From Planctomycetaceae bacterium (GTDB lineage Bacteria > Planctomycetota > Planctomycetia > Planctomycetales > Planctomycetaceae): 64,000 bases of DNA. Numbering within the stretch: position 1 is the first letter of the stretch; each line of letters starts with the position of its first letter. The notes beneath the pieces are model-generated. The model was not told where the DNA came from and made no database searches. It worked only from the letters and a program-made list of their open reading frames with translations. Made by a program: the position numbers and the translations under genes. Shown here one piece after another: positions 1 to 64,000 of the stretch. Where the stretch lies: NCBI GenBank assembly GCA_014762625.1, contig JABURQ010000012.1:1-64000 (forward strand), given 5' to 3'.

Positions 1-136
1 CCGCAGTGACGAAAGATTGCCGTGTGGAGTTGTCCCGACTGCCGCGGCGCAGGTTCAACAGGGCAATCAAACTCGCACCGAGAATTAAAACCCAGATCGT
101 CATTCCGATCAGATAACCCGCAGTGAGGCCGAACAT
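1..136 (-). CDS. Small membrane-anchored protein, N-terminus only (partial)
   Basis: Only the first 45 codons lie in the window; the gene continues beyond base 1. Its ATG shares one base with the TGA stop of the upstream DUF2079 gene (TGATG), so the two are probably translationally coupled. The visible protein starts MFGLTAGYLIG, has one hydrophobic stretch at about residues 6-27, and then basic residues (NLRRGSR), as expected for a single N-terminal membrane anchor with its C-terminal side in the cytoplasm. I do not recognise a family. Such a short segment cannot reveal function, but the overlap and the clean hydrophobic start make a real gene likely. Confidence 0.55.
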   Translation of the reverse strand, partial: MFGLTAGYLIGMTIWVLILGASLIALLNLRRGSRDNSTRQSFVTA

Positions 137-2223
137 CAGGGAGTCTCCTCACGTCGTTTGAGAATCAGAAAATAGCCTTTGGTGTTGTCGGGGAGAAGTT
201 CCCAGCGGTCTGGTTCGTCGCGCAACTCGGGAACTTCGTCAGGCGAATGAATCCAACTGTATCGGTGGCCCGTATCGATCACGATGTAATCAGTGTCGTC
301 AGGAACTCGCAACTCATAGCCACTCACCTTTCGGGGGTATTGGCTGTAGTCGTAACTTCGTTCGTAGTGGGTGAATCGCGGGTGCACGAAATCGGTCGAT
401 GCGACGCGGGCGTCTTCCGGAATCTGGGCCAGGACTTTGTCGATCTGCTTCGCGCGTTCGTCTACCACATACAACGACTTCCAGTTGTGCACGGAATAAG
501 GATCCCAGAACGCGACTCCCAACGGAGAGAGGGAAAAGAAAACCGCCGTCACCAGCCCCGAAAAGACCGCCAGCGAAGCGCCGCGCGATGCGTTCCAACG
601 GGGGCGTTCCTTCAAGCGTCCCAGCCCTGCTGCTGCCGACCATAACAGAATCGGCACGAGCGGTGCGTGAAAATGGTGGTAGGGAATGAGGATGTCCGTC
701 GCCGCCGATCCGGTCTCTTCCGAAAGTTGCATCAGGGACAGTACACCGAACAACGGCACGCCGACCAGTAACCGAGACGGCGAGAGGAGCGAGAGTCCTC
801 CCAGTGGAACCAGCAGTACCGCCGCATAGATGAGGGTTCTCAGAGAACAGAGCCTGCCGAAGACGGCCCCCGGCTGAGTGAAGAGACTGCGGACGATATC
901 GCCGGGAGAGTTTCCGAGTGCGCCGAAGTATCGCGCGTAATGGACGTCGGCCCCCGAACGGAACCAGGGGATCGCGAACTTGATGACGAAAATCAGATAC
1001 ACGATGGAGAAGAGAGCCAGCCCAATCCCGACTTTGAGATCGGTTTGATTCTGCTTCTCTTTCCAGGCGTGCCAAACCAACCATAATCCGAGCGGCGCGA
1101 AGATGGCGGCGAAGTCCTCCTTCGCCATCAGTGTCAGTGGAATCCATAACAGGAAGGCCATTCGATACCGCTTCCGTTCCAGACTGTCGATGGCGAACAG
1201 TAAGAGTGGTACGCCGAAGGAAATTGGCCGGAACGTTTTGAGATCGATGGAGATTTCCAGAAAGTGCAACGGGACATACATCAGAACCGCGAGAGAGAGT
1301 AATGTCGCCGCTCGTCGGCTTTCGGAATGTCGCAAAGCAATACGAAACACAGGGATCGCACAGAATGCCAACGCGATCGCTTCACTCAGTTCGAGCAGCA
1401 GGTGCGAAGGCCACAAGACATAAATCGGCAACAGCAGCAGATGGATGACCTGAATGTGTTCGCCGAGAAACAGTCCCTGGTCGAGATAGCTGCGGAATCC
1501 TTTGCCGTGAGTGATGTTCCAGAGGTGCTCTTCGTACATGGCGGAGTCGCCGTGTGGTGTTTGCAGGTTCGCGTAGAGTTGCCAGTTCATGGCCGTGAAT
1601 GTGGCTACGAACAGGAGCATGGCGATTAGCGTCGTCAGCGAAAGGCGGGACGGAGCTGGCTTGACGTCAGGACGAATCGTCTCTACGGAGCAGAGCACTC
1701 GGCTGTTGGCCAGTCCGCACGCAATCGCCAGCCAGAAGGGAATCGTACCGGTCGCCAGACTTTGCAAAATCTCTGAGCCTGCGAGCAAGCCCACGATGGA
1801 GACACCTTGCCACGCAAGGAGAATCAACCACCACTTGCCATCGGCGGCGAGATCGATGAACGCCCGTTTCCACGATATGGACGGCGCTGCTCGATTGAGA
1901 CATTTCCGTAACACGGTTCCCAGCACCAAACAGACGCCGTTCAAAACCGCCGACACCGTCAACAGTGTGACAAAGGAGAGATCGGCCAATAAGACGCCAC
2001 TGGGAGTCGATTCGATTTCTCCGCCGAGTCTCTCGACCAGCGATACGAACAGCCCCTGGCTCATGAGTGTTCCGGCAGACTGGCTGTCGGTGAGGACCGT
2101 CGCCAGGAACCAGGCAAGCGAGAACACTCCCGCGCACCAGAAGACGAAAGAATTTCGTCCGTCGTATTCGGTGGCTGGTATGTGGGAGTTCATGGAAAAT
2201 CGTACTGAATGAAGAAGGTTCAC
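136..2223 (-). CDS. DUF2079-family polytopic membrane protein
   Basis: The protein is 695 residues from a GTG at 2223; an ATG ten codons later (2193) is an equally plausible start and neither has a strong ribosome site. It has about a dozen hydrophobic segments. The conserved middle (PHGDSAMYEEHLWN, then a segment with GEHIQVIHLLLLPIY and AKEDFAAIFAPLGLW) is what I remember of DUF2079, integral membrane proteins with a glycosyltransferase-C-like fold. The soluble C-terminus (from about residue 590) contains ASTDFVHPRFTHYERSYDY and IVIDTGHRYSW, the periplasmic end seen in that family. The substrate is unknown. The gene is divergent from a ModA-like gene at 2303 and overlaps the next minus-strand gene by one base. 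Confidence 0.8.
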   Translation of the reverse strand: MNLLHSVRFSMNSHIPATEYDGRNSFVFWCAGVFSLAWFLATVLTDSQSAGTLMSQGLFVSLVERLGGEIESTPSGVLLADLSFVTLLTVSAVLNGVCLVLGTVLRKCLNRAAPSISWKRAFIDLAADGKWWLILLAWQGVSIVGLLAGSEILQSLATGTIPFWLAIACGLANSRVLCSVETIRPDVKPAPSRLSLTTLIAMLLFVATFTAMNWQLYANLQTPHGDSAMYEEHLWNITHGKGFRSYLDQGLFLGEHIQVIHLLLLPIYVLWPSHLLLELSEAIALAFCAIPVFRIALRHSESRRAATLLSLAVLMYVPLHFLEISIDLKTFRPISFGVPLLLFAIDSLERKRYRMAFLLWIPLTLMAKEDFAAIFAPLGLWLVWHAWKEKQNQTDLKVGIGLALFSIVYLIFVIKFAIPWFRSGADVHYARYFGALGNSPGDIVRSLFTQPGAVFGRLCSLRTLIYAAVLLVPLGGLSLLSPSRLLVGVPLFGVLSLMQLSEETGSAATDILIPYHHFHAPLVPILLWSAAAGLGRLKERPRWNASRGASLAVFSGLVTAVFFSLSPLGVAFWDPYSVHNWKSLYVVDERAKQIDKVLAQIPEDARVASTDFVHPRFTHYERSYDYSQYPRKVSGYELRVPDDTDYIVIDTGHRYSWIHSPDEVPELRDEPDRWELLPDNTKGYFLILKRREETP

Positions 2224-2302
2224 TTTGTCTTACGCCGACTCGTGGCGAGACGGTTGGCTGGTTATACTTCATTCTCACCGAAATTGCAGGATTGAACCAC
2301 TT

Positions 2303-3115
2303 ATGTTTCGTTATCAGAAGTATGCCGTCGCCTCGCTGGTCATTCTCGCCGGCTTGATCACCGCGCTGGCATTTGGCCCCGGTCGGGGAGGATTTCGCCG
2401 GGAGCGAGGCCCCGTCCTGACGCTGTTTTGTGCGGCGGGAGTTCGAGAACCGATCCGGGAAGTGATCGAGCGTTTCGAACGGGAAACAGGCGCGACGGTC
2501 GAAGCGAGGTTTGCCGGTTCGGGGGTTTTACTGAGTAGTTTACGGCTGGAAGAAGCCGATTTATATCTCGCCGCCGATCGCGGTTATCTCGAACAGGCTC
2601 AGGAACGAGGATTAACGACCCGGATCGTTCCGTTCGCCCGTCAGCATCCGGTCATCGCTGTCCGAACAGGAAATCCGCACCAGATTCAGTCTCTTGCCGA
2701 TCTGACGCGCGAGAAAATTCGCGTCACGTTACCCGATCCGGAACGAGCCGCTATTGGCCGCATCGCCAAAGCGTTACTCGAATCCCAATCGCATTGGGAG
2801 CCGATCTGGCGACACGCCATACTCCAACGCGCGACGGTGAACGATGTCGCCAACGACGTGAAACTGGAATCCGCCGACGCGGGCGTCGTCTGGAACACAA
2901 CCGCTGCCCAGTATCCGGAACTCGACGCCGTCGAAATTCCCGATTTCAAATCCGCCGACAGCGAAATCGGGATCGCCGTCCTCAAAACTTCTCAACAAGC
3001 CGAACTCACTCAACGATTCATTGACGAGCTTCTCGACCCGGAAATCGGACAACAGATCTTCGCCCGTTACGGTTACGATCTCATCTCTCACGAACAGAGA
3101 AAGGTGACGCCGTGA
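2303..3115 (+). CDS. Molybdate/tungstate-type ABC transporter substrate-binding protein (ModA-like)
   Basis: I place the start at the ATG at 2303, not at 2225, because the protein then begins MFRYQKYAVASLVILAGLITALAF, a normal membrane anchor or signal sequence. This gives 270 residues. After the signal come LTLFCAAGVREPIREVIERFERETGATVEARFAGSG (read here as two shorter motifs, LTLFCAAGVREP and ATVEARFAGSG) and ADLYLAADRGYLEQA, the typical start of the type 2 periplasmic binding fold of ModA/WtpA/TupA proteins. A later motif is ADAGVVWNTTA. The stop overlaps the permease start by four bases (GTGA). The anion is probably molybdate or tungstate, but phosphonate-like or other oxyanions cannot be excluded. 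Confidence 0.75.
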   Translation: MFRYQKYAVASLVILAGLITALAFGPGRGGFRRERGPVLTLFCAAGVREPIREVIERFERETGATVEARFAGSGVLLSSLRLEEADLYLAADRGYLEQAQERGLTTRIVPFARQHPVIAVRTGNPHQIQSLADLTREKIRVTLPDPERAAIGRIAKALLESQSHWEPIWRHAILQRATVNDVANDVKLESADAGVVWNTTAAQYPELDAVEIPDFKSADSEIGIAVLKTSQQAELTQRFIDELLDPEIGQQIFARYGYDLISHEQRKVTP

Positions 3116-3897
3116 ATCAGAGCGATCGAAAATTCTGGTGGGCGTTGGGGTTTCTCGGCGGGGTGTATGTTCTGTTGCTGGCGATGTTGTTGCTGGCCGA
3201 TCTGCAATACGCGCGGGTTTCAGAATTTGCGACGCTGGTGGAGTCTCCCGAGCTGCGCTACAGCTTGTGGTTGAGTCTCATCAGCAGTTTGATGAGTACG
3301 ATTATCGCGATGTGGATCGCAGTGCCGTTAGGATATCTTCTGTCCCGCGCGCAATTTCGCGGCAAAGGATTTCTCGATGCGTTCGTCGATATTCCGATCA
3401 TCGTCCCGCCGGTCGTGATCGGCTTAAGTCTCGTGATCCTGTTTCGACAATCGTTTCTGCGACCGTTCGATGACTGGCTTCCCGTGGCGTTCCATGTTCC
3501 GGCGGTCATTCTGGCGCAATGCACTGTGGTGACGGCGTTCGCGACGCGGACGATGCGATCGACGTTCGACGACCTCTCACCTCGGCAGGAACAAGTGGCG
3601 ATGACGCTCGGTTGCAGTCGGGCTCAGGCGTTCTGGGCGGTGGTGCTGCCATCGGCGCGAACGGGGCTTTTAACCGCGGGAACGTTGGCCTGGGCGCGGG
3701 CGTTTGGCGAATTCGGACCGGTGCTGATGTTCGCCGGGGCAATCGAACGCAAGACCGAGGTCATGCCGGTCAGCATCTACCTGCAACTCAGTTCGGGAGA
3801 TATCGAGACCGCCGTCGCGATTTCGCTGGTCATGATTTCGGTCGCGGTGAGTGTGTTATTGCTCGTTCGTTCGACAGTCGGCAGCCGGGCGATATGA
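3112..3897 (+). CDS. ABC transporter permease, ModB/TupB-like
   Basis: This 261-residue protein starts at a GTG that overlaps the end of the binding-protein gene, with the purine-rich GAGAAAGG just upstream. It has about six membrane segments. The cytoplasmic loop contains the EAA-type permease signature: QVAMTLGCSRAQAFWAVVLP followed by AWARAFGEFGPVLMFAG, and the latter matches the molybdate/sulfate permease pattern. IPIIVPPVVIGLSL is also typical. It should form the channel for the preceding binding protein. No ATPase gene follows: the next gene is on the other strand and unrelated, so the energising subunit must be encoded elsewhere. Confidence 0.85.
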   Translation: MNQSDRKFWWALGFLGGVYVLLLAMLLLADLQYARVSEFATLVESPELRYSLWLSLISSLMSTIIAMWIAVPLGYLLSRAQFRGKGFLDAFVDIPIIVPPVVIGLSLVILFRQSFLRPFDDWLPVAFHVPAVILAQCTVVTAFATRTMRSTFDDLSPRQEQVAMTLGCSRAQAFWAVVLPSARTGLLTAGTLAWARAFGEFGPVLMFAGAIERKTEVMPVSIYLQLSSGDIETAVAISLVMISVAVSVLLLVRSTVGSRAI

Positions 3898-3909
3898 GGG
3901 ATATCATTT

Positions 3910-4701
3910 TCACTCGTCCGGTTCAATCTGTTGCAGTCGCTCGATGAACTCGGGAGAGAGTCCGGCGGCGAGACGCGCGTCTCGCTGGAACGTTTCTCCC
4001 ATCGATTTTTCCGGTCGCATCGGCCAGTGCAGGTGCTCCACCCAGGTTTGCCAATCGTCGGCGTTGTTCTGCTTGAGCTTTCTTAACCATTCGATCCCGA
4101 ATCGTACATGCTCGATTTCGTCTTCGTGGATTCGACGCATCAAGGCCGCGCTCCGTTTGTCTCCTGCGTTCAGAAACGCCTGCTCGAATTCGATCGTGTG
4201 ATCGAGATTGCGGGCCTCGAAAGTCAGCGGGAGACCGGAGAGATAATCGAGCACCGAATGATAATCCTGCGCCTTCTTCCAGATGTAGCAGTTCACCGGC
4301 AGGTCGCCGAATTCAACACCCAGCATGGAGGCACGCTCGGCGTGCATACGAGTATGCCGTTGTTCGTCCTGGATAATTTTAACCATCCCCATTCGAAACT
4401 CGCGCGGCGCCGCAGGAAAGGCGACCAGTACGAACGCCATCACTTCGACCGCCTGGAGTTCGTGATTGGCCATAATGTGATGCGCGACGGCCCGTTTCTC
4501 CGGGTCGGTCATCGCGGGGGCGGCGGGCATCGCGGGAGCGGTGCGCCGAGGGGCGAATTGCAGGTTCGCAGGACGCGCCGGTTCGACGGGACGAAACGGT
4601 TCGCCGGGAGAGTCGTCTGTGAGTGGTTCTTCCGGCGGACGGAGTTTTGCTTCGAGATCATCTCGCAGCAGGATTTGTTCGGCGAACGCGCGCAGTTCCA
4701 T
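3910..4701 (-). CDS. DUF455-family ferritin-like protein
   Basis: The 263-residue protein has an N-terminal region (MELRAFAEQILLRDDLEAKL), a proline-rich linker at about residues 20-60, and an all-alpha domain. The motifs HIMANHELQAVEVMAFVL, IIQDEQRHTRMHAERASMLG and MRRIHEDEIEHVRFGIEWL place Glu and ExxH residues on helices as in carboxylate-bridged di-iron (ferritin-like) proteins. This matches my memory of DUF455. The substrate or reaction is unknown; it could be a metal-dependent oxidase or RNA-modifying MiaE-like enzyme. The gene starts 12 bases after a small zinc-ribbon gene ends and is convergent with the ModB-like gene. Confidence 0.8.
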   Translation of the reverse strand: MELRAFAEQILLRDDLEAKLRPPEEPLTDDSPGEPFRPVEPARPANLQFAPRRTAPAMPAAPAMTDPEKRAVAHHIMANHELQAVEVMAFVLVAFPAAPREFRMGMVKIIQDEQRHTRMHAERASMLGVEFGDLPVNCYIWKKAQDYHSVLDYLSGLPLTFEARNLDHTIEFEQAFLNAGDKRSAALMRRIHEDEIEHVRFGIEWLRKLKQNNADDWQTWVEHLHWPMRPEKSMGETFQRDARLAAGLSPEFIERLQQIEPDE

Positions 4702-4713
4702 GACGTCTCAGTT

Positions 4714-4884
4714 CTAACCGCGACCACCTTCGCAGCAGGTCTCACAGATCGTGCGGCAGCGGGTGCATTGCTGCTTATGTTTGATTTCCATCAGCGGAGC
4801 GCCGCAGACGGGACAGGCGGGGGGACCGCCGTCGGTGGAACACGATTTCGACGTTGGGTTCGATGAGGATGAAGACTCGGACAC
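4714..4884 (-). CDS. Small zinc-ribbon protein
   Basis: I choose the GTG at 4884 because AGGAGG lies five bases upstream; an earlier in-frame GTG overlaps that ribosome site. The product is 56 residues: a serine-rich start (VSESSSSSNPTSKSC) and then two cysteine pairs, PACPVCG and QCTRCRTICETCCEGG, a rubredoxin/zinc-ribbon arrangement. It is followed 12 bases later by the DUF455 gene and the two are probably cotranscribed. It may be a metal or nucleic-acid binding accessory; nothing more specific can be said. Confidence 0.65.
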   Translation of the reverse strand: MSESSSSSNPTSKSCSTDGGPPACPVCGAPLMEIKHKQQCTRCRTICETCCEGGRG

Positions 4885-5093
4885 AGACACCTCCTGGCTG
4901 TGGACGGATGCAAATTGAATTTCGAACCGGGATTCCTCCCGGCTCGACGCATTATAAAGGTTTCGTCGAGGAAAACAGGTCCGAAAGCGAAAGTCGGTGA
5001 GATTCCGTTGGGAAATGCGTCTGTTCATAGAAGCCCGCGCCCCGTAAAATAAGTCCACAAACACAATCTCCCGCGGATCCGGAACTTTTAGCC

Positions 5094-6134
5094 ATGAAAA
5101 CGATCACTCGCTATCTCGCTCTGCCTGCGCTCGTGCTGTCGATTCTATTTGCCGGCGTACTCCCCTGCTCGGCTCAGATTTCCAGAAAAGATCCGAAAAT
5201 CACCAAAGCAACCAGTCGAGCGCTTGACTGGCTGGCCCGGCAGCAGAAGCACGGTTACTGGGAAGCGAACGGCGGTCAGTACCGGGTTGCCATGACGGCG
5301 CTTTCCGGAATGGCGATGCTTTCCGAGGGCTCGACGACCACACGCGGGAAATACGCCGACAATATCGAGCGAGCGGTCGATTTCCTGATCGAAATGTCGC
5401 AACCGAACGGCTTGATCGGCTATTCGCAGGACTACCATTACACCTACGGTCACGGATTCTCGATGTTGTTTCTGTCTCAGGTGTACGGCGAAGAAGAAGA
5501 TATCGGTCGGCGCAAGGAATTGCGTCGGGTATTGACCGCGGCGGTGAAATTCGCAGCAGGCGCTCAGACCTCCGCGGGAGGTTGGGGATACGTTTCCGCA
5601 AAGGATGGAAACGATTTTGATGAAGGCTCCACCTGCATTACTCAGGTGCAGGGATTGCGGGCCTGCCGCAATGCGGGGATCCCGGTCGAAAAAGAGATTA
5701 TCGAACGGGCCAAAGCCTACATCGAAAAGTGCATGACGCCCGACGGCGGTATTCAATATAGTCTGAAAAGCGGTGGCGGATCGCGTCCGCCAATTACCGC
5801 CGCCGCGTTGGCCGCGATGAACAACGCCGGCGAATATGAGACCGAGATGACGAAGAAGATGATGAAATACTGCAAGGCCAATGTCTGGCCGGCGGAAGGA
5901 CATTCACTTCACGGCCACTGGCATTACACGCATCTTTATTATTCGCAGGTGATGTATCGCCAGGAAGAAGATGAATATCGCAAGTACTTCAACGACATCA
6001 GCGAAGACATTCTGCGAAAGCAGTCGGCGGACGGAAGCTGGAAAGAGGGCCACGTCGGCCCGGTTTATACGACCGCTCTTAACGTCACCATCCTGCTGAT
6101 GGACAACGGCTATCTCCCCATCTATCAACGTTAG
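5094..6134 (+). CDS. Exported prenyltransferase/squalene-oxidase-repeat protein
   Basis: The 346-residue protein has a signal peptide (MKTITRYLALPALVLSILFAG, cleavage near CSAQ). The mature part is a series of alpha-alpha hairpins with QW-like motifs: ALDWLARQQKHGYWEANGG, GAQTSAGGWGYVSA, CMTPDGGIQYS and KQSADGSWKEG. This is the alpha/alpha-barrel repeat of squalene/hopene cyclases and prenyltransferase beta subunits. I see no clear DxDD cyclase motif, and at 346 residues it is about half a true cyclase, so a catalytic cyclase role is doubtful. Such exported repeats are common in planctomycetes. The stop codon TAG lies inside a short sequence shared with the repeat at 7483-7649. Confidence 0.75.
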   Translation: MKTITRYLALPALVLSILFAGVLPCSAQISRKDPKITKATSRALDWLARQQKHGYWEANGGQYRVAMTALSGMAMLSEGSTTTRGKYADNIERAVDFLIEMSQPNGLIGYSQDYHYTYGHGFSMLFLSQVYGEEEDIGRRKELRRVLTAAVKFAAGAQTSAGGWGYVSAKDGNDFDEGSTCITQVQGLRACRNAGIPVEKEIIERAKAYIEKCMTPDGGIQYSLKSGGGSRPPITAAALAAMNNAGEYETEMTKKMMKYCKANVWPAEGHSLHGHWHYTHLYYSQVMYRQEEDEYRKYFNDISEDILRKQSADGSWKEGHVGPVYTTALNVTILLMDNGYLPIYQR

Positions 6135-6534
6135 CAGCCCGTTGATGTTGATTTCCGGCTTTGAGAGAAACCGCCGATTGACGCGGATTTCGCTAATGTT
6201 CAACTGACCCTCACGCAAGTTTCTACTTTGAGGGGCTACCGGGACACGGTGCGCCTCATGCCACCTTCCTCTCTTCCATGAATCTCCGTTTTCTCAGTCT
6301 CATCCTTGTTCCCAACTCCTGAATCCGGCGGGAATTGACTCGATATCCAAGAGTAACGCGAAAACGAAATTCGTCGTAACCTGTTTCCCACATGAGTTAT
6401 ACAGCTGTTCGGAAAATTGTTGTTCGCCTTTTCTGCCGATTTTGCCGGTCCTGGTGTCCGGAGTCTCCCGCAATCCCCATTCACCTGCAGACACGGGACA
6501 CAAGACTTCAACAAAACAAAACAGGGGCTCAGTT
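6135..6534 (+). other. 400-bp intergenic region with a repeat end at its left edge
   Basis: I see no convincing gene here on either strand. The first bases continue a 14-base match (6132-6145) to the terminal repeat of the element at 7483-7649. The right part must hold the promoter of the proline-rich protein gene at 6535. Nothing else stands out. Confidence 0.4.
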
Positions 6535-7095
6535 ATGAAACTTCAAGCCATCGTACTCGTCGCCGTTGTTATCTCCTTCTTTACCACGACAAACGCCGAC
6601 GCCGGAAACTTCAATCTGGGTGACGTCATTAGGACCGCTCAGAAGATCAACAACAGTGTCAACAACCACCAGGGCGGCGGAAAGATCACCTATCCTTCTC
6701 CCGATCCTCCGGTTCACACGCTTCCGGTCGAACCTCCTCGCCACACATATCCGACTCCGGTGGAACCGCCTCACTGCAAGCCGGCCCCTCCGGTCTGTAA
6801 GCCGCAACCGCCTGTTTGCAAGAAGCCGCCCGTGAATCGTCCTCCGGTTCGCTGTGCCAAAATGAAGCTGATGAACAACGCGGGAGCCGAAGTCTACTTC
6901 GTCCTCAACAACGCCAACGACTACATCACCCTGGGAGTGGACACTGTCGAGATTGTCGAAAGTCACAACGGGCAGCCGCACCTGATCAGCTATCACAACG
7001 GTCAGCAGATGGTTGAATACGAACTCGATCCGAACGCAACCTACAGCTTCGAGTGGGAAGGCGACACACTGCAACTTTTCGCCACCCAGAGCTGA
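6535..7095 (+). CDS. Exported proline-rich hypothetical protein
   Basis: The start at 6535 gives a good signal peptide (MKLQAIVLVAVVISFFTT, cleavage near NADA) and has a purine-rich AGGGG nearby; the longer reading from 6442 would bury the signal. The 186-residue protein has a short helical part (NFNLGDVIRTAQKINNSVNNH), a proline-rich tract at about residues 45-100 with repeated PPVC/PPHC/PPVR units carrying cysteines, and a C-terminal beta domain of about 75 residues (KMKLMNNAGAEVYFVLNN ... YSFEWEGDTLQLF). I do not recognise a named family. The Pro/Cys tract suggests a cell-envelope spacer. A terminator-like hairpin follows at 7150. Confidence 0.7.
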   Translation: MKLQAIVLVAVVISFFTTTNADAGNFNLGDVIRTAQKINNSVNNHQGGGKITYPSPDPPVHTLPVEPPRHTYPTPVEPPHCKPAPPVCKPQPPVCKKPPVNRPPVRCAKMKLMNNAGAEVYFVLNNANDYITLGVDTVEIVESHNGQPHLISYHNGQQMVEYELDPNATYSFEWEGDTLQLFATQS

Positions 7096-7149
7096 GCCTT
7101 CGGGCCGCGAGCCCATTACAGTCAGCTTGTTGCTGAGTCCTGACCGTGT

Positions 7150-7183
7150 GAAACGGGTTCTGAGAAATCGGAGCCCGTTTCTT
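7150..7183 (+). terminator. Rho-independent-type terminator of the proline-rich protein gene
   Basis: An eight-base perfect stem, GAAACGGG (7150-7157) with CCCGTTTC (7174-7181), has a 16-base loop and sits 55 bases after the stop. The T run after it is short, so termination may be partial. Confidence 0.5.
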
Positions 7184-7384
7184 CATGCGCGGGCGCGGAG
7201 AGGTGTTTGAAAATGTCGCTGACAGGAGATTCGACATTCCCGATCATTTTTTCGACGATCGCTCTTGAATCGATCCATTACCAGATTCAGGATTTGTGCC
7301 GTCAAGTCGGAACCGGCATTCAACGTTGTGTGTCTCGGGGTCGACTTAGTTGAAGGAACGCCGTTCTGAAAGAAAGGAATTTGT

Positions 7385-7486
7385 ATGTCGTCTTCAACCA
7401 GTAGTTCAGCTTCTCGAAGCAGTAGTAGCTCTCGATCACGTTCCGGTTCTCGCTCCAGTTCCAGCTCTTCATCGTCTGGCACCTAG
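7385..7486 (+). CDS. Tiny Ser/Arg-rich ORF (33 residues)
   Basis: An ATG at 7385, preceded by AAAGGAA at a good spacing, opens a 33-codon frame that is almost only Ser with a few Arg, Gly, Ala and Thr (MSSSTSSSASRSSSSSRSRS...). Codons for Ser vary, so this is not a simple DNA repeat. The TAG stop is the first part of the left terminal repeat of the element at 7483. It may be a small basic Ser/Arg protein, or the start of a gene truncated by that insertion. The coding status is uncertain. Confidence 0.35.
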   Translation: MSSSTSSSASRSSSSSRSRSGSRSSSSSSSSGT

Positions 7487-7649
7487 CAGCGTGTTGAGAA
7501 ACGGATTTGTCCGCGAGAATGAGAGTTTTGAGCTGAGTACAAGGAAGAAATTCGCAGGTGAATCCCATGATTCATCGAGAATTTTTGACGATGTGATTCA
7601 GCTCAAAAATCCATTCGTAGCAAAATCAAGTTTTTCAACGGGCTGCTAG
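7483..7649. repeat. 167-bp imperfect inverted-repeat (MITE-like) element
   Basis: The sequence begins CTAGCAGC and ends GCTGCTAG, and the two ends align over more than 50 bases. Reading in from the left gives CTAGCAGCGTGTTGAGAAAC and later GTTTTGAGCTGA; the reverse complement from the right gives CTAGCAGCCCGTTGAAAAAC and TTTTTGAGCTGA. No ORF of transposase size lies inside. A 14-base piece of the right end also occurs at 6132-6145. This fits a non-autonomous transposable element or an extended intergenic repeat family. I cannot see an unambiguous target duplication beyond CTAG itself. Confidence 0.6.
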
Positions 7650-7835
7650 AGCTTACCAATGAGCTGAACAGTGTATGAGACTTGGGGGGGCTGAGTTTCC
7701 GGAACTGTTTGTTGCGGAACTCAAGCACCGCATTCCGGCAACTTTCCTCAGTCGATGTAAGCCGTGGAGACTTTCCAGGTCGAGCAGTGCATCGGCTGGG
7801 AAGGTTGCGGGTGTGCGGTGATATCAATAACGCGC

Positions 7836-8651
7836 CTATTTGCGATGCGTCTGTTCTCTGAGCGCGTGACGGAGTTCCAGCGGAAAATCGGTCAGGATGG
7901 CGTCGAGTCCGACACCGGCGGCATGTCGCCAGTTTTTAGGGAGATTACCGGCCACAGTCGGCCCCGCGATGAACGCTCTTTTCTTCGCGTGGTGGACTTC
8001 TTTGATCTGTTCTCGGCTGGGGAGAAAGCGGACGTAAACCCAATCGGCATCTTTGGCAGCCAGGGCCCCGGCAAATTCTTCAGCGTTATTGGCGACTGCG
8101 GCGGTTTGAGCGGCGGCGGAGGCGTCATGGATTTCCTGACGCAATTCGGGTTCCGTAATGGTCCGACCGATGAATAACAACTGCTGCAGGACGTTCTGCT
8201 TTTCTGCCAGCCGAACGACATCTCGTCCGACACTTTGAGCTTTCAGATCGACCGCGATGAGCACATCGTGTAGTCGATATTCGGCGACCAGCTTCAGCAC
8301 TTCTTCGACCGTGGGGACTTTTTCGCTGGCAAACTGCGGGCCAAACCAACTGCCCGCGTCTAGCTTTCGAATTTCAGAGAGCGTCAGGTCGCTCACCTTG
8401 CCTGTTCCGTTCGTCGTGCGATCGACGGTGGCGTCGTGAATGCAGACCAGATGTCCGTCCTGCGTTCTCGCAACGTCGAACTCGAAACCGAGCCGAAGTT
8501 CGAGACAGGCCCGAAAATTCGCGAGCGTGTTTTCCGGAGCGTGAATCAGGAGCCCGCGGTGAGCCACGATCAACGGCTCGGCGGCATTGGCTCCGGACTG
8601 AAAGGTGAGTAATCCGCAGACTACTAACAGCAGTCGAGAAAGAGTTGTCAT
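7836..8651 (-). CDS. Exported glycerophosphodiester phosphodiesterase (GDPD)
   Basis: The 271-residue protein has a signal peptide (MTTLSRLLLVVCGLLTFQSG, cleavage near ANAAE). The GDPD signature follows directly: AHRG (H31, R32), APENT, EFDVARTQDG and IHD, which supply the general acid/base histidines and metal-binding acidic residues of the TIM-barrel family. WVYVRFLPSREQIKEVHHA and DAILTDFPLEL are typical of its C-terminal half. The reaction is hydrolysis of glycerophosphodiesters to glycerol-3-phosphate and an alcohol, here outside the cytoplasm. The gene stands alone on the minus strand. Confidence 0.88.
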   Translation of the reverse strand: MTTLSRLLLVVCGLLTFQSGANAAEPLIVAHRGLLIHAPENTLANFRACLELRLGFEFDVARTQDGHLVCIHDATVDRTTNGTGKVSDLTLSEIRKLDAGSWFGPQFASEKVPTVEEVLKLVAEYRLHDVLIAVDLKAQSVGRDVVRLAEKQNVLQQLLFIGRTITEPELRQEIHDASAAAQTAAVANNAEEFAGALAAKDADWVYVRFLPSREQIKEVHHAKKRAFIAGPTVAGNLPKNWRHAAGVGLDAILTDFPLELRHALREQTHRK

Positions 8652-8946
8652 GAGAATCCCTGGTTTCGTGGTTGTTTGGGAGTTAGGGGAAAATCGTGGG
8701 TAAACGATCGGGCATCAATGGCAAGTATAAGTAATATGTTAGCATGGAGGCACATTCGATTCAGTTTCCACTTTTCGCCCAGGTGGCGATCCAGATTCAA
8801 CTGCGGGAAGCGGTCGTCGGCAAGAACGACGTCGAGCTCTTCCCGAGAATGATCGCCGAGACATTCCTCCAGAACCATGATCGGTATTCAAGGAAGGACG
8901 GGCTCCGCGCTGTCAAATATTTCAGGATGCCTCCAAGCCATGAAGC

Positions 8947-9336
8947 TTATCCTACTGCGGGTCCTTCGATCGTAAACATCGCCGCCGCGAATGCGATTCC
9001 CAGCACGTGTAGTAACGCAATGAGCAAGACGACGCCGTAGATGGTGTCGAGGGAATGATCGGTCTTCTTTTCCGATTTCGCGATCCGTCTGGTGACAACT
9101 CCCACGACCCAGGTCCAGTGCAACATCACGTGCAGCAAAATCGCCGCCGCAAAGACACACAACACGATAAACTGCGCGTCGGACCAGTCGATGTAATCCC
9201 AGCCCCATAACTGATATTCAAAAACGGACGGCCCCAACGGAAACAGAAACCTCAACACCGCCGAGATCCAACCGAGGAGACAGAAGAGAATCAATAGCAG
9301 ACAGTCGAGCCAGAAATTAATCAGCGTTTTATTCAT
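8947..9336 (-). CDS. Small polytopic membrane protein at the end of the oxidase operon
   Basis: The 129-residue protein has three hydrophobic segments (about residues 10-30, 55-85 and 100-122) and conserved-looking His residues in LLHVMLHWTWVVG and ALLHVLG. Its ATG overlaps the stop of the SafE-like gene by four bases, so it is the last gene of the respiratory operon. The layout resembles DUF4405-type membrane proteins, where histidines may bind heme; I recall this only loosely. A role in cytochrome assembly is inferred from position. Confidence 0.65.
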   Translation of the reverse strand: MNKTLINFWLDCLLLILFCLLGWISAVLRFLFPLGPSVFEYQLWGWDYIDWSDAQFIVLCVFAAAILLHVMLHWTWVVGVVTRRIAKSEKKTDHSLDTIYGVVLLIALLHVLGIAFAAAMFTIEGPAVG

Positions 9337-10055
9337 GAAGACTCAGAAGCCGTATCGGTGTGACAAAAGGGACAAGGAACGGGCGAGCTGGATTGTCGGG
9401 ATGCGGCAAATGCGACTCCGCGACTGACGGTTAATACCCCGGTAAGAATCACGACTACTGCGGCGGCTCGGAAAAGTTGTTGTCGTTTTCCGATTGAGAG
9501 TGCCGACACAGACAAGCCCGTCAACACCATCAACGGAACGGTCCCCAATCCAAACAACGTCATGACCAAAGCTCCCGACAGGAAGTTCCCCGTCGCAGAG
9601 GCGAGCGCCAAAAACGCATAGACCAGTCCACAGGGGAGAAACCCGGTCAGGATACCGGCGATTAACATATCCGAGGAACGCGAGGAAAGGAGGAAATTGC
9701 GGAAGAAACTCCCCATCAGGCAGGGAGCACCGCTCGTCGAGGTCTCTGTTCCGGGAACCCAACCGATGATGGAGAGCCCCTGCCAGACCAGCAGTAAACC
9801 GGCAGCGATCGACAAAAACGCCGAGACGTTGATCAAGGTTCCCGCATAATTCTTTAACGAGGCTCCCGCGAAGCCCGCGACGGCGCCGAGAAAAGCATAG
9901 GTGAAAATGCGACCGAGGCTGTAAACCAGTTGTCGACCGGTGTTACTCATCGCAGATTGTGAATTCGATCCGATCGAGAGGGCAAACCCGCCGCACATCC
10001 CCACGCAATGCGAAGAGCCCAGCAGTCCACCGATCAAAATCAACACATATTCCAT
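9333..10055 (-). CDS. SafE/TauE-like (UreH/DsbD-type) membrane protein, cytochrome oxidase maturation
   Basis: The 240-residue protein has about six membrane segments. The first contains GGLLGSSHCVGMCGGFAL, the signature of the sulfite-exporter TauE/SafE-like family (UreH domain), with two Cys and one His that could handle copper. The fourth contains GILTGFLPCGLVYAFLALA with another conserved Pro-Cys. The C-terminus adds a CPFCH motif. In many bacteria a gene of this family (often called CcoH- or CcoS-neighbour) follows ccoI and takes part in copper delivery to cbb3 oxidase. Here it starts one base after the ATPase stop, which fits that role. Confidence 0.8.
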   Translation of the reverse strand: MEYVLILIGGLLGSSHCVGMCGGFALSIGSNSQSAMSNTGRQLVYSLGRIFTYAFLGAVAGFAGASLKNYAGTLINVSAFLSIAAGLLLVWQGLSIIGWVPGTETSTSGAPCLMGSFFRNFLLSSRSSDMLIAGILTGFLPCGLVYAFLALASATGNFLSGALVMTLFGLGTVPLMVLTGLSVSALSIGKRQQLFRAAAVVVILTGVLTVSRGVAFAASRQSSSPVPCPFCHTDTASESS

Positions 10056-10056
10056 C

Positions 10057-12273
10057 TCAGAATGTCACCGTCTCCAGGGAGGAGGATTCCTCGGTGGGAG
10101 TCGCTGTCCGTTCTTCCGTTGTCTCTCTTGTTGATGTCTCTCTCTCCTGGGCGTCCGAACGATCCTCGAATCCCGGGATTCTCAGCGAGTTGGTAATCAC
10201 AAACAGACTGCTGCCGAACATCAAAATCGCCGAGATCACGGGATTCAACTGTCCGGCGGCCGCGAGCGCGATCCCTCCTACGTTGTAACCAAAAGCCCAG
10301 AAGAGATTCCACCGCACGGTGCGCATCGTCTGGCGAGAAAGGTCTATCAAACAAGGTAACACAGCGAGATCATTTCCCAACAGGCAAATGCCGGCGGAGT
10401 CGCGCGCCAGATCGGTACCCCCCCCGAACGTCAAGCCGACATCGGCGGCGGTCAGCGCGGGGGCGTCGTTCACGCCGTCCCCCACCATTAACACACGATG
10501 CCTTTGAGCCTGACGTTGTTGCACGTGTTTCGCTTTTTCGTCCGGCAAAAGTTCCCCCTGAACGGGAATCTGCAACGTGTTTGCCATCGAGGTCGCGCGC
10601 TGTTGGCGGTCTCCAGTCAAAACTTCCAATGACAGGCTTTGAGATCGAAGTTCGGAAAGAACCGTTTCGGTTTCCGGACGAAGTTCTTCCGCGAACGACA
10701 TCGCTCCCAGTAATCTCTGCCCCTGAGCCACATACACCAGCAAGCCGTCGTCGGCATTGTCTTGCAGTTGTGACTCGAAGGCGGACGGAATCATCACGCC
10801 CTGCTCGTGCATCCAGCGTTGGTTCCCCAGCAACAGGGATTCCCCCGAATCTTCAGCTCTGCCCGACACGCCTTTCCCCGGAATTTGCGCGACATCCGTC
10901 AATGTTAGCCGAGATATTGAGGGAGCTGATTCATCCGCCAGAATCGCCCGGCAAAGTGGATGCGAGGAATGTTCGGCGAGCGAGATCGCCGCTTGTCGGA
11001 GTTCTGCGGTTGTTGTTGCGTCTGTGGGGATGAGGCTGGTGAGTTGTGTTTCGCCGGTGGTCAGCGTGCCGGTTTTGTCGAAGCAGATGGTGTCGATCCG
11101 TGCCAGTTGTTCCAGGGCGTCTCCATTCCGGAACAGCACCTGAGCGCGGGTTGCCCGGCTCATGGCATTCCAGATCGCCAGCGGCGTCGCCAGTCCCAAC
11201 GCACACGGACAGGAAACTAACAACACAGAGAGCCCACTCATGAGGCCGAGCTCCCAACCGGTTTGTGTTCCGTGCCAGATGGTGGCAGCCACCGCGATGA
11301 TGACGACTAATGGGAAGAACAAGGTCGCCACCCGGTCGGCGAGCCGCGCGTAACGTCCTTTTTGCAGACGCGCTTGCCGCACGATCTCCAACATTCGGGC
11401 GAGCGTATCTTCGCGGGGAGCCGCCGTCACTCGCAACGTCAGTGAATGATCGAGCAGCAGACTGCCGGAGTAAACGGCTTGTCCGACATCGACACCTTTG
11501 AGCTCGGATTCGCCCGTCAGGATCTGTTGATCGACGTGGGCTTGCCCCGAGATGACTTCCCCATCGAGTGGGATCCGTTCGCCGGGGAAAACGCGAATCA
11601 AGTCTCCCGGCTGGATTTCATCTCGCGCCGTTTCTACGAGAGTATCGTCGTTCAATTTTTGGACGACCGGCGGAATCAGTTCTTCCAGTTGATCGAGGGA
11701 AGCGTTCGCTTTCTGGCGACCAACCGCTTCAATCCAGCGTCCCAGCGTCACCAGAACCAGCACCATGCAAACGACTTCAAAGTACAGATGCCCCTCGCCT
11801 CGAAAAACGGTGACGGCGGAATATCCAAACGCAGAGAGGATCCCCACGGAGATGAGCAGATCGGTCGAGGGACGGCCCTGCAGGGTGGATTGAATCGCGT
11901 TGACCACCAGTGGTTGTCCCAGGAGAAACAAGACCGGGATCGTAAACAGAAGCGAGATGTAACGAAACAAGTCGGTCAGGGTGGCGGTGGCCTGATCGCC
12001 GAGATCGAAACCGTAGACATCCTGCGACCAGAGAGCCAGCGTGAAGACCATCACATTCATCGAGAGAAAAATGGCGATTCCGAGTCGCGTCAACAAGGCG
12101 CGCGACTGCTGATCGGGACTTCGTTCGGCGGTGATTTGAGCGGCGACGCGACACCCCAGGCAGCAATATTGGGGTTCGCGGGATGAAGGGGGAGCGGAGT
12201 TCGACCACCAGGCGCGCGGGATCGGCAAGCGACAATAATCGCAGAGCGTGCGGCTGATGGAGGAATCGCTCAT
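10057..12273 (-). CDS. ccoI: CcoI/FixI-like copper-translocating P1B-type ATPase
   Basis: The 738-residue protein has the P1B signatures: CPC in a membrane helix (355-357), the phosphorylation site DKTGTLT with Asp399, PGKGVSG, HP in HSSHPLCRA, and GDGVNDAPAL. The N-terminus carries five Cys (C11, C14, C37, C38, C41; YCCLGC) as in CcoI/FixI proteins, but the usual heavy-metal-associated domain seems to be missing: membrane helices begin near residue 64. It should pump copper to the periplasmic side for assembly of the oxidase encoded upstream. The gene overlaps the preceding small gene by four bases and is followed one base later by the SafE-like gene. Confidence 0.88.
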   Translation of the reverse strand: MSDSSISRTLCDYCRLPIPRAWWSNSAPPSSREPQYCCLGCRVAAQITAERSPDQQSRALLTRLGIAIFLSMNVMVFTLALWSQDVYGFDLGDQATATLTDLFRYISLLFTIPVLFLLGQPLVVNAIQSTLQGRPSTDLLISVGILSAFGYSAVTVFRGEGHLYFEVVCMVLVLVTLGRWIEAVGRQKANASLDQLEELIPPVVQKLNDDTLVETARDEIQPGDLIRVFPGERIPLDGEVISGQAHVDQQILTGESELKGVDVGQAVYSGSLLLDHSLTLRVTAAPREDTLARMLEIVRQARLQKGRYARLADRVATLFFPLVVIIAVAATIWHGTQTGWELGLMSGLSVLLVSCPCALGLATPLAIWNAMSRATRAQVLFRNGDALEQLARIDTICFDKTGTLTTGETQLTSLIPTDATTTAELRQAAISLAEHSSHPLCRAILADESAPSISRLTLTDVAQIPGKGVSGRAEDSGESLLLGNQRWMHEQGVMIPSAFESQLQDNADDGLLVYVAQGQRLLGAMSFAEELRPETETVLSELRSQSLSLEVLTGDRQQRATSMANTLQIPVQGELLPDEKAKHVQQRQAQRHRVLMVGDGVNDAPALTAADVGLTFGGGTDLARDSAGICLLGNDLAVLPCLIDLSRQTMRTVRWNLFWAFGYNVGGIALAAAGQLNPVISAILMFGSSLFVITNSLRIPGFEDRSDAQERETSTRETTEERTATPTEESSSLETVTF

Positions 12274-12446
12274 GGAGGCGATTCCATTTCAATCGGAATC
12301 ATGGGGAGCGCCCAGCGAATCGCATAAAAGATGGCAAACGCCCAGAAAAGAATCCAGATCGCGCGCACATACCAGGGAATATCGTTCCCTGTGTAATGGT
12401 GAAACAGAGATTCTTCGCTGGCGGTTGTATCTTCCGGTTCCGTCAT
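12270..12446 (-). CDS. 58-residue single-span protein of the cbb3 operon
   Basis: From the ATG at 12446 the product is 58 residues: an acidic start (MTEPEDTTASEESLFHHYTG), then WYVRAIWILFWAFAIFYAIRW as one membrane helix, then a short tail. The longer frame from 12593 overlaps the neighbour and is unlikely. The layout (acidic head, then one helix rich in Trp and Tyr) resembles the N-terminal FixP/CcoP anchor or a CcoQ-like subunit, but it has no heme motif. It overlaps the ATPase start by four bases. A small oxidase subunit is the best guess. Confidence 0.7.
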   Translation of the reverse strand: MTEPEDTTASEESLFHHYTGNDIPWYVRAIWILFWAFAIFYAIRWALPMIPIEMESPP

Positions 12447-12484
12447 AACGTGTTCTCTTGAGTTCAGAATCCTGTGAATGGTGA

Positions 12485-12820
12485 TCAGTGAGAGGCTCGT
12501 TCGTTTAGTTTCTGTTCGATTTCCAGCATCGATTCTTTCGGGCGTTCGATATCGCGGAACATTCCCTGGAACGTGGCCCAAATCAGCAGGCATAAAAAAC
12601 CAAGACTGGCGAACAGATAATTCATGATCGGTGTGAGCGCGAACCGTCCCGAATCTTCTCCCTGGAGGACGTGCATCAATTCCAGAAACTTCAATCCGAA
12701 TCCCAGCAGACTGGGAATCAGGATCAGGACCGCCAACACCATCGTCACGATGAAGACCGTCTGATTGGAATTGCGCGATTGGTTTTTCGGTTCCGAGGTT
12801 TTTTGCTCTGGATCAGTCAT
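12485..12820 (-). CDS. Two-span membrane protein of the cbb3 operon
   Basis: The start at 12820 (MTDPEQKTSEPKNQSR) gives 111 residues and overlaps the end of the CcoO gene by eight bases. There are two hydrophobic segments, VFIVTMVLAVLILIPSLLGF and YLFASLGFLCLLIWATF, then a charged tail (RDIERPKESMLEIEQKLNER). I know no function. Its position between ccoO and ccoI suggests a lineage-specific subunit or assembly factor of the oxidase. Confidence 0.7.
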   Translation of the reverse strand: MTDPEQKTSEPKNQSRNSNQTVFIVTMVLAVLILIPSLLGFGLKFLELMHVLQGEDSGRFALTPIMNYLFASLGFLCLLIWATFQGMFRDIERPKESMLEIEQKLNERASH

Positions 12821-13601
12821 TGCTATCTCCCGCCTGTTCTGCGGCGATTTCCTGAAGGACAGTCTCAGCATCTTCCAGTTCGATGTTCATCTTCAGCACG
12901 GAAGATTCGTCGTACTGTTCGTAGAGCGGATAACTTTCCAACCACGAACCGAGCCATTGGACATAAGTCATGATGGCGAGTCCCCGCTCGTTCGGTTTCG
13001 CGGGCGAACCGTCAAAGAACCAGGGATACTCGGGCATCGGAGAGTTCTGAGACAGATCGCGCGGACGGAAAAAATGCACCGCGTGCCAGTCGTTCGAGCG
13101 CCGCCCCCCTTCGCGGCTGAGATCCGGACCGACGCGGCGGGTTCCGAACATCACCGGTCGCTGGAGTTCGTTTTCATACTCCTCGGATTTGGCGACCGGT
13201 CCCCAGCGTTTGGATTCGTTCGACACCGGACGGACAAACTGGCTGTGACAATGCCAGCAACCTTCGCCGACGTAAATCTTGTGTCCCAGGGTTAAAGCCT
13301 CGGCACATTTCTCATTCCACCACTCATCGGGGTTGTCTGCGTTCTCGGGAGTACCGTAGACCTCTTTGAACTGTTCCGGAAATCGCATCGCCAGATCTTC
13401 GAACTGATACCGCAGGTTCGGATTGATCAGTTCTTCGACGGTCTTCTCCGGTTGGTTGGCGAGGTTGGTCGAAACGCCGGCTTCGACTTCATCGTCCGTC
13501 ACGCTGTACATGAGAGCCGGAACGATGGCGTTGGAGAGGAAGGCGAGAAAGAAAAATCCCAACCCGGCTACCAGAAAAATACCAGACTTACTTTCAAACA
13601 T
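12813..13601 (-). CDS. ccoO: cbb3-type cytochrome c oxidase subunit II (mono-heme cytochrome c)
   Basis: The 262-residue protein has one N-terminal membrane anchor (residues about 7-30) and a periplasmic domain with a single heme site, CWHCH (C115, C118, H119), in the CcoO-typical context GEGCWHCHSQFVRP. Further CcoO motifs are RRVGPDLSREGGRRSNDWH and MPEYPWFF, which supplies the methionine ligand. It passes electrons to CcoN. The gene lies 68 bases after ccoN. Confidence 0.93.
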   Translation of the reverse strand: MFESKSGIFLVAGLGFFFLAFLSNAIVPALMYSVTDDEVEAGVSTNLANQPEKTVEELINPNLRYQFEDLAMRFPEQFKEVYGTPENADNPDEWWNEKCAEALTLGHKIYVGEGCWHCHSQFVRPVSNESKRWGPVAKSEEYENELQRPVMFGTRRVGPDLSREGGRRSNDWHAVHFFRPRDLSQNSPMPEYPWFFDGSPAKPNERGLAIMTYVQWLGSWLESYPLYEQYDESSVLKMNIELEDAETVLQEIAAEQAGDSND

Positions 13602-13669
13602 AATGACAACTCGAGTTCAAAAGGTAATACGTCGGAAATGGATCACGCTTCGAGGTTTCAATCGCTTAC

Positions 13670-15112
13670 TCAGGCACCCGCCGCAACCGGTTCCGCACGA
13701 TGCTGGCCGGTTTTGGGAACGGCATTCGTCTTCAACGCCAAACGCCAGGTCATCAGCAGGTTGAACAGGAAACAGAACAGTCCGAGGAACATGGCCAATC
13801 CAGCCACCACGCGCACCATCCAAAACGGAATCGAAATTGCGATCGATTCTTCCCAGGGAAACAACGCCGCCCAGGAATAACCCTGAAAGATGCCGCCCAA
13901 AATCAAATCGGTCGCCATCACCAGAATCCCACCCGCCGACAACCAGTAATGCCACTGGCAAAGTCTCTTCGAATACCAGGCGACCCCCAGCAGACGCGGG
14001 AAGAGATAGGTCATCACGCCGAAGATCCACATGCTGAACACTCCGAACATCACCAGATGAGCGTGTCCCACGACCCAATCGGTAAAGTGAATCAGTTTCT
14101 GAAAGGTCATCGTCACCTGGAAAGAACATTGCAAACAGGTCAGAAAGTAATAGACGATCCCGGTATAAAACCAGCGGATCGGCAGATTTTCGACCGCTTT
14201 ACGTCCATCGCCCCAGATCGTCCCAAAGAAGTTGATCACGACGGTCAACACCACCAGTTCCACAGCGATCGTCGAAATGACGGCTCCGTACTGGAGAAAC
14301 ATCGGGATCGGTGTGTAGAGGAAGTGGTGAATTCCCTGCAGCGGATAAAAGAAAGCCAGCCCCCAGAAACCGATGATCGATAACGCGTGAGACCAGATCG
14401 GTTTCTTGAGAATGATCGGCACGAAGTAATACATCAGCCCCCAACCGATGGGAGTCACGAATAAGCCGACCAGGTCGTGGATGAAAAGTCCGCCGACTGC
14501 GCCGGCGCTCGAACCGTTCACGAAATATTCCGGCATGAAATTCCCCATCGCGTACGTGAGGAAGGTCCAGATAAACGCCGCGATGAAATACCAAAGCGTC
14601 ACATACATTGGACCTTTCAGCTTCACAATCGGGGCCATGAAGTTGACCGCGACCAATGCCAATCCCAGCAAAGCCACCGGATCGATCCAGACAGGCGTTT
14701 CGCCCCATTCCAGCCCCTGGGCTTGTCCCAAGAGCAATCCCACCGCCGTCGAGAGCACCACTATCTGCCAGGCCGCAAAAATGAAGTAGGACAACTTGCG
14801 GCTGAGGACCGGCTGGAGAGTGAGACGCGGAACGGCCCAGTGGAGGGCGCCGAGAAACGCGTTCGCGATGAATCCGTAGGCGACGGCGTTGGTATGGACC
14901 ATCCGCCAGCGTCCGGGAGAAAAGATTTCGATTCCCGAAAACGGATTGTGATTAATTAATTGGAACGCCATCAACAGGCCACCCAGCATGGAAATGACCA
15001 GATAAGTCAGCGCGGCCAGGAAATACCAGATGACGAGACGTTCCTCGACCAGAGTCTTCGGATCGGGCACTTCTTGAATGTCTTGGACGGACGTCGCCTG
15101 TGCGTCGCTCAT
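13670..15112 (-). CDS. ccoN: cbb3-type cytochrome c oxidase subunit I
   Basis: The 480-residue protein has about 12 membrane helices. RMVHTNAVAYGF carries a heme-b histidine ligand; HDLVGLFVTPIGWGLMYYFVP and GIHHFLYTPIP carry the Cu(B) histidines and tyrosine region; HFTDWVVGHAHLVMFG carries the heme ligands of helix X. The pattern is that of CcoN or its close relative NorB; the CcoO gene next to it favours an oxygen reductase, though an NO reductase-like function is not strictly excluded. It overlaps the upstream membrane-protein gene by four bases (ATGA). Confidence 0.92.
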   Translation of the reverse strand: MSDAQATSVQDIQEVPDPKTLVEERLVIWYFLAALTYLVISMLGGLLMAFQLINHNPFSGIEIFSPGRWRMVHTNAVAYGFIANAFLGALHWAVPRLTLQPVLSRKLSYFIFAAWQIVVLSTAVGLLLGQAQGLEWGETPVWIDPVALLGLALVAVNFMAPIVKLKGPMYVTLWYFIAAFIWTFLTYAMGNFMPEYFVNGSSAGAVGGLFIHDLVGLFVTPIGWGLMYYFVPIILKKPIWSHALSIIGFWGLAFFYPLQGIHHFLYTPIPMFLQYGAVISTIAVELVVLTVVINFFGTIWGDGRKAVENLPIRWFYTGIVYYFLTCLQCSFQVTMTFQKLIHFTDWVVGHAHLVMFGVFSMWIFGVMTYLFPRLLGVAWYSKRLCQWHYWLSAGGILVMATDLILGGIFQGYSWAALFPWEESIAISIPFWMVRVVAGLAMFLGLFCFLFNLLMTWRLALKTNAVPKTGQHRAEPVAAGA

Positions 15113-15780
15113 TGCTTCTCCATCGGACGTATGTATTGGTGGAATTCTCCCAGAGGATACATGGCAGCGATCGTGACACCGAAGACGGCGTGAGTCACGG
15201 CAGCCACCCAGGGCGGAAGATATTCACCGCTGGTAATAAAAGCTTTTTCAAACAACAAAGGTTGGAGCCAGGAGAGGATGCCGTAGAAATTGATTCCCCA
15301 GACGATGAGCCCGAGGATTGCACCGAACAGCACCCGTAAGACGGCGTTAGCATTGGGAACGAATCTTGCAAGCGCCATATAGATCGGAACACCAAGCAAC
15401 ATTCCCGTAAACAGATAGAGACAACATCCGAAAGCCAGAATCATGCCGTCACCGATCGCTCCGATTGTCTTTTCTCCCTGACTGAGCAGCAGGGCTTTTT
15501 CCCCCAGAGGGAACGTGAGGTAGACGCGGATCAATTCCAGGGCAGATCCTTTCCCCGCGACGACCGAGCCGACCACATTCAACAGCAGACTCACCATCGC
15601 GGCAATCAAGCCGAGCAGCGACCCCGTCAAGGCATAATACGTTCCGTAATAACCTTGCGGACTCCATCCTTTGCTCGCCTGCTGTTCGTTGAGCAATCGC
15701 TCGATTTCACGTTCGCGCGAGCGCAACTGCTCTAGCTCGCTACGTAATTCATCGACATTTTGAGACGCTGCCGTGTTCAA
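15109..15780 (-). CDS. Unrecognised membrane protein upstream of ccoN
   Basis: The 223-residue protein begins with a coiled coil (about residues 8-35, VDELRSELEQLRSREREIE) and then has about five membrane helices, including ALTGSLLGLIAAMVSLLL and AVTHAVFGVTIAAMYPLG. It starts 39 bases after the di-heme cytochrome gene and its stop overlaps the ccoN start. I recall no family with a known role. The tight coupling to ccoN argues for a structural or assembly part of the oxidase. Confidence 0.75.
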   Translation of the reverse strand: MNTAASQNVDELRSELEQLRSREREIERLLNEQQASKGWSPQGYYGTYYALTGSLLGLIAAMVSLLLNVVGSVVAGKGSALELIRVYLTFPLGEKALLLSQGEKTIGAIGDGMILAFGCCLYLFTGMLLGVPIYMALARFVPNANAVLRVLFGAILGLIVWGINFYGILSWLQPLLFEKAFITSGEYLPPWVAAVTHAVFGVTIAAMYPLGEFHQYIRPMEKQ

Positions 15781-15819
15781 CTCGTTCTCCTCTTCTTCAA
15801 CCTGGGATATCCTGAGGGG

Positions 15820-16983
15820 CTATTCGTCGGGCGATTCCGCGTCCGCCACTGACTCGGAGAGTTCCATGGTGGCTTCCAGAACAGATTCTCCCGGCTTGGG
15901 GAACTCGATCGGATCGATGCTTGTGCCGCGTCTGCGCTCATTGGCGAGATACAACACATATGCCGTCAAATCCCAGAGTGTGTCAGGATTGTCTTGAAGC
16001 GATTTGGAAAAGTTGGGCATCGGTGTACCGTTGATGCCGGAGTGAATGCGGCGATAGACATCCAGCGGATCGTCTCCTCCATGCAGCATTCCCGAGGTGA
16101 TGTCGGCGGCTTTGGTGACGAATCCCCAGGTGTCTTTCCGGACTTCGCCTTCCGTCGCGCCGCGTCCATCTGCGCCGTGACATTTGTGACAGCCCACTTT
16201 GAGGAATGCCTTGTATCCTCGTTTCACATGGTCTTCCGTAAACTGGGGACGTGAAGTGATGGGGTAGACGGTCGCCGATTCCGCTTTTTCCCACCCTTCC
16301 GCAATTCGTTCCACCAGATCGGAAATATACTCGGCTCGTAACTCGGCTGTCTCTTCGTCGGTATCTCCTTCTTCGAACGCGACCTCTTCCGCCTCGATCA
16401 ATAACGCATCCTCCAATTCGCCGCGCCGCGACAAGGCGATCACATAATCGAGAACCGCTTTCAGATCCTGCTCCGGCAGGAGCGCAAACGAGGGCATCGA
16501 TGTTCCCGAAACACCTTCCATCAGCGTGTTCATCAAATCCTCGCGACGAGGCTTGTAGCCGTAGGGAGTGGAGGTGAACTTGAACTTCCCTTGCCGATAA
16601 TCGCGGGGACGCGGACGCAAGATATCGGCGGCCTCCCCTTTGCCGTCACCGGTCACGCCGTGACATTGGACGCAGTAAAACGAATAGACTTCCTGTCCCT
16701 GCTTGAGCTGATCGAGATCGAAGTCCGGATCGCCCAGCATTTTCGGATTCTGCCAGGTGCCGCTATGTTCGAGCAGCGCGGATTTGGTGATGTCGAACAG
16801 CAACTGCTCCTCTTCGTCATCACTCTCTTGCCACTCCTGAACCTGTTCGTGATAAGTCCATTCGGGAACTTCTTCTCGCCCGCATCCGATTCCGCCGCAG
16901 GCGATTCCCATAATCCACATGCTCAGCCACCAGCGGCTCGCATGACATTGATTGGTCTCCCGCATGGAGAGCATTCCCTTCAT
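15820..16983 (-). CDS. Di-heme cytochrome c lipoprotein, likely electron donor to the oxidase
   Basis: The protein is 387 residues from 16983; an internal ATG at 16965 with AAGGGA upstream is perhaps the true start. A hydrophobic signal ends at Cys residues (IACGGIGCG) that may carry lipid. There are two c-type heme motifs, CVQCH (C104-H108) and CHKCH (C265-H269), each followed by a Met-containing segment (TSMPSF and GTPMPNF), so two mono-heme cytochrome c domains. An acidic region (EEVAFEEGDTDEETAEL) links them. It heads the operon that contains ccoN and ccoO, which has no ccoP. It probably replaces the di-heme CcoP subunit. Confidence 0.85.
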   Translation of the reverse strand: MKGMLSMRETNQCHASRWWLSMWIMGIACGGIGCGREEVPEWTYHEQVQEWQESDDEEEQLLFDITKSALLEHSGTWQNPKMLGDPDFDLDQLKQGQEVYSFYCVQCHGVTGDGKGEAADILRPRPRDYRQGKFKFTSTPYGYKPRREDLMNTLMEGVSGTSMPSFALLPEQDLKAVLDYVIALSRRGELEDALLIEAEEVAFEEGDTDEETAELRAEYISDLVERIAEGWEKAESATVYPITSRPQFTEDHVKRGYKAFLKVGCHKCHGADGRGATEGEVRKDTWGFVTKAADITSGMLHGGDDPLDVYRRIHSGINGTPMPNFSKSLQDNPDTLWDLTAYVLYLANERRRGTSIDPIEFPKPGESVLEATMELSESVADAESPDE

Positions 16984-17036
16984 GAGTTCTCAAGTCGCGT
17001 TGCAAATGACCCTTCTAATAAAACATCTCTTTTTCG

Positions 17037-17112
17037 GAGTTCAAGAACAAGTTCCGCGAACTCATGAAATCGGAAGATGTTTTAAGAACATTTAACATCA
17101 CATTTAATGTGA
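17037..17112. promoter_or_regulatory. Inverted repeats in the divergent promoter region
   Basis: Two palindromes lie between the oxidase operon and the cupredoxin gene. One is GAGTTC (17037-17042) paired with GAACTC (17058-17063), with GTTCCGCGAAC inside it. The other is TCACAT-TTA-ATGTGA (17098-17112), perfect six-base arms. Either could bind a dimeric regulator that couples the two transcripts. I cannot assign a known regulator; the second is not a standard FNR or CRP site. Confidence 0.35.
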
Positions 17113-17234
17113 AATTGTCGGTCCTCAGAAAAAGCGACTCCCACATTCCAGAATCAGAAACTCGACTTGAACTCCTCGTGTTCAGATCTCATAGTAAAAG
17201 TGAACTATTCAATTACTCACAGGGAGACCCATCG

Positions 17235-18167
17235 ATGACGCGTCCAACCAGACTGTTGGCAATCTTAACACTTGGCCTCTTCTCGATATCACTCACGATC
17301 GGGTGTGGTGGCGGAGACGAGTCGGATTCGTCCTCCTCAAAGCCTTCCGACGCAGTAGCTCCCACGGCTGACGAAGAACCGGAAGAGGAGGCTCCCGTCG
17401 CAGAGAAAATTGAGGAACCTGCCGCTCCTGAAGAGAAACCGGCCGAGAAGCCCAAGACGACTACTTCCAACGAGGCTGGCGGCATGGGGAGTATTAAGGG
17501 AGTGATCAAGCTGACTGGAGCGATTCCTGAGCTGCCTGTTTTGATCAAGCAGGGAGATTCCACCGCGAAAGATTCTGAAGTTTGTGCAGCCGAGCCGGTC
17601 CCCGATGAATCACTTGTCGTCAATTCGGCAAACAGCGGTATCGCCAACGTGTTTATCTATATGCGAAAAGCTCCCAAAGGTGCTCCCGAGTCTGAGCCGT
17701 CATCGGAGCCAGTCATCTTCGACCAAAAGGGTTGCCAGTTCGTTCCGCATGCGTTGTTCGTTCAAACCGGAAGGCCCATCAAGGCGGTCAGCAGCGATGC
17801 CGTCCCCCACAACCTGCATACGAATCCGATTAAAAACTCTCCCGTGAACCAGATCATTGCCCCTAACGATAAATCCGGTTTGGATTTGACCTATTCGGAG
17901 GGAGAGATTGTTCCCGTCAAGGTGACCTGCGACATTCACCCCTGGATGGTGGCTTGGCATTTCCCGCTCGAACACCCTTACGGTGCGGTGACCGACGAAA
18001 ACGGAAATTTCACCATTGAGAATCTTCCGCCCGGCGATCATGAATTCCGTATCTGGCAGGAAAAAGCCGGCTATCTGGATAAAGAGTTCACCGTGACGGT
18101 CAAAGCGGGCGAAGCGACGGAAGTGACTTTGGAATATCCCGCCGACACCTTCTCGGACGACGAATAA
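17235..18167 (+). CDS. Cupredoxin-like lipoprotein with a C-terminal carboxypeptidase-regulatory-like domain
   Basis: I start at the ATG at 17235 since it gives a lipoprotein signal (MTRPTRLLAILTLGLFSISL, lipobox LTIGC, Cys24); the frame opens at 17064 without one. The 310-residue protein has a Glu/Pro/Ala-rich linker (about residues 30-85), then a beta domain with SDAVPHNLHTNP and VTCDIHPWMVAWHF. His in the first motif and Cys, His and Met in the second look like type 1 copper ligands, as in methylamine-utilisation/plastocyanin-like proteins. The end (YGAVTDENGNFTIENLPPGDHEFRIW) is a carboxypeptidase-regulatory-like beta sandwich. It is divergent from the oxidase operon and may carry electrons to it. 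Confidence 0.8.
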   Translation: MTRPTRLLAILTLGLFSISLTIGCGGGDESDSSSSKPSDAVAPTADEEPEEEAPVAEKIEEPAAPEEKPAEKPKTTTSNEAGGMGSIKGVIKLTGAIPELPVLIKQGDSTAKDSEVCAAEPVPDESLVVNSANSGIANVFIYMRKAPKGAPESEPSSEPVIFDQKGCQFVPHALFVQTGRPIKAVSSDAVPHNLHTNPIKNSPVNQIIAPNDKSGLDLTYSEGEIVPVKVTCDIHPWMVAWHFPLEHPYGAVTDENGNFTIENLPPGDHEFRIWQEKAGYLDKEFTVTVKAGEATEVTLEYPADTFSDDE

Positions 18168-18206
18168 TCTCCGATTTCCTCGAACCCATTCGTCACGACA
18201 ATCTGC

Positions 18207-18252
18207 AACCAGGTGATGGATCCCCGCGATCCATCTCCTGGTTTTTCTTTTT
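18207..18252 (+). terminator. Strong intrinsic terminator of the cupredoxin gene
   Basis: AACCAGG and GATGGATC pair with GATCCATC and CCTGGTT (one mismatch between the two blocks) around a short CCCGC loop, followed by TTTTTCTTTTTT. It sits 40 bases after the stop. Confidence 0.85.
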
Positions 18253-18418
18253 TGAAATGAAACTGAGACGAGTGAGAGGCAACTTCGCGCTCGGCAAACC
18301 CAGAGGAGAGAGCGCCCGGCAAGGCGAACGACCAAACCCGCACTCCGAACCACGCCCATTTGGATTCTTCGAGCGGAGGAGGGAGAACGCATCCAACATC
18401 ACGACGGAGCGACCAAAG

Positions 18419-18453
18419 CAAAAACCCCGGGAATTCCTGTGAATCCCGAGGCC
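18419..18453 (-). terminator. Intrinsic terminator, probably the original tRNA-Val terminator
   Basis: Read on the minus strand, CCTCGGGATTC pairs with GAATTCCCGGGG (one bulged base) around an ACAG loop and is followed by TTTTT. It lies just beyond the left tRNA-Val fragment (18468-18488), in the place where the terminator of the uninterrupted tRNA gene would be. This supports the view that the left flank is the ancestral 3' flank of the tRNA. Confidence 0.65.
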
Positions 18454-18467
18454 TGGTATTAGCGAAA

Positions 18468-18488
18468 ATGGACGTGGAGGGACTCGAA
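18468..18488. repeat. Left attachment core of the island (attL), tRNA-Val 3' fragment
   Basis: These 21 bases (starting ATGGACGTGG, ending ACTCGAA) are identical to 37934-37954, which covers the T-arm and acceptor 3' strand of tRNA-Val. The rest of the tRNA is absent here. This is the duplicated 3' end expected when a tyrosine-integrase element inserts into a tRNA gene. Confidence 0.85.
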
Positions 18489-18794
18489 TACCCCCCACAA
18501 ACTTCGGGAGAAACGCAAATTCTCAGCGAGGGCAACGCAGAATCCAACGCAACCGAATCGCAACCTGCCTTTCTGGTAGATGATTCGATCGCTCTGCTAC
18601 AGGCCTCTCATCGCGACGCGGACTTTCCACAGAACACAGATTCCCGGCTGCGGGACATCATCGAACGCTGGGGGACTCTCTCTGAGGCTGTTAGGGATCG
18701 TTTGCATCATTTGGCACATGAGTCGTCAGAGACCGCAGAGACGACACCTCCAAACCGTGTGGCAGCTCTGAAGTCGACAGAGGTATCTGATTGA
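18468..18794 (+). CDS. Detached integrase C-terminal tail (108 residues) starting in attL
   Basis: The frame opens with MDVEGLE encoded by the attachment core, the same seven residues in the same frame as the integrase end at 37934. It goes on for about 100 residues and ends with a helical part (DSRLRDIIERWGTLSEAVRDRL) that resembles, from memory, the C-terminal tails of planctomycete integrases (pattern WPTLPEAVR). In an excised circle this segment would be joined in frame to the integrase. In the integrated state it has no obvious ribosome site and may be silent. It could also be a chance frame, but the phase agreement across attP argues against that. Confidence 0.55.
   Translation: MDVEGLEYPPQTSGETQILSEGNAESNATESQPAFLVDDSIALLQASHRDADFPQNTDSRLRDIIERWGTLSEAVRDRLHHLAHESSETAETTPPNRVAALKSTEVSD
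18513..18560. repeat. Candidate integrase arm-binding repeats, left side
   Basis: Just inside attL are copies of an AACGCA-type repeat: AAACGCAAATTC, CAACGCAGAATC and CAACGCAACCGAATC. The segment 18531-18551 matches 37813-37833 near the other end with one mismatch (GGCAACGCAGAAT then C/G then CAACGCA). Paired direct repeats close to both cores are typical of tyrosine-integrase arm sites. Confidence 0.5.
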
Positions 18795-18859
18795 ACCCTT
18801 TTGGCGAGCATGGCTCAGTTCGATCCAGAGCTAAATGATGAGTGCGTACATCCAGCTGG

Positions 18860-19579
18860 CTATTCAGAACTCTTCCGCAGAAAATTGCAGTTGGTGAATC
18901 CGGAGCGACCAGAATATTCTCCGTCTAGGATCCGGATTTCGCATGTAGAGATCGATGTGTCTATGACCCGAATCTTGGTTCCTGAATCGACCAGTATGAT
19001 CTCAGGCGAAAGATAAAGCATCTCTTTCTGCCCCTCTCGGTCGCCAGCGACAGACAATTTCATTAACCGATCAAAAGCATCTTTGGAGATACCCACAGGG
19101 ATCCGTTCCTGGCCTTCCAGATACAGAATTCCGGTATCGCCGATGATCAGAAAATCAAAATCCGACGAAGATGAAGCGGTCTCGACTGAGCCGGCTGATT
19201 GTTCTTGCGAGACATCAGGCCTTAAAAATTCTTCATTCGTGTCGACACAATCGGTTCCTGCAGTTGAGTAACCTGAAAGATTCAGCAGCACGATCACCGA
19301 GATACCCAAAAACAGTCCACCGAATAGCAGGGAGAGGCCAATGACAGATTCGTTCGCTGGTCCTTTTGAGAGGCGGAAGGAGCTGGTGCTTGATTTCGCA
19401 GAGACGGATCGCTCCGGATAATACTTCGCGAGCCCGCTCGTGTCTCGTTCGCTTTCTTTTCCCGATGTCTCCTGGCAGGATTTGCAGATATCCGGATCGG
19501 GCGAGTTCACCGGAATTTCGATAACATTTGAGCATCCGGGACATCGCCACGGTCGACTATCAAATTTCGCTGGATGCAT
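18860..19579 (-). CDS. Zinc-ribbon membrane protein of unknown function
   Basis: The 239-residue protein starts with a zinc ribbon (RPWRCPGCSNVIEIP ... PDICKSCQE), followed by a Ser-rich linker, one membrane helix at about residues 78-101 (ESVIGLSLLFGGLFLGISVI), and an external domain of about 120 residues whose last part (ILVDSGTKIRVIDTSISTC, VRILDGEYSG-like end) looks like a small SH3-type beta barrel. It is the first complete gene inside the island, on the strand opposite to the rest of the cargo. I know no function. Zinc-ribbon plus membrane helix proteins are frequent in planctomycetes. Confidence 0.65.
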   Translation of the reverse strand: MHPAKFDSRPWRCPGCSNVIEIPVNSPDPDICKSCQETSGKESERDTSGLAKYYPERSVSAKSSTSSFRLSKGPANESVIGLSLLFGGLFLGISVIVLLNLSGYSTAGTDCVDTNEEFLRPDVSQEQSAGSVETASSSSDFDFLIIGDTGILYLEGQERIPVGISKDAFDRLMKLSVAGDREGQKEMLYLSPEIILVDSGTKIRVIDTSISTCEIRILDGEYSGRSGFTNCNFLRKSSE

Positions 19580-20017
19580 CTTCCGTCCCCGCTTTCAATG
19601 GAAAAGGGCGTCGAACCAAGCTCGCCAGTCCAACCCCCGCCAAGGGGCGTCCAGAACGAAACCTGACCGACGCCCCCTTTCGGGGACGCGGCTACAGGTT
19701 TCTGCTCTGAACGATTTCGAGCCGGGTGGCTCAGTTTGGCGGTATTTGGACTTGGCAGAATCCTGACGCTAACGCGTCAACGAATTGTCAGATCAGCTCA
19801 TGCTGATCATGGTTCGATCTCAACTATTCATTCACTTCTCGCAATAAGACACAAATCAACCAGTGAACTTTACATCCTAATCGAATCAGACCGGGATCGT
19901 CAGGTCTTCTTCCGAGCAATTCAGCGATCTTGGATCCCCGAGGTCATTCATTCAAATATGAACTCTGAGTTGAACTGTCCAGGGATGAAATCTTCCGTTG
20001 TGGGGTCTCATAGAGAA
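19580..20017. other. 438-bp gene-free stretch with hairpins
   Basis: No convincing gene. Two structured parts can be seen: GACGCCCCCTTTCGGGGACGCGGC near 19668-19692 with the related GGGCGTC segments before it (pieces read separately), and a perfect six-base hairpin TGACGC-TAAC-GCGTCA at 19764-19779. The latter may be a terminator or operator. It also must hold the promoter of the minus-strand gene at 19579. Confidence 0.35.
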
Positions 20018-21178
20018 TCAGCTCTCATCATCAGTTTCCTCGAAAATAAGCTTCAATCGATCGTCATCAGCTTCATTGATCAGGTGTTTCTCAATTTCAA
20101 GCGACTGTGATGCAGTTGATCCGATTAACCCGTTTCGCACAAATTTCTGAAACTGGTGATTGTTGAGATGTGGCTGATCAGAAACACTCATGCCAGTCCT
20201 GAATTGCACCAATCCACACCAAATGCACAGTGGGTAATAAACACCAACAGGTATATCGTGGGAATCAGGAATTTCTCGTTTACAGAGCTTGATGAATATC
20301 GGACAACGACAGAGCCGAAAGTCAGATATCGCAGATTCTGAATAATTGAAACAATCCAACGATCCGGGAATTGCATGCATACGCGTGACTTCTTCGTCGT
20401 GACTATCATCGCCCGAAACGTAATATTTTCCTCCAGCCTTCTGACATTTGTATTGCACGAAAACAAGTCTTTTTTCATCCAAGAAATTGTAGATTAGATC
20501 GACTCCCAGAAATCGTTCGATTTTCGTGCGGTCTACTTTGTGCAAATAGACTCGTCGCCCCGCATGTGAAAAAAAATGCCTTCCATCTGGCAAAGTTCCA
20601 AGCTTCTCCATGTCGCTAAACAGCGTGCCAATATCAAAATCAAGAATCTGATGTTCTCGAAGTGGATCAAGAATCGGCACATGTCCGAATATCCGGAAAC
20701 CCGCTTGCATTGCATCATTAAAAGCAACTGCGATTTCAGAAGACTGGATCGGGTCTACAAAATCGAAATAAGATTCGTCCAGGGTGTCTTGGTTGCTCCG
20801 AAGGATTGCGTTTTTGACGGTTTCGCATTTTTCTCCCGGAACTGTGAAAAGGTCTCTAAACAACATCATCTCTGCAGCTTGATCTCTTCCTGATTCCCAG
20901 AGATCTTTTTCAGGGTAGATTGTATTCAGCAGTCCGTGAGCGGAAATTCGAATGGTTCTCACATCGAAAACATGAATTTTCATCCCGATATCGGCGGGTC
21001 GTGTCACTTTGCGAATCTTGCAAAGTAAAGCTTCCCCATCAGTGTCACGTAAAAGCCAGATGAGAAAACCGGGATATTCGAGTGACCGATACCCATCGAC
21101 CACAAAGCTGAATGAATCGGCGGGGAGAGTTTCGCGATCCTCCTTGAAAGTTCCGTAAATATAAAAAGGGTACTCCAA
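20018..21178 (-). CDS. Unrecognised 386-residue protein in the defence island
   Basis: The protein has no signal peptide or membrane segment. The middle reads as a conserved core: KIERFLGVDLIYNF, RLVFVQYKCQKAGGKYYV, LCRCPIFIKLCKRE, VGVYYPLCIWCG and HLNNHQFQKFVRNGLIGS. The Cys clusters (CRC, C, CIWC) could bind zinc, and the VDLIYNF ... FVQYK spacing recalls nuclease-like cores (acidic residue, then QxK), though I cannot assign a family. The gene stands alone, AT-richer than the flanking chromosome, upstream of and divergent from the restriction operon. A defence or regulatory role is a guess from context. Confidence 0.65.
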   Translation of the reverse strand: MEYPFYIYGTFKEDRETLPADSFSFVVDGYRSLEYPGFLIWLLRDTDGEALLCKIRKVTRPADIGMKIHVFDVRTIRISAHGLLNTIYPEKDLWESGRDQAAEMMLFRDLFTVPGEKCETVKNAILRSNQDTLDESYFDFVDPIQSSEIAVAFNDAMQAGFRIFGHVPILDPLREHQILDFDIGTLFSDMEKLGTLPDGRHFFSHAGRRVYLHKVDRTKIERFLGVDLIYNFLDEKRLVFVQYKCQKAGGKYYVSGDDSHDEEVTRMHAIPGSLDCFNYSESAISDFRLCRCPIFIKLCKREIPDSHDIPVGVYYPLCIWCGLVQFRTGMSVSDQPHLNNHQFQKFVRNGLIGSTASQSLEIEKHLINEADDDRLKLIFEETDDES

Positions 21179-21544
21179 ATCTATCTCCCTTTATTCTTTT
21201 AACTCTTCTGCTGTCGCCGTGAAGTCATCGAGAGCAGTCTAGAGGTCGTCAGCACTCTTATAAGCGTAAATTTCCGGCTTGGAATCAAGCAAATTGTGAA
21301 AAGCTTATCCCGAACACAATCCCCCCTTTCCCCCCGAGCCTGTTTTCGGAAGTTCTCTTGAAACCCTTTATTTGCAGGGGGAATCTTAATCAATTGTTTT
21401 TGCGTGTGAAGTGAGATTCTGTTTGAGCCACTTCAGCGACGTAAATCATTGGATCCTCATGTGTTGCGATGTTATAGGTAGAGCCTGTTCAGTGAAAACC
21501 TGACATCCCGTGAACTTACAACAATCACCTTGAACTGACATCCG
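21179..21544. other. 366-bp divergent intergenic region before the restriction operon
   Basis: It holds no supported gene. It should contain the promoters of the unknown protein (leftward) and of the res-dinD-mod operon (rightward). I see no strong ribosome site before the res ATG at 21545, and no clear operator. Confidence 0.35.
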
Positions 21545-24500
21545 ATGACGGAAGATTTCTTCAAACATCCGATTCTGAACTCTCCCTACGAGTACCCCGC
21601 TCGCCACTGGGAACTAGACGAGAACGGCCAACCGACGATGCAGATCATCGATCGACGTCGGTCGGCTGAGTTCATTTCACCAATCCCAAAGCCCCGCAAA
21701 CGGAAAAAGAAAAAGTCGGACAAGGTTCAACAGGAGTTCACGCTCGAATCAGGAGACAATCAACTCTCGACAGGAAAACAACGATACGATCCGAACTCCA
21801 CGATCAATGCGGTCCGGAAAGCGGTCGACGAGTGGCGTCAGATTCCCAACCCGTCGGATTGGCGAGTCACTCCAGAAACCGCTCGCTTGCTCCAATACTG
21901 GCGTAATCATGACTTCCAGGGCATCCGTCCCTTCTTTTGTCAGATCGAAGCGGTCGAAACCGCGATCTGGCTCACTGAAGTCGCACCGAGGCTGGGAAAA
22001 GCCGGTCAGAAGTTTCTCGAAGACCTGGAGAACGCCAACCTCGAAGCCAACCCGGAACTGAGCCGGCTCGCCTTGAAGATGGCCACGGGCTCCGGGAAGA
22101 CCACTGTGATGGCCATGCTGATCGCCTGGCAGACAGTCAATGCCGTCCGTCGCCCCACGAGCAAACGATTCACCAGAGGCTTCCTGATCGTCGCTCCGGG
22201 CCTCACGATCCGCGATCGGCTCCGTGTCCTGTTACCGAACGATCCTGACAGCTATTACAAAACTCGCGAGATCGTCCCCAGTGACATGCTGGGAGACATC
22301 GAGCGGGCGAAGATCGTCATCACGAATTATCACGCTTTCAAACTGCGAGAACGCATCGACCTCTCTCGAGGTGGACGAGCTCTGCTGCAGGGACGTCACG
22401 ATGACGAACTCAATACGCTCGAAACTGAAGGCCAGATGCTTCAGCGAGTGATGCCGGATTTGATGGGGATGAAAAACATCCTCGTCCTGAATGACGAGGC
22501 TCATCACTGCTATCGCGAGAAACCCGAAGATGAAGACGAGGAAGGAAAACTCAAAGGCGACGCAAGAAAAGAGGCTCAGAAAAACCTCGAGGCTGCCCGT
22601 CTGTGGATTTCCGGTCTCGAGGCCACCAATCGTAAGCTCGGACTGTCCCGAGTTATCGACCTCTCCGCGACACCATTCTTTCTGAGCGGCTCAGGCTACG
22701 CTGAGGGCACTCTGTTTCCCTGGACGATGTCTGATTTCTCTCTGATGGACGCGATTGAGTGCGGCATTGTGAAGCTCCCACGCGTCCCTGTGGCCGACAA
22801 CATTCCCGGTGAAGAGATGCCGACGTTCCGAAACCTCTGGGAGCACATCGGCAAGAAGATGCCCAAGAAAGGCCGCGGGAAATCGAAGACACTCGATCCG
22901 CTCAAACTCCCGGTGGAGCTGCAGACTGCTCTCGATGCCCTCTACGGTCATTACGAAAAAACCTTCGATCTCTGGCAGGAGGAAGGCATTTCCGTTCCTC
23001 CCTGCTTTATCGTCGTCTGCAACAATACGTCCACCTCGAAACTCGTCTATGACTATATCTCCGGCTTTGAGCGGGAGAATGATGACGGATCAATCACGCT
23101 TGAAAACGGACGTCTGAAACTATTCAGAAACTTCGATGAAAACGGCAATCAGCTGGCTCGCCCGAATACGCTACTCATCGACAGCGAGCAACTCGAATCT
23201 GGTGATGCTCTCGACAAAAAATTCCGCGACATGGCAGGTCCAGAAATCGAACGTTTCCGGAATGAGATCATCGAGAGGACCGGCGATCGCAAACAGGCAG
23301 AAAATATCAGTGACCAGGATCTGCTCCGCGAGGTCATGAACACGGTCGGCAAAGAGGGGCGGCTCGGTGAGCAAATACGCTGCGTGGTTTCCGTCTCGAT
23401 GCTTACGGAAGGTTGGGACACAAACACGGTCACGCATGTGCTCGGCGTGCGAGCATTCGGAACGCAGCTGCTCTGCGAGCAAGTCATCGGACGGGCTCTG
23501 CGTCGGCAGTCTTACGATCTGAACGAACACAACAAATTCAACACCGAGTATGCCGATGTCCTGGGGATTCCGTTCGACTTCACCGCCAAACCAGTCCCGT
23601 CACCTCCCCAGAAACCGCGTCAGACGATCCACGTCAAAGCCGTCCGTCCCGAGCGGGATCATCTGGAAATCCGCTTTCCCCGGGTCGAAGGTTATCGCGT
23701 CGAGCTGCCGGAAGAAAAAATCAATGCGGAGTTCAATGACGATTCAACCTTCACGCTCACCCCCGATGTCGTCGGTCCGTCGATCACCAAAAATGCCGGC
23801 ATCATTGGCGAAGATGCAAATCTCAGCCTGGAGCACCTCGATGAAGTCCGACGTTCGACATTGGAATATCACCTCGCCAAACGTCTGGTCATGCTGAAAT
23901 GGCGTGATCCGGGAGAAGATCCCAAGCTGCACCTCTTCGGACAGCTCAAGAGGATCACGAAACGCTGGCTGGATGAATGCCTCGAATGCAAAGGCGGCAC
24001 GTTTCCGGCTCAGCTGATGTATCAGGAGCTGGCCGACATCGCCTGCGACAAAATCACCACTGGGATCACGCGACATTTCAGTGATGAGAATCCGGTCAAG
24101 CCGGTACTCGATCCTTTCAATCCCGTCGGTTCCTCGAATTTCGTCAGTTTCAACACATCCAAAGAAGATCGATGGCAGACTAATCCTGAGAAATGTCAGA
24201 TCAACTGGGTGATTCTCGACAGCGACTGGGAAGCGGAATTCTGTCGAGTTGCCGAGGATCATCCCCAAGTCATTTCTTACGTCAAAAATCACAGCCTCGG
24301 ATTCGAAGTCCCTTATCGGATGGGCTCTGAAACCCACGCCTATCGTCCCGACTTCATCGTGAGAATCGATGACGGGCATGGAGAGGATGATCTGCTGAAT
24401 CTTGTCGTCGAAATCAAAGGTTTCCGTGGTGAGGATGCCAAGATCAAAAAAGAGACGATGGAGACTCAGTGGATTCCTGGCATCAATCATCTGGGGAAAT

Positions 24501-24652
24501 ATGGACGCTGGTGTTTTGCAGAGTTCACCGATGTGTTCGAGATGGAGGATGACTTTAAACAGAAAGTCGAGCAGAAATTCAATGAGATGATTGATCGACT
24601 TGAATTTGATCAAAAATCATTTGTGGGAACAATCACAGGAAAGACTGTATGA
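21545..24652 (+). CDS. Type III-like restriction endonuclease subunit (DEAD/DEAH helicase plus PD-(D/E)XK nuclease)
   Basis: The 1035-residue protein begins NSPYEYPARHWELDENGQP, which I recall from the BPTD_3080-type restriction family. Helicase motifs follow: Walker A ATGSGKTT (K185), DEAH-type NDEAHH (D317-H320), SATPFF, and a late motif VIGRALRRQSY for arginine-finger function. The C-terminus has a PD-(D/E)XK nuclease: a Glu in DWEAEFC, YRPDFIV, then VVEIKGFRG. It should translocate and cut DNA lacking the partner methylation. It overlaps dinD by four bases (ATGA), and mod follows that gene directly. Confidence 0.88.
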   Translation: MTEDFFKHPILNSPYEYPARHWELDENGQPTMQIIDRRRSAEFISPIPKPRKRKKKKSDKVQQEFTLESGDNQLSTGKQRYDPNSTINAVRKAVDEWRQIPNPSDWRVTPETARLLQYWRNHDFQGIRPFFCQIEAVETAIWLTEVAPRLGKAGQKFLEDLENANLEANPELSRLALKMATGSGKTTVMAMLIAWQTVNAVRRPTSKRFTRGFLIVAPGLTIRDRLRVLLPNDPDSYYKTREIVPSDMLGDIERAKIVITNYHAFKLRERIDLSRGGRALLQGRHDDELNTLETEGQMLQRVMPDLMGMKNILVLNDEAHHCYREKPEDEDEEGKLKGDARKEAQKNLEAARLWISGLEATNRKLGLSRVIDLSATPFFLSGSGYAEGTLFPWTMSDFSLMDAIECGIVKLPRVPVADNIPGEEMPTFRNLWEHIGKKMPKKGRGKSKTLDPLKLPVELQTALDALYGHYEKTFDLWQEEGISVPPCFIVVCNNTSTSKLVYDYISGFERENDDGSITLENGRLKLFRNFDENGNQLARPNTLLIDSEQLESGDALDKKFRDMAGPEIERFRNEIIERTGDRKQAENISDQDLLREVMNTVGKEGRLGEQIRCVVSVSMLTEGWDTNTVTHVLGVRAFGTQLLCEQVIGRALRRQSYDLNEHNKFNTEYADVLGIPFDFTAKPVPSPPQKPRQTIHVKAVRPERDHLEIRFPRVEGYRVELPEEKINAEFNDDSTFTLTPDVVGPSITKNAGIIGEDANLSLEHLDEVRRSTLEYHLAKRLVMLKWRDPGEDPKLHLFGQLKRITKRWLDECLECKGGTFPAQLMYQELADIACDKITTGITRHFSDENPVKPVLDPFNPVGSSNFVSFNTSKEDRWQTNPEKCQINWVILDSDWEAEFCRVAEDHPQVISYVKNHSLGFEVPYRMGSETHAYRPDFIVRIDDGHGEDDLLNLVVEIKGFRGEDAKIKKETMETQWIPGINHLGKYGRWCFAEFTDVFEMEDDFKQKVEQKFNEMIDRLEFDQKSFVGTITGKTV

Positions 24653-25506
24653 AAACTGAAATCATTCAAACATTGACCTCTTCTTTCGAGGCCCATGCTC
24701 AACTAACTGAGGAAAGTATTGAATACTGGTTAGCAAGAGATGTTCAACATTTGCTCGGTTACTCGGAATGGAGGAATTTTTCCACGGTCATCACGAAGGC
24801 AAAAACAGCTTGTGAAGTATCGGGAAATGCAGTCTTAGACCATTTTGTTGACGTCACCAAAATGGTTGATCTAGGTTCAGGAAGTCAAAGAGAAATCGAT
24901 GACATTATGCTGACCAGATATGCCTGCTACCTGATTGCTCAAAACGGAGACCCTAAGAAAGAGGAAATTGCTTTCGCTCAAACGTATTTCGCTTTACAGA
25001 CTCGAAAAGCTGAGCTGATTGAGAAAAGGCTGCTTGATACAGAAAGAGTTTCTGCGAGGAAAAAACTGACGGAAACGGAAAAGGAACTTTCTTCCGTAAT
25101 CTATCAACAGACAGGAAGTGATCGAAATTTTGGCATTATTCGTAGCAAAGGAGACCAGGCTCTCTTCGGGAAAACGACAAAAGGCATGAAGTCGCAATGG
25201 AAGGTTCCAGCTAATCGCCCCCTCGCAGATTTTGCTCCCACCATCATTCTGAAAGCCAAAGATTTTGCGACAGAGATCACAATCCACAATGCAAAGGAGA
25301 ACGAGCTTTCGACAGAGAAAGCAATTTCCGATGAGCACATCACAAACAACAAAGCCGTTCGTAAAACACTTCTCGAACGAGGAATTCGCCCAGAAAGTCT
25401 ACCTCCAGCGGAAGATGTGAAGAAAGTCGAACGTCGATTGGTTTCTGAAGAAAAGAAGTCCCATAAAAATCCTGAATCGTTAACGTCGGAAGGAAACGAC
25501 GAATAG
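24649..25506 (+). CDS. dinD: DNA-damage-inducible protein D (DinD)-like, BRO-N domain
   Basis: The 285-residue protein starts with a BRO-N-type domain: YWLARDVQHLLGYSEWRNFSTVI, AKTACEVSG and DIMLTRYACYLIAQNGDP. It goes on with FAQTYFALQTRKAELIEKR, SDRNFGIIRSKGDQALFG and KAVRKTLLERGIRPESLPP, all features of DinD. E. coli DinD inhibits RecA-dependent strand exchange; here it is translated between res and mod (4-base overlap before it; its stop is followed directly by the mod ATG). The base composition is more AT-rich than res and the ends of mod, which suggests separate acquisition. A role in damage response after restriction is inferred. Confidence 0.88.
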   Translation: MKTEIIQTLTSSFEAHAQLTEESIEYWLARDVQHLLGYSEWRNFSTVITKAKTACEVSGNAVLDHFVDVTKMVDLGSGSQREIDDIMLTRYACYLIAQNGDPKKEEIAFAQTYFALQTRKAELIEKRLLDTERVSARKKLTETEKELSSVIYQQTGSDRNFGIIRSKGDQALFGKTTKGMKSQWKVPANRPLADFAPTIILKAKDFATEITIHNAKENELSTEKAISDEHITNNKAVRKTLLERGIRPESLPPAEDVKKVERRLVSEEKKSHKNPESLTSEGNDE

Positions 25507-28311
25507 ATGGCCAAGAAAAAGAAGAAAACTTCCAAAAGTGTCGAGACGATCACCCACGAAGATGCATCGCGGAAAAACATCCCCACCGCTGAACTTCAGT
25601 CGGTCGTCGGTGATGACGATCGCAATCCGATCAAGGTTGCCTACGAACGCCGGAATCGCGATCTCGATCCACAACTCGTCTGGCGTGGGAAAGACGAGCA
25701 GGACTGGTCTGATCTCGTCGTCAATGCTCCTCCGCTCTACATTCAGGAAAAGGTCCATCCAAAAGTCCTGATCGACGATCTGATGCGGAAAACCGAGAAC
25801 CTGGAAAAAGAGCAGCCTGGAACGCAGCTCGATCTCTTCGCGGATTTCAATGGCCTCCCCGACAACGCCCGCTCGACCGATTTTTATGAGCACGAGGGGC
25901 ACTGGTCGAATCGCATGATCCTCGGGGACAGCTTGCAGGTCATGGCGTCGCTGGCCGAACGAGAGGGGCTGAGAGGTCAGGTCCAATGCATCTATATCGA
26001 TCCACCTTACGGCATCAAATTCAATTCCAACTTCCAATGGTCGACGACCAGCAACAAGGTTGCTGATGGAAAAGCGGACCACATTACTCGCGAGCCCGAG
26101 CAGGTCAAAGCATTTCGCGATACCTGGCGGGACGGAACACATTCATATCTCACGTATCTTCGCGACAGACTAACGGTCGCACATGATCTGCTTAATGAGA
26201 CTGGTTCATTATTCGTACAAATCGGCGACGAGAATGTCCATTTGGTACGTTCCCTGCTCGACGAAGTTTTCGGAGACACGAACTTTCTCAGCTTAATCAT
26301 GTTCGAGAAAACAAGTAGTGCCTCATCGGGACGTCTCTCATCTGTAGCTGACTACATCCTTTGGTATGCCAAAAACACAGATTCAGTAAAGTATCGGCAA
26401 CCATTCAAGCAGAAAGAGTTGGGAGAAGCTGGAACGACCCAGTATATCTGGTTTGATTCATATGAGCAGGGTGAACGAAGGATGACAGCAGAGGACAAGT
26501 TGTCCATTGGTAAACGTTCTGAATGGCGAGTTTTTGCTTGCGATAATTTGACGAGTCAGAGACCTGCCCAAGGTGGTGATGTCAAAGAGTTCGACTACGC
26601 AGGAAAACAATTTCAACCCGGGAAGGGAACCTTCAAAACAGACCAAAATGGGCTAGATCAACTAGCAAGAGCAGGACGCTTAAAACCGATCGGCAACACT
26701 TTGATGTATAAGCGGTTTCTCGATGATTTCTCTGTGATACCGATCGCAAATATCTGGTCAGACGTAAAAATGACAGGGTTCTCTGAAGCAAAAACTTACA
26801 TCGTTCAAACTGGCCAGAAAGTGATTCAACGGTGTCTCTTGATGGCTACCGATCCGGGTGATTTGGTTCTAGACCCAACCTGTGGCTCCGGAACTACCGC
26901 TTACGTAGCAGAGCAATGGGGACGCCGCTGGATCACGATCGATACCTCTAGAGTTGCTCTCGCTCTGGCTCGTGCAAGAATCATGGGAGCCCGGTATCCC
27001 TACTATCTTCTCTCGGATAGCAGTGCGGGAAAACAGAAAGAAGCAGAGATCACGCGTACCGATCCGAGTGACTCTCCGAGCGGCAGTAACATCCGGCATG
27101 GTTTTGTCTACCAGCGTGTCCCTCACATCATGCTCAGCTCGATCGCGAACAACACTGAGATCGGTGTAATCTGGGAACAATTTCAGGAAAAGCTCGGGCC
27201 ATTGCGTGAGAAATTGAACCAAGCCTTGAATCAGAAATGGGAGGAATGGGAGATTCCCAGAGAAGCCGGCGATGACTGGTCGAAAGATGTGAAAACACTG
27301 CACGCCGAATGGTGGGAGCAGCGAATCGCTCGACAGAAAGAAATCGATGCCAGCATCGCCGCCAAGGCCGACTTCGAATATCTCTACGACAAACCTTACG
27401 AAGACAAATCCAAGGTCCGTGTGGCTGGCCCCTTCACCGTAGAAAGCATCTCACCACATCGCGTGCTGGGAGTCGATGAAAACGACGAACTGATCGATCC
27501 GATCGAAGTCGCCGACAAAGAGACCGAAGGCAGCCAGGACTTCGCCTCGATGATTCTGGACAACCTGAAGACCGCAGGTGTCCAGCAGGCTCACAAGGAA
27601 GACAAAATCAACTTTTCCTCGCTGGCCCCGTGGCCCGGCGAATACATTTGTGCCGAGGGACGCTACCTCGAAGGTGATGACGAGGAGGGTGACGAGAAGC
27701 GAGCCGGCATTTTCATCGGTCCTGAGTTCGGAACCGTCACACGCCAGAATCTCGTCGCGGCAGCTCGTGAGTGCGGCGATGCCGGCTTCGACGTCCTCAT
27801 CGCCTGTGCCTTCAGCTACGACGCTCACTCAGCCGATTTTGACAAGCTGGGAGCTCTCCCGGTGCTCAAGGCTCGCATGAACGCTGATCTCCATATGGCG
27901 GAAGATCTCAAAAATACCGGTTCCGGAAATCTCTTTGTCATCTTCGGAGAGCCGGACATCGACATTCTCGATGCCGACGATGATCAGATTCAGGTGAAGA
28001 TCAACGGCGTCGATGTCTTCCATCCGAACACCGGTGAAGTCCGCAGCGACAGTGCCGACGGCATCGCCTGCTGGTTCATCGACACCGATTACAACGAAGA
28101 AAGTTTCTTCGTCCGCCAGGCATACTTCCTCGGAGCTAACGATCCTTACAAATCACTCAAGCGATCGCTCAAAGCGGAGATCAATGAGGAAGCCTGGGAA
28201 ACGCTCCACAGCGACACATCGCGTCCGTTCCCGAAACCCGACGGAGGCCGCATCGCGGTGAAAGTGATCAATCACCTGGGCGATGAAGTGATGAAAGTGT
28301 TTCGGGTGTAA
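25507..28311 (+). CDS. Type III-like site-specific DNA methyltransferase (beta-class, adenine)
   Basis: The 934-residue protein has the catalytic motif DPPY (residues 165-168, in YIDPPYGIKF) ahead of the AdoMet-binding motif DPTCGSGTT (from residue 456), the order of beta-class N6-adenine/N4-cytosine methylases such as Type III Mod. The recognition region lies between these motifs. After the methylase comes a long C-terminal part (residues about 560-934), including SLAPWPGEYICAEGRYLEG and GPEFGTVTRQNLVAAARE, of unknown role. It starts right after the dinD stop. It should protect host DNA from the restriction subunit. The segment at about 26190-27000 looks AT-richer than both ends. Confidence 0.9.
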   Translation: MAKKKKKTSKSVETITHEDASRKNIPTAELQSVVGDDDRNPIKVAYERRNRDLDPQLVWRGKDEQDWSDLVVNAPPLYIQEKVHPKVLIDDLMRKTENLEKEQPGTQLDLFADFNGLPDNARSTDFYEHEGHWSNRMILGDSLQVMASLAEREGLRGQVQCIYIDPPYGIKFNSNFQWSTTSNKVADGKADHITREPEQVKAFRDTWRDGTHSYLTYLRDRLTVAHDLLNETGSLFVQIGDENVHLVRSLLDEVFGDTNFLSLIMFEKTSSASSGRLSSVADYILWYAKNTDSVKYRQPFKQKELGEAGTTQYIWFDSYEQGERRMTAEDKLSIGKRSEWRVFACDNLTSQRPAQGGDVKEFDYAGKQFQPGKGTFKTDQNGLDQLARAGRLKPIGNTLMYKRFLDDFSVIPIANIWSDVKMTGFSEAKTYIVQTGQKVIQRCLLMATDPGDLVLDPTCGSGTTAYVAEQWGRRWITIDTSRVALALARARIMGARYPYYLLSDSSAGKQKEAEITRTDPSDSPSGSNIRHGFVYQRVPHIMLSSIANNTEIGVIWEQFQEKLGPLREKLNQALNQKWEEWEIPREAGDDWSKDVKTLHAEWWEQRIARQKEIDASIAAKADFEYLYDKPYEDKSKVRVAGPFTVESISPHRVLGVDENDELIDPIEVADKETEGSQDFASMILDNLKTAGVQQAHKEDKINFSSLAPWPGEYICAEGRYLEGDDEEGDEKRAGIFIGPEFGTVTRQNLVAAARECGDAGFDVLIACAFSYDAHSADFDKLGALPVLKARMNADLHMAEDLKNTGSGNLFVIFGEPDIDILDADDDQIQVKINGVDVFHPNTGEVRSDSADGIACWFIDTDYNEESFFVRQAYFLGANDPYKSLKRSLKAEINEEAWETLHSDTSRPFPKPDGGRIAVKVINHLGDEVMKVFRV

Positions 28312-28321
28312 GTCTTGCGTT

Positions 28322-28353
28322 CAGTCTTGTGGGCTCTTTCAATCACAAGACTG
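28322..28353. terminator. Perfect 10-bp hairpin after mod
   Basis: CAGTCTTGTG (28322-28331) and CACAAGACTG (28344-28353) are perfect inverted repeats with a 12-base loop, 10 bases past the mod stop and 28 bases before the ATPase start. There is no good T run, so it could be a weak terminator, an RNA-stability element or an operator for the next two genes. Confidence 0.45.
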
Positions 28354-28381
28354 TTCTGAGCTACTCAATGACAGGTGAGAG

Positions 28382-29974
28382 ATGACGACCGAACCCGATG
28401 ATATGACATTTCGAGTAATAAGTCAGGACACCAGAATCTCTTCGAAGATCAAGGGATGGTCAGCATACTTGCATCGGGACTTTTGGGATGACTGGGGAAA
28501 ATATTGCACTCAGTTTTATTTAACAATCGTAGATCCTGATGGCGAACATCACGACATTGGCAATGTGAAAATCGGAGAGGCTGGTCTCAAACCCGGTCGC
28601 GGTAAGAATCTTCCAGCTCAGACCCGCAAACCCGATATACCCGCGAGTTTTGACCAATTGGACGAGGAGTTTTTTTCGGTTGGACAGGATGAAGACTACT
28701 ACGCAAAGCTTGGTCGCCTCGGGGACAGTATCCGAGTAAGAGTTTTGACAAGCCTCAATGATGTCGCATGGGACGCAGAAGCTTGGGAGATAGCCAAAGA
28801 CGAAGATGTCATGTGGGAGTCTCTGATGCGATCTCTGACGGAATTAACCGTTAAGGGACAATTTCAGAGAATGGCTCGCGGTGATGCCAGAGTAACAAAG
28901 TATGACTTTACCTATACACCTCCGAAGAGGCTGTTCGAAGAAGAGCCACCCTTCAGCCTGACATTCAGTGTTGACCCGGACTCGCCAATCCCCACCAATA
29001 TCCATGTTTTGATCGGTCGGAACGGAGTAGGAAAGACATTCCTACTTTCGCTAATGATAAAAGCACTAATCGCAAAAGACGCGGTTGCTCACCAATCCGG
29101 TAAGTTCGAATTCAAAGAAACCAAGCGTCGAGAAACATTCGCAAATGTGGTTACTGTTTCGTTCAGTGCTTTTGATGATTCTGAACTATTTCCTAACCGC
29201 CCGCCATCAAAGAATTCCCTTGGCTTTGCTCACATAGGGCTGCGAGAGTCTAAAGCCAGGTCAAACAAAAAGCTCGTGAGGACCAAGTCGCCGTCCAGCC
29301 TTGCCAGAGAATTCATTCAGAGCCTGAAGATCTGCCAGAAAGGAGCCCGCAGAGAGAGATGGATCAATTCAATATGTTCTCTGCAATCCGATCCAGTATT
29401 CAAATCCGCTCAGTTAACTGATTTGATCGACGCGGATCTGTCTGATCCGGAAAATGACGAAGAACGGGAAAAAGCCTTACGCACATTCAAAGAGCTCAGT
29501 TCGGGGCATAAAATCGTCCTCCTAACATTGACGAGACTTGTTGAAAAAGTCGAAGAACGAACTCTGGTATTGATTGATGAACCGGAAGCTCACCTTCATC
29601 CTCCTCTTTTGTCTGCGATGACGCGAGCTCTCTCTGATCTACTCGTCCAGAGAAATGGGGTGGCGATTGTGGCAACGCACTCTCCAATCATTCTACAAGA
29701 GGTTCCGAAGTCCTGCGTCTGGATACTAAACCGTCTTTACCAAGTCTCAAGTATTGAAAGACCCTCGATTGAGACATTTGCGGAAAGCATCGGTGTTTTG
29801 ACTCGTGAAGTATTTCAGTTGGAACTCTCACAATCCGGGTATCACCAGATCCTCCGTGAACTGAGGCAAGAGGAGCCCAGCTACGAAGATGCTGTGGAAG
29901 AGTTGGACAATCAACTCGGAGCTGAAGGCAAAGCTGTATTGCGAGGTTTGTTTTTGAACGACCACGATGAATAG
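28382..29974 (+). CDS. AAA/ABC-type ATPase of a Septu-like (PtuA-like) defence pair
   Basis: The 530-residue protein has a unique N-terminal region of about 200 residues, then Walker A GRNGVGKT (212-219), a long insertion, a signature-like LSSGHKIVLLTLTRL, Walker B LVLIDEPEAHLHP (D399, E400) and the switch motif ATHSP. This is the SMC/OLD-like ATPase of predicted defence systems. The next gene, nine bases later, is an HNH nuclease, the combination known from Septu (PtuA/PtuB). The N-terminal region is larger than I recall for PtuA and may be a sensor. Retron- or OLD-type partners are alternatives. Confidence 0.8.
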   Translation: MTTEPDDMTFRVISQDTRISSKIKGWSAYLHRDFWDDWGKYCTQFYLTIVDPDGEHHDIGNVKIGEAGLKPGRGKNLPAQTRKPDIPASFDQLDEEFFSVGQDEDYYAKLGRLGDSIRVRVLTSLNDVAWDAEAWEIAKDEDVMWESLMRSLTELTVKGQFQRMARGDARVTKYDFTYTPPKRLFEEEPPFSLTFSVDPDSPIPTNIHVLIGRNGVGKTFLLSLMIKALIAKDAVAHQSGKFEFKETKRRETFANVVTVSFSAFDDSELFPNRPPSKNSLGFAHIGLRESKARSNKKLVRTKSPSSLAREFIQSLKICQKGARRERWINSICSLQSDPVFKSAQLTDLIDADLSDPENDEEREKALRTFKELSSGHKIVLLTLTRLVEKVEERTLVLIDEPEAHLHPPLLSAMTRALSDLLVQRNGVAIVATHSPIILQEVPKSCVWILNRLYQVSSIERPSIETFAESIGVLTREVFQLELSQSGYHQILRELRQEEPSYEDAVEELDNQLGAEGKAVLRGLFLNDHDE

Positions 29975-29982
29975 AACTGCTC

Positions 29983-30840
29983 ATGAGAAACTTGCCGCTA
30001 CCACAAGATGAATCGTCCCAACTCTTCAAAGCGAGAGATGTGTACGAAACGTGTATATCGAACGCGAGGGCTCCATTACGAACTCGCTTGCGAAGGATTC
30101 GGAACACTGTTGAAAACGAAGCAAAAGATTATGACGACAAAGCTAAAAAACAACGCCTATTTCGTAAGCCTCCGCATGACCGAGTTCGTGGAGTGACAAA
30201 AGACGAGTTGATGAAAGTTTACACAGACCGAATGGTTAAAAAGAAATCGCCGGGACGCTCCATCTACGAAAGAATCCTGCTGGCCCCGAAGCATCGCATT
30301 TGCCCATTCTGTGGCATAGGGACGGCCAACACGCTCGATCATTATTTGCCTAAATCTGAGTATCCAGTGTATGCAGTCAATCCTTCAAATCTTGTACCCT
30401 GTTGCGAATGGTGCCAAGGTGAGAAAAAAGAGTACTATCCTCGCTCAAAAGGAAAACAGCTACTTCACCCTTATTTTGACGACGTAGAAAACGAGCTCTG
30501 GCTTACTGCGGAAGTCGTCGAAGGTGTTCCCGCCTCATTCAGATATTTTGCCTCACCACCTGATACTTGGGCAACCTTTCAGAAACGACGTTTGGATGCT
30601 CATCTAAAAGAACTCAACCTGAATGAGCTTTTTTCTATAAATGCTGGGAGTAGGCTTTCCGAGATCAGGTCCAGGCTTATCAAACTTCACCAAAAAGGAG
30701 GTGAAATCGCGGTTCGAGAGCATTTGTCAGAAGAACTTGAAAGCATGGAAGCAGATCATTTGAATTCTTGGACATCTGCGATGTATCGAGCAGCGATTGA
30801 GAGCGACTGGTTTTGCGAAGGTGGATTTCGCGATACCTGA
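29983..30840 (+). CDS. HNH endonuclease, PtuB-like partner of the ATPase
   Basis: The 285-residue protein has CPFCG (C107, C110), then TLDHYLPKSEYPVYAV (D119, H120) and NLVPCCEWCQGEKKEY, i.e. an HNH fold with two zinc-binding Cys pairs. The DHYLPKS.YP and NLVP.C motifs match Septu-type nucleases from memory. The N-terminal 100 residues are basic and helical. It starts nine bases after the ATPase stop and they are surely cotranscribed. It probably cuts DNA or tRNA-like substrates when the ATPase is triggered. Confidence 0.82.
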   Translation: MRNLPLPQDESSQLFKARDVYETCISNARAPLRTRLRRIRNTVENEAKDYDDKAKKQRLFRKPPHDRVRGVTKDELMKVYTDRMVKKKSPGRSIYERILLAPKHRICPFCGIGTANTLDHYLPKSEYPVYAVNPSNLVPCCEWCQGEKKEYYPRSKGKQLLHPYFDDVENELWLTAEVVEGVPASFRYFASPPDTWATFQKRRLDAHLKELNLNELFSINAGSRLSEIRSRLIKLHQKGGEIAVREHLSEELESMEADHLNSWTSAMYRAAIESDWFCEGGFRDT

Positions 30841-30918
30841 AACAATTCCATAAAGCGAGCCTTGAGTTAGTAGCGATTTGAATCGAAGCTTTCTCACTCG
30901 ATATAGACTGAAAGCAGT

Positions 30919-31434
30919 ATGCCAAAACAAAAACATTTCCGACTTCCGGTGGTCTCCGCGGGAGCAGAGTATCTCGTGATGGGATACCTGATGAGGAGAA
31001 ATATTCTCACGTACCAAGCCCCACCGCGAAACGAGGGCTATGACCTGATCTGCATCCATCCGGACCCTCGACACCTCCCGCAAAAAGACGAATCAGCACA
31101 GGTCCGTGTTCAAGTTAAGAGCCGGTATGCCACTGACTGCGGTCGTGGTTTTCCGGTTAAAGAAGCCAGCCTGGATGCTTTCGACTTTCTTGTTGTCGCC
31201 TTCCTGAACATCGGAAAATTTTTCAACAAAAATGACGGCTCCTCAGGCATGAGAGAACCGGAGTTTTATACTCTCCCCACGGAATTCGTTCGGGAGCATC
31301 ATGACACAAGCTCATCTTGGCAAAAGGTTCGGCTCGGTTCGGTTCAAGATGAAATCGAACAGTTCAAAAACGAAGCCGGCTTCGACTTGATCGCTGAAGA
31401 GTTGGGGATCCCGAAACCTCGAAAAGTACGATAG
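30919..31434 (+). CDS. Small PD-(D/E)XK-like (DUF4365-like) putative nuclease
   Basis: The 171-residue protein has a nuclease-type core: Glu in GAEYLVMGYLMRRNI, Asp in NEGYDLICIHP and QVKSR after a short insertion (motifs of a restriction-like fold with QxK). The rest is helical with no known domain. It starts 79 bases after the HNH gene. It may be a standalone effector or an additional component; DUF4365 proteins have a similar E-D-QxK layout, but the assignment is by pattern only. Confidence 0.6.
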   Translation: MPKQKHFRLPVVSAGAEYLVMGYLMRRNILTYQAPPRNEGYDLICIHPDPRHLPQKDESAQVRVQVKSRYATDCGRGFPVKEASLDAFDFLVVAFLNIGKFFNKNDGSSGMREPEFYTLPTEFVREHHDTSSSWQKVRLGSVQDEIEQFKNEAGFDLIAEELGIPKPRKVR

Positions 31435-31474
31435 TAGATCTGAAAATCTCAGACGGACACTGAAGGTCTCGACA

Positions 31475-32341
31475 ATGAGTATCAGTAGTTTTTACGAAAA
31501 CCAGCTCGGAGCAAAACTGGCCAATTCACGCTGGTCGTGGGGAGCGGTCGACAAAGTCACGGACCGAATCTTCCTGCGAGTCTGGAAAAGTGAAATTGAA
31601 CATCCCCCTGCGGGTGAGCGTGTGCTCTTGCGGAAGGGAGATTGGGAGACGAACTCGAACGGATATGATGAACGCACCAAGCATATTCAGAAAATCAGAA
31701 ATGGCTCCCAAGGCTACGGCGTCGTTTGTGAGAGAAAGAAATCACAGTCAAAAGATGGTTCCAAAATCGCAAACTTCAACCAGGAGACTCTACTGAAATT
31801 TGGAGACATCATCGATGACGGAAGTGACGTCTTCGCAGAGGTTATCGATCGAGTCTCGGTGAAAGATTTGGCACGCCAGCAATCCGGTCACAGCACTCTC
31901 GCTGACGACCTCAAAAGCCTCCTGAGAGCGAGTAAGAAAAAGTTCGATGAAACGACCAAGGAATCGATGGTCGACGCCAGGATCGGCCAGGGAGCCTTCA
32001 GAGCATCCGTGCTGCAGATGTGGGACCATGCTTGTGCAGTCACCGGATGTCGCGTCACGGACGCGATACGAGCGTCTCACATCAAGCCCTGGAAAGACTC
32101 TGACAATTCAGAGCGACTGGACCCGATGAATGGACTCCCGCTGATCGCCACGCTCGATGCTCTATTTGATGCCGGCTTGATTTCATTTGAAGACTCGGGC
32201 GAGATGATTATCTCTGAGAAAATTTCCCCAAACGAGCGAACACTGCTGCGGCTCGATGGGCTGAAACTTCGGCATGATCCCCCTGAAGAGATGACCGAAT
32301 ACCTCGCGTTTCATCGCCGTCGATTCTTCGGCTACTCATAA
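31475..32341 (+). CDS. HNH endonuclease (HNH_2/McrA-like restriction nuclease)
   Basis: The 288-residue protein ends in a classical HNH domain: ARIGQGAFRASVLQMWDHAC, AVTGCRVTDAIRASHIKPWK, SERLDPMNGLPL and LDALFDAGLISFEDSGEM. These strings are the well-known HNH pattern of McrA-type restriction enzymes. The N-terminal half (from RWSWGAVDKVTDRIFLRVWK) resembles recognition domains that read DNA modification, but I cannot name it. It would cut modified or foreign DNA. It lies 40 bases after the small nuclease gene. Confidence 0.85.
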   Translation: MSISSFYENQLGAKLANSRWSWGAVDKVTDRIFLRVWKSEIEHPPAGERVLLRKGDWETNSNGYDERTKHIQKIRNGSQGYGVVCERKKSQSKDGSKIANFNQETLLKFGDIIDDGSDVFAEVIDRVSVKDLARQQSGHSTLADDLKSLLRASKKKFDETTKESMVDARIGQGAFRASVLQMWDHACAVTGCRVTDAIRASHIKPWKDSDNSERLDPMNGLPLIATLDALFDAGLISFEDSGEMIISEKISPNERTLLRLDGLKLRHDPPEEMTEYLAFHRRRFFGYS

Positions 32342-32414
32342 AGGGATACTTAGCAAATTCGAAGATTAGATTTGTGACAGGATCGACAACTATTGAACCT
32401 TGGAAAGTGAGTGA

Positions 32415-33059
32415 ATGATGTCACCAATGAGCCCAGAGGACTATGAGGAATTGATCGCACTTCTCGACGGCAGAATTGATGAACTGACGAAACCAATACC
32501 CAGCAAACAGGTGTTAAGATTCGCTGAAGCGATTCGATCTGCGGATTCAGGTGACTACGCTCGACGAGGCTTCTATGGAGAAGAGGACTACGCGAATCTT
32601 CTCTCCGTGCAAGAGATTGTCAAAGAACAGTTGCCTGGCATCTTGGAAAACATTCGTGCTCACTCGATCGATTCCGAAGGCGGCTGGAGAATGTCAAATG
32701 TCGATGCTATGGACGGTGATCACGGACTGTGTGCTATCTGTCGCGATCCATTTCAGCATTTTGAAAGGACTGCCGAAGTTCACCTTCTTGATATGCATGC
32801 AAATGCATTTCGGGGCGTGTGTCGTCCCTGTGTTCGAAATTACGCTCCACTCGCATTCACCGAAAGAGCAGACGTAAGAGAATGGCTAAAGCAAAACAGA
32901 GAAGTGTGTGAATCCCTTGAAGCGAACCCCAAAACTGAAAAACAACGAGTGGCATTGATTGATGCGGTGAGGCGACACGCTCACTCCACTCACTACTTCG
33001 GAGACATTTTTCGATCCGCCCGCGATTGGGTTAAAAGTGCAGCTGGCGAATGGCGTTAA
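32415..33059 (+). CDS. Unrecognised zinc-finger protein
   Basis: The 214-residue protein (ATG at 32415 or the next codon at 32418) has a helical N-terminus (YEELIALLDGRIDEL), then two Cys pairs, LCAICRDPFQHF and GVCRPCVRNYAPL, separated by a His-rich stretch (EVHLLDMHAN). The C-terminus is helical. The pairs could make a zinc knuckle or a degenerate HNH-like core, but no catalytic motif is complete. It follows the HNH gene at 73 bases and belongs to the same cargo run. Function unknown. Confidence 0.6.
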   Translation: MMSPMSPEDYEELIALLDGRIDELTKPIPSKQVLRFAEAIRSADSGDYARRGFYGEEDYANLLSVQEIVKEQLPGILENIRAHSIDSEGGWRMSNVDAMDGDHGLCAICRDPFQHFERTAEVHLLDMHANAFRGVCRPCVRNYAPLAFTERADVREWLKQNREVCESLEANPKTEKQRVALIDAVRRHAHSTHYFGDIFRSARDWVKSAAGEWR

Positions 33060-33244
33060 ACAAAGGATGTGGCTTTAGAGTCTTTGAAGACTGATTCTTT
33101 GATTGAGGGTGACGTCTTGCGTTCGCGTGGCGTGCAGTTGGCGGCATTAGTCTGATAGAATTACGGACACGTGGGATAGGCTGATCCCCGAACACCGGCA
33201 TCACCACCGGCTTCCCGCGTTTCTCTTTCTGGTGAATCGCGAAG

Positions 33245-33964
33245 GTGAGCGTGATGTCTGCATGCGAAAGATATTTTCAGCAGTGGGATATTCGGCACGA
33301 TGTCTATTGGTATTGGTGTAGCGATGAATGTCCCGATAAGAAGCCTGAACAGATCGCCGAAGAGTTCAAAAAAGATTGCTATATCGCTGCCTTTCGGGAA
33401 GCGGAAAAATCTGGGGTTCAGGATCGACTCAGGGAGCTTCATGAGAAACTGCTTTTTCTGGATCAAAAAGTTCGCGACAGCTGGGAGCTCATGCGATTTT
33501 GCTCGCCAGTCGGTGAAGATAAGCTGCTACTCAAATTCGATGATGCTCGCGAGGCTCTTCAGTCCAAGATCCTTGAATTGCGGCATTTCATTGATTCCCT
33601 CCCCCTGCTGCATGAGGAAATCGCTCGGGAGGCTCCGGAATCGGGCCTCGCAACGACTTACCTGCCCGATCACGACAACGAGGATAGAAGAGATCCTATT
33701 CTAGAGATTTGGGATGGAATCAGGAAAAGTAAACAACGCGATTTGCTCAGGCTGTTGATCGAGAGCGAAGGCACGTCAGTTAGCCGAAACCAAGTGGTCA
33801 TGAGAGTCTGGGGAGCTGACGGATGTACCGATGAAAATCTCGGTAAAGCAGTGCTACGCATAAACGAGCGAATCGGTCGCTTTGCCAATGTCAGCCTCAC
33901 TCCTGATTCTCTGGTTCTGAAAAGACACGAGAAAGACAGAAAAAGGACAGATAAAATAGACTAA
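33245..33964 (+). CDS. Unrecognised protein with a C-terminal winged-helix-like part
   Basis: The 239-residue protein (GTG at 33245, or ATG at 33254) has a first half with YYWCSDECP-like aromatic/Cys residues and a coiled coil (RLRELHEKLLFLDQKVRDSW). The last 75 residues (LLIESEGTSVSRNQVVMRVWG, ENLGKAVLRINERIG) look like a winged helix similar to response-regulator-type DNA-binding domains. It may regulate the cargo or bind DNA. I do not recognise a family. Confidence 0.55.
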   Translation: MSVMSACERYFQQWDIRHDVYWYWCSDECPDKKPEQIAEEFKKDCYIAAFREAEKSGVQDRLRELHEKLLFLDQKVRDSWELMRFCSPVGEDKLLLKFDDAREALQSKILELRHFIDSLPLLHEEIAREAPESGLATTYLPDHDNEDRRDPILEIWDGIRKSKQRDLLRLLIESEGTSVSRNQVVMRVWGADGCTDENLGKAVLRINERIGRFANVSLTPDSLVLKRHEKDRKRTDKID

Positions 33965-34033
33965 CTGTCCGGTATCTGTCGGCACCTTCAGTGCATACTC
34001 GCTCCGCAAGCTGAGTTATGAATTGGAGGTTTC

Positions 34034-34213
34034 ATGAAGTCTGAAACGGAAGAAAAGATCCCGACTGTTGAGTCGGTCCAGCAACGCATTGGTGCTAATG
34101 CTGCTGAGCGAAGGTATCTTCGGCAGCTTCTGAAGCTTGCAAAATCTCGCGAACTGATGGGGGCCTCCGTTGACGAAGCAGCCCAAGAGAAGGGGGACTC
34201 TCGAAATGAGTGA
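34034..34213 (+). CDS. Small 59-residue protein next to the excisionase
   Basis: An ATG at 34034 is preceded by GGAGG at five to six bases. The product MKSETEEKIPTVESVQQRIG... is helical and polar, with a repeated Leu/Arg pattern (ERRYLRQLLKLAK). Its end overlaps the next start by eight bases (ATGAGTGA), as in coupled genes. It may be a small regulator of the excision/replication module. Function unknown. Confidence 0.6.
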   Translation: MKSETEEKIPTVESVQQRIGANAAERRYLRQLLKLAKSRELMGASVDEAAQEKGDSRNE

Positions 34214-34406
34214 TCCCACTCCCAAACCGCTAGCCGTCCCTCCGCGTATCGCAGCTCGGATGCTCTGTGTCAGCGAACCAACTCTGCGAAAGCTCGGCAT
34301 CCCCAAGGTGCGTGTTGGTTCGTCTGGCGTGCGGTATTCGGTCGAAGATCTTCGAGAGTGGCTGCGACAAAATCGAGAGCCGATTGAGCCGGAATCTGAA
34401 ACATAA
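34206..34406 (+). CDS. Excisionase-like helix-turn-helix protein
   Basis: Starting at the ATG at 34206 the product is 66 residues. It contains a MerR/Xis-type HTH: RIAARMLCVSEPTLRKLG, followed by GVRYSVEDLREWLRQ. This is the fold of phage and plasmid excisionases that bind near the attachment site. It overlaps the upstream small gene and lies 51 bases before the replication-type ATPase. With the integrase it would direct excision. Confidence 0.75.
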   Translation: MSDPTPKPLAVPPRIAARMLCVSEPTLRKLGIPKVRVGSSGVRYSVEDLREWLRQNREPIEPESET

Positions 34407-34457
34407 TAACCAAAAAAAAGCCAGCAGCGTGGCAGATAATCCGGGCAGGAAGCTGAT

Positions 34458-36170
34458 ATGAGTATCGTTAAAGGATCGACCGAAAAGGTACCACCTCATG
34501 ATACAGACTCGGAACGGACGATTCTCGGCTCGATTCTGGTAGACCCGGAACGCTCGATTCAGGAATCGAGATTTCTGAATGCAAGCGATTTCTATGTTCT
34601 TCAAAATCAGAAATTTTTTCAGGCAATTCGTCACCTCAGCAACGAACGTGATGAAATCAACCCGCTCACCGTGGCGGAATACTTGGAGAAGTCTGGGCAA
34701 CTCCATAAGGATGAGGACGTTCCCGCGTTGGCAAACCTGATGGAATATGCCGACCCGCAGATGGTGAATCGGATGTCACGCAAAGTTCACGAACTGCGAG
34801 AGCGTCGCGAAGCGATTCAGCAGGCTCGCGAAATCGAGCGGCTTGCCTATGACCCGTCTGTTTCTATAGCCGACCTGAAGGCGGAAGCCTTTGAACTCTC
34901 CAAAGGTGGGACCGATGCAAAAGAGCGGTTCCCATCGTTCACGGCGGCAGAACTGGACGCGGGAGATTTTGAGCTTGAATATCTCATTCCGGGTTTTCTG
35001 GTGAAGGGGCAACCGGGCCTCTATGTCGGACCTCAGAAGACATTGAAGACGAACACGGCAATCGACCTTGTGTTGAGCATCGCCAGCGGGTTCCCATTCC
35101 TGGGTGATTTTCGCGTGAATGGAAAACATAAAGCAGCATTCGTCAGCGGCGAATCTGGCAAGGCGACGATTCAAGAGACCGCACGACGGATTGCATTGAG
35201 CAAAGGGCAACCGCTTAAAAACTTTGACGGCCTCCACTTTGTATTCAACCTCCCGAGTCTCACCTCGGACGAAGATTTGCACCACTTACGGCACCTCATT
35301 GAAGACAACGGAATCGAGTTTCTGTTTCTGGATCCGCTCTATCTGATGTTGGACGGCATTGGAGACTCAGCGGGCAACCTGTTTGCCGTGGGACCGCTCT
35401 TGCGGCGTCTCGGTGAAATGATGGAAGAACTCGAGGTGACGGTTCTGCTATGTCACCACACGAAAAATCGAGACCGTTCCCGGATGTACGAACCGACCGA
35501 ACTCGAGGACATCGCCTGGGCAGGCTTCCGGGAATTTGCTCGGCAATGGATTCTACTTTCCAGGCGTTCTGCGTATGACCCGGATTCAGGCGGACATCAT
35601 AAGTTGTGGTTGAACGCGGGCGGCTCGGCAGGCCACAGCAATTTATGGGGCATCGACATCACAGAGGGACGCCGAACCGATGAAGGCGGGCGACGCTGGG
35701 ACGTTCATACATTGACCGCATCCGAAGCGATTGCCAGTACCATAGACCAAGAGGCCGAACGCGAACAAGAGGCCAAGCAAGCCAAGCAGGAACGTCGAGA
35801 CCGTGAAGACCGGGAAAGCGTCCTGGAGGCTCTCAAGCGATTCCCAGACGGCGAAGCCGTTTCTCAGATTGCGACAGCGGCGAAGCTCCCCAACAAACGA
35901 GCCACGGTCGCTCTGATGGACCTCCACGACTCCAAGCAAGTCGAACAAACCGAAGTCACACGGTCCAACAATCAGTCTTATCCCGCATGGAAGCTTGCCA
36001 CTCGGAACCAGTCGGAATCAGTCGGAAAATTACCTGAATTCCGGGTGGCTCACGAGCACAAAAGACACTCGGACTCATCCCCCCTATGGGGGGTGAGTGA
36101 GTGTGTGTGTGAGTGTGAGGGAGAGTGTGAGTGTCGCCAGTCGGACAAAAATCCGAGTGGCTCACGGTAA
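34458..36170 (+). CDS. DnaB-N/RepA-like AAA ATPase, replication protein of the element
   Basis: The 570-residue protein starts with a DnaB-type N-terminal domain (about residues 12-135: PHDTDSERTILGSILVDP, NQKFFQAIRHLSNER, VTVAEYLEKSGQL). A RecA-fold ATPase follows, with Walker A GPQKTLKT (191-198), Walker B FLFLDPLYLM and switch-type LLCHHTKN. This pairs a helicase loader-like N-domain with a RepA (AAA_25) core, as in replication proteins of mobile elements. The last 20 residues are odd (SECVCECEGECEC), from a GTGAG/GTGTG microsatellite. It suggests that the element can replicate once excised. Confidence 0.8.
   Translation: MSIVKGSTEKVPPHDTDSERTILGSILVDPERSIQESRFLNASDFYVLQNQKFFQAIRHLSNERDEINPLTVAEYLEKSGQLHKDEDVPALANLMEYADPQMVNRMSRKVHELRERREAIQQAREIERLAYDPSVSIADLKAEAFELSKGGTDAKERFPSFTAAELDAGDFELEYLIPGFLVKGQPGLYVGPQKTLKTNTAIDLVLSIASGFPFLGDFRVNGKHKAAFVSGESGKATIQETARRIALSKGQPLKNFDGLHFVFNLPSLTSDEDLHHLRHLIEDNGIEFLFLDPLYLMLDGIGDSAGNLFAVGPLLRRLGEMMEELEVTVLLCHHTKNRDRSRMYEPTELEDIAWAGFREFARQWILLSRRSAYDPDSGGHHKLWLNAGGSAGHSNLWGIDITEGRRTDEGGRRWDVHTLTASEAIASTIDQEAEREQEAKQAKQERRDREDRESVLEALKRFPDGEAVSQIATAAKLPNKRATVALMDLHDSKQVEQTEVTRSNNQSYPAWKLATRNQSESVGKLPEFRVAHEHKRHSDSSPLWGVSECVCECEGECECRQSDKNPSGSR
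36093..36135. repeat. GTGAG/GTGTG simple-sequence tract inside the replication gene
   Basis: A run of GTGAGTGAGTGTGTG-type units extends over about 43 bases in the coding frame and produces alternating Cys and Glu. A change in unit number that is not a multiple of three would shift the frame and alter the C-terminus. Confidence 0.7.
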
Positions 36171-36202
36171 GGATTCATTGAAACATCACCTGACGGGAAG
36201 CA

Positions 36203-36292
36203 ATGAAGCAACGATTCACAGTCACGCTGGAAGTTCAAACTTCCGAGATTCCGCGAATCATCCGGTTGCGTCGGTTTCTGAAATGGTCGTAA
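36203..36292 (+). CDS. 29-residue ORF, fragment-like
   Basis: An ATG at 36203 with GGGAAG upstream codes MKQRFTVTLEVQTSEIPRII and then LRRFLKWS. The start pattern (VTLEV ... PRIIRLRRFLK) resembles small proteins I have seen in planctomycete mobile elements, where they are usually longer and end in CVSI-like motifs. It may be a truncated copy or a real tiny protein. Low certainty. Confidence 0.35.
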   Translation: MKQRFTVTLEVQTSEIPRIIRLRRFLKWS

Positions 36293-36346
36293 CCGAGGGC
36301 GGTATTTGATCGAACAAACCACCGATTCATCACTGAAAGCTATCTC

Positions 36347-36526
36347 ATGAACTCCATCCGCTGCCCCGCATGTAAATCACTGGACCACCACCACGAAGCG
36401 GACAACCGCTCTCAATGTGATCGTTGCCGGTGGCGTTTCATCATCGATGACTCGGGAATGGCTTGCGAGCTATTTTCATGGACAACGGCAAGCCGACAGC
36501 GAAGCCGTCTGAAATTGGAAAAGTGA
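36347..36526 (+). CDS. Small two-CxxC zinc-ribbon protein (59 residues)
   Basis: An ATG at 36347 opens MNSIRCPACKSLDHHHEADN and then CDRCRWRF, giving two CxxC pairs 14 residues apart with a His cluster between them, a classical zinc ribbon. The tail is basic. It ends 117 bases before the integrase. Similar short zinc-ribbon genes occur in integrative elements. The function may be DNA binding in regulation or replication. Confidence 0.55.
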   Translation: MNSIRCPACKSLDHHHEADNRSQCDRCRWRFIIDDSGMACELFSWTTASRQRSRLKLEK

Positions 36527-36643
36527 TGATCCATTGTGTTCCAAATTGCGGTAGTGTCGCAATCAACGCTACCGGTTTGTCGGACCAACTAACTCGAAAG
36601 CAATCATTTCGACAACTGGCTCTTCTAAGAAAGGAAACTTTTT

Positions 36644-37975
36644 ATGGCGTCTGTCTCCACTGCCAATAACGGCACGCGACGCATCCAGTTCACCGATCCC
36701 AACGGCAAACGTCGCACGCTCTATCTCGGCAAGATTCCGAAGCGAAACGCCGATCAGGTCCGGTTTCGAGTCGAACAACTCCTGGCCGCAAGAATCTCCA
36801 GTTCCCCAGCCACACCGGATTGTGCCGACTGGTTGAATGGCATCGATGATGTGCTTCACGAGAAGCTCGCGAACGTCGGGTTGATCGATCCTCGAGAGCC
36901 GGAGGAAGTCGTGAGGCTGGGGGAGTGGCTTGATTCGCATGTGGAGGGAAGGAACGATCTCAAGGGCTCCTCGAAAACCGTCCACGGTCACACGGTACGG
37001 AATCTGAAAGCATACTTCGGAGCGGATCGAGACGTGCGGGATATTAGCCATGCCGATGCCGATGACTTCCTGCAGTGGTTGATCGGTACGAAATTCGGAA
37101 AGCGAGAGAAACGCTTATCCTCGACCACGGTCCACAAGCGGATTCAGATTTCTCGATCATTCTTCCGCACGATGATGCGGCACAAACTCATTAACGAGAA
37201 TCCATTTGACGGAGTGAAAGCTCCAGCTGCCGTCGTCAAGAATCGCGAACGCTTCGTGACTCGAGAAGAGATCGCGGATGTGCTTGAGAAGTGTCCCAGT
37301 ATTGATTGGAGGTTGATCGTCTCACTGGCAAGATTTGGAGGTCTCCGCTGCCCATCTGAAGTTCTCTCTCTCCGGTGGGAAGATATCGACTGGTACGAGA
37401 AACGAATTATCGTTACGAGTCCAAAGACTGAGCATCACCCCGACGGTGCAACTCGAAAAATCCCGCTCTTTCCAGAACTGCGAGAAGTGCTGAGCGAGGC
37501 CCACGAGCTGGCAAAGCCCGGAGCGGTCTATGTGGTTGACGAGCGTTTTAGACAGGCAGCTCAAGGCCCAAATGGATGGCAGAATGCGAATCTCCGGACC
37601 ACATTTAAGAAGATCGTCAAGCGAGCTGGGCTGACTCCTTGGCCGAAACTCTTTCATAATCTGCGGGCATCTCAGGAAACCGAGCTGATACAATCGCATC
37701 CGATTCAAACGGTGACAGCCTGGCTGGGAAACTCTCCCAAGACCGCCCTCAAGCACTATCTCCAGGTGCGAGAAGCTGACTTCGAGAAAGCGGTTCTAGG
37801 AAGCGACTCTCAGGCAACGCAGAATGCAACGCACAAAATGACGAAACAACGTGAAACAACGCAAAATGTGAATCATCCAAAACGACAAAACCCCGAAAAA
37901 CATAGTGTTTCCCGGGGTTCGCGTGATGTACGGATGGACGTGGAGGGACTCGAACCCCCAACTTCTTCCTTGTAA
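36644..37975 (+). CDS. Tyrosine integrase whose C-terminus runs through the attachment core
   Basis: The 443-residue protein has an N-terminal arm-binding-type region, a SAM-like core-binding domain (LGEWLDSHVEG ... SHADADDFLQWL) and a catalytic domain with Arg235 (GGLRCPSEVLSLRW), His338-x-x-Arg341 (HNLRAS) and Tyr372 (LKHYLQV). It ends MDVEGLEPPTSSL, which is read from the tRNA-Val sequence antisense to that gene; the stop TAA lies in the anticodon-arm part. The core therefore lies inside the coding frame (codon 431 on). It catalyses insertion and excision at tRNA-Val. A GGAAAC-type weak ribosome site precedes the start. Confidence 0.92.
   Translation: MASVSTANNGTRRIQFTDPNGKRRTLYLGKIPKRNADQVRFRVEQLLAARISSSPATPDCADWLNGIDDVLHEKLANVGLIDPREPEEVVRLGEWLDSHVEGRNDLKGSSKTVHGHTVRNLKAYFGADRDVRDISHADADDFLQWLIGTKFGKREKRLSSTTVHKRIQISRSFFRTMMRHKLINENPFDGVKAPAAVVKNRERFVTREEIADVLEKCPSIDWRLIVSLARFGGLRCPSEVLSLRWEDIDWYEKRIIVTSPKTEHHPDGATRKIPLFPELREVLSEAHELAKPGAVYVVDERFRQAAQGPNGWQNANLRTTFKKIVKRAGLTPWPKLFHNLRASQETELIQSHPIQTVTAWLGNSPKTALKHYLQVREADFEKAVLGSDSQATQNATHKMTKQRETTQNVNHPKRQNPEKHSVSRGSRDVRMDVEGLEPPTSSL
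37813..37876. repeat. Candidate integrase arm-binding repeats, right side
   Basis: Inside the end of the integrase frame are several direct copies of an AACGCA-type unit: CAACGCAGAATG, CAACGCACAAAATG, CAACGTGAAAC and CAACGCAAAATGTG. They lie about 60-120 bases from the attachment core. The first two match the left side (18531-18551). They are probable arm sites of the integrase. Confidence 0.5.
37887..37919 (-). terminator. Terminator of tRNA-Val supplied by the island
   Basis: On the minus strand, AACCCCG and CGGGGTT form a seven-base stem with a TTTTG tail after it, 16 bases beyond the tRNA 3' end. It lies in the integrase coding frame. Its presence lets the tRNA stay properly terminated after integration. 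Confidence 0.55.
37934..37954. repeat. Right attachment core (attR) in the tRNA-Val gene
   Basis: The 21 bases are identical to 18468-18488. They encode the 3' half of the T-arm and the acceptor 3' strand of tRNA-Val, so integration restores an intact tRNA. Confidence 0.85.
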
Positions 37976-38008
37976 GGGAAGCACTCTGACCAATTGAGTT
38001 ACACGTCC
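37935..38008 (-). tRNA. tRNA-Val (anticodon UAC)
   Basis: On the minus strand a 74-base cloverleaf can be folded. The acceptor stem is GGACGTG with CACGTCC and a discriminator A. The D-loop has AACTCAATTGGTCAGAGT, the anticodon arm is CTTCC-CTTACAA-GGAAG (loop CTTACAA, anticodon TAC), and the T-arm has GGGGGTTCGAGTCCC. The CCA end is not encoded. It carries the attachment site of the island at its 3' end. Confidence 0.95.
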
Positions 38009-38019
38009 GGGTGTGACGC

Positions 38020-38047
38020 ATTGTAGCGTGATTGCCGAATCACGCAA
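38020..38047 (-). promoter_or_regulatory. Promoter of tRNA-Val with an internal palindrome
   Basis: On the minus strand, TACAAT (38020-38025) is a good -10 box 11 bases before the tRNA, with TTGCGT as a weak -35 box 16 bases upstream. A perfect palindrome, GCGTGATT-CGGC-AATCACGC (38026-38045), fills the spacer. It may be a binding site or a hairpin. Confidence 0.5.
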
Positions 38048-38353
38048 ACAGGCAACCGCCTCACCATCCGACAAATTTTTTAAGGAGCAGGTTCACTCCC
38101 ATCACGAGCTGAAGTGACGATTCGGGTTCCTCTTTTCGTACCTCTATCATGTTCCGTATCTCCGGCATCGGCATTTCCTCAGGTTCGGCGGTGGTTGCAG
38201 TGTTCGTAAGTAATTCCTGACCTTGACGAACAAATCACACGATACGGAGATGCCTCCGATGAATTCCGGGCTCGATGATCGGTGAATCCGGCGGCGAAGC
38301 GGGCGACGACATCGCGAGGAAAGTCAGGTTGAAAGTGAAGAGATCGACATTCG
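38048..38353. other. 306-bp intergenic region
   Basis: No gene is supported. It lies between the tRNA promoter and the end of the transglutaminase-like gene, and I see no clear terminator or repeat. Confidence 0.35.
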
Positions 38354-41236
38354 TCAGGCCCCTTGTAATTGAGCGAGGAGCGCTTTGTACCGATTGGCTT
38401 CCACGTCGGCTCCCGCCTGTTCAAATCGCATGATCCCTCGTTCGTACATTTTGATGCAATATTTACTCGGGCTATCTCCTCGCCGAGGCGGCACCTTCGG
38501 TAAAAACGCCTTGTAAAAGTTCAACAGATGCCGCGCATAATCGGGATTGGTATTCACCAGCACCTCCAAACGGTCGAGCATTTTCGGCACGTATCGTCCC
38601 TCTTCCGGAAACGCCATGATCGTTTCCGCCAAGCCCTCAATCGCATCCAGTTCCCGATCCGCATCGATTAAATACCCCGTCATCATCAATCGCGCCTCGC
38701 TGGCGAGATCGGGACGACCGGCAGACACATACAATGCGATCAGACGCTCGTACAGCGATATTTGATCTTTCAGATCCTCTTCGTACTGAATCAGCTGATC
38801 GAACACTTTCCAGGTGAAATCCGGGAAGTTCGTAAACGTCACAAACAATCGATCCAGCATCTTCCGCATCAACCGGGCATGTTTCGGATCGAGGTTCCCG
38901 CTCCCCGCCAGTTCGGAGAGTTGCAACCAGGCTTGCTCGTTCCCAGGGGAAAGCTGAATCACTTCGTTCAAATAGTCGAGCTGTTCATCGAGGCTGAATT
39001 TCCTCTTCTCTTTCAGAAACGAATAGGCCTTCATCGCGTGATCGGCCAGTCGTTTGGCGATCGGATCCAGCCCCACAGTATGCAAGCGAAGTTCCAAGTC
39101 CCGATCGGTGATCCAGGCTCCCGTTTGCGGATCCTGCAACTGACCGACGTAATATTTATCGCCTCGATACCGTCCGTGAGATTCGAGAGAGAAGTTGATG
39201 CCCGTTTTCGTGAGTTGCTTCAGTTCGACCCACATCACCCACGCGTGATAATCGCCGAACGCCGATTCTCCCCGCACGTATTCCGCCGGCACACCGAGAC
39301 TCTTCCCTACCCGGGCCGCGTAGTCGGCCTGCATCGCACAAACACCTCCCAACGTTTTGATGTTTGACAGGGAATACATTTCTCCGTCGAGGCGGCATTC
39401 GCTGCTGGAAGTTTCGAGCATCACCGTGTCGTACGGAACTTCTGAATAACAACTGCCGAACATCTGCCGTTTTGGAAGGTAATTCTGCAAAGCCCAGGCG
39501 CGTTCCTCTCCCGGTGTCTTATGGTTGACGAGATGCACCATAAACTCCCACGGCACGAGTTGAGCGCGTCCCTGCATCACATTCTCATTCTCGACGAGAT
39601 AATTGAAATTGTCGATCGGGGAATCGAGCATCTCGTCCGGCATGACGGAATGCGTACGACGCTGGTGGCGAGCGTAATCGTAGACACCACGACCGGGGAC
39701 ATCCCACACGACGGCTGTCGCGATGGCCAACGCTCCATAGTCGGCAACACGTTCCGGATCGGCTTTCCAGAGATCGTAAATTACGCGGAGCGCCTCAACG
39801 GGACTGTCGTATTCCGGATTGATCGCAGTATACAACTCTTCTTTGATCTCCGGATGATCCTCAAACCAGGCATTCACTTTCTCGAGATCGGCACCGAACG
39901 CCGACTCGATTGAATCCTGAAAATGAATTTGAAACCGGTTGGCATAGATGGCGCGGATCTCTTCGTAATGCTTTTTGTCGAAAAGGTTTCCCTCATCGTA
40001 ATGTTCTTCAAGTTGCTGGTCGCCGAGCGGATCTTTCCGATCTTCTCCCCCCGACAACATCTTCTCGGAAGCATCGTCGAGCAGTTTTGAAGAGGAGTCG
40101 GCGGAAGCGACCGTCGCATCGAAGTCATTCGTGGAAGCGACCGCCGTCCCCAACACAAACGCCAGTTTGAAATGCAGCCCTTCCTCGACCCCCGCCGCCA
40201 CCACCAGCACACGATCGTCCCGGTAAATTTTTGTCGGAACGGTAAAGGGATCGGATTCATCGAACAGTTTGGAGAGATCGGGTTTGACCATCTCCAAATC
40301 GCGATCGAGAGCACTCTTCGATTCGTACGCATACACATCAAGACGATCCCGTCCCGCACGCATCACGTAACCTTTGCCGGTAAACTTTCCGGTCGCTTCC
40401 CTCCCCAAGTGCTCCAGTTTGACATCACGATCCGCCAATAATCCGCTCAGACGCTCGACCGGATCGTAGGATTTCACACGCACCTGAAACGTGCGGCTCG
40501 CGGAGAGTTCCGAACCGTTGATTTCGGTTACTTTGACTTCGAGGGGCAACGTCCGATTGACCAGTTCCTCGGGGGGATTCCAACTGATCACACCAAACTG
40601 CGCGTCAATCTTCGCTCCCGGTGGAACATCGCCGACCAACTCGAAGTGATAATCATCTGCCGGCAGATCAGGATCGACGACATTGATGGGAATGCGCGTC
40701 GTTTGCCCCGTTCTGATTTCCTGGGTTTCGACGTATTCGATTTCGGGGGCTGTCGGCTGTTCGGTGACGACGATTTTGAACTGCTGCCGGCTGACGTTGG
40801 ACGGATTCACGAGCGGTCGAGCTTCGATCCCTAACTCATATTCCCCCGGACCGTCATTTTCCTGAGGCGTCCACCGAAACGTTCCCGATTCGGCATCGAT
40901 GACGGCTCCTTCTGGAGCTCGCACCAGAGAGAGTTTGACGTCCTGGGGGTGAGCCGACTCACTGGAAAAAGGAATCTCGAACGACAGTTCAGTCAACTCG
41001 GCAACGCTTTTGTCGTCGATCGTCCCCAGAGTCAGCCCCATTACAGCTTGCTGTTGCTGCCAGACGTAAAACAAGCCTCCTGCTGCCGAGGCTAGTATCA
41101 GAAAAATCAGCATCAATGGAGACCGCCAGAAAGGCGTCTTTCTGCGCCGAACTCTCCTGGAGACATTCGGTGCGGCGGTATCGATCGAAAAATCACTCGG
41201 AACAGGCGAATCGGACGAGGGACGATCTTGAGACAT
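38354..41236 (-). CDS. Membrane-anchored transglutaminase-like protein with cadherin-type domains
   Basis: The 960-residue protein has one N-terminal membrane helix (LMLIFLILASAAGGLFYVW). After it come two cadherin-like/Ig-type beta domains (APEGAVIDAESGTFRWTPQE; PPGAKIDAQFGVISWNPPEE). The transglutaminase-like core has the Cys of LGGVCAMQADYAARVGKSLG, the His of FGDYHAWVMW and a downstream Asp. The C-terminal part is helical and TPR-like (NEVIQLSPGNEQAWLQLSEL). Function could be peptide cross-linking or cleavage in the envelope. It is the first gene on the right side of the island insertion. Confidence 0.8.
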   Translation of the reverse strand: MSQDRPSSDSPVPSDFSIDTAAPNVSRRVRRRKTPFWRSPLMLIFLILASAAGGLFYVWQQQQAVMGLTLGTIDDKSVAELTELSFEIPFSSESAHPQDVKLSLVRAPEGAVIDAESGTFRWTPQENDGPGEYELGIEARPLVNPSNVSRQQFKIVVTEQPTAPEIEYVETQEIRTGQTTRIPINVVDPDLPADDYHFELVGDVPPGAKIDAQFGVISWNPPEELVNRTLPLEVKVTEINGSELSASRTFQVRVKSYDPVERLSGLLADRDVKLEHLGREATGKFTGKGYVMRAGRDRLDVYAYESKSALDRDLEMVKPDLSKLFDESDPFTVPTKIYRDDRVLVVAAGVEEGLHFKLAFVLGTAVASTNDFDATVASADSSSKLLDDASEKMLSGGEDRKDPLGDQQLEEHYDEGNLFDKKHYEEIRAIYANRFQIHFQDSIESAFGADLEKVNAWFEDHPEIKEELYTAINPEYDSPVEALRVIYDLWKADPERVADYGALAIATAVVWDVPGRGVYDYARHQRRTHSVMPDEMLDSPIDNFNYLVENENVMQGRAQLVPWEFMVHLVNHKTPGEERAWALQNYLPKRQMFGSCYSEVPYDTVMLETSSSECRLDGEMYSLSNIKTLGGVCAMQADYAARVGKSLGVPAEYVRGESAFGDYHAWVMWVELKQLTKTGINFSLESHGRYRGDKYYVGQLQDPQTGAWITDRDLELRLHTVGLDPIAKRLADHAMKAYSFLKEKRKFSLDEQLDYLNEVIQLSPGNEQAWLQLSELAGSGNLDPKHARLMRKMLDRLFVTFTNFPDFTWKVFDQLIQYEEDLKDQISLYERLIALYVSAGRPDLASEARLMMTGYLIDADRELDAIEGLAETIMAFPEEGRYVPKMLDRLEVLVNTNPDYARHLLNFYKAFLPKVPPRRGDSPSKYCIKMYERGIMRFEQAGADVEANRYKALLAQLQGA

Positions 41237-41393
41237 AAAAAACCTGCCTGGAAGAATTGATCATGTGAGGGCAATAAAGCGCATGATCAATTTTACATTA
41301 CAGGTTGCAATTCTCAAGATGTTGGCACAACTTGAGCGGGATTTCGAGCTCCCAATCTGATGCCGTGACGCTTCAAAAACCGCTGAAAATTGC

Positions 41394-43040
41394 TTATCGC
41401 ACGAGAAAATTCAGGGAATAATTAGCGCGTTTCCCCGAGGTCTGGTCCTCGATCACAAGTTGCAAAATGTACGCTCCGGGGGAGAGTCGTTCCGGGAGAC
41501 GATATTTGTAACCCTGCATAAAGTCCGTACGGTGAGTGTGGCAGAGATCTTCCGTGGTGTCGTACTCGACCAGATCAACCGGCTGACCGTCCGGCCCCGC
41601 CTGCACCAGACGAACCGCCGACTTGAGGACGGTCCGATACTTCCCTTCCGGAGTCTGCTGGCTTTTGAAATTATCGAGTTCGCAATAAACCAGAATTTCC
41701 TGTCCCGGCGTAAATTCTTCACGCTCGAAACGGGTAAAGGTTCCGAAACTTTCGATCTCCGAGCAGAGCGCGGCATTCCGAATCACGAGCTGCGCGTCTC
41801 CCTGAATCGATTGAATGGCGTTTCGTAATTGCTCCAGAGCCACCGTCGTCCGGTGCGACTTGTTGGGATAGTTCGGGTGGTCCAGATAGTTCGAGAGCGC
41901 CCAGATCGTCCGCGTCCAGAACGCCTGTTCGTTCGGCGCGATTCCCGGAATCGCCGTCAGAGCACGCTCTTCCTGTCCCGAAAGCAGATACAACAACCGA
42001 AGATCGACGTGTCGATTGATGTGTTGTTGCCGAGACTCCTCGGAAGTCCCCGGAACTGACGATGCTGCCAATGCCTCCGCACGGGAAATCAACAGGCTCA
42101 ATTCCGGACCGCTCAAATCTTTCCCGGAGGAAGAGCTCTGCACATGGCTTCGTTCCATGATCGGCGAGTTAGAGTCCGTTTGAGTCAATCGGGCTGACGA
42201 AGAACTTTCATGGTGCAAAGGGTGGTTGTCCAGCTTGTAATGGGATGTATCGACCTTGCTCGAAGCAGGTCGAATGATGGGGAGCTGATCGCTTCTCGAG
42301 ACGGCAGGAGAAACGCGAATTCCGTGACTCGTCCCGGCGTCAGCGTCTTGCGAAACTTTCTTCGCAGCTGGAACTCGAGCGACCGCTGGTTGTGAGGGAG
42401 TCGGAAAAGGGCGAGCTTGACGACTCTGGTCGGCAATGCGTGCGCTTCCCTGAGCGTCGAGTCCCTGTTGTTGACGCAAAAACGGATTCTTAGGATCGAC
42501 GGAAGTAGATTCCGAGACGGTTCGCACGGCGGGTCTCGGAGACGACGTACGGTAATTGGCCGGAACGGCATTCACGGGAGGTCGCGACCAGGGATTGACC
42601 TGCCCCGCGGATGACGATCGACCGGCCTCCTCCTGAGAGACGGCGAATTGCTGTAAACGTTCGCGGGCCTGTTGATCGGTCAATCCGGCGAATGATCTGA
42701 TGTAGGACTGTCGTTGTTGTACCGGATATTGACGAGAAGTTTCCACGATCTGACGACGGGTAACATCAGAAATCGGACGATCCGTCATCTCATTAATCGG
42801 AGTCGTGCCGGAATCCTCCTCCTTCTCCTTGCCGAAATCGAGAGGTGATTTCAGGTCAAAAGGAGATCGGAAGAAACTGGACTTCTTCGGCTGCCGCTCT
42901 GGTACTGACTCGGCTTCTGATTTTGAACTGAAAGGATTCCACCCCCATTGCGCGGAGGCGGGAAGAACGGTCATCCCACTAATCCCGCAGCCCAGGAGAA
43001 AAATCGCCAACGATTTCTTGGTCAGTGTTTCCATTCGCAT
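41394..43040 (-). CDS. Exported hypothetical protein with a beta-rich C-terminal domain
   Basis: The start at 43040 (MRMETLTKKSLAIFLLGCG) gives a signal sequence and a GGAAGGGA site; an earlier start would add 36 odd residues. The 548-residue product has a low-complexity, Ser/Pro/Gln-rich middle (about residues 60-320) and a C-terminal part with an alpha-helical region (LTAIPGIAPNEQAFWTRTIW) and a beta domain (FTPGQEILVYCELDNFKS, LSPGAYILQLVIEDQTSG). I know no family name. It resembles other planctomycete surface proteins in layout. A 358-base region separates it from nadE. Confidence 0.7.
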   Translation of the reverse strand: MRMETLTKKSLAIFLLGCGISGMTVLPASAQWGWNPFSSKSEAESVPERQPKKSSFFRSPFDLKSPLDFGKEKEEDSGTTPINEMTDRPISDVTRRQIVETSRQYPVQQRQSYIRSFAGLTDQQARERLQQFAVSQEEAGRSSSAGQVNPWSRPPVNAVPANYRTSSPRPAVRTVSESTSVDPKNPFLRQQQGLDAQGSARIADQSRQARPFPTPSQPAVARVPAAKKVSQDADAGTSHGIRVSPAVSRSDQLPIIRPASSKVDTSHYKLDNHPLHHESSSSARLTQTDSNSPIMERSHVQSSSSGKDLSGPELSLLISRAEALAASSVPGTSEESRQQHINRHVDLRLLYLLSGQEERALTAIPGIAPNEQAFWTRTIWALSNYLDHPNYPNKSHRTTVALEQLRNAIQSIQGDAQLVIRNAALCSEIESFGTFTRFEREEFTPGQEILVYCELDNFKSQQTPEGKYRTVLKSAVRLVQAGPDGQPVDLVEYDTTEDLCHTHRTDFMQGYKYRLPERLSPGAYILQLVIEDQTSGKRANYSLNFLVR

Positions 43041-43398
43041 TACGTCGTTCCCTTCCGTGGGAGCCGAAGATTCAATTAGGATATAGGAGCAAACTCCGCA
43101 GCGCGCGACCGCGGGGGGATAAGTCCGCCTGCAGGAGAGGCCTTGCATACAGTCGAATTCGACGCTCGACAGGCCTCATCCGCAGGAAAAGCGGTTTTTT
43201 TCATCAAAACCCGTCCGAGCTGTATAACACGAACCTTCCATTTTACCTGACCGGAACGCCAATTCAGGGACTTTCCCTATATTGCCTATCCGGCAATCCT
43301 GCATCAAAATCCCGACCCCAGGCGGAACACCGCTCACTTGAAGTGTCTATCGCGAGTCGGGATCGAAACCTAAAACGTCTCTCAACGGTGACAAAATC
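43041..43398. other. 358-bp divergent promoter region of nadE and the exported protein
   Basis: No gene can be supported. A perfect six-base inverted repeat, ATTGCC-TATCC-GGCAAT, lies at 43281-43297 about 100 bases before the nadE start and could be an operator. Confidence 0.4.
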
Positions 43399-45060
43399 GT
43401 GAAAATTGCCTTTGCACAACTGAATCCCGTGGTTGGCGATCTTGCCGGCAACTCCCAAATGATCCTGGAAGCCGCCGCACAAGCCGCGGATCGGGGAGCC
43501 GATTTGCTGGTTGTCTCCGAACTCGTGATCAGCGGCTATCCGCCGAAAGACTTGCTCCTGAGAGAAGGATTCGTGGATCGCTGCGATCGGGCGATCGAAG
43601 AATTGGCTCAGGCGGAAGTCTTCCAGCGAGTCGCAGGAATCATCGGGCATCCAACAAGAAGAGGGCTCACCGGCCAGGCGATCGCGAACGCAGCCAGTCT
43701 CATCGCAGACGGCGCCATTCAATCGACAACGCACAAAACGCTCCTCCCGAACTACGACGTTTTTGACGAGCAACGCTACTTTTCGCCGTCGCGAAAAATT
43801 GCCCCGCTGGTTTTTCGAGACCGTAAGCTGGGAGTGCATATCTGCGAAGATGCCTGGTGGGGAGAATCCTCGACTCGCTATCACCAGAATCCCGCCCTCC
43901 ATCCGGATCCCATTTTTGAACTCGCGACCCAGGGCGCGGAATGCTTCATCAATCTCTCAGCCTCACCATTCGAACGCGATAAACGTCATCAGCGACTCAA
44001 TCTCGTGCGCAACCATGTCGAACGTCATCAGCGACCGTTTCTATTCGTCAATCAAGTCGGAGGAAACGACGATCTGGTCTTTGACGGACATAGCTTTGTC
44101 CTGAACGAACTCGGCGAAATGGTGTTGGAAGCTGCAGCATTCGAGACCGATTTTCAGATGATCGATCTCGACGCTTTGCCCGCCCCCCTCCAGGACTCCG
44201 AACAAGCGTACGAAAAAGACCTACTCGATGCACTGATCCTCGGACTGCGGGACTACATGCAGAAATGCGGCTTTTCCGATTGTGTCCTGGGACTCTCGGG
44301 AGGCGTCGATAGCGCGCTGGCGACCTATATTGCCGCTGCGGCGATGGGTCCGGAGCACGTCCACTGTCTGATGATGCCGAGTCGCTATTCCACCGAACAC
44401 AGCGTGGGAGATTCCCAAAAACTGGTGGAAGCGTTGGGCGTCGATGCGGAAATTATTCCCATCGATGAAATCCACAAAGCGTACGAGGCCACACCGATCG
44501 TGGGAGACGATTTGAAACTGCAACCGCTCGGCTTGCCCGATCAGAACCTCCAGGCGCGCATCCGGGGTGCCTGCGTCATGCTGCGAAGTAATACGCATGG
44601 CTGGATCGCGCTCGCCACCGGAAACAAAAGCGAACTCGCGGTCGGCTATTGCACCATTTACGGCGATATGGCGGGAGGCTTCGCGGTTCTCTCCGATCTT
44701 TTCAAACGCGATGTTTACGCCTTATGCAAATACATCAATCAAACACGCGAAGGACGGGAAGTCATTCCCGAGAATATTATTAACAAACCGCCCAGCGCCG
44801 AACTCGCCCCGGATCAGAAAGACCAGGACACGCTCCCTCCCTACGAGATCCTCGATGCGATCTTGGCTGGCCTGATCGAGCAACACAAATCAGTCGCCTC
44901 ACTTTGTGAAGAGTTTCCCGAAGAGACCGTCCGCTGGGTCGCCAACAAGCTCGATCGGAACGAATTCAAACGACGCCAGATGCCGCCGGGAATCAAACTG
45001 TCGCAACGCGCTTTCGGTACGGGTCGACGTATGCCGATGGCGGCTCGTTTTGACGGCTGA
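43399..45060 (+). CDS. nadE: Glutamine-dependent NAD+ synthetase
   Basis: The 553-residue protein begins (GTG start) with a carbon-nitrogen hydrolase (glutaminase) domain: [12 protein letters not shown] (catalytic Glu), [13 protein letters not shown] (Lys) and [10 protein letters not shown] (Cys). The C-terminal half is the synthetase with [13 protein letters not shown], the pyrophosphate-binding loop, and [18 protein letters not shown], ending RRMPMAARF. It makes NAD+ from deamido-NAD+, ATP and glutamine in the cytoplasm. The length is normal for the two-domain type. Confidence 0.95.
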
Positions 45061-45164
45061 GTGAATCAATCGCGATTTTTCGCAAAACTTCTCGTCGATC
45101 GAAACTATTCCCAATACAATCGGCTTTCCACAGACCAGGAATTTCCTCCTCAGAAAGGATCACT

Positions 45165-45839
45165 ATGAAACCCGCACACCTGACGGCTCTCACTCTGATC
45201 GCGTTCACGTCATCTCTCGCCTCACTTTCCGCCGCGGAATGGACGCCTCTGTTCAACGGCGAGAATCTCGACGGTTGGCATAATCCCTACGAATGGGGAA
45301 ATGCCGAAGTCGTGGACGGGGAAATTCATCTCACCGCCGATAAAAAATTCTTTCTCGTCACCGACAAAAAATACGGTGATTTCGTGCTCGAAGGGGAAAT
45401 CCTCCTGCCTGCCGGCAAAGCAAATTCCGGGTTCATGTTCCGCTGCCACGAACAGAAGAACAAAGTCTTCGGCTATCAGGCCGAAGTGGATGGTTCCGAT
45501 CGTCGCTGGTCGGGGGGGTTGTACGATGAAGGTCGGCGTCAGTGGTTGTGGCCGAGTCAGTCGGGTCGAACCAAGGACAAAAAAGCACTCACCCACGAAG
45601 CGGAATCCAAGGAATTCTTCAAACAGCCCGCAGTACGAAATGCTCTCAAGCGAAATGACTGGAACACCTATCGCATCACCTGCCGGGGAAACAAACTGAA
45701 AATCGAAGTGAACGGCGTCGTCACGACTGAGTACGAAGACGATGTTGACGCGACCGGATTCATCGCGATCCAGCATCACGGCGAAGAGGGCCAGACTTAC
45801 CGATTTCGGAACCTCCGCATCAAGGAGTTGGAGGAGTAA
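45165..45839 (+). CDS. Exported DUF1080 (3-keto-disaccharide hydrolase-type) protein
   Basis: The 224-residue protein has a signal peptide (MKPAHLTALTLIAFTSSLAS, cleavage near LSAAE) and the DUF1080 signature: WTPLFNGENLDGWHN, NSGFMFRCHEQ, GYQAEVDGSDRRWSGGLYDEGRR and WNTYRITCRGNKLKIEVNGV. The fold is a concanavalin-like jelly roll. Members of the family split 3-keto-glycosides or bind sugars in planctomycetes and others. An AGAAAGGA site precedes the start. Its 3' end overlaps the convergent EEP gene by 20 bases. Confidence 0.85.
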   Translation: MKPAHLTALTLIAFTSSLASLSAAEWTPLFNGENLDGWHNPYEWGNAEVVDGEIHLTADKKFFLVTDKKYGDFVLEGEILLPAGKANSGFMFRCHEQKNKVFGYQAEVDGSDRRWSGGLYDEGRRQWLWPSQSGRTKDKKALTHEAESKEFFKQPAVRNALKRNDWNTYRITCRGNKLKIEVNGVVTTEYEDDVDATGFIAIQHHGEEGQTYRFRNLRIKELEE

Positions 45840-46842
45840 TTTCCCCCTCCAGCATCCAGCGACAGAGCACCGGGTGATGATCGGACCCCTCGGTTTCCGA
45901 GAGGACGCGCAAATCGTCCAGTCGGATCCCGGCTGAAGGGAGTATGTGATCGATGGGGATGCGCGTGAGAGGTTTGTTCTTCGCCCACGACGTGAGCAGA
46001 CCGCGTCCGCGCCGAGAATCCTTGAGCCGCGCGTCTCGTAAGAAGTGCTGAAAATGAGGAGACCAGGGGGTAATATTCAAATCCCCCGCCACGATCACCG
46101 GACCGTCGAGCGAGGCGGCAAACTCAGCCAGCTCGTCCAGTTGCTGGTTTCGGATCCGACTGTACCGCGCTCCCGCCGGCGGTAAGGTATGAACCCCCAG
46201 AATCGTCGTGCCGTTGTCGAGCGTCGCGATCACGGTATTCTCCAACTCCGCTCCCACCCGACGGATGGCGATCTCTTTGAGCGGATACCGGCTTAGAATC
46301 CCCGATCCGAATGCCCCCAGAGCAGGAGAATATTCCTGATAGGGATAGACGTCGCGAAGCTGGTCCAATTCGAGGCTGAGATCGTGAGAAACTTCCAGCA
46401 GAATCACGATGTCCGCCGAGTGCTCCCGAAGTTGAGAGACGATCCCGGTATGATTCGCATTCTGAAACAGGACATTCCAGACCATCAGCGTCGGGGCCGA
46501 CTCGGGAAGCGGATCGGACTTCTGCGGTATCAGATAAGGGGCAATCATCGCTCCCTGAGCAACAACGAGAAACAACGTCAGCAGAGCCGGTTTCCAGTAC
46601 GCCTGTGAGACGGCGATCGACAGCAGCAGCAATCCCAGCACGAACCCCTGCACGCGAAAATGGGTAAACAGGTCTGCAAACCACCAGAACCGGGCAAACA
46701 TCGCCAGCATGAACGCGATCGTCAGACCAACCGTTCCCAGCCAGAAAAGTGTCAGCAAGATACGTTTCCCAAACGGCTCCAGCTCCTGAGCCGATTCCGT
46801 CACCTGCTCCGGTGAACGGGCATTCTGAGTCGTCAGTGGCAT
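45820..46842 (-). CDS. Membrane-anchored endonuclease/exonuclease/phosphatase-family protein
   Basis: The 340-residue protein has an N-terminal region with three to four hydrophobic helices (residues about 30-105) and a C-terminal EEP domain: PTLMVWNVLFQNANH, ADIVILLEVSHDL, LGVHTLPPAG, VIVAGDLNITPWSPHF and IDHILPSAG ... EGSDHHPVLC. The Asn, Glu, Asp/Asn and SDHHP residues are those of DNase I-type metal-dependent phosphodiesterases. The domain would face the periplasm. It starts one base after the STN-like gene. Confidence 0.88.
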   Translation of the reverse strand: MPLTTQNARSPEQVTESAQELEPFGKRILLTLFWLGTVGLTIAFMLAMFARFWWFADLFTHFRVQGFVLGLLLLSIAVSQAYWKPALLTLFLVVAQGAMIAPYLIPQKSDPLPESAPTLMVWNVLFQNANHTGIVSQLREHSADIVILLEVSHDLSLELDQLRDVYPYQEYSPALGAFGSGILSRYPLKEIAIRRVGAELENTVIATLDNGTTILGVHTLPPAGARYSRIRNQQLDELAEFAASLDGPVIVAGDLNITPWSPHFQHFLRDARLKDSRRGRGLLTSWAKNKPLTRIPIDHILPSAGIRLDDLRVLSETEGSDHHPVLCRWMLEGEITPPTP

Positions 46843-46843
46843 G

Positions 46844-47980
46844 TCAGTCTTTCGGTCGCATCGTTACCGTCACACCACTCAGATCGAACGCGATGCCAAG
46901 AGGGGTCAACAACGCCTGAAAAAATTCTTCCGCACTTGCTTCCTTTACGTTGATTTCCACCAGAGTGTTGAGATCTATCTCGGCGGCGGCGAAAGATTTT
47001 GCATCCCACACGAAATGGACTCCGGATTTCTGTAGCTCCGTCAGCACGGCGGAAGCAGGAACGTCTCTCAGGGTCAACGTAAATAACCGTTTCGACAGCG
47101 GTATCAGGGCAATGGAATCCTCCCCTTGCAGCTTTCGTCGACCGCTGCGAAAATCGCGGATGGCCGCGTGATCTTCCACCAGCCCCGTCACAGTCACTCG
47201 CCGACCGCGGACAGAAATCTCCGCCGCCGGAGCCATCCGTTGCCAGTCTTCGGGATCTTCTCCCGACTTCAGGGTATAGACGTCTGAAAGCATTAATTCG
47301 CTGGTTTCCGGGAGCGGCACCAGAGTCATGGACTCGCCGTCTCTGGACAGTTCAAAGGTCAAATCGAAACCGAGCAGGAGAATTGAAAACAGTTCCACCG
47401 GTGTTGCGTCCGGGATCACGCCCGCCGACCAGACGTCGTGCTCGATCGCCTCAGGATTCTTCACAGCGACCCCCACAAACTCCGCAAGTTCGAGGACGAG
47501 ATTGCGAGGTTCGGAAAGTATCGGCCAGGCATAATCCTGCGACCGGGTCCAGGCTGGCCCCGGTCGGTTCCGGAAGACGCGTTTCAGATCCAATTGTCGT
47601 TGTGCCATCAGGCTTCGCAACAGCCTCGTCTGAATTTCGGGACCGACATAGACAACCTGCCCCGTCAAAGAAACCCGGCACCCCGCCGATTCTCCGATGC
47701 GGTTTAACAGATCGCGTACGCTCCCCCGGGATTCCGAAAGTTCGATGATTTGCTCGGGATCGATGCGACGATCCCGAAAACAGGCCAGGCCGTAAGACTG
47801 TTCGATCTGTTGCAGAGTTTCCTTGAGTGACAATCCGGAAAGCGAGGCGACCCCCGGCTCGTCCAGACGGTCGTCGAACTCACGACCGGTACGAAACTCA
47901 CTCTCGGCATTCAGGAAGCCTGCCCCAAGTCCCAGAAGAAAAATCAGGCCTGTTAGAAAGCGTTGGTATGGAAACGACAT
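46844..47980 (-). CDS. Exported protein with secretin/STN-like domains
   Basis: The 378-residue protein has a signal peptide (RFLTGLIFLLGLGAGFLNAE). Then come repeated beta-alpha-beta units like the STN/secretin N-domains: LSLKETLQQIEQSYGL with RIDPEQIIELSESRGSVRDLL; ATPVELFSILLLGFDLTF; and FTLTLRDVPASAVLTELQKSGV with EINVKEASAEEFFQALLTPLGI. There is no membrane-ring domain. It may be a ligand or protein-binding periplasmic adaptor. It is the first gene of a two-gene unit with the EEP gene. Confidence 0.7.
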   Translation of the reverse strand: MSFPYQRFLTGLIFLLGLGAGFLNAESEFRTGREFDDRLDEPGVASLSGLSLKETLQQIEQSYGLACFRDRRIDPEQIIELSESRGSVRDLLNRIGESAGCRVSLTGQVVYVGPEIQTRLLRSLMAQRQLDLKRVFRNRPGPAWTRSQDYAWPILSEPRNLVLELAEFVGVAVKNPEAIEHDVWSAGVIPDATPVELFSILLLGFDLTFELSRDGESMTLVPLPETSELMLSDVYTLKSGEDPEDWQRMAPAAEISVRGRRVTVTGLVEDHAAIRDFRSGRRKLQGEDSIALIPLSKRLFTLTLRDVPASAVLTELQKSGVHFVWDAKSFAAAEIDLNTLVEINVKEASAEEFFQALLTPLGIAFDLSGVTVTMRPKD

Positions 47981-48270
47981 AATCGTGCTTTACAGGGGAT
48001 GCGGAGTTAGTTGAGCCTGGCTTCTTATTCGCTTTTCGAGGCGAGAATGAGTGATCTGTTGTCCGATTGCGGCGGTCGAAGCAGCCGAATCCCCTAGATT
48101 CGGCGATGCAGACCAACAATAAGCGGGTGACAGACCGCCATTCGTAGCCAAAATGGAATTTGAAGACAGGCGCTTAAGTGCTGGAGTACGCCTGGGGTCG
48201 ATGATACCATGAACATCAAGGCACATTGAATCCTTTTCGTGCATCTCGTTTTGCCCATCGCGAAAAAATC

Positions 48271-50328
48271 ATGACCAACACACACGCGGTCGGGATCGAC
48301 CTCGGAACAACCTATAGCTGTATCGCATACCTGAACGAACACGGCGAGCCGATCACCATTTCCAATGCGGAAGGAGAATCGTCCACACCGTCCGCTATCC
48401 TGATCGACGGCGACGAAGTCGTCGTCGGGACCGAAGCCTTGCGCAATGCCATCATGCGTCCCCAGGATGTCATCGTGAATGCGAAACGATACATCGGCAA
48501 CCGGGATAAATTCTGGACGATTGACGGGCGACGTATCTCACCCATCGAAGCCGAAGCGATGATCCTCAAAAAAATGATCGGCGATGCTCAGGAACAAATC
48601 GGCAACATCGAAGAAGCCGTAATCACAGTTCCCGCTCAGTTCAGCGATCAACAACGACACGACACCATCGAAGCCGGTCATCGTGCGGGTTTGCAACGAG
48701 TGGATATCATCAACGAACCGGTCGCCGCTTCGCTGTGCCACGTCCTGGGAACGGAAGGAATGTGGTTCAGTGAACTCGCCGACGAGCAAACCATTCTCGT
48801 CTACGACCTCGGGGGCGGAACGTTCGACCTGTCGCTGGTCCGCTACAAAAAAGATTCCGTGGAAGTGATCGCCTCCTCGGGAGATTTACACTTAGGTGGG
48901 ATTGACTGGAACAATGCGTTGATGAATGCGCTCGCCGATCAGTTTACCCGCGAATTCGGAGCCGACCCGCGCACCGACCCCTCGAGTCTGCAGGCTTTAG
49001 CACTGGAAGTGGAACAGTGCAAACGAAGTCTCAGCGTTCGCGAGAAAACCGCGCTCACCATCCTCCACGGCGGATCGCGGAAAAGTTATCAGGTGGAACA
49101 GCAGCAATTTGAAATGGTCACCCAGCCGTTGGTGCAAAAAACGCTCGATATCACCAAAAAACTACTGAAGGACCAGAATAAGGGATGGGCCCACGTCGAT
49201 GCGGTGCTCACGACCGGCGGTTCTTCACGCATGCCGATGGTGCGGGAATCACTCAAGAATCTCAGCGGTACCACGCTCAATACCTCTCTCTCCCCCGATC
49301 AATCGATCGCCCATGGAGCGACCTATTATGCGGGGATGTTACTCAGTAACAACAAGTTCGCTCGTTCGATCCTGGGTGAAAAAGCCAGAGAACGATTGCG
49401 CAAAGTCAAACAGGTCAGCGTCACGGCTCGTTCCCTGGGGATTCTCGTCCGGGACATGAAAATCGACAAACGCGTGCCCCATTTTCTGATCCCCGCGAAC
49501 AGTCCACTTCCCGCGGAAGCCGTCCATACCTTTGGAACCGTAGTCCCGAATCAGAAACGCGTCCACCTTCAAGTCGTCGAGAGCGGCCTCACGCCGGAGG
49601 CTGACGTTTCGCGGATCGGACATTGCGTCATTGACGAGTTACCGATCGATCTCCCGGAAGGCTCCAAAATCGCGGTGACGATTCGTTACGACGAAGAAGC
49701 CAAAGTGCATGTGTCGGCCAAAGAGTTGAAAAGCGGCAAAGAGGCGATGACCGAAATCCTCCGGAAGGATTCGGCCATCAATCAGTTGGAAGTCAATACC
49801 GCCGACGAGGAAGCACCGATCGAACTGGAACCGGCTCCCGATGATGAGGTTCTGATGGTTGAGGAGGGCGAAGATGAAAAACCAACACCTAAACCGTCTG
49901 CGCCTCAGCCTGCCCCCAAGGTCAAAGCTCCTCCCCCGATCAAAGCGGTGCCCGATAAACTGGATCGCGCCGATCGGCCGGTGCCGCTTTGTAATCGCTG
50001 CGGCGAACCTTTGAACTCCAAGGGGAATTGTCCGAGTTGCGGGTCGTTGAGCGACGCGAGAAAACGAAAACTTAAAAAACAGAAGCTGCTCCAGCAGAAG
50101 AAACAAGCGGCGGCGCGAAAAGCCAGAGAACAACAAGCACGCAAGAAACCCAAAGTCCGACCGCTCCCTCCGCCGGGGCAGAAGAATCGCCCTCCAGAAA
50201 ACCCCGCCTCCCCAAAGAAACCGAACATCAAACCGGTTTCTTCCGATGATGACATCCTGGAACTCCCCGATTCCAAACGCCAACTGGAAGAAGGGGAAGA
50301 GGATTTCTGGTCGAATTTCGAAGAGTGA
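48271..50328 (+). CDS. Hsp70/DnaK-like chaperone with a C-terminal zinc ribbon
   Basis: I start at 48271 (MTNTHAVGIDLGTTYSCIAY), the normal Hsp70 opening; a longer frame from 48226 has no support. The ATPase domain has GIDLGTTYS, NEPVAASL, VYDLGGGTFDLS, TGGSSRMPMV and a truncated substrate-binding beta domain. Instead of the helical lid there is a Glu/Pro-rich linker, then a zinc ribbon (LCNRCGEPLN, C574 and C577, and NCPSCG, C587 and C590), then a Lys/Arg/Gln-rich coil (KKQKLLQQKKQAAARKAREQ). The total is 685 residues. It is probably not the housekeeping DnaK. The ribbon suggests nucleic-acid or protein docking. menC follows 10 bases later. Confidence 0.88.
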   Translation: MTNTHAVGIDLGTTYSCIAYLNEHGEPITISNAEGESSTPSAILIDGDEVVVGTEALRNAIMRPQDVIVNAKRYIGNRDKFWTIDGRRISPIEAEAMILKKMIGDAQEQIGNIEEAVITVPAQFSDQQRHDTIEAGHRAGLQRVDIINEPVAASLCHVLGTEGMWFSELADEQTILVYDLGGGTFDLSLVRYKKDSVEVIASSGDLHLGGIDWNNALMNALADQFTREFGADPRTDPSSLQALALEVEQCKRSLSVREKTALTILHGGSRKSYQVEQQQFEMVTQPLVQKTLDITKKLLKDQNKGWAHVDAVLTTGGSSRMPMVRESLKNLSGTTLNTSLSPDQSIAHGATYYAGMLLSNNKFARSILGEKARERLRKVKQVSVTARSLGILVRDMKIDKRVPHFLIPANSPLPAEAVHTFGTVVPNQKRVHLQVVESGLTPEADVSRIGHCVIDELPIDLPEGSKIAVTIRYDEEAKVHVSAKELKSGKEAMTEILRKDSAINQLEVNTADEEAPIELEPAPDDEVLMVEEGEDEKPTPKPSAPQPAPKVKAPPPIKAVPDKLDRADRPVPLCNRCGEPLNSKGNCPSCGSLSDARKRKLKKQKLLQQKKQAAARKAREQQARKKPKVRPLPPPGQKNRPPENPASPKKPNIKPVSSDDDILELPDSKRQLEEGEEDFWSNFEE

Positions 50329-50338
50329 AAGACTATCG

Positions 50339-51451
50339 ATGAAAATTGACCGGATCGATCTGGTTCACGTCGCGATGCCTCTGATCTATCCGTGGCGAAC
50401 CGCTTACGGAGAAGACGCCGAAATCCATTCCATCCTGTGTCGGCTCGAATCCGGGTCGATCCATGCCTGGGCCGAAAGTTGCCCGCTGGCGGCTCCCTGC
50501 TATTCCCCCGAACATGCGGAAGGGCTGTATCTGACCGCTCGAAAATGGTTCGCGCCGACCCTGCTCGGCCAGGAGATCGATTCGGGCGAGGAGCTACAAA
50601 AGCGACTGGCGCACTTCAAAGGAAATCAATTCGCCAAGGCGCTCTTTGACAATGCCTGGTGGGTTTTGAAATCGCGAATCGAAAACCAGCCTCTCCATAA
50701 ACTCTGGGGAGCGACTCGCAGCGAAATTCCCGTCGGAGACGATTTCGGCATCCGGGATTCAATTGACGACCTGCTTGCGTTGATTGATGAATCGGTCCGC
50801 AAACGATTCCCGCGGATCAAATTAAAATTTCGTCCCGGCTGGGATGTTGACATGCTCGCCGCGGTCCGCGCCGCTTTCCCCGACACCACGTTTCATATCG
50901 ATTGCAACAGCGGCTATCGCCTGTCGGATCGGGAATTGTTCCAGAAGATCGATGACTTCCAGTTGGCGATGATCGAACAACCACTCGCCTACGACGACCT
51001 CGTCGATCACGCCGAACTGCAAAAGGTCATTCAGACGCCCGTCTGTCTGGACGAAAGTCTCAATTCTCTCCGCCGCGCAGAACAGGCGATCCGGCTACAG
51101 AGCTGCCGATACGCCAACATCAAACCGGCTCGAGTAGGTGGTCTGACGAACGCCGTCAAGATGCACGATCTATTTCAGCAGGCCGGGATTCCGTGTTGGG
51201 TGGGGGGGATGCTGGAAAGTGCCACGGGAGCGTCACTCTGCGTGGAACTCGCCATGCTCGACAACTTCACCTATCCCGCCGACATTTTCCCCAGCAGCCG
51301 ATATTACCGCGAAGATCTGGCGGAAACCCCGCTGGAACTGACGACCAGCTCCGACGGCGTGCCGAGTGTTGAGGCGATTGACCGGATTCCCGATCCCGAC
51401 CCCGGACGGCTGCAAAAAATGACGATCCAATCCTGGTCCAGCACTGATTGA
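50339..51451 (+). CDS. menC: Enolase-superfamily enzyme, o-succinylbenzoate synthase type
   Basis: The 370-residue protein (start at 50339) is an enolase-superfamily member of the muconate-lactonising group: Lys pair KLKFRPGW, metal ligands in HIDCNSGY, MIEQPLAYDD and CLDESLNS, and the second Lys in ANIKPARVGG. This pattern matches MenC-2/N-acylamino acid racemase. In menaquinone synthesis it dehydrates SHCHC to o-succinylbenzoate; racemase activity is an alternative and the sequence alone cannot decide. It starts 10 bases after the Hsp70 gene. Confidence 0.8.
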   Translation: MKIDRIDLVHVAMPLIYPWRTAYGEDAEIHSILCRLESGSIHAWAESCPLAAPCYSPEHAEGLYLTARKWFAPTLLGQEIDSGEELQKRLAHFKGNQFAKALFDNAWWVLKSRIENQPLHKLWGATRSEIPVGDDFGIRDSIDDLLALIDESVRKRFPRIKLKFRPGWDVDMLAAVRAAFPDTTFHIDCNSGYRLSDRELFQKIDDFQLAMIEQPLAYDDLVDHAELQKVIQTPVCLDESLNSLRRAEQAIRLQSCRYANIKPARVGGLTNAVKMHDLFQQAGIPCWVGGMLESATGASLCVELAMLDNFTYPADIFPSSRYYREDLAETPLELTTSSDGVPSVEAIDRIPDPDPGRLQKMTIQSWSSTD

Positions 51452-51565
51452 ATCCGGAATACTTTCAATCCGGCAATTTAACAGAGCGCGGTTTGACCTT
51501 TGACAACCAGTCCTTCACAATACCTCTCCAAACTACATTCTGCACGTTATTTGAATCGACTCTTC

Positions 51566-51916
51566 ATGGCTGAATTTCAGACCGTCGCAAAAGTGGGCGA
51601 CATCCCTGCCGGTGAAGGACGTACCTTTCCCGTGAACGGAAAACTGGTCGGCGTATTCCTCGTTGATGATGAGTATCTCGCGATTAACGATCTCTGTCCG
51701 CATATGGGAGCGTCACTCTCGGGCGGATGGGTCGAAGAGGGTTGCGTCACCTGTCCCTGGCATGCCTGGCGTTTCGATCTTCAGGACGGCACGTGGCGGG
51801 AGAACCCGAAAGTCAAAACTGAAAGTTACGAAACCCGTGTGGAAGGAGATTCGATTCAGGTTCTCGTTCCCGACGCGGAAACTCCTTCACGTTCCTCAGA
51901 TTCCACCGCCTCTTAA
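51566..51916 (+). CDS. Rieske [2Fe-2S] protein, NirD-like
   Basis: The start at 51566 (MAEFQTVAKVGDIPAGEGR) gives 116 residues, the size of a stand-alone Rieske ferredoxin. The cluster ligands are in DLCPHMGASL (Cys, His) and VTCPWHAWRF (Cys, His). It is likely a ferredoxin component of an oxygenase or reductase; no partner is next to it. The next gene is a DUF1080 protein, 25 bases later. Confidence 0.9.
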   Translation: MAEFQTVAKVGDIPAGEGRTFPVNGKLVGVFLVDDEYLAINDLCPHMGASLSGGWVEEGCVTCPWHAWRFDLQDGTWRENPKVKTESYETRVEGDSIQVLVPDAETPSRSSDSTAS

Positions 51917-51941
51917 TCTCTATATTATTCAGGAGAGATGT

Positions 51942-52703
51942 ATGACTCGCTCGATCAGTTATCTCATGGCTTCAATCATATCCTTCGCTGTGATCTCCGT
52001 TACCTCCGCAGCAGAATTTGAACCGCTCTTCGACGGCAGCAGTCTCGAAGGCTGGAAACACAATGGGAACTGGAAAATTGAAGAAGGCGCGATCACCCGC
52101 GAAGGTAAAGGGGGGAGCCTCGTCTACAAAGCGAAAAAAGTCCCCGATGACTTCGAACTGGTGTTCGAATGGAAAGTCGCTCCCGGCTCGAATAGCGGCG
52201 TTTACTATCGACCGACACAGTATGAGTATCAGATTCTCGATAACAGCAAACATGCGGACGGCAAAAACCCGCGCACGTCGGCAGCCTCGCTCTATTTCTG
52301 CATGCCTCCCTCCCACGACAACACCAAAACTCCGGGGGAATGGAACCAGGGACGCATCATCTGCAAAGGAACCGTCATTCAGCACTGGCTCAACGGAGAG
52401 AAAGTGGTCGGCTTCGATTACACCGATCCCAAATATGCGGCGGAAGTCAAAATGCTGAAACAGCGCGGCGGGAATCTCGCAGCCCGAGGCGCATTTCTCA
52501 GCTTACAGGATCACGGCGATCCGGTCTGGTATCGAAACATCAAGTTGAGGGAACTGGGGCCCGACGATCGACTCGATCGCACTCCCGTCGCACCGCAGGA
52601 ACTAACTGCCGCACAAAAAAAAGCCGAAGCCGAAAAGCTCTCACGAATCGTCGAAAATCGGAAGCGAGCTCAGGAAAGAGCAAAACAGAAGAATAAGAAG
52701 TAA
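51942..52703 (+). CDS. Second exported DUF1080 protein
   Basis: The ATG at 51942 has AGGAGA six bases before it and gives a signal peptide (MTRSISYLMASIISFAVISV, cleavage near TSAAE). The 253-residue protein has FEPLFDGSSLEGWKHNGNW, SNSGVYYRPTQYEYQILDN, WNQGRIICKGTVIQHWLNGE and SLQDHGDPVWYRNIKLREL, the full DUF1080 pattern, then a Lys/Glu/Arg-rich C-terminal tail (EKLSRIVENRKRAQERAKQK). It likely acts on glycosides outside the cytoplasm. It is related to the protein at 45165 but not adjacent. Confidence 0.87.
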   Translation: MTRSISYLMASIISFAVISVTSAAEFEPLFDGSSLEGWKHNGNWKIEEGAITREGKGGSLVYKAKKVPDDFELVFEWKVAPGSNSGVYYRPTQYEYQILDNSKHADGKNPRTSAASLYFCMPPSHDNTKTPGEWNQGRIICKGTVIQHWLNGEKVVGFDYTDPKYAAEVKMLKQRGGNLAARGAFLSLQDHGDPVWYRNIKLRELGPDDRLDRTPVAPQELTAAQKKAEAEKLSRIVENRKRAQERAKQKNKK

Positions 52704-52736
52704 TTCATCTCCTCAACGACTTCCCCCCGGACAAGG

Positions 52737-54071
52737 ATGATTCCCGTGACTGAGTCTACCAACAGCAACAATAATGTGTTTGACGATGCCATTAAGAGGC
52801 TCGACGCCGCGTTCGAACACGCCAGTATCGACGAAGAAGCTCTCGAAAAACTCAAGCATCCTCGACAAACTTTGGAAGTCTCTATTCCGGTCCGGATGGA
52901 TGACGGATCGCTGCAAATCTTTCAAGGTTACCGCGTCCGTCACGACGATACCCGCGGTCCCACCAAAGGCGGATTACGCTATCACCCCGACGTCGATCTC
53001 GCCGAAGTGAAGGCGCTCGCCTTTTGGATGACCTTCAAATGTGCCGTCGTCGGTTTACCGTACGGCGGGGGGAAAGGCGGGGTGACCGTCAATCCGAAGA
53101 AACTTTCGCGGATGGAACTGGAGCGATTGAGTCGCGGATTCATCGCGCAGATCGCCGACTTCATCGGTCCCGAAACTGACGTTCCCGCTCCCGACGTCTA
53201 CACTAACTCCATGATTATGGGGTGGATGATGGACGAGTATTCCAAAATCACACGTCGACGAACCCCAGCCGTCATTACCGGTAAACCGGTCCCCCTCGGC
53301 GGTTCTCTCGGTCGTGACGACGCGACGGGGCGAGGTGCCTACTACTGCATCAAAGAACTGGAGAAGAAACGAGACTGGAACCCGGAAGAGATTACCGTCG
53401 CCATTCAGGGTTTCGGAAATGCGGGACAACACGTCGCCCATCTCCTCCACGCCGACGGATACAAAATCGTCGCGGTAAGCGACTCCAAGGGAGGAATCTA
53501 CAAGCCGGAAGGCTTCGACGTCCCCAGTCTGATTCACACCAAAAACGAGTCCCGCGTACTCAAAGCGGTCTATTGCGAAGGCTCGGTCTGTGAAGCGATT
53601 GATGCCGAGACGATCACGAACGAGGAACTTCTGGAACTCGGCGTCGATCTGCTCCTGCCGTCCGCTCTGGAAAATCAGATCACCGAACGGAACGCCAACA
53701 ACATCAAGGCCAAAGTGATCGTCGAAGTTGCGAACGGCCCCGTCACTTCTCAAGCCGACGAAATTTTGAAATCGCAAGACGATCTTCTGATTGTCCCCGA
53801 TATTCTCGCCAACGCTGGCGGTGTGACCGTCAGCTACTTCGAATGGGTCCAAAACAAACAAGGCTATTACTGGGAACTGGAGACCGTGCATCAAAAGCTG
53901 CATGAGATCATGTCGCGCGAGTTCAATAACGTCTACGACATCATGATCAATAAAAGCATCGATATGCGAACCGCCGCTTATGTGCTTGGCCTGAATCGAA
54001 TCGGCGAAGCCGTGGAATCGTTGGGGACGATGAAGTATTTCGCCGCCGACGACCTCCGAGCCACCCAATAA
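52737..54071 (+). CDS. gdhA: Glutamate dehydrogenase (Glu/Leu/Phe/Val dehydrogenase family)
   Basis: The 444-residue protein has the substrate domain with [32 protein letters not shown] (catalytic Lys) and [19 protein letters not shown], and a Rossmann domain with [17 protein letters not shown] (GxGNxG), then [13 protein letters not shown] and [15 protein letters not shown]. It interconverts glutamate with 2-oxoglutarate and ammonium. Coenzyme preference cannot be stated. The length is usual for hexameric GDH. Confidence 0.93.
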
Positions 54072-54369
54072 TTGTCCCATTCAGCTGAGAATAGGCGATC
54101 TATGTAAGCGCCGAAATTCACCGCAGTGAACGCTGATAAAAACAGAGCCGCCTCATCGCGATCGCGGCTTGGCGCATTGGCGTGAGGCCCTCTGAAACTC
54201 AGCGGCCAGTGGTCCCATTTTTCTTCGTTGCGTCAGCTGCGTTCCATGATTCCCAGCAGACGCAAATTTCCGTCCTGATTGCTTGAGAATCACTCGATCA
54301 TTAGACTGGCACCAGCATCACCAGCTCTGAATGATTCATTCCACCACTTTTGCAAGTCTCACCATTCCC
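54072..54369. other. 298-bp intergenic region
   Basis: No gene is supported. A short palindrome ATCGCGATCGCGG-like stretch is near 54157-54169. Promoter elements of the oxidase gene are expected here but not obvious. Confidence 0.3.
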
Positions 54370-55533
54370 ATGCAATCCCACTTCAATTCCGAGTACTCCT
54401 CTGTCGATTTTCTACGGGCGAAAGCCCAGTCCCGCATGCCCCGATTTGCCTACGAATATCTGGCCGCGGGTTGCTTTTCGGAAGTCAACCTGGCTCGCAA
54501 CAATAGCGACATTCGACAGGTTCAACTCAAGCCGTGGTATCTGCGGGATTTTGCCGGAGCCGATCAAACCACCGAATTATTCGGCGAGACCTACGACGCA
54601 CCGTTCGGGATCGCACCGGTCGGCTTGCAAGGATTGATGTGGCCGAAGGCGTGCGAATATCTCGCCCAGGCCGCCGTCGATCATAATGTGCCGTTCACGC
54701 TTTCCACGGTCAGTACGGCGAGCATCGAGACAGTTGCCGAGATCACCAACGGCAAATTCTGGTTTCAACTTTATCATCCGGCAGAAAACGAATTGCGCGA
54801 CAAATTGCTGGACCGAGCGTGGGAGGCGGGGTGTCGGACGCTGGTGATTTTGGCCGATACACCGACATTCGCCTATCGCCCCAAAGAGATTCGGAACGGG
54901 TTGTCGATTCCTCCCCAGATGTCGTTACGGAATATTTTGCAGATGTTAGGAGCTCCCGCCTGGGCATGGGGACAACTGATGGCCGGCAAGCCCGAGTTCA
55001 AAACAATGAAGGAATACATTCCGAAGGGGTTGAGCATGAAGCACCTCGGACTCTTCATGAACAAGACGTTTTCGGGCCGACTGACGGAAGACAAAATCGC
55101 CCCGATTCGAGAAAAGTGGAAGGGGAACCTGGTCGTCAAAGGAATCGTCAATCCCGAAGACGCCGAGATCGCCGTCAAACATGGCTTGGACGGCTTGATC
55201 GTCTCCAATCACGGCGGCCGACAACTCGACCGGGGACAATCGACGATCGTGCCGTTGTATAAACTGGTTCCGGAATTCGGCAGCAAGTTGAAGATGATGA
55301 TCGACGGCGGGATGTATTCGGGAGCGGATGTGGCGGCGTGTCTCGCATGTGGAGCCGACATGGCCTTCATGGGACGGACTCCGATGTTCGGCGTCTGTGC
55401 TTTGGGGAAATACGGCGGTCACCACACCCTGGAAATGCTCAAAAAACAATTGCAGCAGGTGATGGAACAGGTCGGCTGCACACGACCGGAGAAATTAAGA
55501 GAGCATTTGATTCCCGAAAGCGTGCCCGCGTAA
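54370..55533 (+). CDS. FMN-dependent alpha-hydroxy-acid dehydrogenase/oxidase
   Basis: From the ATG at 54370 (MQSHFNSEYSS) the protein is 387 residues; a frame start at 54331 adds 13. It has the family's barrel motifs: APFGIAPVGLQGLMWP, STVSTASIETVAE, FQLYHPAEN, LVVKGIVNPEDAEIAVKHG, GLIVSNHGGRQLD (active-site His/Arg) and MMIDGGMYSGADVAACLACGAD. It oxidises (S)-lactate, glycolate or a similar acid; the exact substrate is open. It stands alone on the plus strand. Confidence 0.9.
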   Translation: MQSHFNSEYSSVDFLRAKAQSRMPRFAYEYLAAGCFSEVNLARNNSDIRQVQLKPWYLRDFAGADQTTELFGETYDAPFGIAPVGLQGLMWPKACEYLAQAAVDHNVPFTLSTVSTASIETVAEITNGKFWFQLYHPAENELRDKLLDRAWEAGCRTLVILADTPTFAYRPKEIRNGLSIPPQMSLRNILQMLGAPAWAWGQLMAGKPEFKTMKEYIPKGLSMKHLGLFMNKTFSGRLTEDKIAPIREKWKGNLVVKGIVNPEDAEIAVKHGLDGLIVSNHGGRQLDRGQSTIVPLYKLVPEFGSKLKMMIDGGMYSGADVAACLACGADMAFMGRTPMFGVCALGKYGGHHTLEMLKKQLQQVMEQVGCTRPEKLREHLIPESVPA

Positions 55534-55715
55534 TGGGGATGTTGTTGTGACATTCTGAGCCGCGTGCGCAAGCACGCAGAGGACATCGATCAACATTCCG
55601 CGTCATGTAGGCCGACTCTCCGAGTCGGCATGAGCGATGTTGAGTATCGAATACGGGGGCTTCTGTTTCACAGAGCGTCCCGCCCACCAGTTAAATAAAG
55701 AAGAAAGCACTCACC

Positions 55716-56537
55716 ATGAAACTGGGACTGATCAACTCCGCCTGGGTCCAGGCGGGCCGCGAAACCGTCTGGGGACTCCAGAAGACCAAGGAACTCGGCT
55801 TCGATACGGTCGATATCTTCGCCGACCCGCTCGATATCGGCGTGAAAGAGAAACTGGAAATTAAACGGGAGTGCGATCGACTGGAACTTCCCATCGTCAG
55901 CATCTGCTGCGTGGCGGTCGGACTGATCGATTTCAATCCCAGCGTCCAACGGTTTCATCTCGACCGCTGCAAACAGTATCTCGATCTCTGTTACGAATAT
56001 GAAGCCGATAATCTGCTGCTGGTGCTGGGAGAATACATCTGGAATCGGGAAGTGATCCCGCCGGAAGAACAATGGCAGACCGGCGTCGAGAACTGTCGGC
56101 AACTGGCCGAGTACGCGGAGTCGCTCGATCTGCAAATCGCGTTGGAGCTGGAACCGTTCCCGCTGTCATTGCTCAACAATGTGGACAATATGGTACGGTT
56201 CATCGACGACGTGAATCACCCCGCGTTACAGGCGAATATCGACGTCTCCCATTTGTTACTGGCCGATGTCGGCCCCGAAGAACTTCAGAAACTCCGCGGC
56301 AAAGCGATTCACGTGCATATCTCCGACTGCGACGGCAAAGTCCACGGCGACCTGCCCCCCGGACGGGGTGTCGTCGAGTTTGAGCCTTACCTCAAAGAAA
56401 TTAAGGACCTCGGTATCGACGGTGCGATCTCGATCGAGTTGGAGTATTCTCCCGAACCGGACAAGATCGTCGAATGGGTCACTGAGGCGTATGAAGCGAC
56501 CGACAAACTAATGCAGTCGGTCGGTTTGCGCGGGTGA
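55716..56537 (+). CDS. Sugar phosphate isomerase/epimerase (xylose isomerase-like TIM barrel)
   Basis: The 273-residue protein has the motifs LGFDTVDIFADPLDIG, LPIVSICCVAVG, EADNLLLVLGEY, IALELEPFPLSLLNNV, ANIDVSHLLLADV, AIHVHISDCDG and AISIELEYSPEPD, with Glu, Asp, His and Glu positions used for metal binding. This is the AP_endonuc_2-type barrel, abundant in planctomycetes. The substrate is unknown. The Dabb gene is convergent, one base away. Confidence 0.88.
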   Translation: MKLGLINSAWVQAGRETVWGLQKTKELGFDTVDIFADPLDIGVKEKLEIKRECDRLELPIVSICCVAVGLIDFNPSVQRFHLDRCKQYLDLCYEYEADNLLLVLGEYIWNREVIPPEEQWQTGVENCRQLAEYAESLDLQIALELEPFPLSLLNNVDNMVRFIDDVNHPALQANIDVSHLLLADVGPEELQKLRGKAIHVHISDCDGKVHGDLPPGRGVVEFEPYLKEIKDLGIDGAISIELEYSPEPDKIVEWVTEAYEATDKLMQSVGLRG

Positions 56538-56538
56538 C

Positions 56539-56856
56539 TTACTGTGTCACGTAAGAATCGAAGACGCGGACCTGCTCCCAGTTCTCTTTATTCTCTTCGA
56601 TAAAGGCCAGGTGATCGTCGATGGTTTGATAGGCGTCGTGGGCCTCTTTGTTCTCGAAGACGACGTGCAGCGCCACTTGAAACGCCTGGTCGTTCACCGG
56701 ACGTTGAAACTCTTTCCCCAATCGACCTGCTGCGAAAAAGACCACGCCGGGGTGATCTTTAAGGTACTTATGACAGGCGTCGATGAGTCCCTGAATTTTC
56801 TCTTCGGACTGATCTTTGAGCGTAAAGAAGACGTTATGGGAAAGTTGCTGGCTCAT
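56539..56856 (-). CDS. Dabb (stress-responsive alpha-beta barrel) family protein
   Basis: From the ATG at 56856 (MSQQLSHNVFFTLKDQSEEK) the product is 105 residues; the longer frame from 57012 adds a doubtful tail. The features HNVFFTLKD, PGVVFFAAGRLG, FQVALHVVFENKEAHDAYQ and HLAFIEENKENW are those of the Dabb ferredoxin-like fold. The function is unknown in bacteria, some are dimeric enzymes. It is convergent with the isomerase gene. Confidence 0.85.
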   Translation of the reverse strand: MSQQLSHNVFFTLKDQSEEKIQGLIDACHKYLKDHPGVVFFAAGRLGKEFQRPVNDQAFQVALHVVFENKEAHDAYQTIDDHLAFIEENKENWEQVRVFDSYVTQ

Positions 56857-57053
56857 GAGGAGGCTTTCTCTCGGAAGGTGCTGGCCGGGTCGTTGTGTCT
56901 GAAGGGCGTATTTTGACAATCCACCTCTCAAACGACAAGTGAGCGGAACGGGAAGCGTCGCCCCCCGCGAAACGGGAAAGAGATTGGAATTCTTGTCGGG
57001 AAACCGCGACACTGGAGTTGAAAAAATTCGATATTTCCCCTGAGAGAGATAGC

Positions 57054-59048
57054 ATGTCCCACGATTCGCTCGATCAATTGCGTGCCCGGTTATTCGCCGG
57101 GGAAACCCTATTGTTTCTGCAAACGCACGAAGAACAACGCTGGCTCAATTCGCTGCAACAGATGTCGGGCGATCTCGATCGATCCATCGTTGTGTGGAGC
57201 GTGACGGAAGGGGCGACCGGAGCCGCCGAGTTCGACACACGGGATCCGCTCGAATTCCTGACCCAGTTCGACCAGCTTCCGCCGCAAACGTGGGTCGTAC
57301 TGAAAGACTTCCATCCGTATCTGGGTGACCCCAAAGTTGTCCGCCGTCTGCGCGACCTGGCGGAGACGATCCACAAACACAATCAAAGCCTCCTGCTGCT
57401 CGGTCCCCGCGCAGACGTTCCCCTGGAACTGACGCGCATCGCAACTCACATGACTCTTCCTCTGCCATCGCTCTCCGACCTGATCGAAGAACTGCACGAC
57501 GTCATTCGCGAACTGCACGTCGCAGGAAACGATCTGACTCCCACCCCCGAGCAATGTGAGAAACTGGCGAAAACGGTACTCGGCTTGACCGCGGAAGAAG
57601 CGAAGCGAGCCTTTCATTTCACGCTGCACACGGCGGACGAGATCGATGACGACGTCTACGCGGCGTTGGTCTCCGAAAAACGGCAAATGGTGCAGGGCTC
57701 CGATCTGCTGGAATTCTACGATCTCGACGAAGGAGCGAGAGAGATTGGCGGTTTGAACGGCCTGAAAGACTGGTTGATTCAGCGGTCCGATGCCTTCCAG
57801 TCTCACGCCAACGAACAAGGCATCCCCACGCCGAAAGGTGTATTCCTCCTGGGGGTTCAGGGATGCGGGAAAAGTTTGACGGCCCGCGTCACCGCGCAGA
57901 TGCTGCACTTTCCGTTAATCCGTCTGGAAACCTCGGCCCTTCTCAGTTCGGATCGGGGAGGCTCGGAAAAGAATTTGCGGGACGTGCTGAAGCTCGTGGA
58001 ATCAATTTCTCCGGTCGTCTTGTGGATCGATGAAATCGATAAAGCGTTCGCCGGTTTCGAGGATGAAGCGGCGGGAGACGCGACGATGTCGCGACTGGTC
58101 GGAACGTTTCTGACGTGGATGGAGGAACATAAATCGCAAGTCTTTGTCGTGGCGACGGCGAACTCCGTCGATCGATTACCTCCCGAGTTGTTGCGCCGCG
58201 GACGATTCGATGAACTGTTTTTCGTCGATTTGCCGAATTTTGAAGAGCGGAAAGAAATCCTGACCGTGCATCTGGAAAAGCGGGGGTGGAGTGCGGGTAA
58301 GTTCGATCTCGCCCGTCTCTCGGACACCACGGACGGTTACAGCGGTGCGGAAATCGAACAGATCGTCAGTTCGGCTCTCCTTGAATCATTCGCTCAGAAA
58401 AAAGTGCTCTCCGAGGATGCCATCATCAAACAACAGGAACTGACCGTCCCGCTCTCGCGAACCAAGGAAGACGAACTCTTCGCACTCCGGGAATGGGCGC
58501 GCGAGCGATGTCGCCCCGCCACTCCCGACAGCATGGTCGCCCAGATGCTCGAATCGGAAGAACGACAGGGAGAACTGAAAGCGGAAGGTCCGTCAACAGA
58601 AGCCAAAGACCGCTGGAAACAGTTAGCCGATCGGGGACAGTTAAACGCGGCGGTCATCGAGTATGTCCGTCCGCGGACTGCCGTCGATTTGCAATCTCTG
58701 CAGACGGATCTGGCCGATTATCTCGACGTCGAAGGGGAGGAGGGATTGGCATTGCGGGCGTCGCCGAACTGCGTTGTCTTTTCCGGCTGCAACCGCGCGT
58801 TCTGCGAAGTGCTGGTCGGCCTGATCGAGAAAAAACGTCTCTACCTGCAACCGGCGAAGGCCGCCATGTACGGCGCGGAAAATCTGCCGTTCAAACTCCC
58901 GTTGCAGGAAGGATTGCCCGAGGAGAAACAGAAACGCCCCGTCTGGGTTCCGATGATGTTGCAGGTTTCCCCGCCGGTGGAACCCGATGCGCGGTTGATG
59001 CGTATCGCCCGCATCAAATTGAACTCCAGTAAAGCGGCCTCCAGATAA
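57054..59048 (+). CDS. Ycf46-like AAA ATPase
   Basis: From the ATG at 57054 (MSHDSLDQLRARLFAGETLL) the protein is 664 residues. The N-terminal part (to about residue 225) is a degenerate nucleotide-binding fold. The AAA domain has Walker A GVQGCGKS (K273), Walker B VLWIDEIDKAF (D326, E327), VVATANSVDRLPPELLRRGRFDE (sensor 1 and Arg fingers) and YSGAEIEQIV. The organisation matches Ycf46/spastin-like ATPases. The C-terminal region has a small unknown domain. A remodelling role is likely, substrate unknown. Confidence 0.88.
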   Translation: MSHDSLDQLRARLFAGETLLFLQTHEEQRWLNSLQQMSGDLDRSIVVWSVTEGATGAAEFDTRDPLEFLTQFDQLPPQTWVVLKDFHPYLGDPKVVRRLRDLAETIHKHNQSLLLLGPRADVPLELTRIATHMTLPLPSLSDLIEELHDVIRELHVAGNDLTPTPEQCEKLAKTVLGLTAEEAKRAFHFTLHTADEIDDDVYAALVSEKRQMVQGSDLLEFYDLDEGAREIGGLNGLKDWLIQRSDAFQSHANEQGIPTPKGVFLLGVQGCGKSLTARVTAQMLHFPLIRLETSALLSSDRGGSEKNLRDVLKLVESISPVVLWIDEIDKAFAGFEDEAAGDATMSRLVGTFLTWMEEHKSQVFVVATANSVDRLPPELLRRGRFDELFFVDLPNFEERKEILTVHLEKRGWSAGKFDLARLSDTTDGYSGAEIEQIVSSALLESFAQKKVLSEDAIIKQQELTVPLSRTKEDELFALREWARERCRPATPDSMVAQMLESEERQGELKAEGPSTEAKDRWKQLADRGQLNAAVIEYVRPRTAVDLQSLQTDLADYLDVEGEEGLALRASPNCVVFSGCNRAFCEVLVGLIEKKRLYLQPAKAAMYGAENLPFKLPLQEGLPEEKQKRPVWVPMMLQVSPPVEPDARLMRIARIKLNSSKAASR

Positions 59049-59207
59049 GTCCCAATCGTTTGAGAATCCAGGGGGTTTTGGCAGTCCGCAGCGAGGAGAT
59101 CCTGAAGAGTTTCGCCGGGAAAGGCCACCTTCGCCTTGCCCCTCTGACTTCACGACCGATAGGATGGGAGGAACTCGCCCTTTCTCTAAGTAATGCATGG
59201 CTAACGG

Positions 59208-62200
59208 ATGGAACCAATGGATCGTCTGACCCGTTTGATCGCCTTTGGACTCGTGCTGCTGGTCTCAATCCACGTCCCCTCGGTGCTCTCCGCCGATGAG
59301 GGAGACGACCTCTATAATCTTTCCCTCGGACTGCTAAGACAGGAACGCTACGAACAGGCGGCGGAATCGCTCGAAAAGCTGGTCGAAACCTATCCCCAGC
59401 ATCCGCGCACCGAACTGGCCCGCTTCCGACTCGGCATCATCTCCCTCACGCTCAAAAAATACGACGCCGCTCGAAAGTATCTGCGCGACTTCGTCAAGAA
59501 AAACCCCGAAAGCAAGAATCTGCCGGAAGCGATGTTCCGGATCGGTCTTTCCAGTTTCCAACTGGGAGAGATGCCGGCCGCCGAGAAGGAACTCGCCACG
59601 TTTCTTCAAAAAAATCCCGAACATCCCTCCCGCGAGCAGGCATTAACGTATCTGGGATATGCTCAACTGCAGAACAAGAAACCGCAGGAAGCATTGCAGA
59701 CCTTCAAAACGGCGTTGGAAGCTTTTCCCAAAAGTGCGTCTCGGGAAGATCTTCTCTTCGGAGAGGCCAACGCCTACGTCGCGCTCCAGCAGGCGGACGA
59801 AGCGATCGGCGTCTATCGACAGATCGCAGAAAACCCGACCGGTCGTCGTAACGATCAGGCGTTTATGAAACTGGGGGAACTGCAATTCGAGCAACAGAAA
59901 TACGCCGCGGCGGGTGATGATTACGCCCGACTCGCGACCGAATTCCCGAAAAGCCCGCAAGCCCCGTCCGCCCGTATGAACGCCGGTTACGCATACTTCC
60001 AGGGAAAACTGTACGATCGGGCCGCGGAACAGTTCCAAACCGCCGTCAAAGCCGACATCCAACGTCCCACCGCTCTCTACTGGCTCGGACTCTGTCAAAA
60101 ATCACAAGGAGCCTACGAAGACGCCGCCAAAACGTTACAGAGTGCGGCGGATCTGGTGGGAGAGGTTCCCGCATCCGCAGCGATCCGTTTTCAATGGGCC
60201 GATGCGGAACTGAAAGCGGGTAACTATCAAACCGCCCGCAAACAGTTTCTGGCCTCTCAGAAAGTCGATCCGCAAGCCGATACGGCGGACGACAGTCTGT
60301 ATCTTGCTGCTGAAACGGCTCTCCTGATGGCCGATCTCGATTCCGCGCGGTCGTTGTTGGATCGGATGCGAAAGGAGTATCCGGAGAGTGGTCTGGCCGG
60401 ATACCAACAGCTCCTTCGCGGACGGATTGCGATCGGAGAACGAACGCCGGAAAGTCTGGAGCAGGCAGAAACCCTGTTGCGAGATTTGCTCGATCATCCG
60501 AATGAATCCCTCCGCCGACAGAGTCGCTTTCATCTGGCCCGCTGCCTGGAAACTCAGGATCGCTGCCGCGACGCCCTGGCGGCATTAAAACCGCTCCTCC
60601 CGCAACTCACAAAAGAGTCTTCCCAGGACGTGCGCGATGCCTGGCTGATCGCCGCCGAATGCCACCGTCGTCTCGCAACCGCCGCACATCTCGAAGCCCG
60701 CCCGATTCGAAAACAGATGCGTGCCGTCAAAAATCTTTCGGGAGACAAACCGACCGCCGAACTCGCCGCGAAAGTCGAGGAATTATCAAACACCGCTTCC
60801 ACCGAAGCGACGGCTGCTCTTGCGAGCTTGAAGTCCTACTACGAACTCTCGCCGTCCCGTCGCGGCTTTGCCGATGTCCTGCACATCGAGGCGATCTGTG
60901 CCGCGTTGACCGACAATAAATCACAAGCAGACGCCGCCCTGAAACAGTTGAGCGAAGGAGCGGCGGAACCGGCATTGGCGGCTCAGATTTTGTTTGAGGT
61001 GGCGGAAATTGTGTACGACCGCGGACGCTATGACTGGTCCGCCGAATTGTATGCATTCCTCGCCGCTCGCGAACCGGCGGAAACCTGGCAGCCGGTCGCG
61101 TATTCCGGTCTCGGCTGGAGTTTGTACGAAGACGAACAGTACGCCGAGGCGGCGACCGCGTTCGGAAAAGTGGTCGCGTTCGATCCCCGGAACGAACTTT
61201 CCCCCGAGGCCTCCTTCATGCAAGGGGAATCCTTGTTGAAAGCGGGGAAGTTACCGGAGGCGCAAACACAATTTTCCCAGACCTTCGAGACCTATGCCCC
61301 GGAAGAACCAACCGACGAGAACAGTCTCAGCGGTCCCTTTGCCTACGCACGACGCGCCGGTCTCGAAGCGGCAAGAACCCTGAAGAAGCTCGACAAAATC
61401 GAAGAGGCGGATCGCGCGTATGAACTGGTTCTCGAACGCTTCCCCCAGCAACCGACCCTCGATCTCCTCCTGAGCGAATGGGCCGTTATGAATTCCAACG
61501 CTGGACGCTTCGAACGGTCCGACGAAATCTTCCGCCGACTACTCAAAACGAATCCGAACAGTACCTACGCCGCCAGCGCCCGCTTGTCGCTGGCCGAATC
61601 GGCGATGGAAGCCGGGAAGTTTTCCGCAGCCCGCGCGGAGTTAAAAACACTGCTGGACAATGAATCGACTCCCGCCGATCTGCGCAAGCGATCGCTGGCT
61701 CATCTGATCCGCATTGAAATCACCGCCGGCAACTGGAACGAAGTCGTCCGCTTAGCGGAGGATTACCAGTCCCGACATCCAAACGACTCTTTCGCAAATG
61801 ACGTCCGGTTCTATCAAGCCGAGGCGCTAATCAATCAGCAACAATATACCGACGCGGGAAAAGTCCTCGAACCGCTCTATGAAAAGCGAACCGAACCCGC
61901 TCTACGGGAAGCGGCCTGGTTTCCGCGTCTGTGGGTTTTACTGGCTGAGATCTCGCTGCAAAAGAAAGATTACGAGCGCGTCTTCCGACTCGCTATCGAG
62001 ATGGACGCCGTCGAAACGACGGAACCGTTCCGCTATCAGATGCGGGAGGTCATGGGCCGCGCCTACAAAAACAAGGCCCGCTTTGAAGACGCCATTGGAG
62101 CCTTTGAAGCCGTCACGAAAGACAAGTACGGCGAGAAGACCGAGACCGCCGCGAAAAGTCAATTTCTGATCGGCGAAACGCTGATGCTGCAGAAGAAATA

Positions 62201-62420
62201 CAAAGAGGCGTTGGAGGCGTACTTGAAAGTGTATGTACTGTATGAGTTCCCCGAGTGGCAGGCCCCGGCACTCTTCCAGGCGGGACAATGCGACGAAGCG
62301 CTGATGCAGTGGCAAAAAGCGCTCACCTCTTATGAAGACCTGCTGCGCGATTTCCCGAACAGCGAATTCGCCCCCCAGGCCAAACAACGCATCGCCGACG
62401 TCAAGCGAAAGGTGAAATGA
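59208..62420 (+). CDS. Large exported TPR-repeat protein
   Basis: The 1070-residue protein (or 1067 from the ATG at 59217) has a signal peptide (LTRLIAFGLVLLVSIHVPSV) and then tetratricopeptide repeats nearly to the end. Examples are YNLSLGLLRQERYEQAAESL, EALTYLGYAQLQNKKPQEAL, FMKLGELQFEQQKYAAAGDD, ALYWLGLCQKSQGAYEDAA and a last ALTSYEDLLRDFPNSEFAPQ. It is probably a periplasmic protein-binding scaffold. A gap of 159 bases precedes it. I recognise no catalytic domain. Confidence 0.85.
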   Translation: MEPMDRLTRLIAFGLVLLVSIHVPSVLSADEGDDLYNLSLGLLRQERYEQAAESLEKLVETYPQHPRTELARFRLGIISLTLKKYDAARKYLRDFVKKNPESKNLPEAMFRIGLSSFQLGEMPAAEKELATFLQKNPEHPSREQALTYLGYAQLQNKKPQEALQTFKTALEAFPKSASREDLLFGEANAYVALQQADEAIGVYRQIAENPTGRRNDQAFMKLGELQFEQQKYAAAGDDYARLATEFPKSPQAPSARMNAGYAYFQGKLYDRAAEQFQTAVKADIQRPTALYWLGLCQKSQGAYEDAAKTLQSAADLVGEVPASAAIRFQWADAELKAGNYQTARKQFLASQKVDPQADTADDSLYLAAETALLMADLDSARSLLDRMRKEYPESGLAGYQQLLRGRIAIGERTPESLEQAETLLRDLLDHPNESLRRQSRFHLARCLETQDRCRDALAALKPLLPQLTKESSQDVRDAWLIAAECHRRLATAAHLEARPIRKQMRAVKNLSGDKPTAELAAKVEELSNTASTEATAALASLKSYYELSPSRRGFADVLHIEAICAALTDNKSQADAALKQLSEGAAEPALAAQILFEVAEIVYDRGRYDWSAELYAFLAAREPAETWQPVAYSGLGWSLYEDEQYAEAATAFGKVVAFDPRNELSPEASFMQGESLLKAGKLPEAQTQFSQTFETYAPEEPTDENSLSGPFAYARRAGLEAARTLKKLDKIEEADRAYELVLERFPQQPTLDLLLSEWAVMNSNAGRFERSDEIFRRLLKTNPNSTYAASARLSLAESAMEAGKFSAARAELKTLLDNESTPADLRKRSLAHLIRIEITAGNWNEVVRLAEDYQSRHPNDSFANDVRFYQAEALINQQQYTDAGKVLEPLYEKRTEPALREAAWFPRLWVLLAEISLQKKDYERVFRLAIEMDAVETTEPFRYQMREVMGRAYKNKARFEDAIGAFEAVTKDKYGEKTETAAKSQFLIGETLMLQKKYKEALEAYLKVYVLYEFPEWQAPALFQAGQCDEALMQWQKALTSYEDLLRDFPNSEFAPQAKQRIADVKRKVK

Positions 62421-62663
62421 ATCTTTTTAAACAGATTCCCCTTTGCTGATTATCTCAGTTCTCACATGATTCCCAGAAAATACACCGTTGCCAGTGGATT
62501 TTGCTGCCTGAAAGATCAGAAATAACTTCAATCATTTGAAGACATTCCAGATGATTAATTATCTGTTTTTTTGGAAGATCCTGGAATTCAATGGATTTTC
62601 GTCCAGTGAACAGCGATACTCGTTGCCTTGAATGTTACGCAAGTGATTCATTGGAGCAGGACT

Positions 62664-64000
62664 ATGTTATCTCGTCTCGGACCGATTGTATTTGCATGCG
62701 CCCTGGTTTTCAGCTTGCAGCAACACACAGCCAACTCACAAGATCCTCCCGCAGTACCATCAAAAACAACGGAAAACAAAAGTGACCTCGTCAGTTCCTC
62801 ATCAGCATCAATCAGCACTCCCAATATGGTGCTAGGGCAACGGCTCGTTCAACTGACTAAGTACATCGAGAAGTCAGCTGAATTACAACGAGTGGTCCTG
62901 AACCTTAAGCCTGAATTTCGCATACGTTCGGTGACGGAATCATCACTTCTTGATGCTCGATTGAAGCGGATCGAAAGGAAGACAGAAGCTCGTGACGAAA
63001 AGCTGAAAAACATTGCTGACCGGATAAAAAAAACAACCAGTAGTTTACAGTCTTACCAAAACTTACCTGGTGATCCGGATGAACCGATCCCCGGAGATGG
63101 TGAAGCTGCTCCAATGCCAAAGGCGGCTCCTCCCGCACCTCCAGCTGACAAAGAAGCTCTGCTTCCAGAGGCGACATACCAGAATCTTGTGCGCCAAGAA
63201 AAGCATGATTCTATCCCTCCGGCAAAGTCTGGTACGAACTGGCTCATTTCGATAAATCAGGCCGGCGCTCAAGCTAATCAAGATAATAAAAAAGAAATTT
63301 TGTCAGAACTGAATCAAATCAAGCAAGAAATCGATTCCATTCGATTGGAGCTAGAGTCCATGATGACTGGAAATGGTTGGGGTGAGCACGAAATACCTGA
63401 CATAATGTTGAGGACAGAAAATGCAGAGCGGTCTCTTGAGCAGGAACGCACAAGCATCGCACGTCCTCTTGAAGCCAAGTTAAAACAGATAGAGCGGATC
63501 GTAAAAGTTTTCGTCAACACTCCTGAAGTGATTTATCTGAATATCGATGGACTCCTTAAACAGCGCGACTATCTGATGGCTCCTGAAGAGGCCATCGGTG
63601 TTGCCCCAGAGGCAGCTTCAGCTGCTCAATGCGCTCCAGGAGGAATTGATCAGTTCTTAAACAATCCGGAAGTCTCTCTTGCCTGGTTAAAGAAAACGCT
63701 GGAGACTGACCTGTCCTGCTTAAGCATGACATTTAACTATATTCAGTTAGAACATCTGTCCTTCCAAGGAACGGTCTCAGATCTTAGAGAACAGGTGACA
63801 TCGATGCTTCAAAACGAAGCTTCACTCGAAGAGTTTTATCAAGAAATGGAAGTCGACGCAGACACCATCATCGTTCAACTCCAGGAAAAAGCGGCCATCT
63901 GGAGAGAAGAGAAACATAATCTCGAAAACACTCTGAATTCCCGGGATGATTCACTCAATCAATATCAAATCAACCTTCGGCTTGTAAACGCCGTGTATGG
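62664..64000 (+). CDS. Exported coiled-coil protein (partial, cut by window end)
   Basis: An ATG at 62664 with GGAGCAGG upstream opens a frame that is still open at base 64000 (445 codons). It begins MLSRLGPIVFACALVFSLQQ, a signal peptide, then a Ser/Pro-rich stretch and long helical segments with high Lys, Glu and Gln (LDARLKRIERKTEARDEKLK; EILSELNQIKQEIDSIRLEL; SLEQERTSIARPLEAKLKQI). Prolines break the coils at about residues 133-160. There are few cysteines. I recognise no domain; it may be an envelope or holdfast-type filament protein. The end is unseen. Confidence 0.7.
   Translation, partial: MLSRLGPIVFACALVFSLQQHTANSQDPPAVPSKTTENKSDLVSSSSASISTPNMVLGQRLVQLTKYIEKSAELQRVVLNLKPEFRIRSVTESSLLDARLKRIERKTEARDEKLKNIADRIKKTTSSLQSYQNLPGDPDEPIPGDGEAAPMPKAAPPAPPADKEALLPEATYQNLVRQEKHDSIPPAKSGTNWLISINQAGAQANQDNKKEILSELNQIKQEIDSIRLELESMMTGNGWGEHEIPDIMLRTENAERSLEQERTSIARPLEAKLKQIERIVKVFVNTPEVIYLNIDGLLKQRDYLMAPEEAIGVAPEAASAAQCAPGGIDQFLNNPEVSLAWLKKTLETDLSCLSMTFNYIQLEHLSFQGTVSDLREQVTSMLQNEASLEEFYQEMEVDADTIIVQLQEKAAIWREEKHNLENTLNSRDDSLNQYQINLRLVNAVY

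Follow-up and report, generated by a model that had tools for sequence, protein, structure and literature searches.

Accessory genes are known inside restriction-modification (R-M) operons, including PrrC in EcoprrI and HEPN, DOC and RhuM genes, as described in the relevant passages of two sources (PMC3710099, PMC12707154). For Escherichia coli DinD, inhibition of RecA has been cited (PMC10602874). The same source describes four mutations in a dinD-bearing element of pneumococcus, one of which takes out regulatory genes along with the dinD-like gene; the effect on transformation was below that of another elimination, and the mutants, as presented in those passages, therefore give no pointer to a strong effect of the dinD-like gene alone (PMC10602874). 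DdrC, a damage- and radiation-response protein, binds single- and double-stranded DNA, protects DNA from nucleases, anneals strands and circularizes linear DNA (PMC5436757). Among the matches listed, one gene-expression review names both DdrC and DinD.

The locus described here lies in a 64,000-nucleotide stretch of DNA from a Planctomycetaceae bacterium (GCA_014762625.1, contig JABURQ010000012.1), hereafter the window, and comprises the genes res, dinD and mod (Table 1). An earlier note on this DNA, made from its letters alone, held that the three genes are coupled, that dinD sits between the nuclease and methylase genes and that its base composition is unlike that of res, and it was right on all three. 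The junction sequence is GTATGAAAA; the stop of res overlaps the start of dinD in ATGA, and the dinD stop TAG (25504-25506) abuts the mod ATG at 25507 with no gap. Res is of family NF046055, while DinD belongs to NF008573 / PRK11525 (382 bits against a cut-off of 242, residues 1-278) and matches PADLOC model PDC-S13 (393 bits), under which the DinD group is already listed as a defence candidate. Mod matches PADLOC PDLC03632 MTase_III with 1399 bits. No catalytic or toxin domain was recognized in the window DinD with Pfam, PADLOC, NCBIfam or PHROGs. The window pair has the make-up of a type III system, Res carrying SF2 helicase motifs along with a PD-ExK-like nuclease and Mod being of the beta class; the motifs GSGKT, DEAH and RPDF...EIK of Res and DPPY before DPTCGSGT in Mod are taken by us as the helicase, nuclease and beta-class signatures, and the match of Res to the RE_endonuc nuclease family reaches 22.7 bits, slightly below the cut-off of 23.4.

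GC and GC3 are 0.431 and 0.406 in dinD compared to 0.533 and 0.626 in res and 0.521 and 0.593 in mod, and the GC content of dinD is the lowest among the 44 ORFs of the window that reach 150 aa, as returned by a simple ORF caller. GC3 drops within the final ~35 codons of res and recovers where mod starts. Mod has a low-GC3 block of its own, inside which residues 301-400 fall to an identity of 0.25-0.35 with eight relatives; by its sequence, this stretch is the probable place at which a swapped recognition region would be expected. The operon as a whole lies inside a 19.5-kb tRNA-Val island bounded by 21-base repeats. The PtuA- and PtuB-like genes downstream of mod are probably a separate Septu-like module. 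The island also encodes an HNH_2 protein.

Table 1. Features of the res-dinD-mod operon and of the surrounding island in the window.
Feature	Coordinates	Strand	Description and basis
res	21545..24652	+	1035 aa; BPTD_3080-family type III-like restriction helicase-nuclease; NF046055 1381 bits, cut-off 800
res motifs			Walker A, DEAH box, C-terminal PD-ExK-like; translation, ResIII match
ATGA overlap, res stop TGA / dinD ATG	24649..24652	+	read in sequence
dinD	24649..25506	+	285 aa; Bro-N domain and helical C-terminal part; exchangeable res/mod junction cargo
mod	25507..28311	+	934 aa; beta-class N6/N4 DNA methyltransferase; DPPY before DPTCGSGT; PF01555
low-GC3 block (0.34-0.44)	24545..25506	+	res tail and whole dinD; probable imported segment
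low-GC3 block of mod (0.42-0.48)	26107..27006	+	probable swapped target-recognition region
PtuA-like ATPase (PDC-M01A / PtuA)	28382..29974	+	PADLOC; 70 bases after mod
PtuB-like HNH nuclease (PDC-M01B)	29983..30840	+	PADLOC
attL-like 21-base exact direct repeat of tRNA-Val 3' end	18468..18488	.	blastn E 1.7e-6 within window
tyrosine recombinase (integrase), island end at tRNA	36644..37975	+	PF00589
attR-like 21-base repeat copy, end of tRNA-Val	37934..37954	.	blastn
tRNA-Val	37935-38008	-	carries attR-like copy at end

The gene order of the window recurs in distant taxa. When bacterial genomes were scanned using ten aligned DinD proteins, at least 578 relatives were returned and the best 80 kept; six of these 80 best-matching loci have the order res-dinD-mod; they come from Sedimenticola (L062), Lysobacterales (L074), Rhodospirillaceae (L078), Rhodocyclales (L079), Lambdaproteobacteria (L084) and Rhodospirillales (L091). 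A further locus of this order, L203, belongs to a sample chosen without regard to DinD. The same order, which the earlier note had proposed to seek in other genomes, is found at seven loci beyond the window, making dinD in a restriction operon more than a one-off. When the eight res-dinD-mod loci are compared, the window, L062, L074, L078, L079 (where the ATG is not assigned to dinD), L084 and L203 all have ATGA at the res stop; it is absent in L091, which has a 36-base gap by the longest-ORF call. All gene calls are naive longest ORFs, and some overlaps reflect over-called starts; wherever the start of the mod ORF is not over-called, it lies at most 69 bases from the end of dinD. Elsewhere among the best 80, DinD has a mod or res of classical type III on one or both sides (L096, L097, L098, L103, L104 and L129) or is embedded among type I hsd genes, as in L072, L075 and L102, the last being the one locus in which the HsdR, HsdS and HsdM labels were checked with Pfam. 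As the best-80 set was picked by its likeness to the DinD alignment, further samples were drawn on other grounds.

In the first of these, Res proteins were sought with NF046055, which gave matches above the cut-off in 38 of 294 genomes from the window's phylum and in 25 of 349 genomes from a second phylum, a set drawn around the Rhodospirillaceae bacterium G296, whose seed locus is L078. From the first set 40 places above the cut-off besides the window were fetched, and from the second 24 above it, the seed alone being left out, together with one that fell short of it; the window and the seed genome are excluded from all sample fractions. The 65 fetched loci divide into 33 in which mod comes after res on the same strand (14 + 19), 23 with mod before res and 9 without mod. 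Left out of the 33, besides the 23 with mod first, are L150, L158, L159, L160, L164, L208, L215, L221 and L222, where mod was not recognized, some of them at a contig end; mod is incomplete in L205, L218 and L220.

In 26 of the 33 res-then-mod loci the res/mod junction is occupied by a gene on the same strand that measures 100 aa or more, and in six it is empty (L141, L145, L148, L151, L198 and L209); L154, with a 372-base gap and an ORF on the opposite strand only, was counted in neither class. The occupant is dinD in a single locus, L203, and another gene in the other 25. On this sample, and with the empty junction of the window's nearest relative, the idea that dinD belongs to the BPTD_3080 operon as a conserved component was rejected; the view of the earlier note is thus borne out in part, dinD being built into restriction operons repeatedly but not as a constant member of this one. 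Among the other occupants are GmrSD_N/DUF262 (L144, L149, L213), NYN (L200, L201, L202, L218) and PIN proteins (L205, L206, L220 and, marginally above the cut-off, L152), DUF3800 (L142), a deaminase with HATPase_c_4 (L143), RhuM with SLFN_AlbA_2 (L146), an N6 methylase (L153), UPF0150 (L155), Bro-N (L199), the defence candidate PDC-S11 (L216), a weak match to PDC-S54 (L147) and a REase-ARP nuclease accompanied by other genes (L212). The Pfam scan gave no name to the junction genes of L204, L207, L210 and L214, and in PADLOC these and those of L211 have no match or a very weak one; the junction contents of L207, L211 and part of L214 resemble each other. The same junction in loci with mod before res holds KilA-N (L161), ORF6N (L174), GYF_2 (L169), GmrSD_N with HNH (L180) and others. 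Genes for DinD (a Bro-N protein), Bro-N, RhuM, KilA-N and ORF6N, all of which we take to be proteins of the phage-regulator type, recur at the junction alongside nucleases.

Exchange at the junction is also apparent on a FastTree phylogeny of 57 Res proteins, where 8 changes are needed to place the eight dinD loci, one for every row; starred branches force 5 or more of them, and shuffled labels need no more. The Res nearest to that of the window (L141), whose genome belongs to the same family, is 76% identical over 1017 columns, and the empty junction at L141 has 8 bases from the res stop to the mod ATG. L062, which carries dinD and has its res split in two pieces, and L198, in which the junction is empty, are sisters with a support of 100. 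Downstream of mod, a helicase family of ~690 aa is present in 24 of 42 loci by blastp grouping, some loci being cut by contig ends; the member in L203, the sole one scanned, has UvrD domains, with C3a187 (NERD+UvrD) and GajB as its best PADLOC models. Searched with four family members as queries, the window has no copy of this helicase. Variable genes stand before the downstream helicase, such as those for an RVT_1 protein (L149) and an AAA_15 ATPase (L209).

Viewed from the side of DinD, about half of the genes lie in restriction operons. Nine of the 294 genomes of the window's phylum have a DinD above the cut-off, the window included; three of the other eight are in type I operons (L183, L185, L186), one is beside a broken BPTD_3080 res (L188), and no restriction neighbor was recognized for the remaining four. 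The 349 genomes around G296 gave 20, or 19 without the seed, of which 10 are in restriction operons: six of type I (L225, L226, L227, L231, L233, L235), three with the order mod-dinD-res or dinD-mod-res (L230, L234, L237) and the res-dinD-mod locus L203, with L224 doubtful and uncounted. Over both samples, 14 of 27 DinD genes are in recognized type I or III restriction operons, and for 13 of 27, one of them doubtful, no restriction neighbor was recognized; the function of DinD therefore cannot depend on Res. Neighbors were recognized by profiles grown from few references, which miss some. In the 31 fetched DinD loci, every recognized R-M gene within three genes of DinD is on the DinD strand (32 of 32), and adjacency to restriction genes by chance should be about 1% or less, given the few restriction loci per genome.

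On a tree of 104 DinD proteins, 30 changes of context are needed among type I, type III, BPTD_3080 family and none, compared to a mean of 36.0 with shuffled labels and 30 or fewer in 0 of 200 shuffles; contexts are thus somewhat clustered, and not each occurrence need be a separate entry. Three labels on this tree are to be read with care: L105 and L118, which matched HsdM in an initial pass, are entered as none, and L224 is entered as type I on a 112-aa HsdM-like piece. Restriction context versus none takes 27 changes, with at least 17 forced for the label none, which leaves a single origin of restriction-linked DinD unsupported; the BPTD_3080-family context takes 7, at least 3 of them forced. 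The DinD nearest in identity to that of the window (79%) is the one embedded in type I genes in L226. Judged from these sequences, DinD moves between restriction-system types, with many moves despite some clustering, and the pattern looks like that of a cassette common to several types.

One other origin was considered and set aside. In E. coli strain STEC639, mod and a split res precede dinD; DNA spanning 80% or more of this segment is found in 2 of 5426 E. coli genomes, making this a rare insertion and not evidence that E. coli dinD is a restriction-operon remnant, and dinD DNA itself is found in 4668 of the 5426, with at least 80% of the gene in 1526. For SOS control of embedded dinD, which bears on the phage-induced signal suggested in the earlier note, a scan with four known SOS-box types gave no support: 0 of 37 restriction-embedded dinD genes (a set without the window and L203) have such a box just upstream, and the LexA motif of the host may be another. 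Such boxes are present at 2 of 59 solitary dinD loci and at the solitary dinD of E. coli K-12. Upstream of res and dinD in the window, none of the four types was found, and the planctomycete LexA motif may be a different one.

The AlphaFold2 model of the window DinD, built with 64 relatives, has a mean pLDDT of 91.4 and a pTM of 0.71, and in a Foldseek search of solved chains all five matches at E<=0.001 are to Deinococcus radiodurans DdrC (best E 1.2e-5, probability 1.00). VIA-align superposes model and DdrC with Z 14.9 over 201 residues within 8-245, at 16% identity and an rmsd of 9.9 Å, the latter probably due to a flexible joint between two domains; the best chain other than DdrC, a designed helical repeat, has Z 6.6. 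A profile of the 64 DinD sequences found no DdrC chain at E<=1 among solved structures, so that the likeness is one of fold only. Among the first ten matches in a viral library, those with names are regulatory, antirepressor and KilA-N proteins and a Vibrio phage ORF, and several of the viral matches span only ~115-120 columns. By its model, then, the window DinD resembles DdrC, a DNA-binding damage protein, in a fold made of Bro-N and a helical part. The inhibition of RecA-dependent steps named in the earlier note is a property cited for E. coli DinD; for the window protein, the predicted fold fits one acting on broken or single-stranded DNA.

The slot, the exchange of its contents, the gene overlap and the fold of DinD are the observed elements of the explanation proposed here. 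Res and Mod are a restriction-modification pair with or without DinD, and translational coupling would have DinD made in step with Res. DinD may then bind the DNA ends or single strands left by Res and the ensuing degradation; once bound, it would hinder the RecA-dependent rescue of cut invading DNA, so that the cut becomes final, and phages that blunt restriction would presumably face a second obstacle. Taken jointly, a res/mod junction of the BPTD_3080 type serving as an exchange slot for an accessory gene, or sometimes several, with dinD as one entrant, and an exchangeable DinD that binds restriction-broken DNA and hinders its RecA-dependent rescue, form an account that could well be correct and could equally be wrong. 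It is weakened by the pneumococcal mutants, by a likeness to DdrC that goes no further than the fold, by the clustering of contexts on the DinD tree and by the half of sampled DinD genes that lack a recognized restriction neighbor. A bolder version, to be held only tentatively, would see BPTD_3080 operons as a modular defence chassis, in which res and mod form a constant core, frequently followed by a UvrD-type helicase, with exchange slots at res/mod and after mod for unrelated effectors in translational register, and DinD would be a DNA-break-binding load of the DdrC type that blocks RecA, makes cuts irreparable and is common to type I and classical type III systems.

The main rival is that DinD acts as a guard in the manner of PrrC, being silenced by the restriction complex and harming the DNA metabolism of the cell when a phage inhibits restriction. 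It owes this standing to second-line toxicity being the published frame for genes embedded in R-M operons, with PrrC/EcoprrI as precedent and the HEPN, DOC and RhuM genes covered by a general proposal in the passages concerned (PMC3710099, PMC12707154), and to the nuclease-like co-occupants of the slot, which also holds PIN, NYN, GmrSD_N, RhuM and the REase-ARP nuclease; as several occupants are nuclease- or toxin-like, they suit a guard at least equally well. For DinD itself this role is unlikely, however, since no catalytic domain is recognized in the window protein, and about half of the sampled DinD genes stand without recognized restriction neighbors, so an R-M system is seemingly not needed for DinD to be tolerated. 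Also unlikely, and ranked next, is that DinD shields the host, sensing or covering broken host DNA and limiting self-restriction by local alleviation or end protection. The partners of DinD are DNA breakers of types I and III, whose restriction enzymes are ATP-dependent, and dinD overlaps res. DdrC, moreover, is a damage-response protein that guards DNA from nucleases (PMC5436757). Against this, 6 of the 33 loci, the nearest relative of the window among them, do without a slot gene, and if DinD inhibits RecA in the way cited for E. coli, repair of host DNA would be hindered, not helped.

It is improbable that DinD is a structural third subunit which binds to Mod (or HsdS) and adjusts assembly or the recognition of DNA: the HsdS-DinD fusion of Btr190I, which has working modification according to the passage describing it, is one strong hint (PMC4996451), and positions 6-265 of a 717-position PADLOC type I specificity model match the window DinD, but the Res and Mod relatives that lack dinD are otherwise intact and unrelated families replace it in the same slot. 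That dinD is a mere passenger, riding with restriction operons for mobility and contributing nothing to them, is very improbable despite its scatter on the Res and DinD trees and the integrase-bounded island around the window operon, as 32 of 32 same-strand R-M genes, several ATGA overlaps and the recruitment of dinD to operons of type I, type III and the BPTD_3080 family are hard to explain without selection.

The explanation preferred here, an exchangeable accessory gene whose product would act on restriction-broken DNA, turns one odd operon into a testable rule, namely that the junction of a widespread restriction family takes different second-line genes. Natural pairs of empty and occupied junctions (L141 and the window; L198 and L062) make it possible to gauge what one load does in a near-identical chassis, and position in the slot nominates unknown genes as candidate effectors. 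DinD gains a structural relative, DdrC, and a setting among DNA-breaking enzymes. In the open-licence literature searched, no description was found of the res/mod slot of the BPTD_3080 family, of DinD recruitment by type I/III systems beyond the single HsdS fusion, or of a DdrC-like fold of DinD, and no paper was found on PDC-S13 or on BPTD_3080.

In comparing the locus to known systems, E. coli K-12 DinD is of the same NF008573 family (37% identity between E. coli DinD L030 and the window protein), but is encoded by a solitary gene with an SOS box, outside any restriction operon. DdrC of D. radiodurans has its fold in common with the window DinD, yet no sequence match at the level of profiles. 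The type III systems with m4C modification resemble the present one in having a consistent third gene beside mod/res, an extra helicase-like ATPase 5' of mod; as outlined in the source, that gene is of one conserved family, whereas many unrelated families are found at the position described here (PMC8259958). Btr190I shares with the window a DinD that is physically tied to an R-M system; there, as far as the passage on it goes, it is fused to HsdS as part of a type I specificity subunit, while here it is a separate, overlapping gene of a type III-like operon (PMC4996451). The operons with PrrC, HEPN, DOC or RhuM are alike in holding an accessory gene within a restriction operon. The cases set out in those passages center on recognizable toxins, with PrrC in a type I locus, whereas here a BPTD_3080/type III-like pair holds, at one defined junction, an occupant with a DdrC-like fold (PMC3710099, PMC12707154).

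The gene held in the slot, the res/mod junction of BPTD_3080-type operons, is an NYN gene in all four loci of one Res clade (L200, L201, L202 and L218; support 100), and some slot loads are therefore stably inherited. Decay is seen in locus L188 of genome G109, where a broken BPTD_3080 res with an in-frame stop adjoins a broken dinD; this locus is a decayed version of the res and dinD arrangement. In E. coli STEC639 (locus L030), a mod/res-type insertion adjoins the chromosomal dinD; at least 80% of this segment is present in 2 of 5426 E. coli genomes, STEC309 (match H76) being listed as holding that much of it.

The operon in the window lies in a 19.5-kb integrative island; the 3' end of tRNA-Val recurs at its two borders as a direct repeat of 21 bases. 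Within mod, a low-GC3 block contains the least conserved portion of the Mod protein and is probably a swapped recognition region.

Coordinates of features in the window and in loci from other genomes
Feature	Sequence	Position	Remark
Integrative island	window	18468-37954	
Low-GC3 block	window	26107-27006	in mod
PtuA/PtuB-like pair	window	28382-30840	
DnaB-N/AAA_25 protein	window	34458-36170	inside island
Integrase	window	36644-37975	at island end
UvrD-type helicase	L203	1253-3352	domain-scanned member
Helicase	L149	15526-17637	same ~690-aa group as L203 member
Helicase	L209	15422-17479	same ~690-aa group as L203 member
Cas3-like helicase	L064	10893-13385	HD domain
SIR2_2-domain protein	L120	7050-10196	large

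Downstream of mod, a helicase of ~690 aa is repeatedly found in several loci, its UvrD type being assigned from a domain scan of the L203 member only. Before it lies a second variable gene position, which holds an AAA_15 ATPase in L209 and an RVT_1 (reverse transcriptase) protein in L149.

DinD also occurs beside other genes, being followed in L064 by a Cas3-like helicase and in L120 by a SIR2_2-domain protein, the latter possibly representing another defence pairing. In the phage collection, of the 40 matches listed, 13 (H42, H44-H51, H55 and H57-H59) are DinD relatives lying in the first 4.4 kb of records of Streptococcus satellite phages, 13 records in all. Immediately 3' of mod in the window, and on the same strand, is a PtuA/PtuB-like pair (PADLOC models PDC-M01A/B), which is probably a Septu-like system separate from res-dinD-mod.
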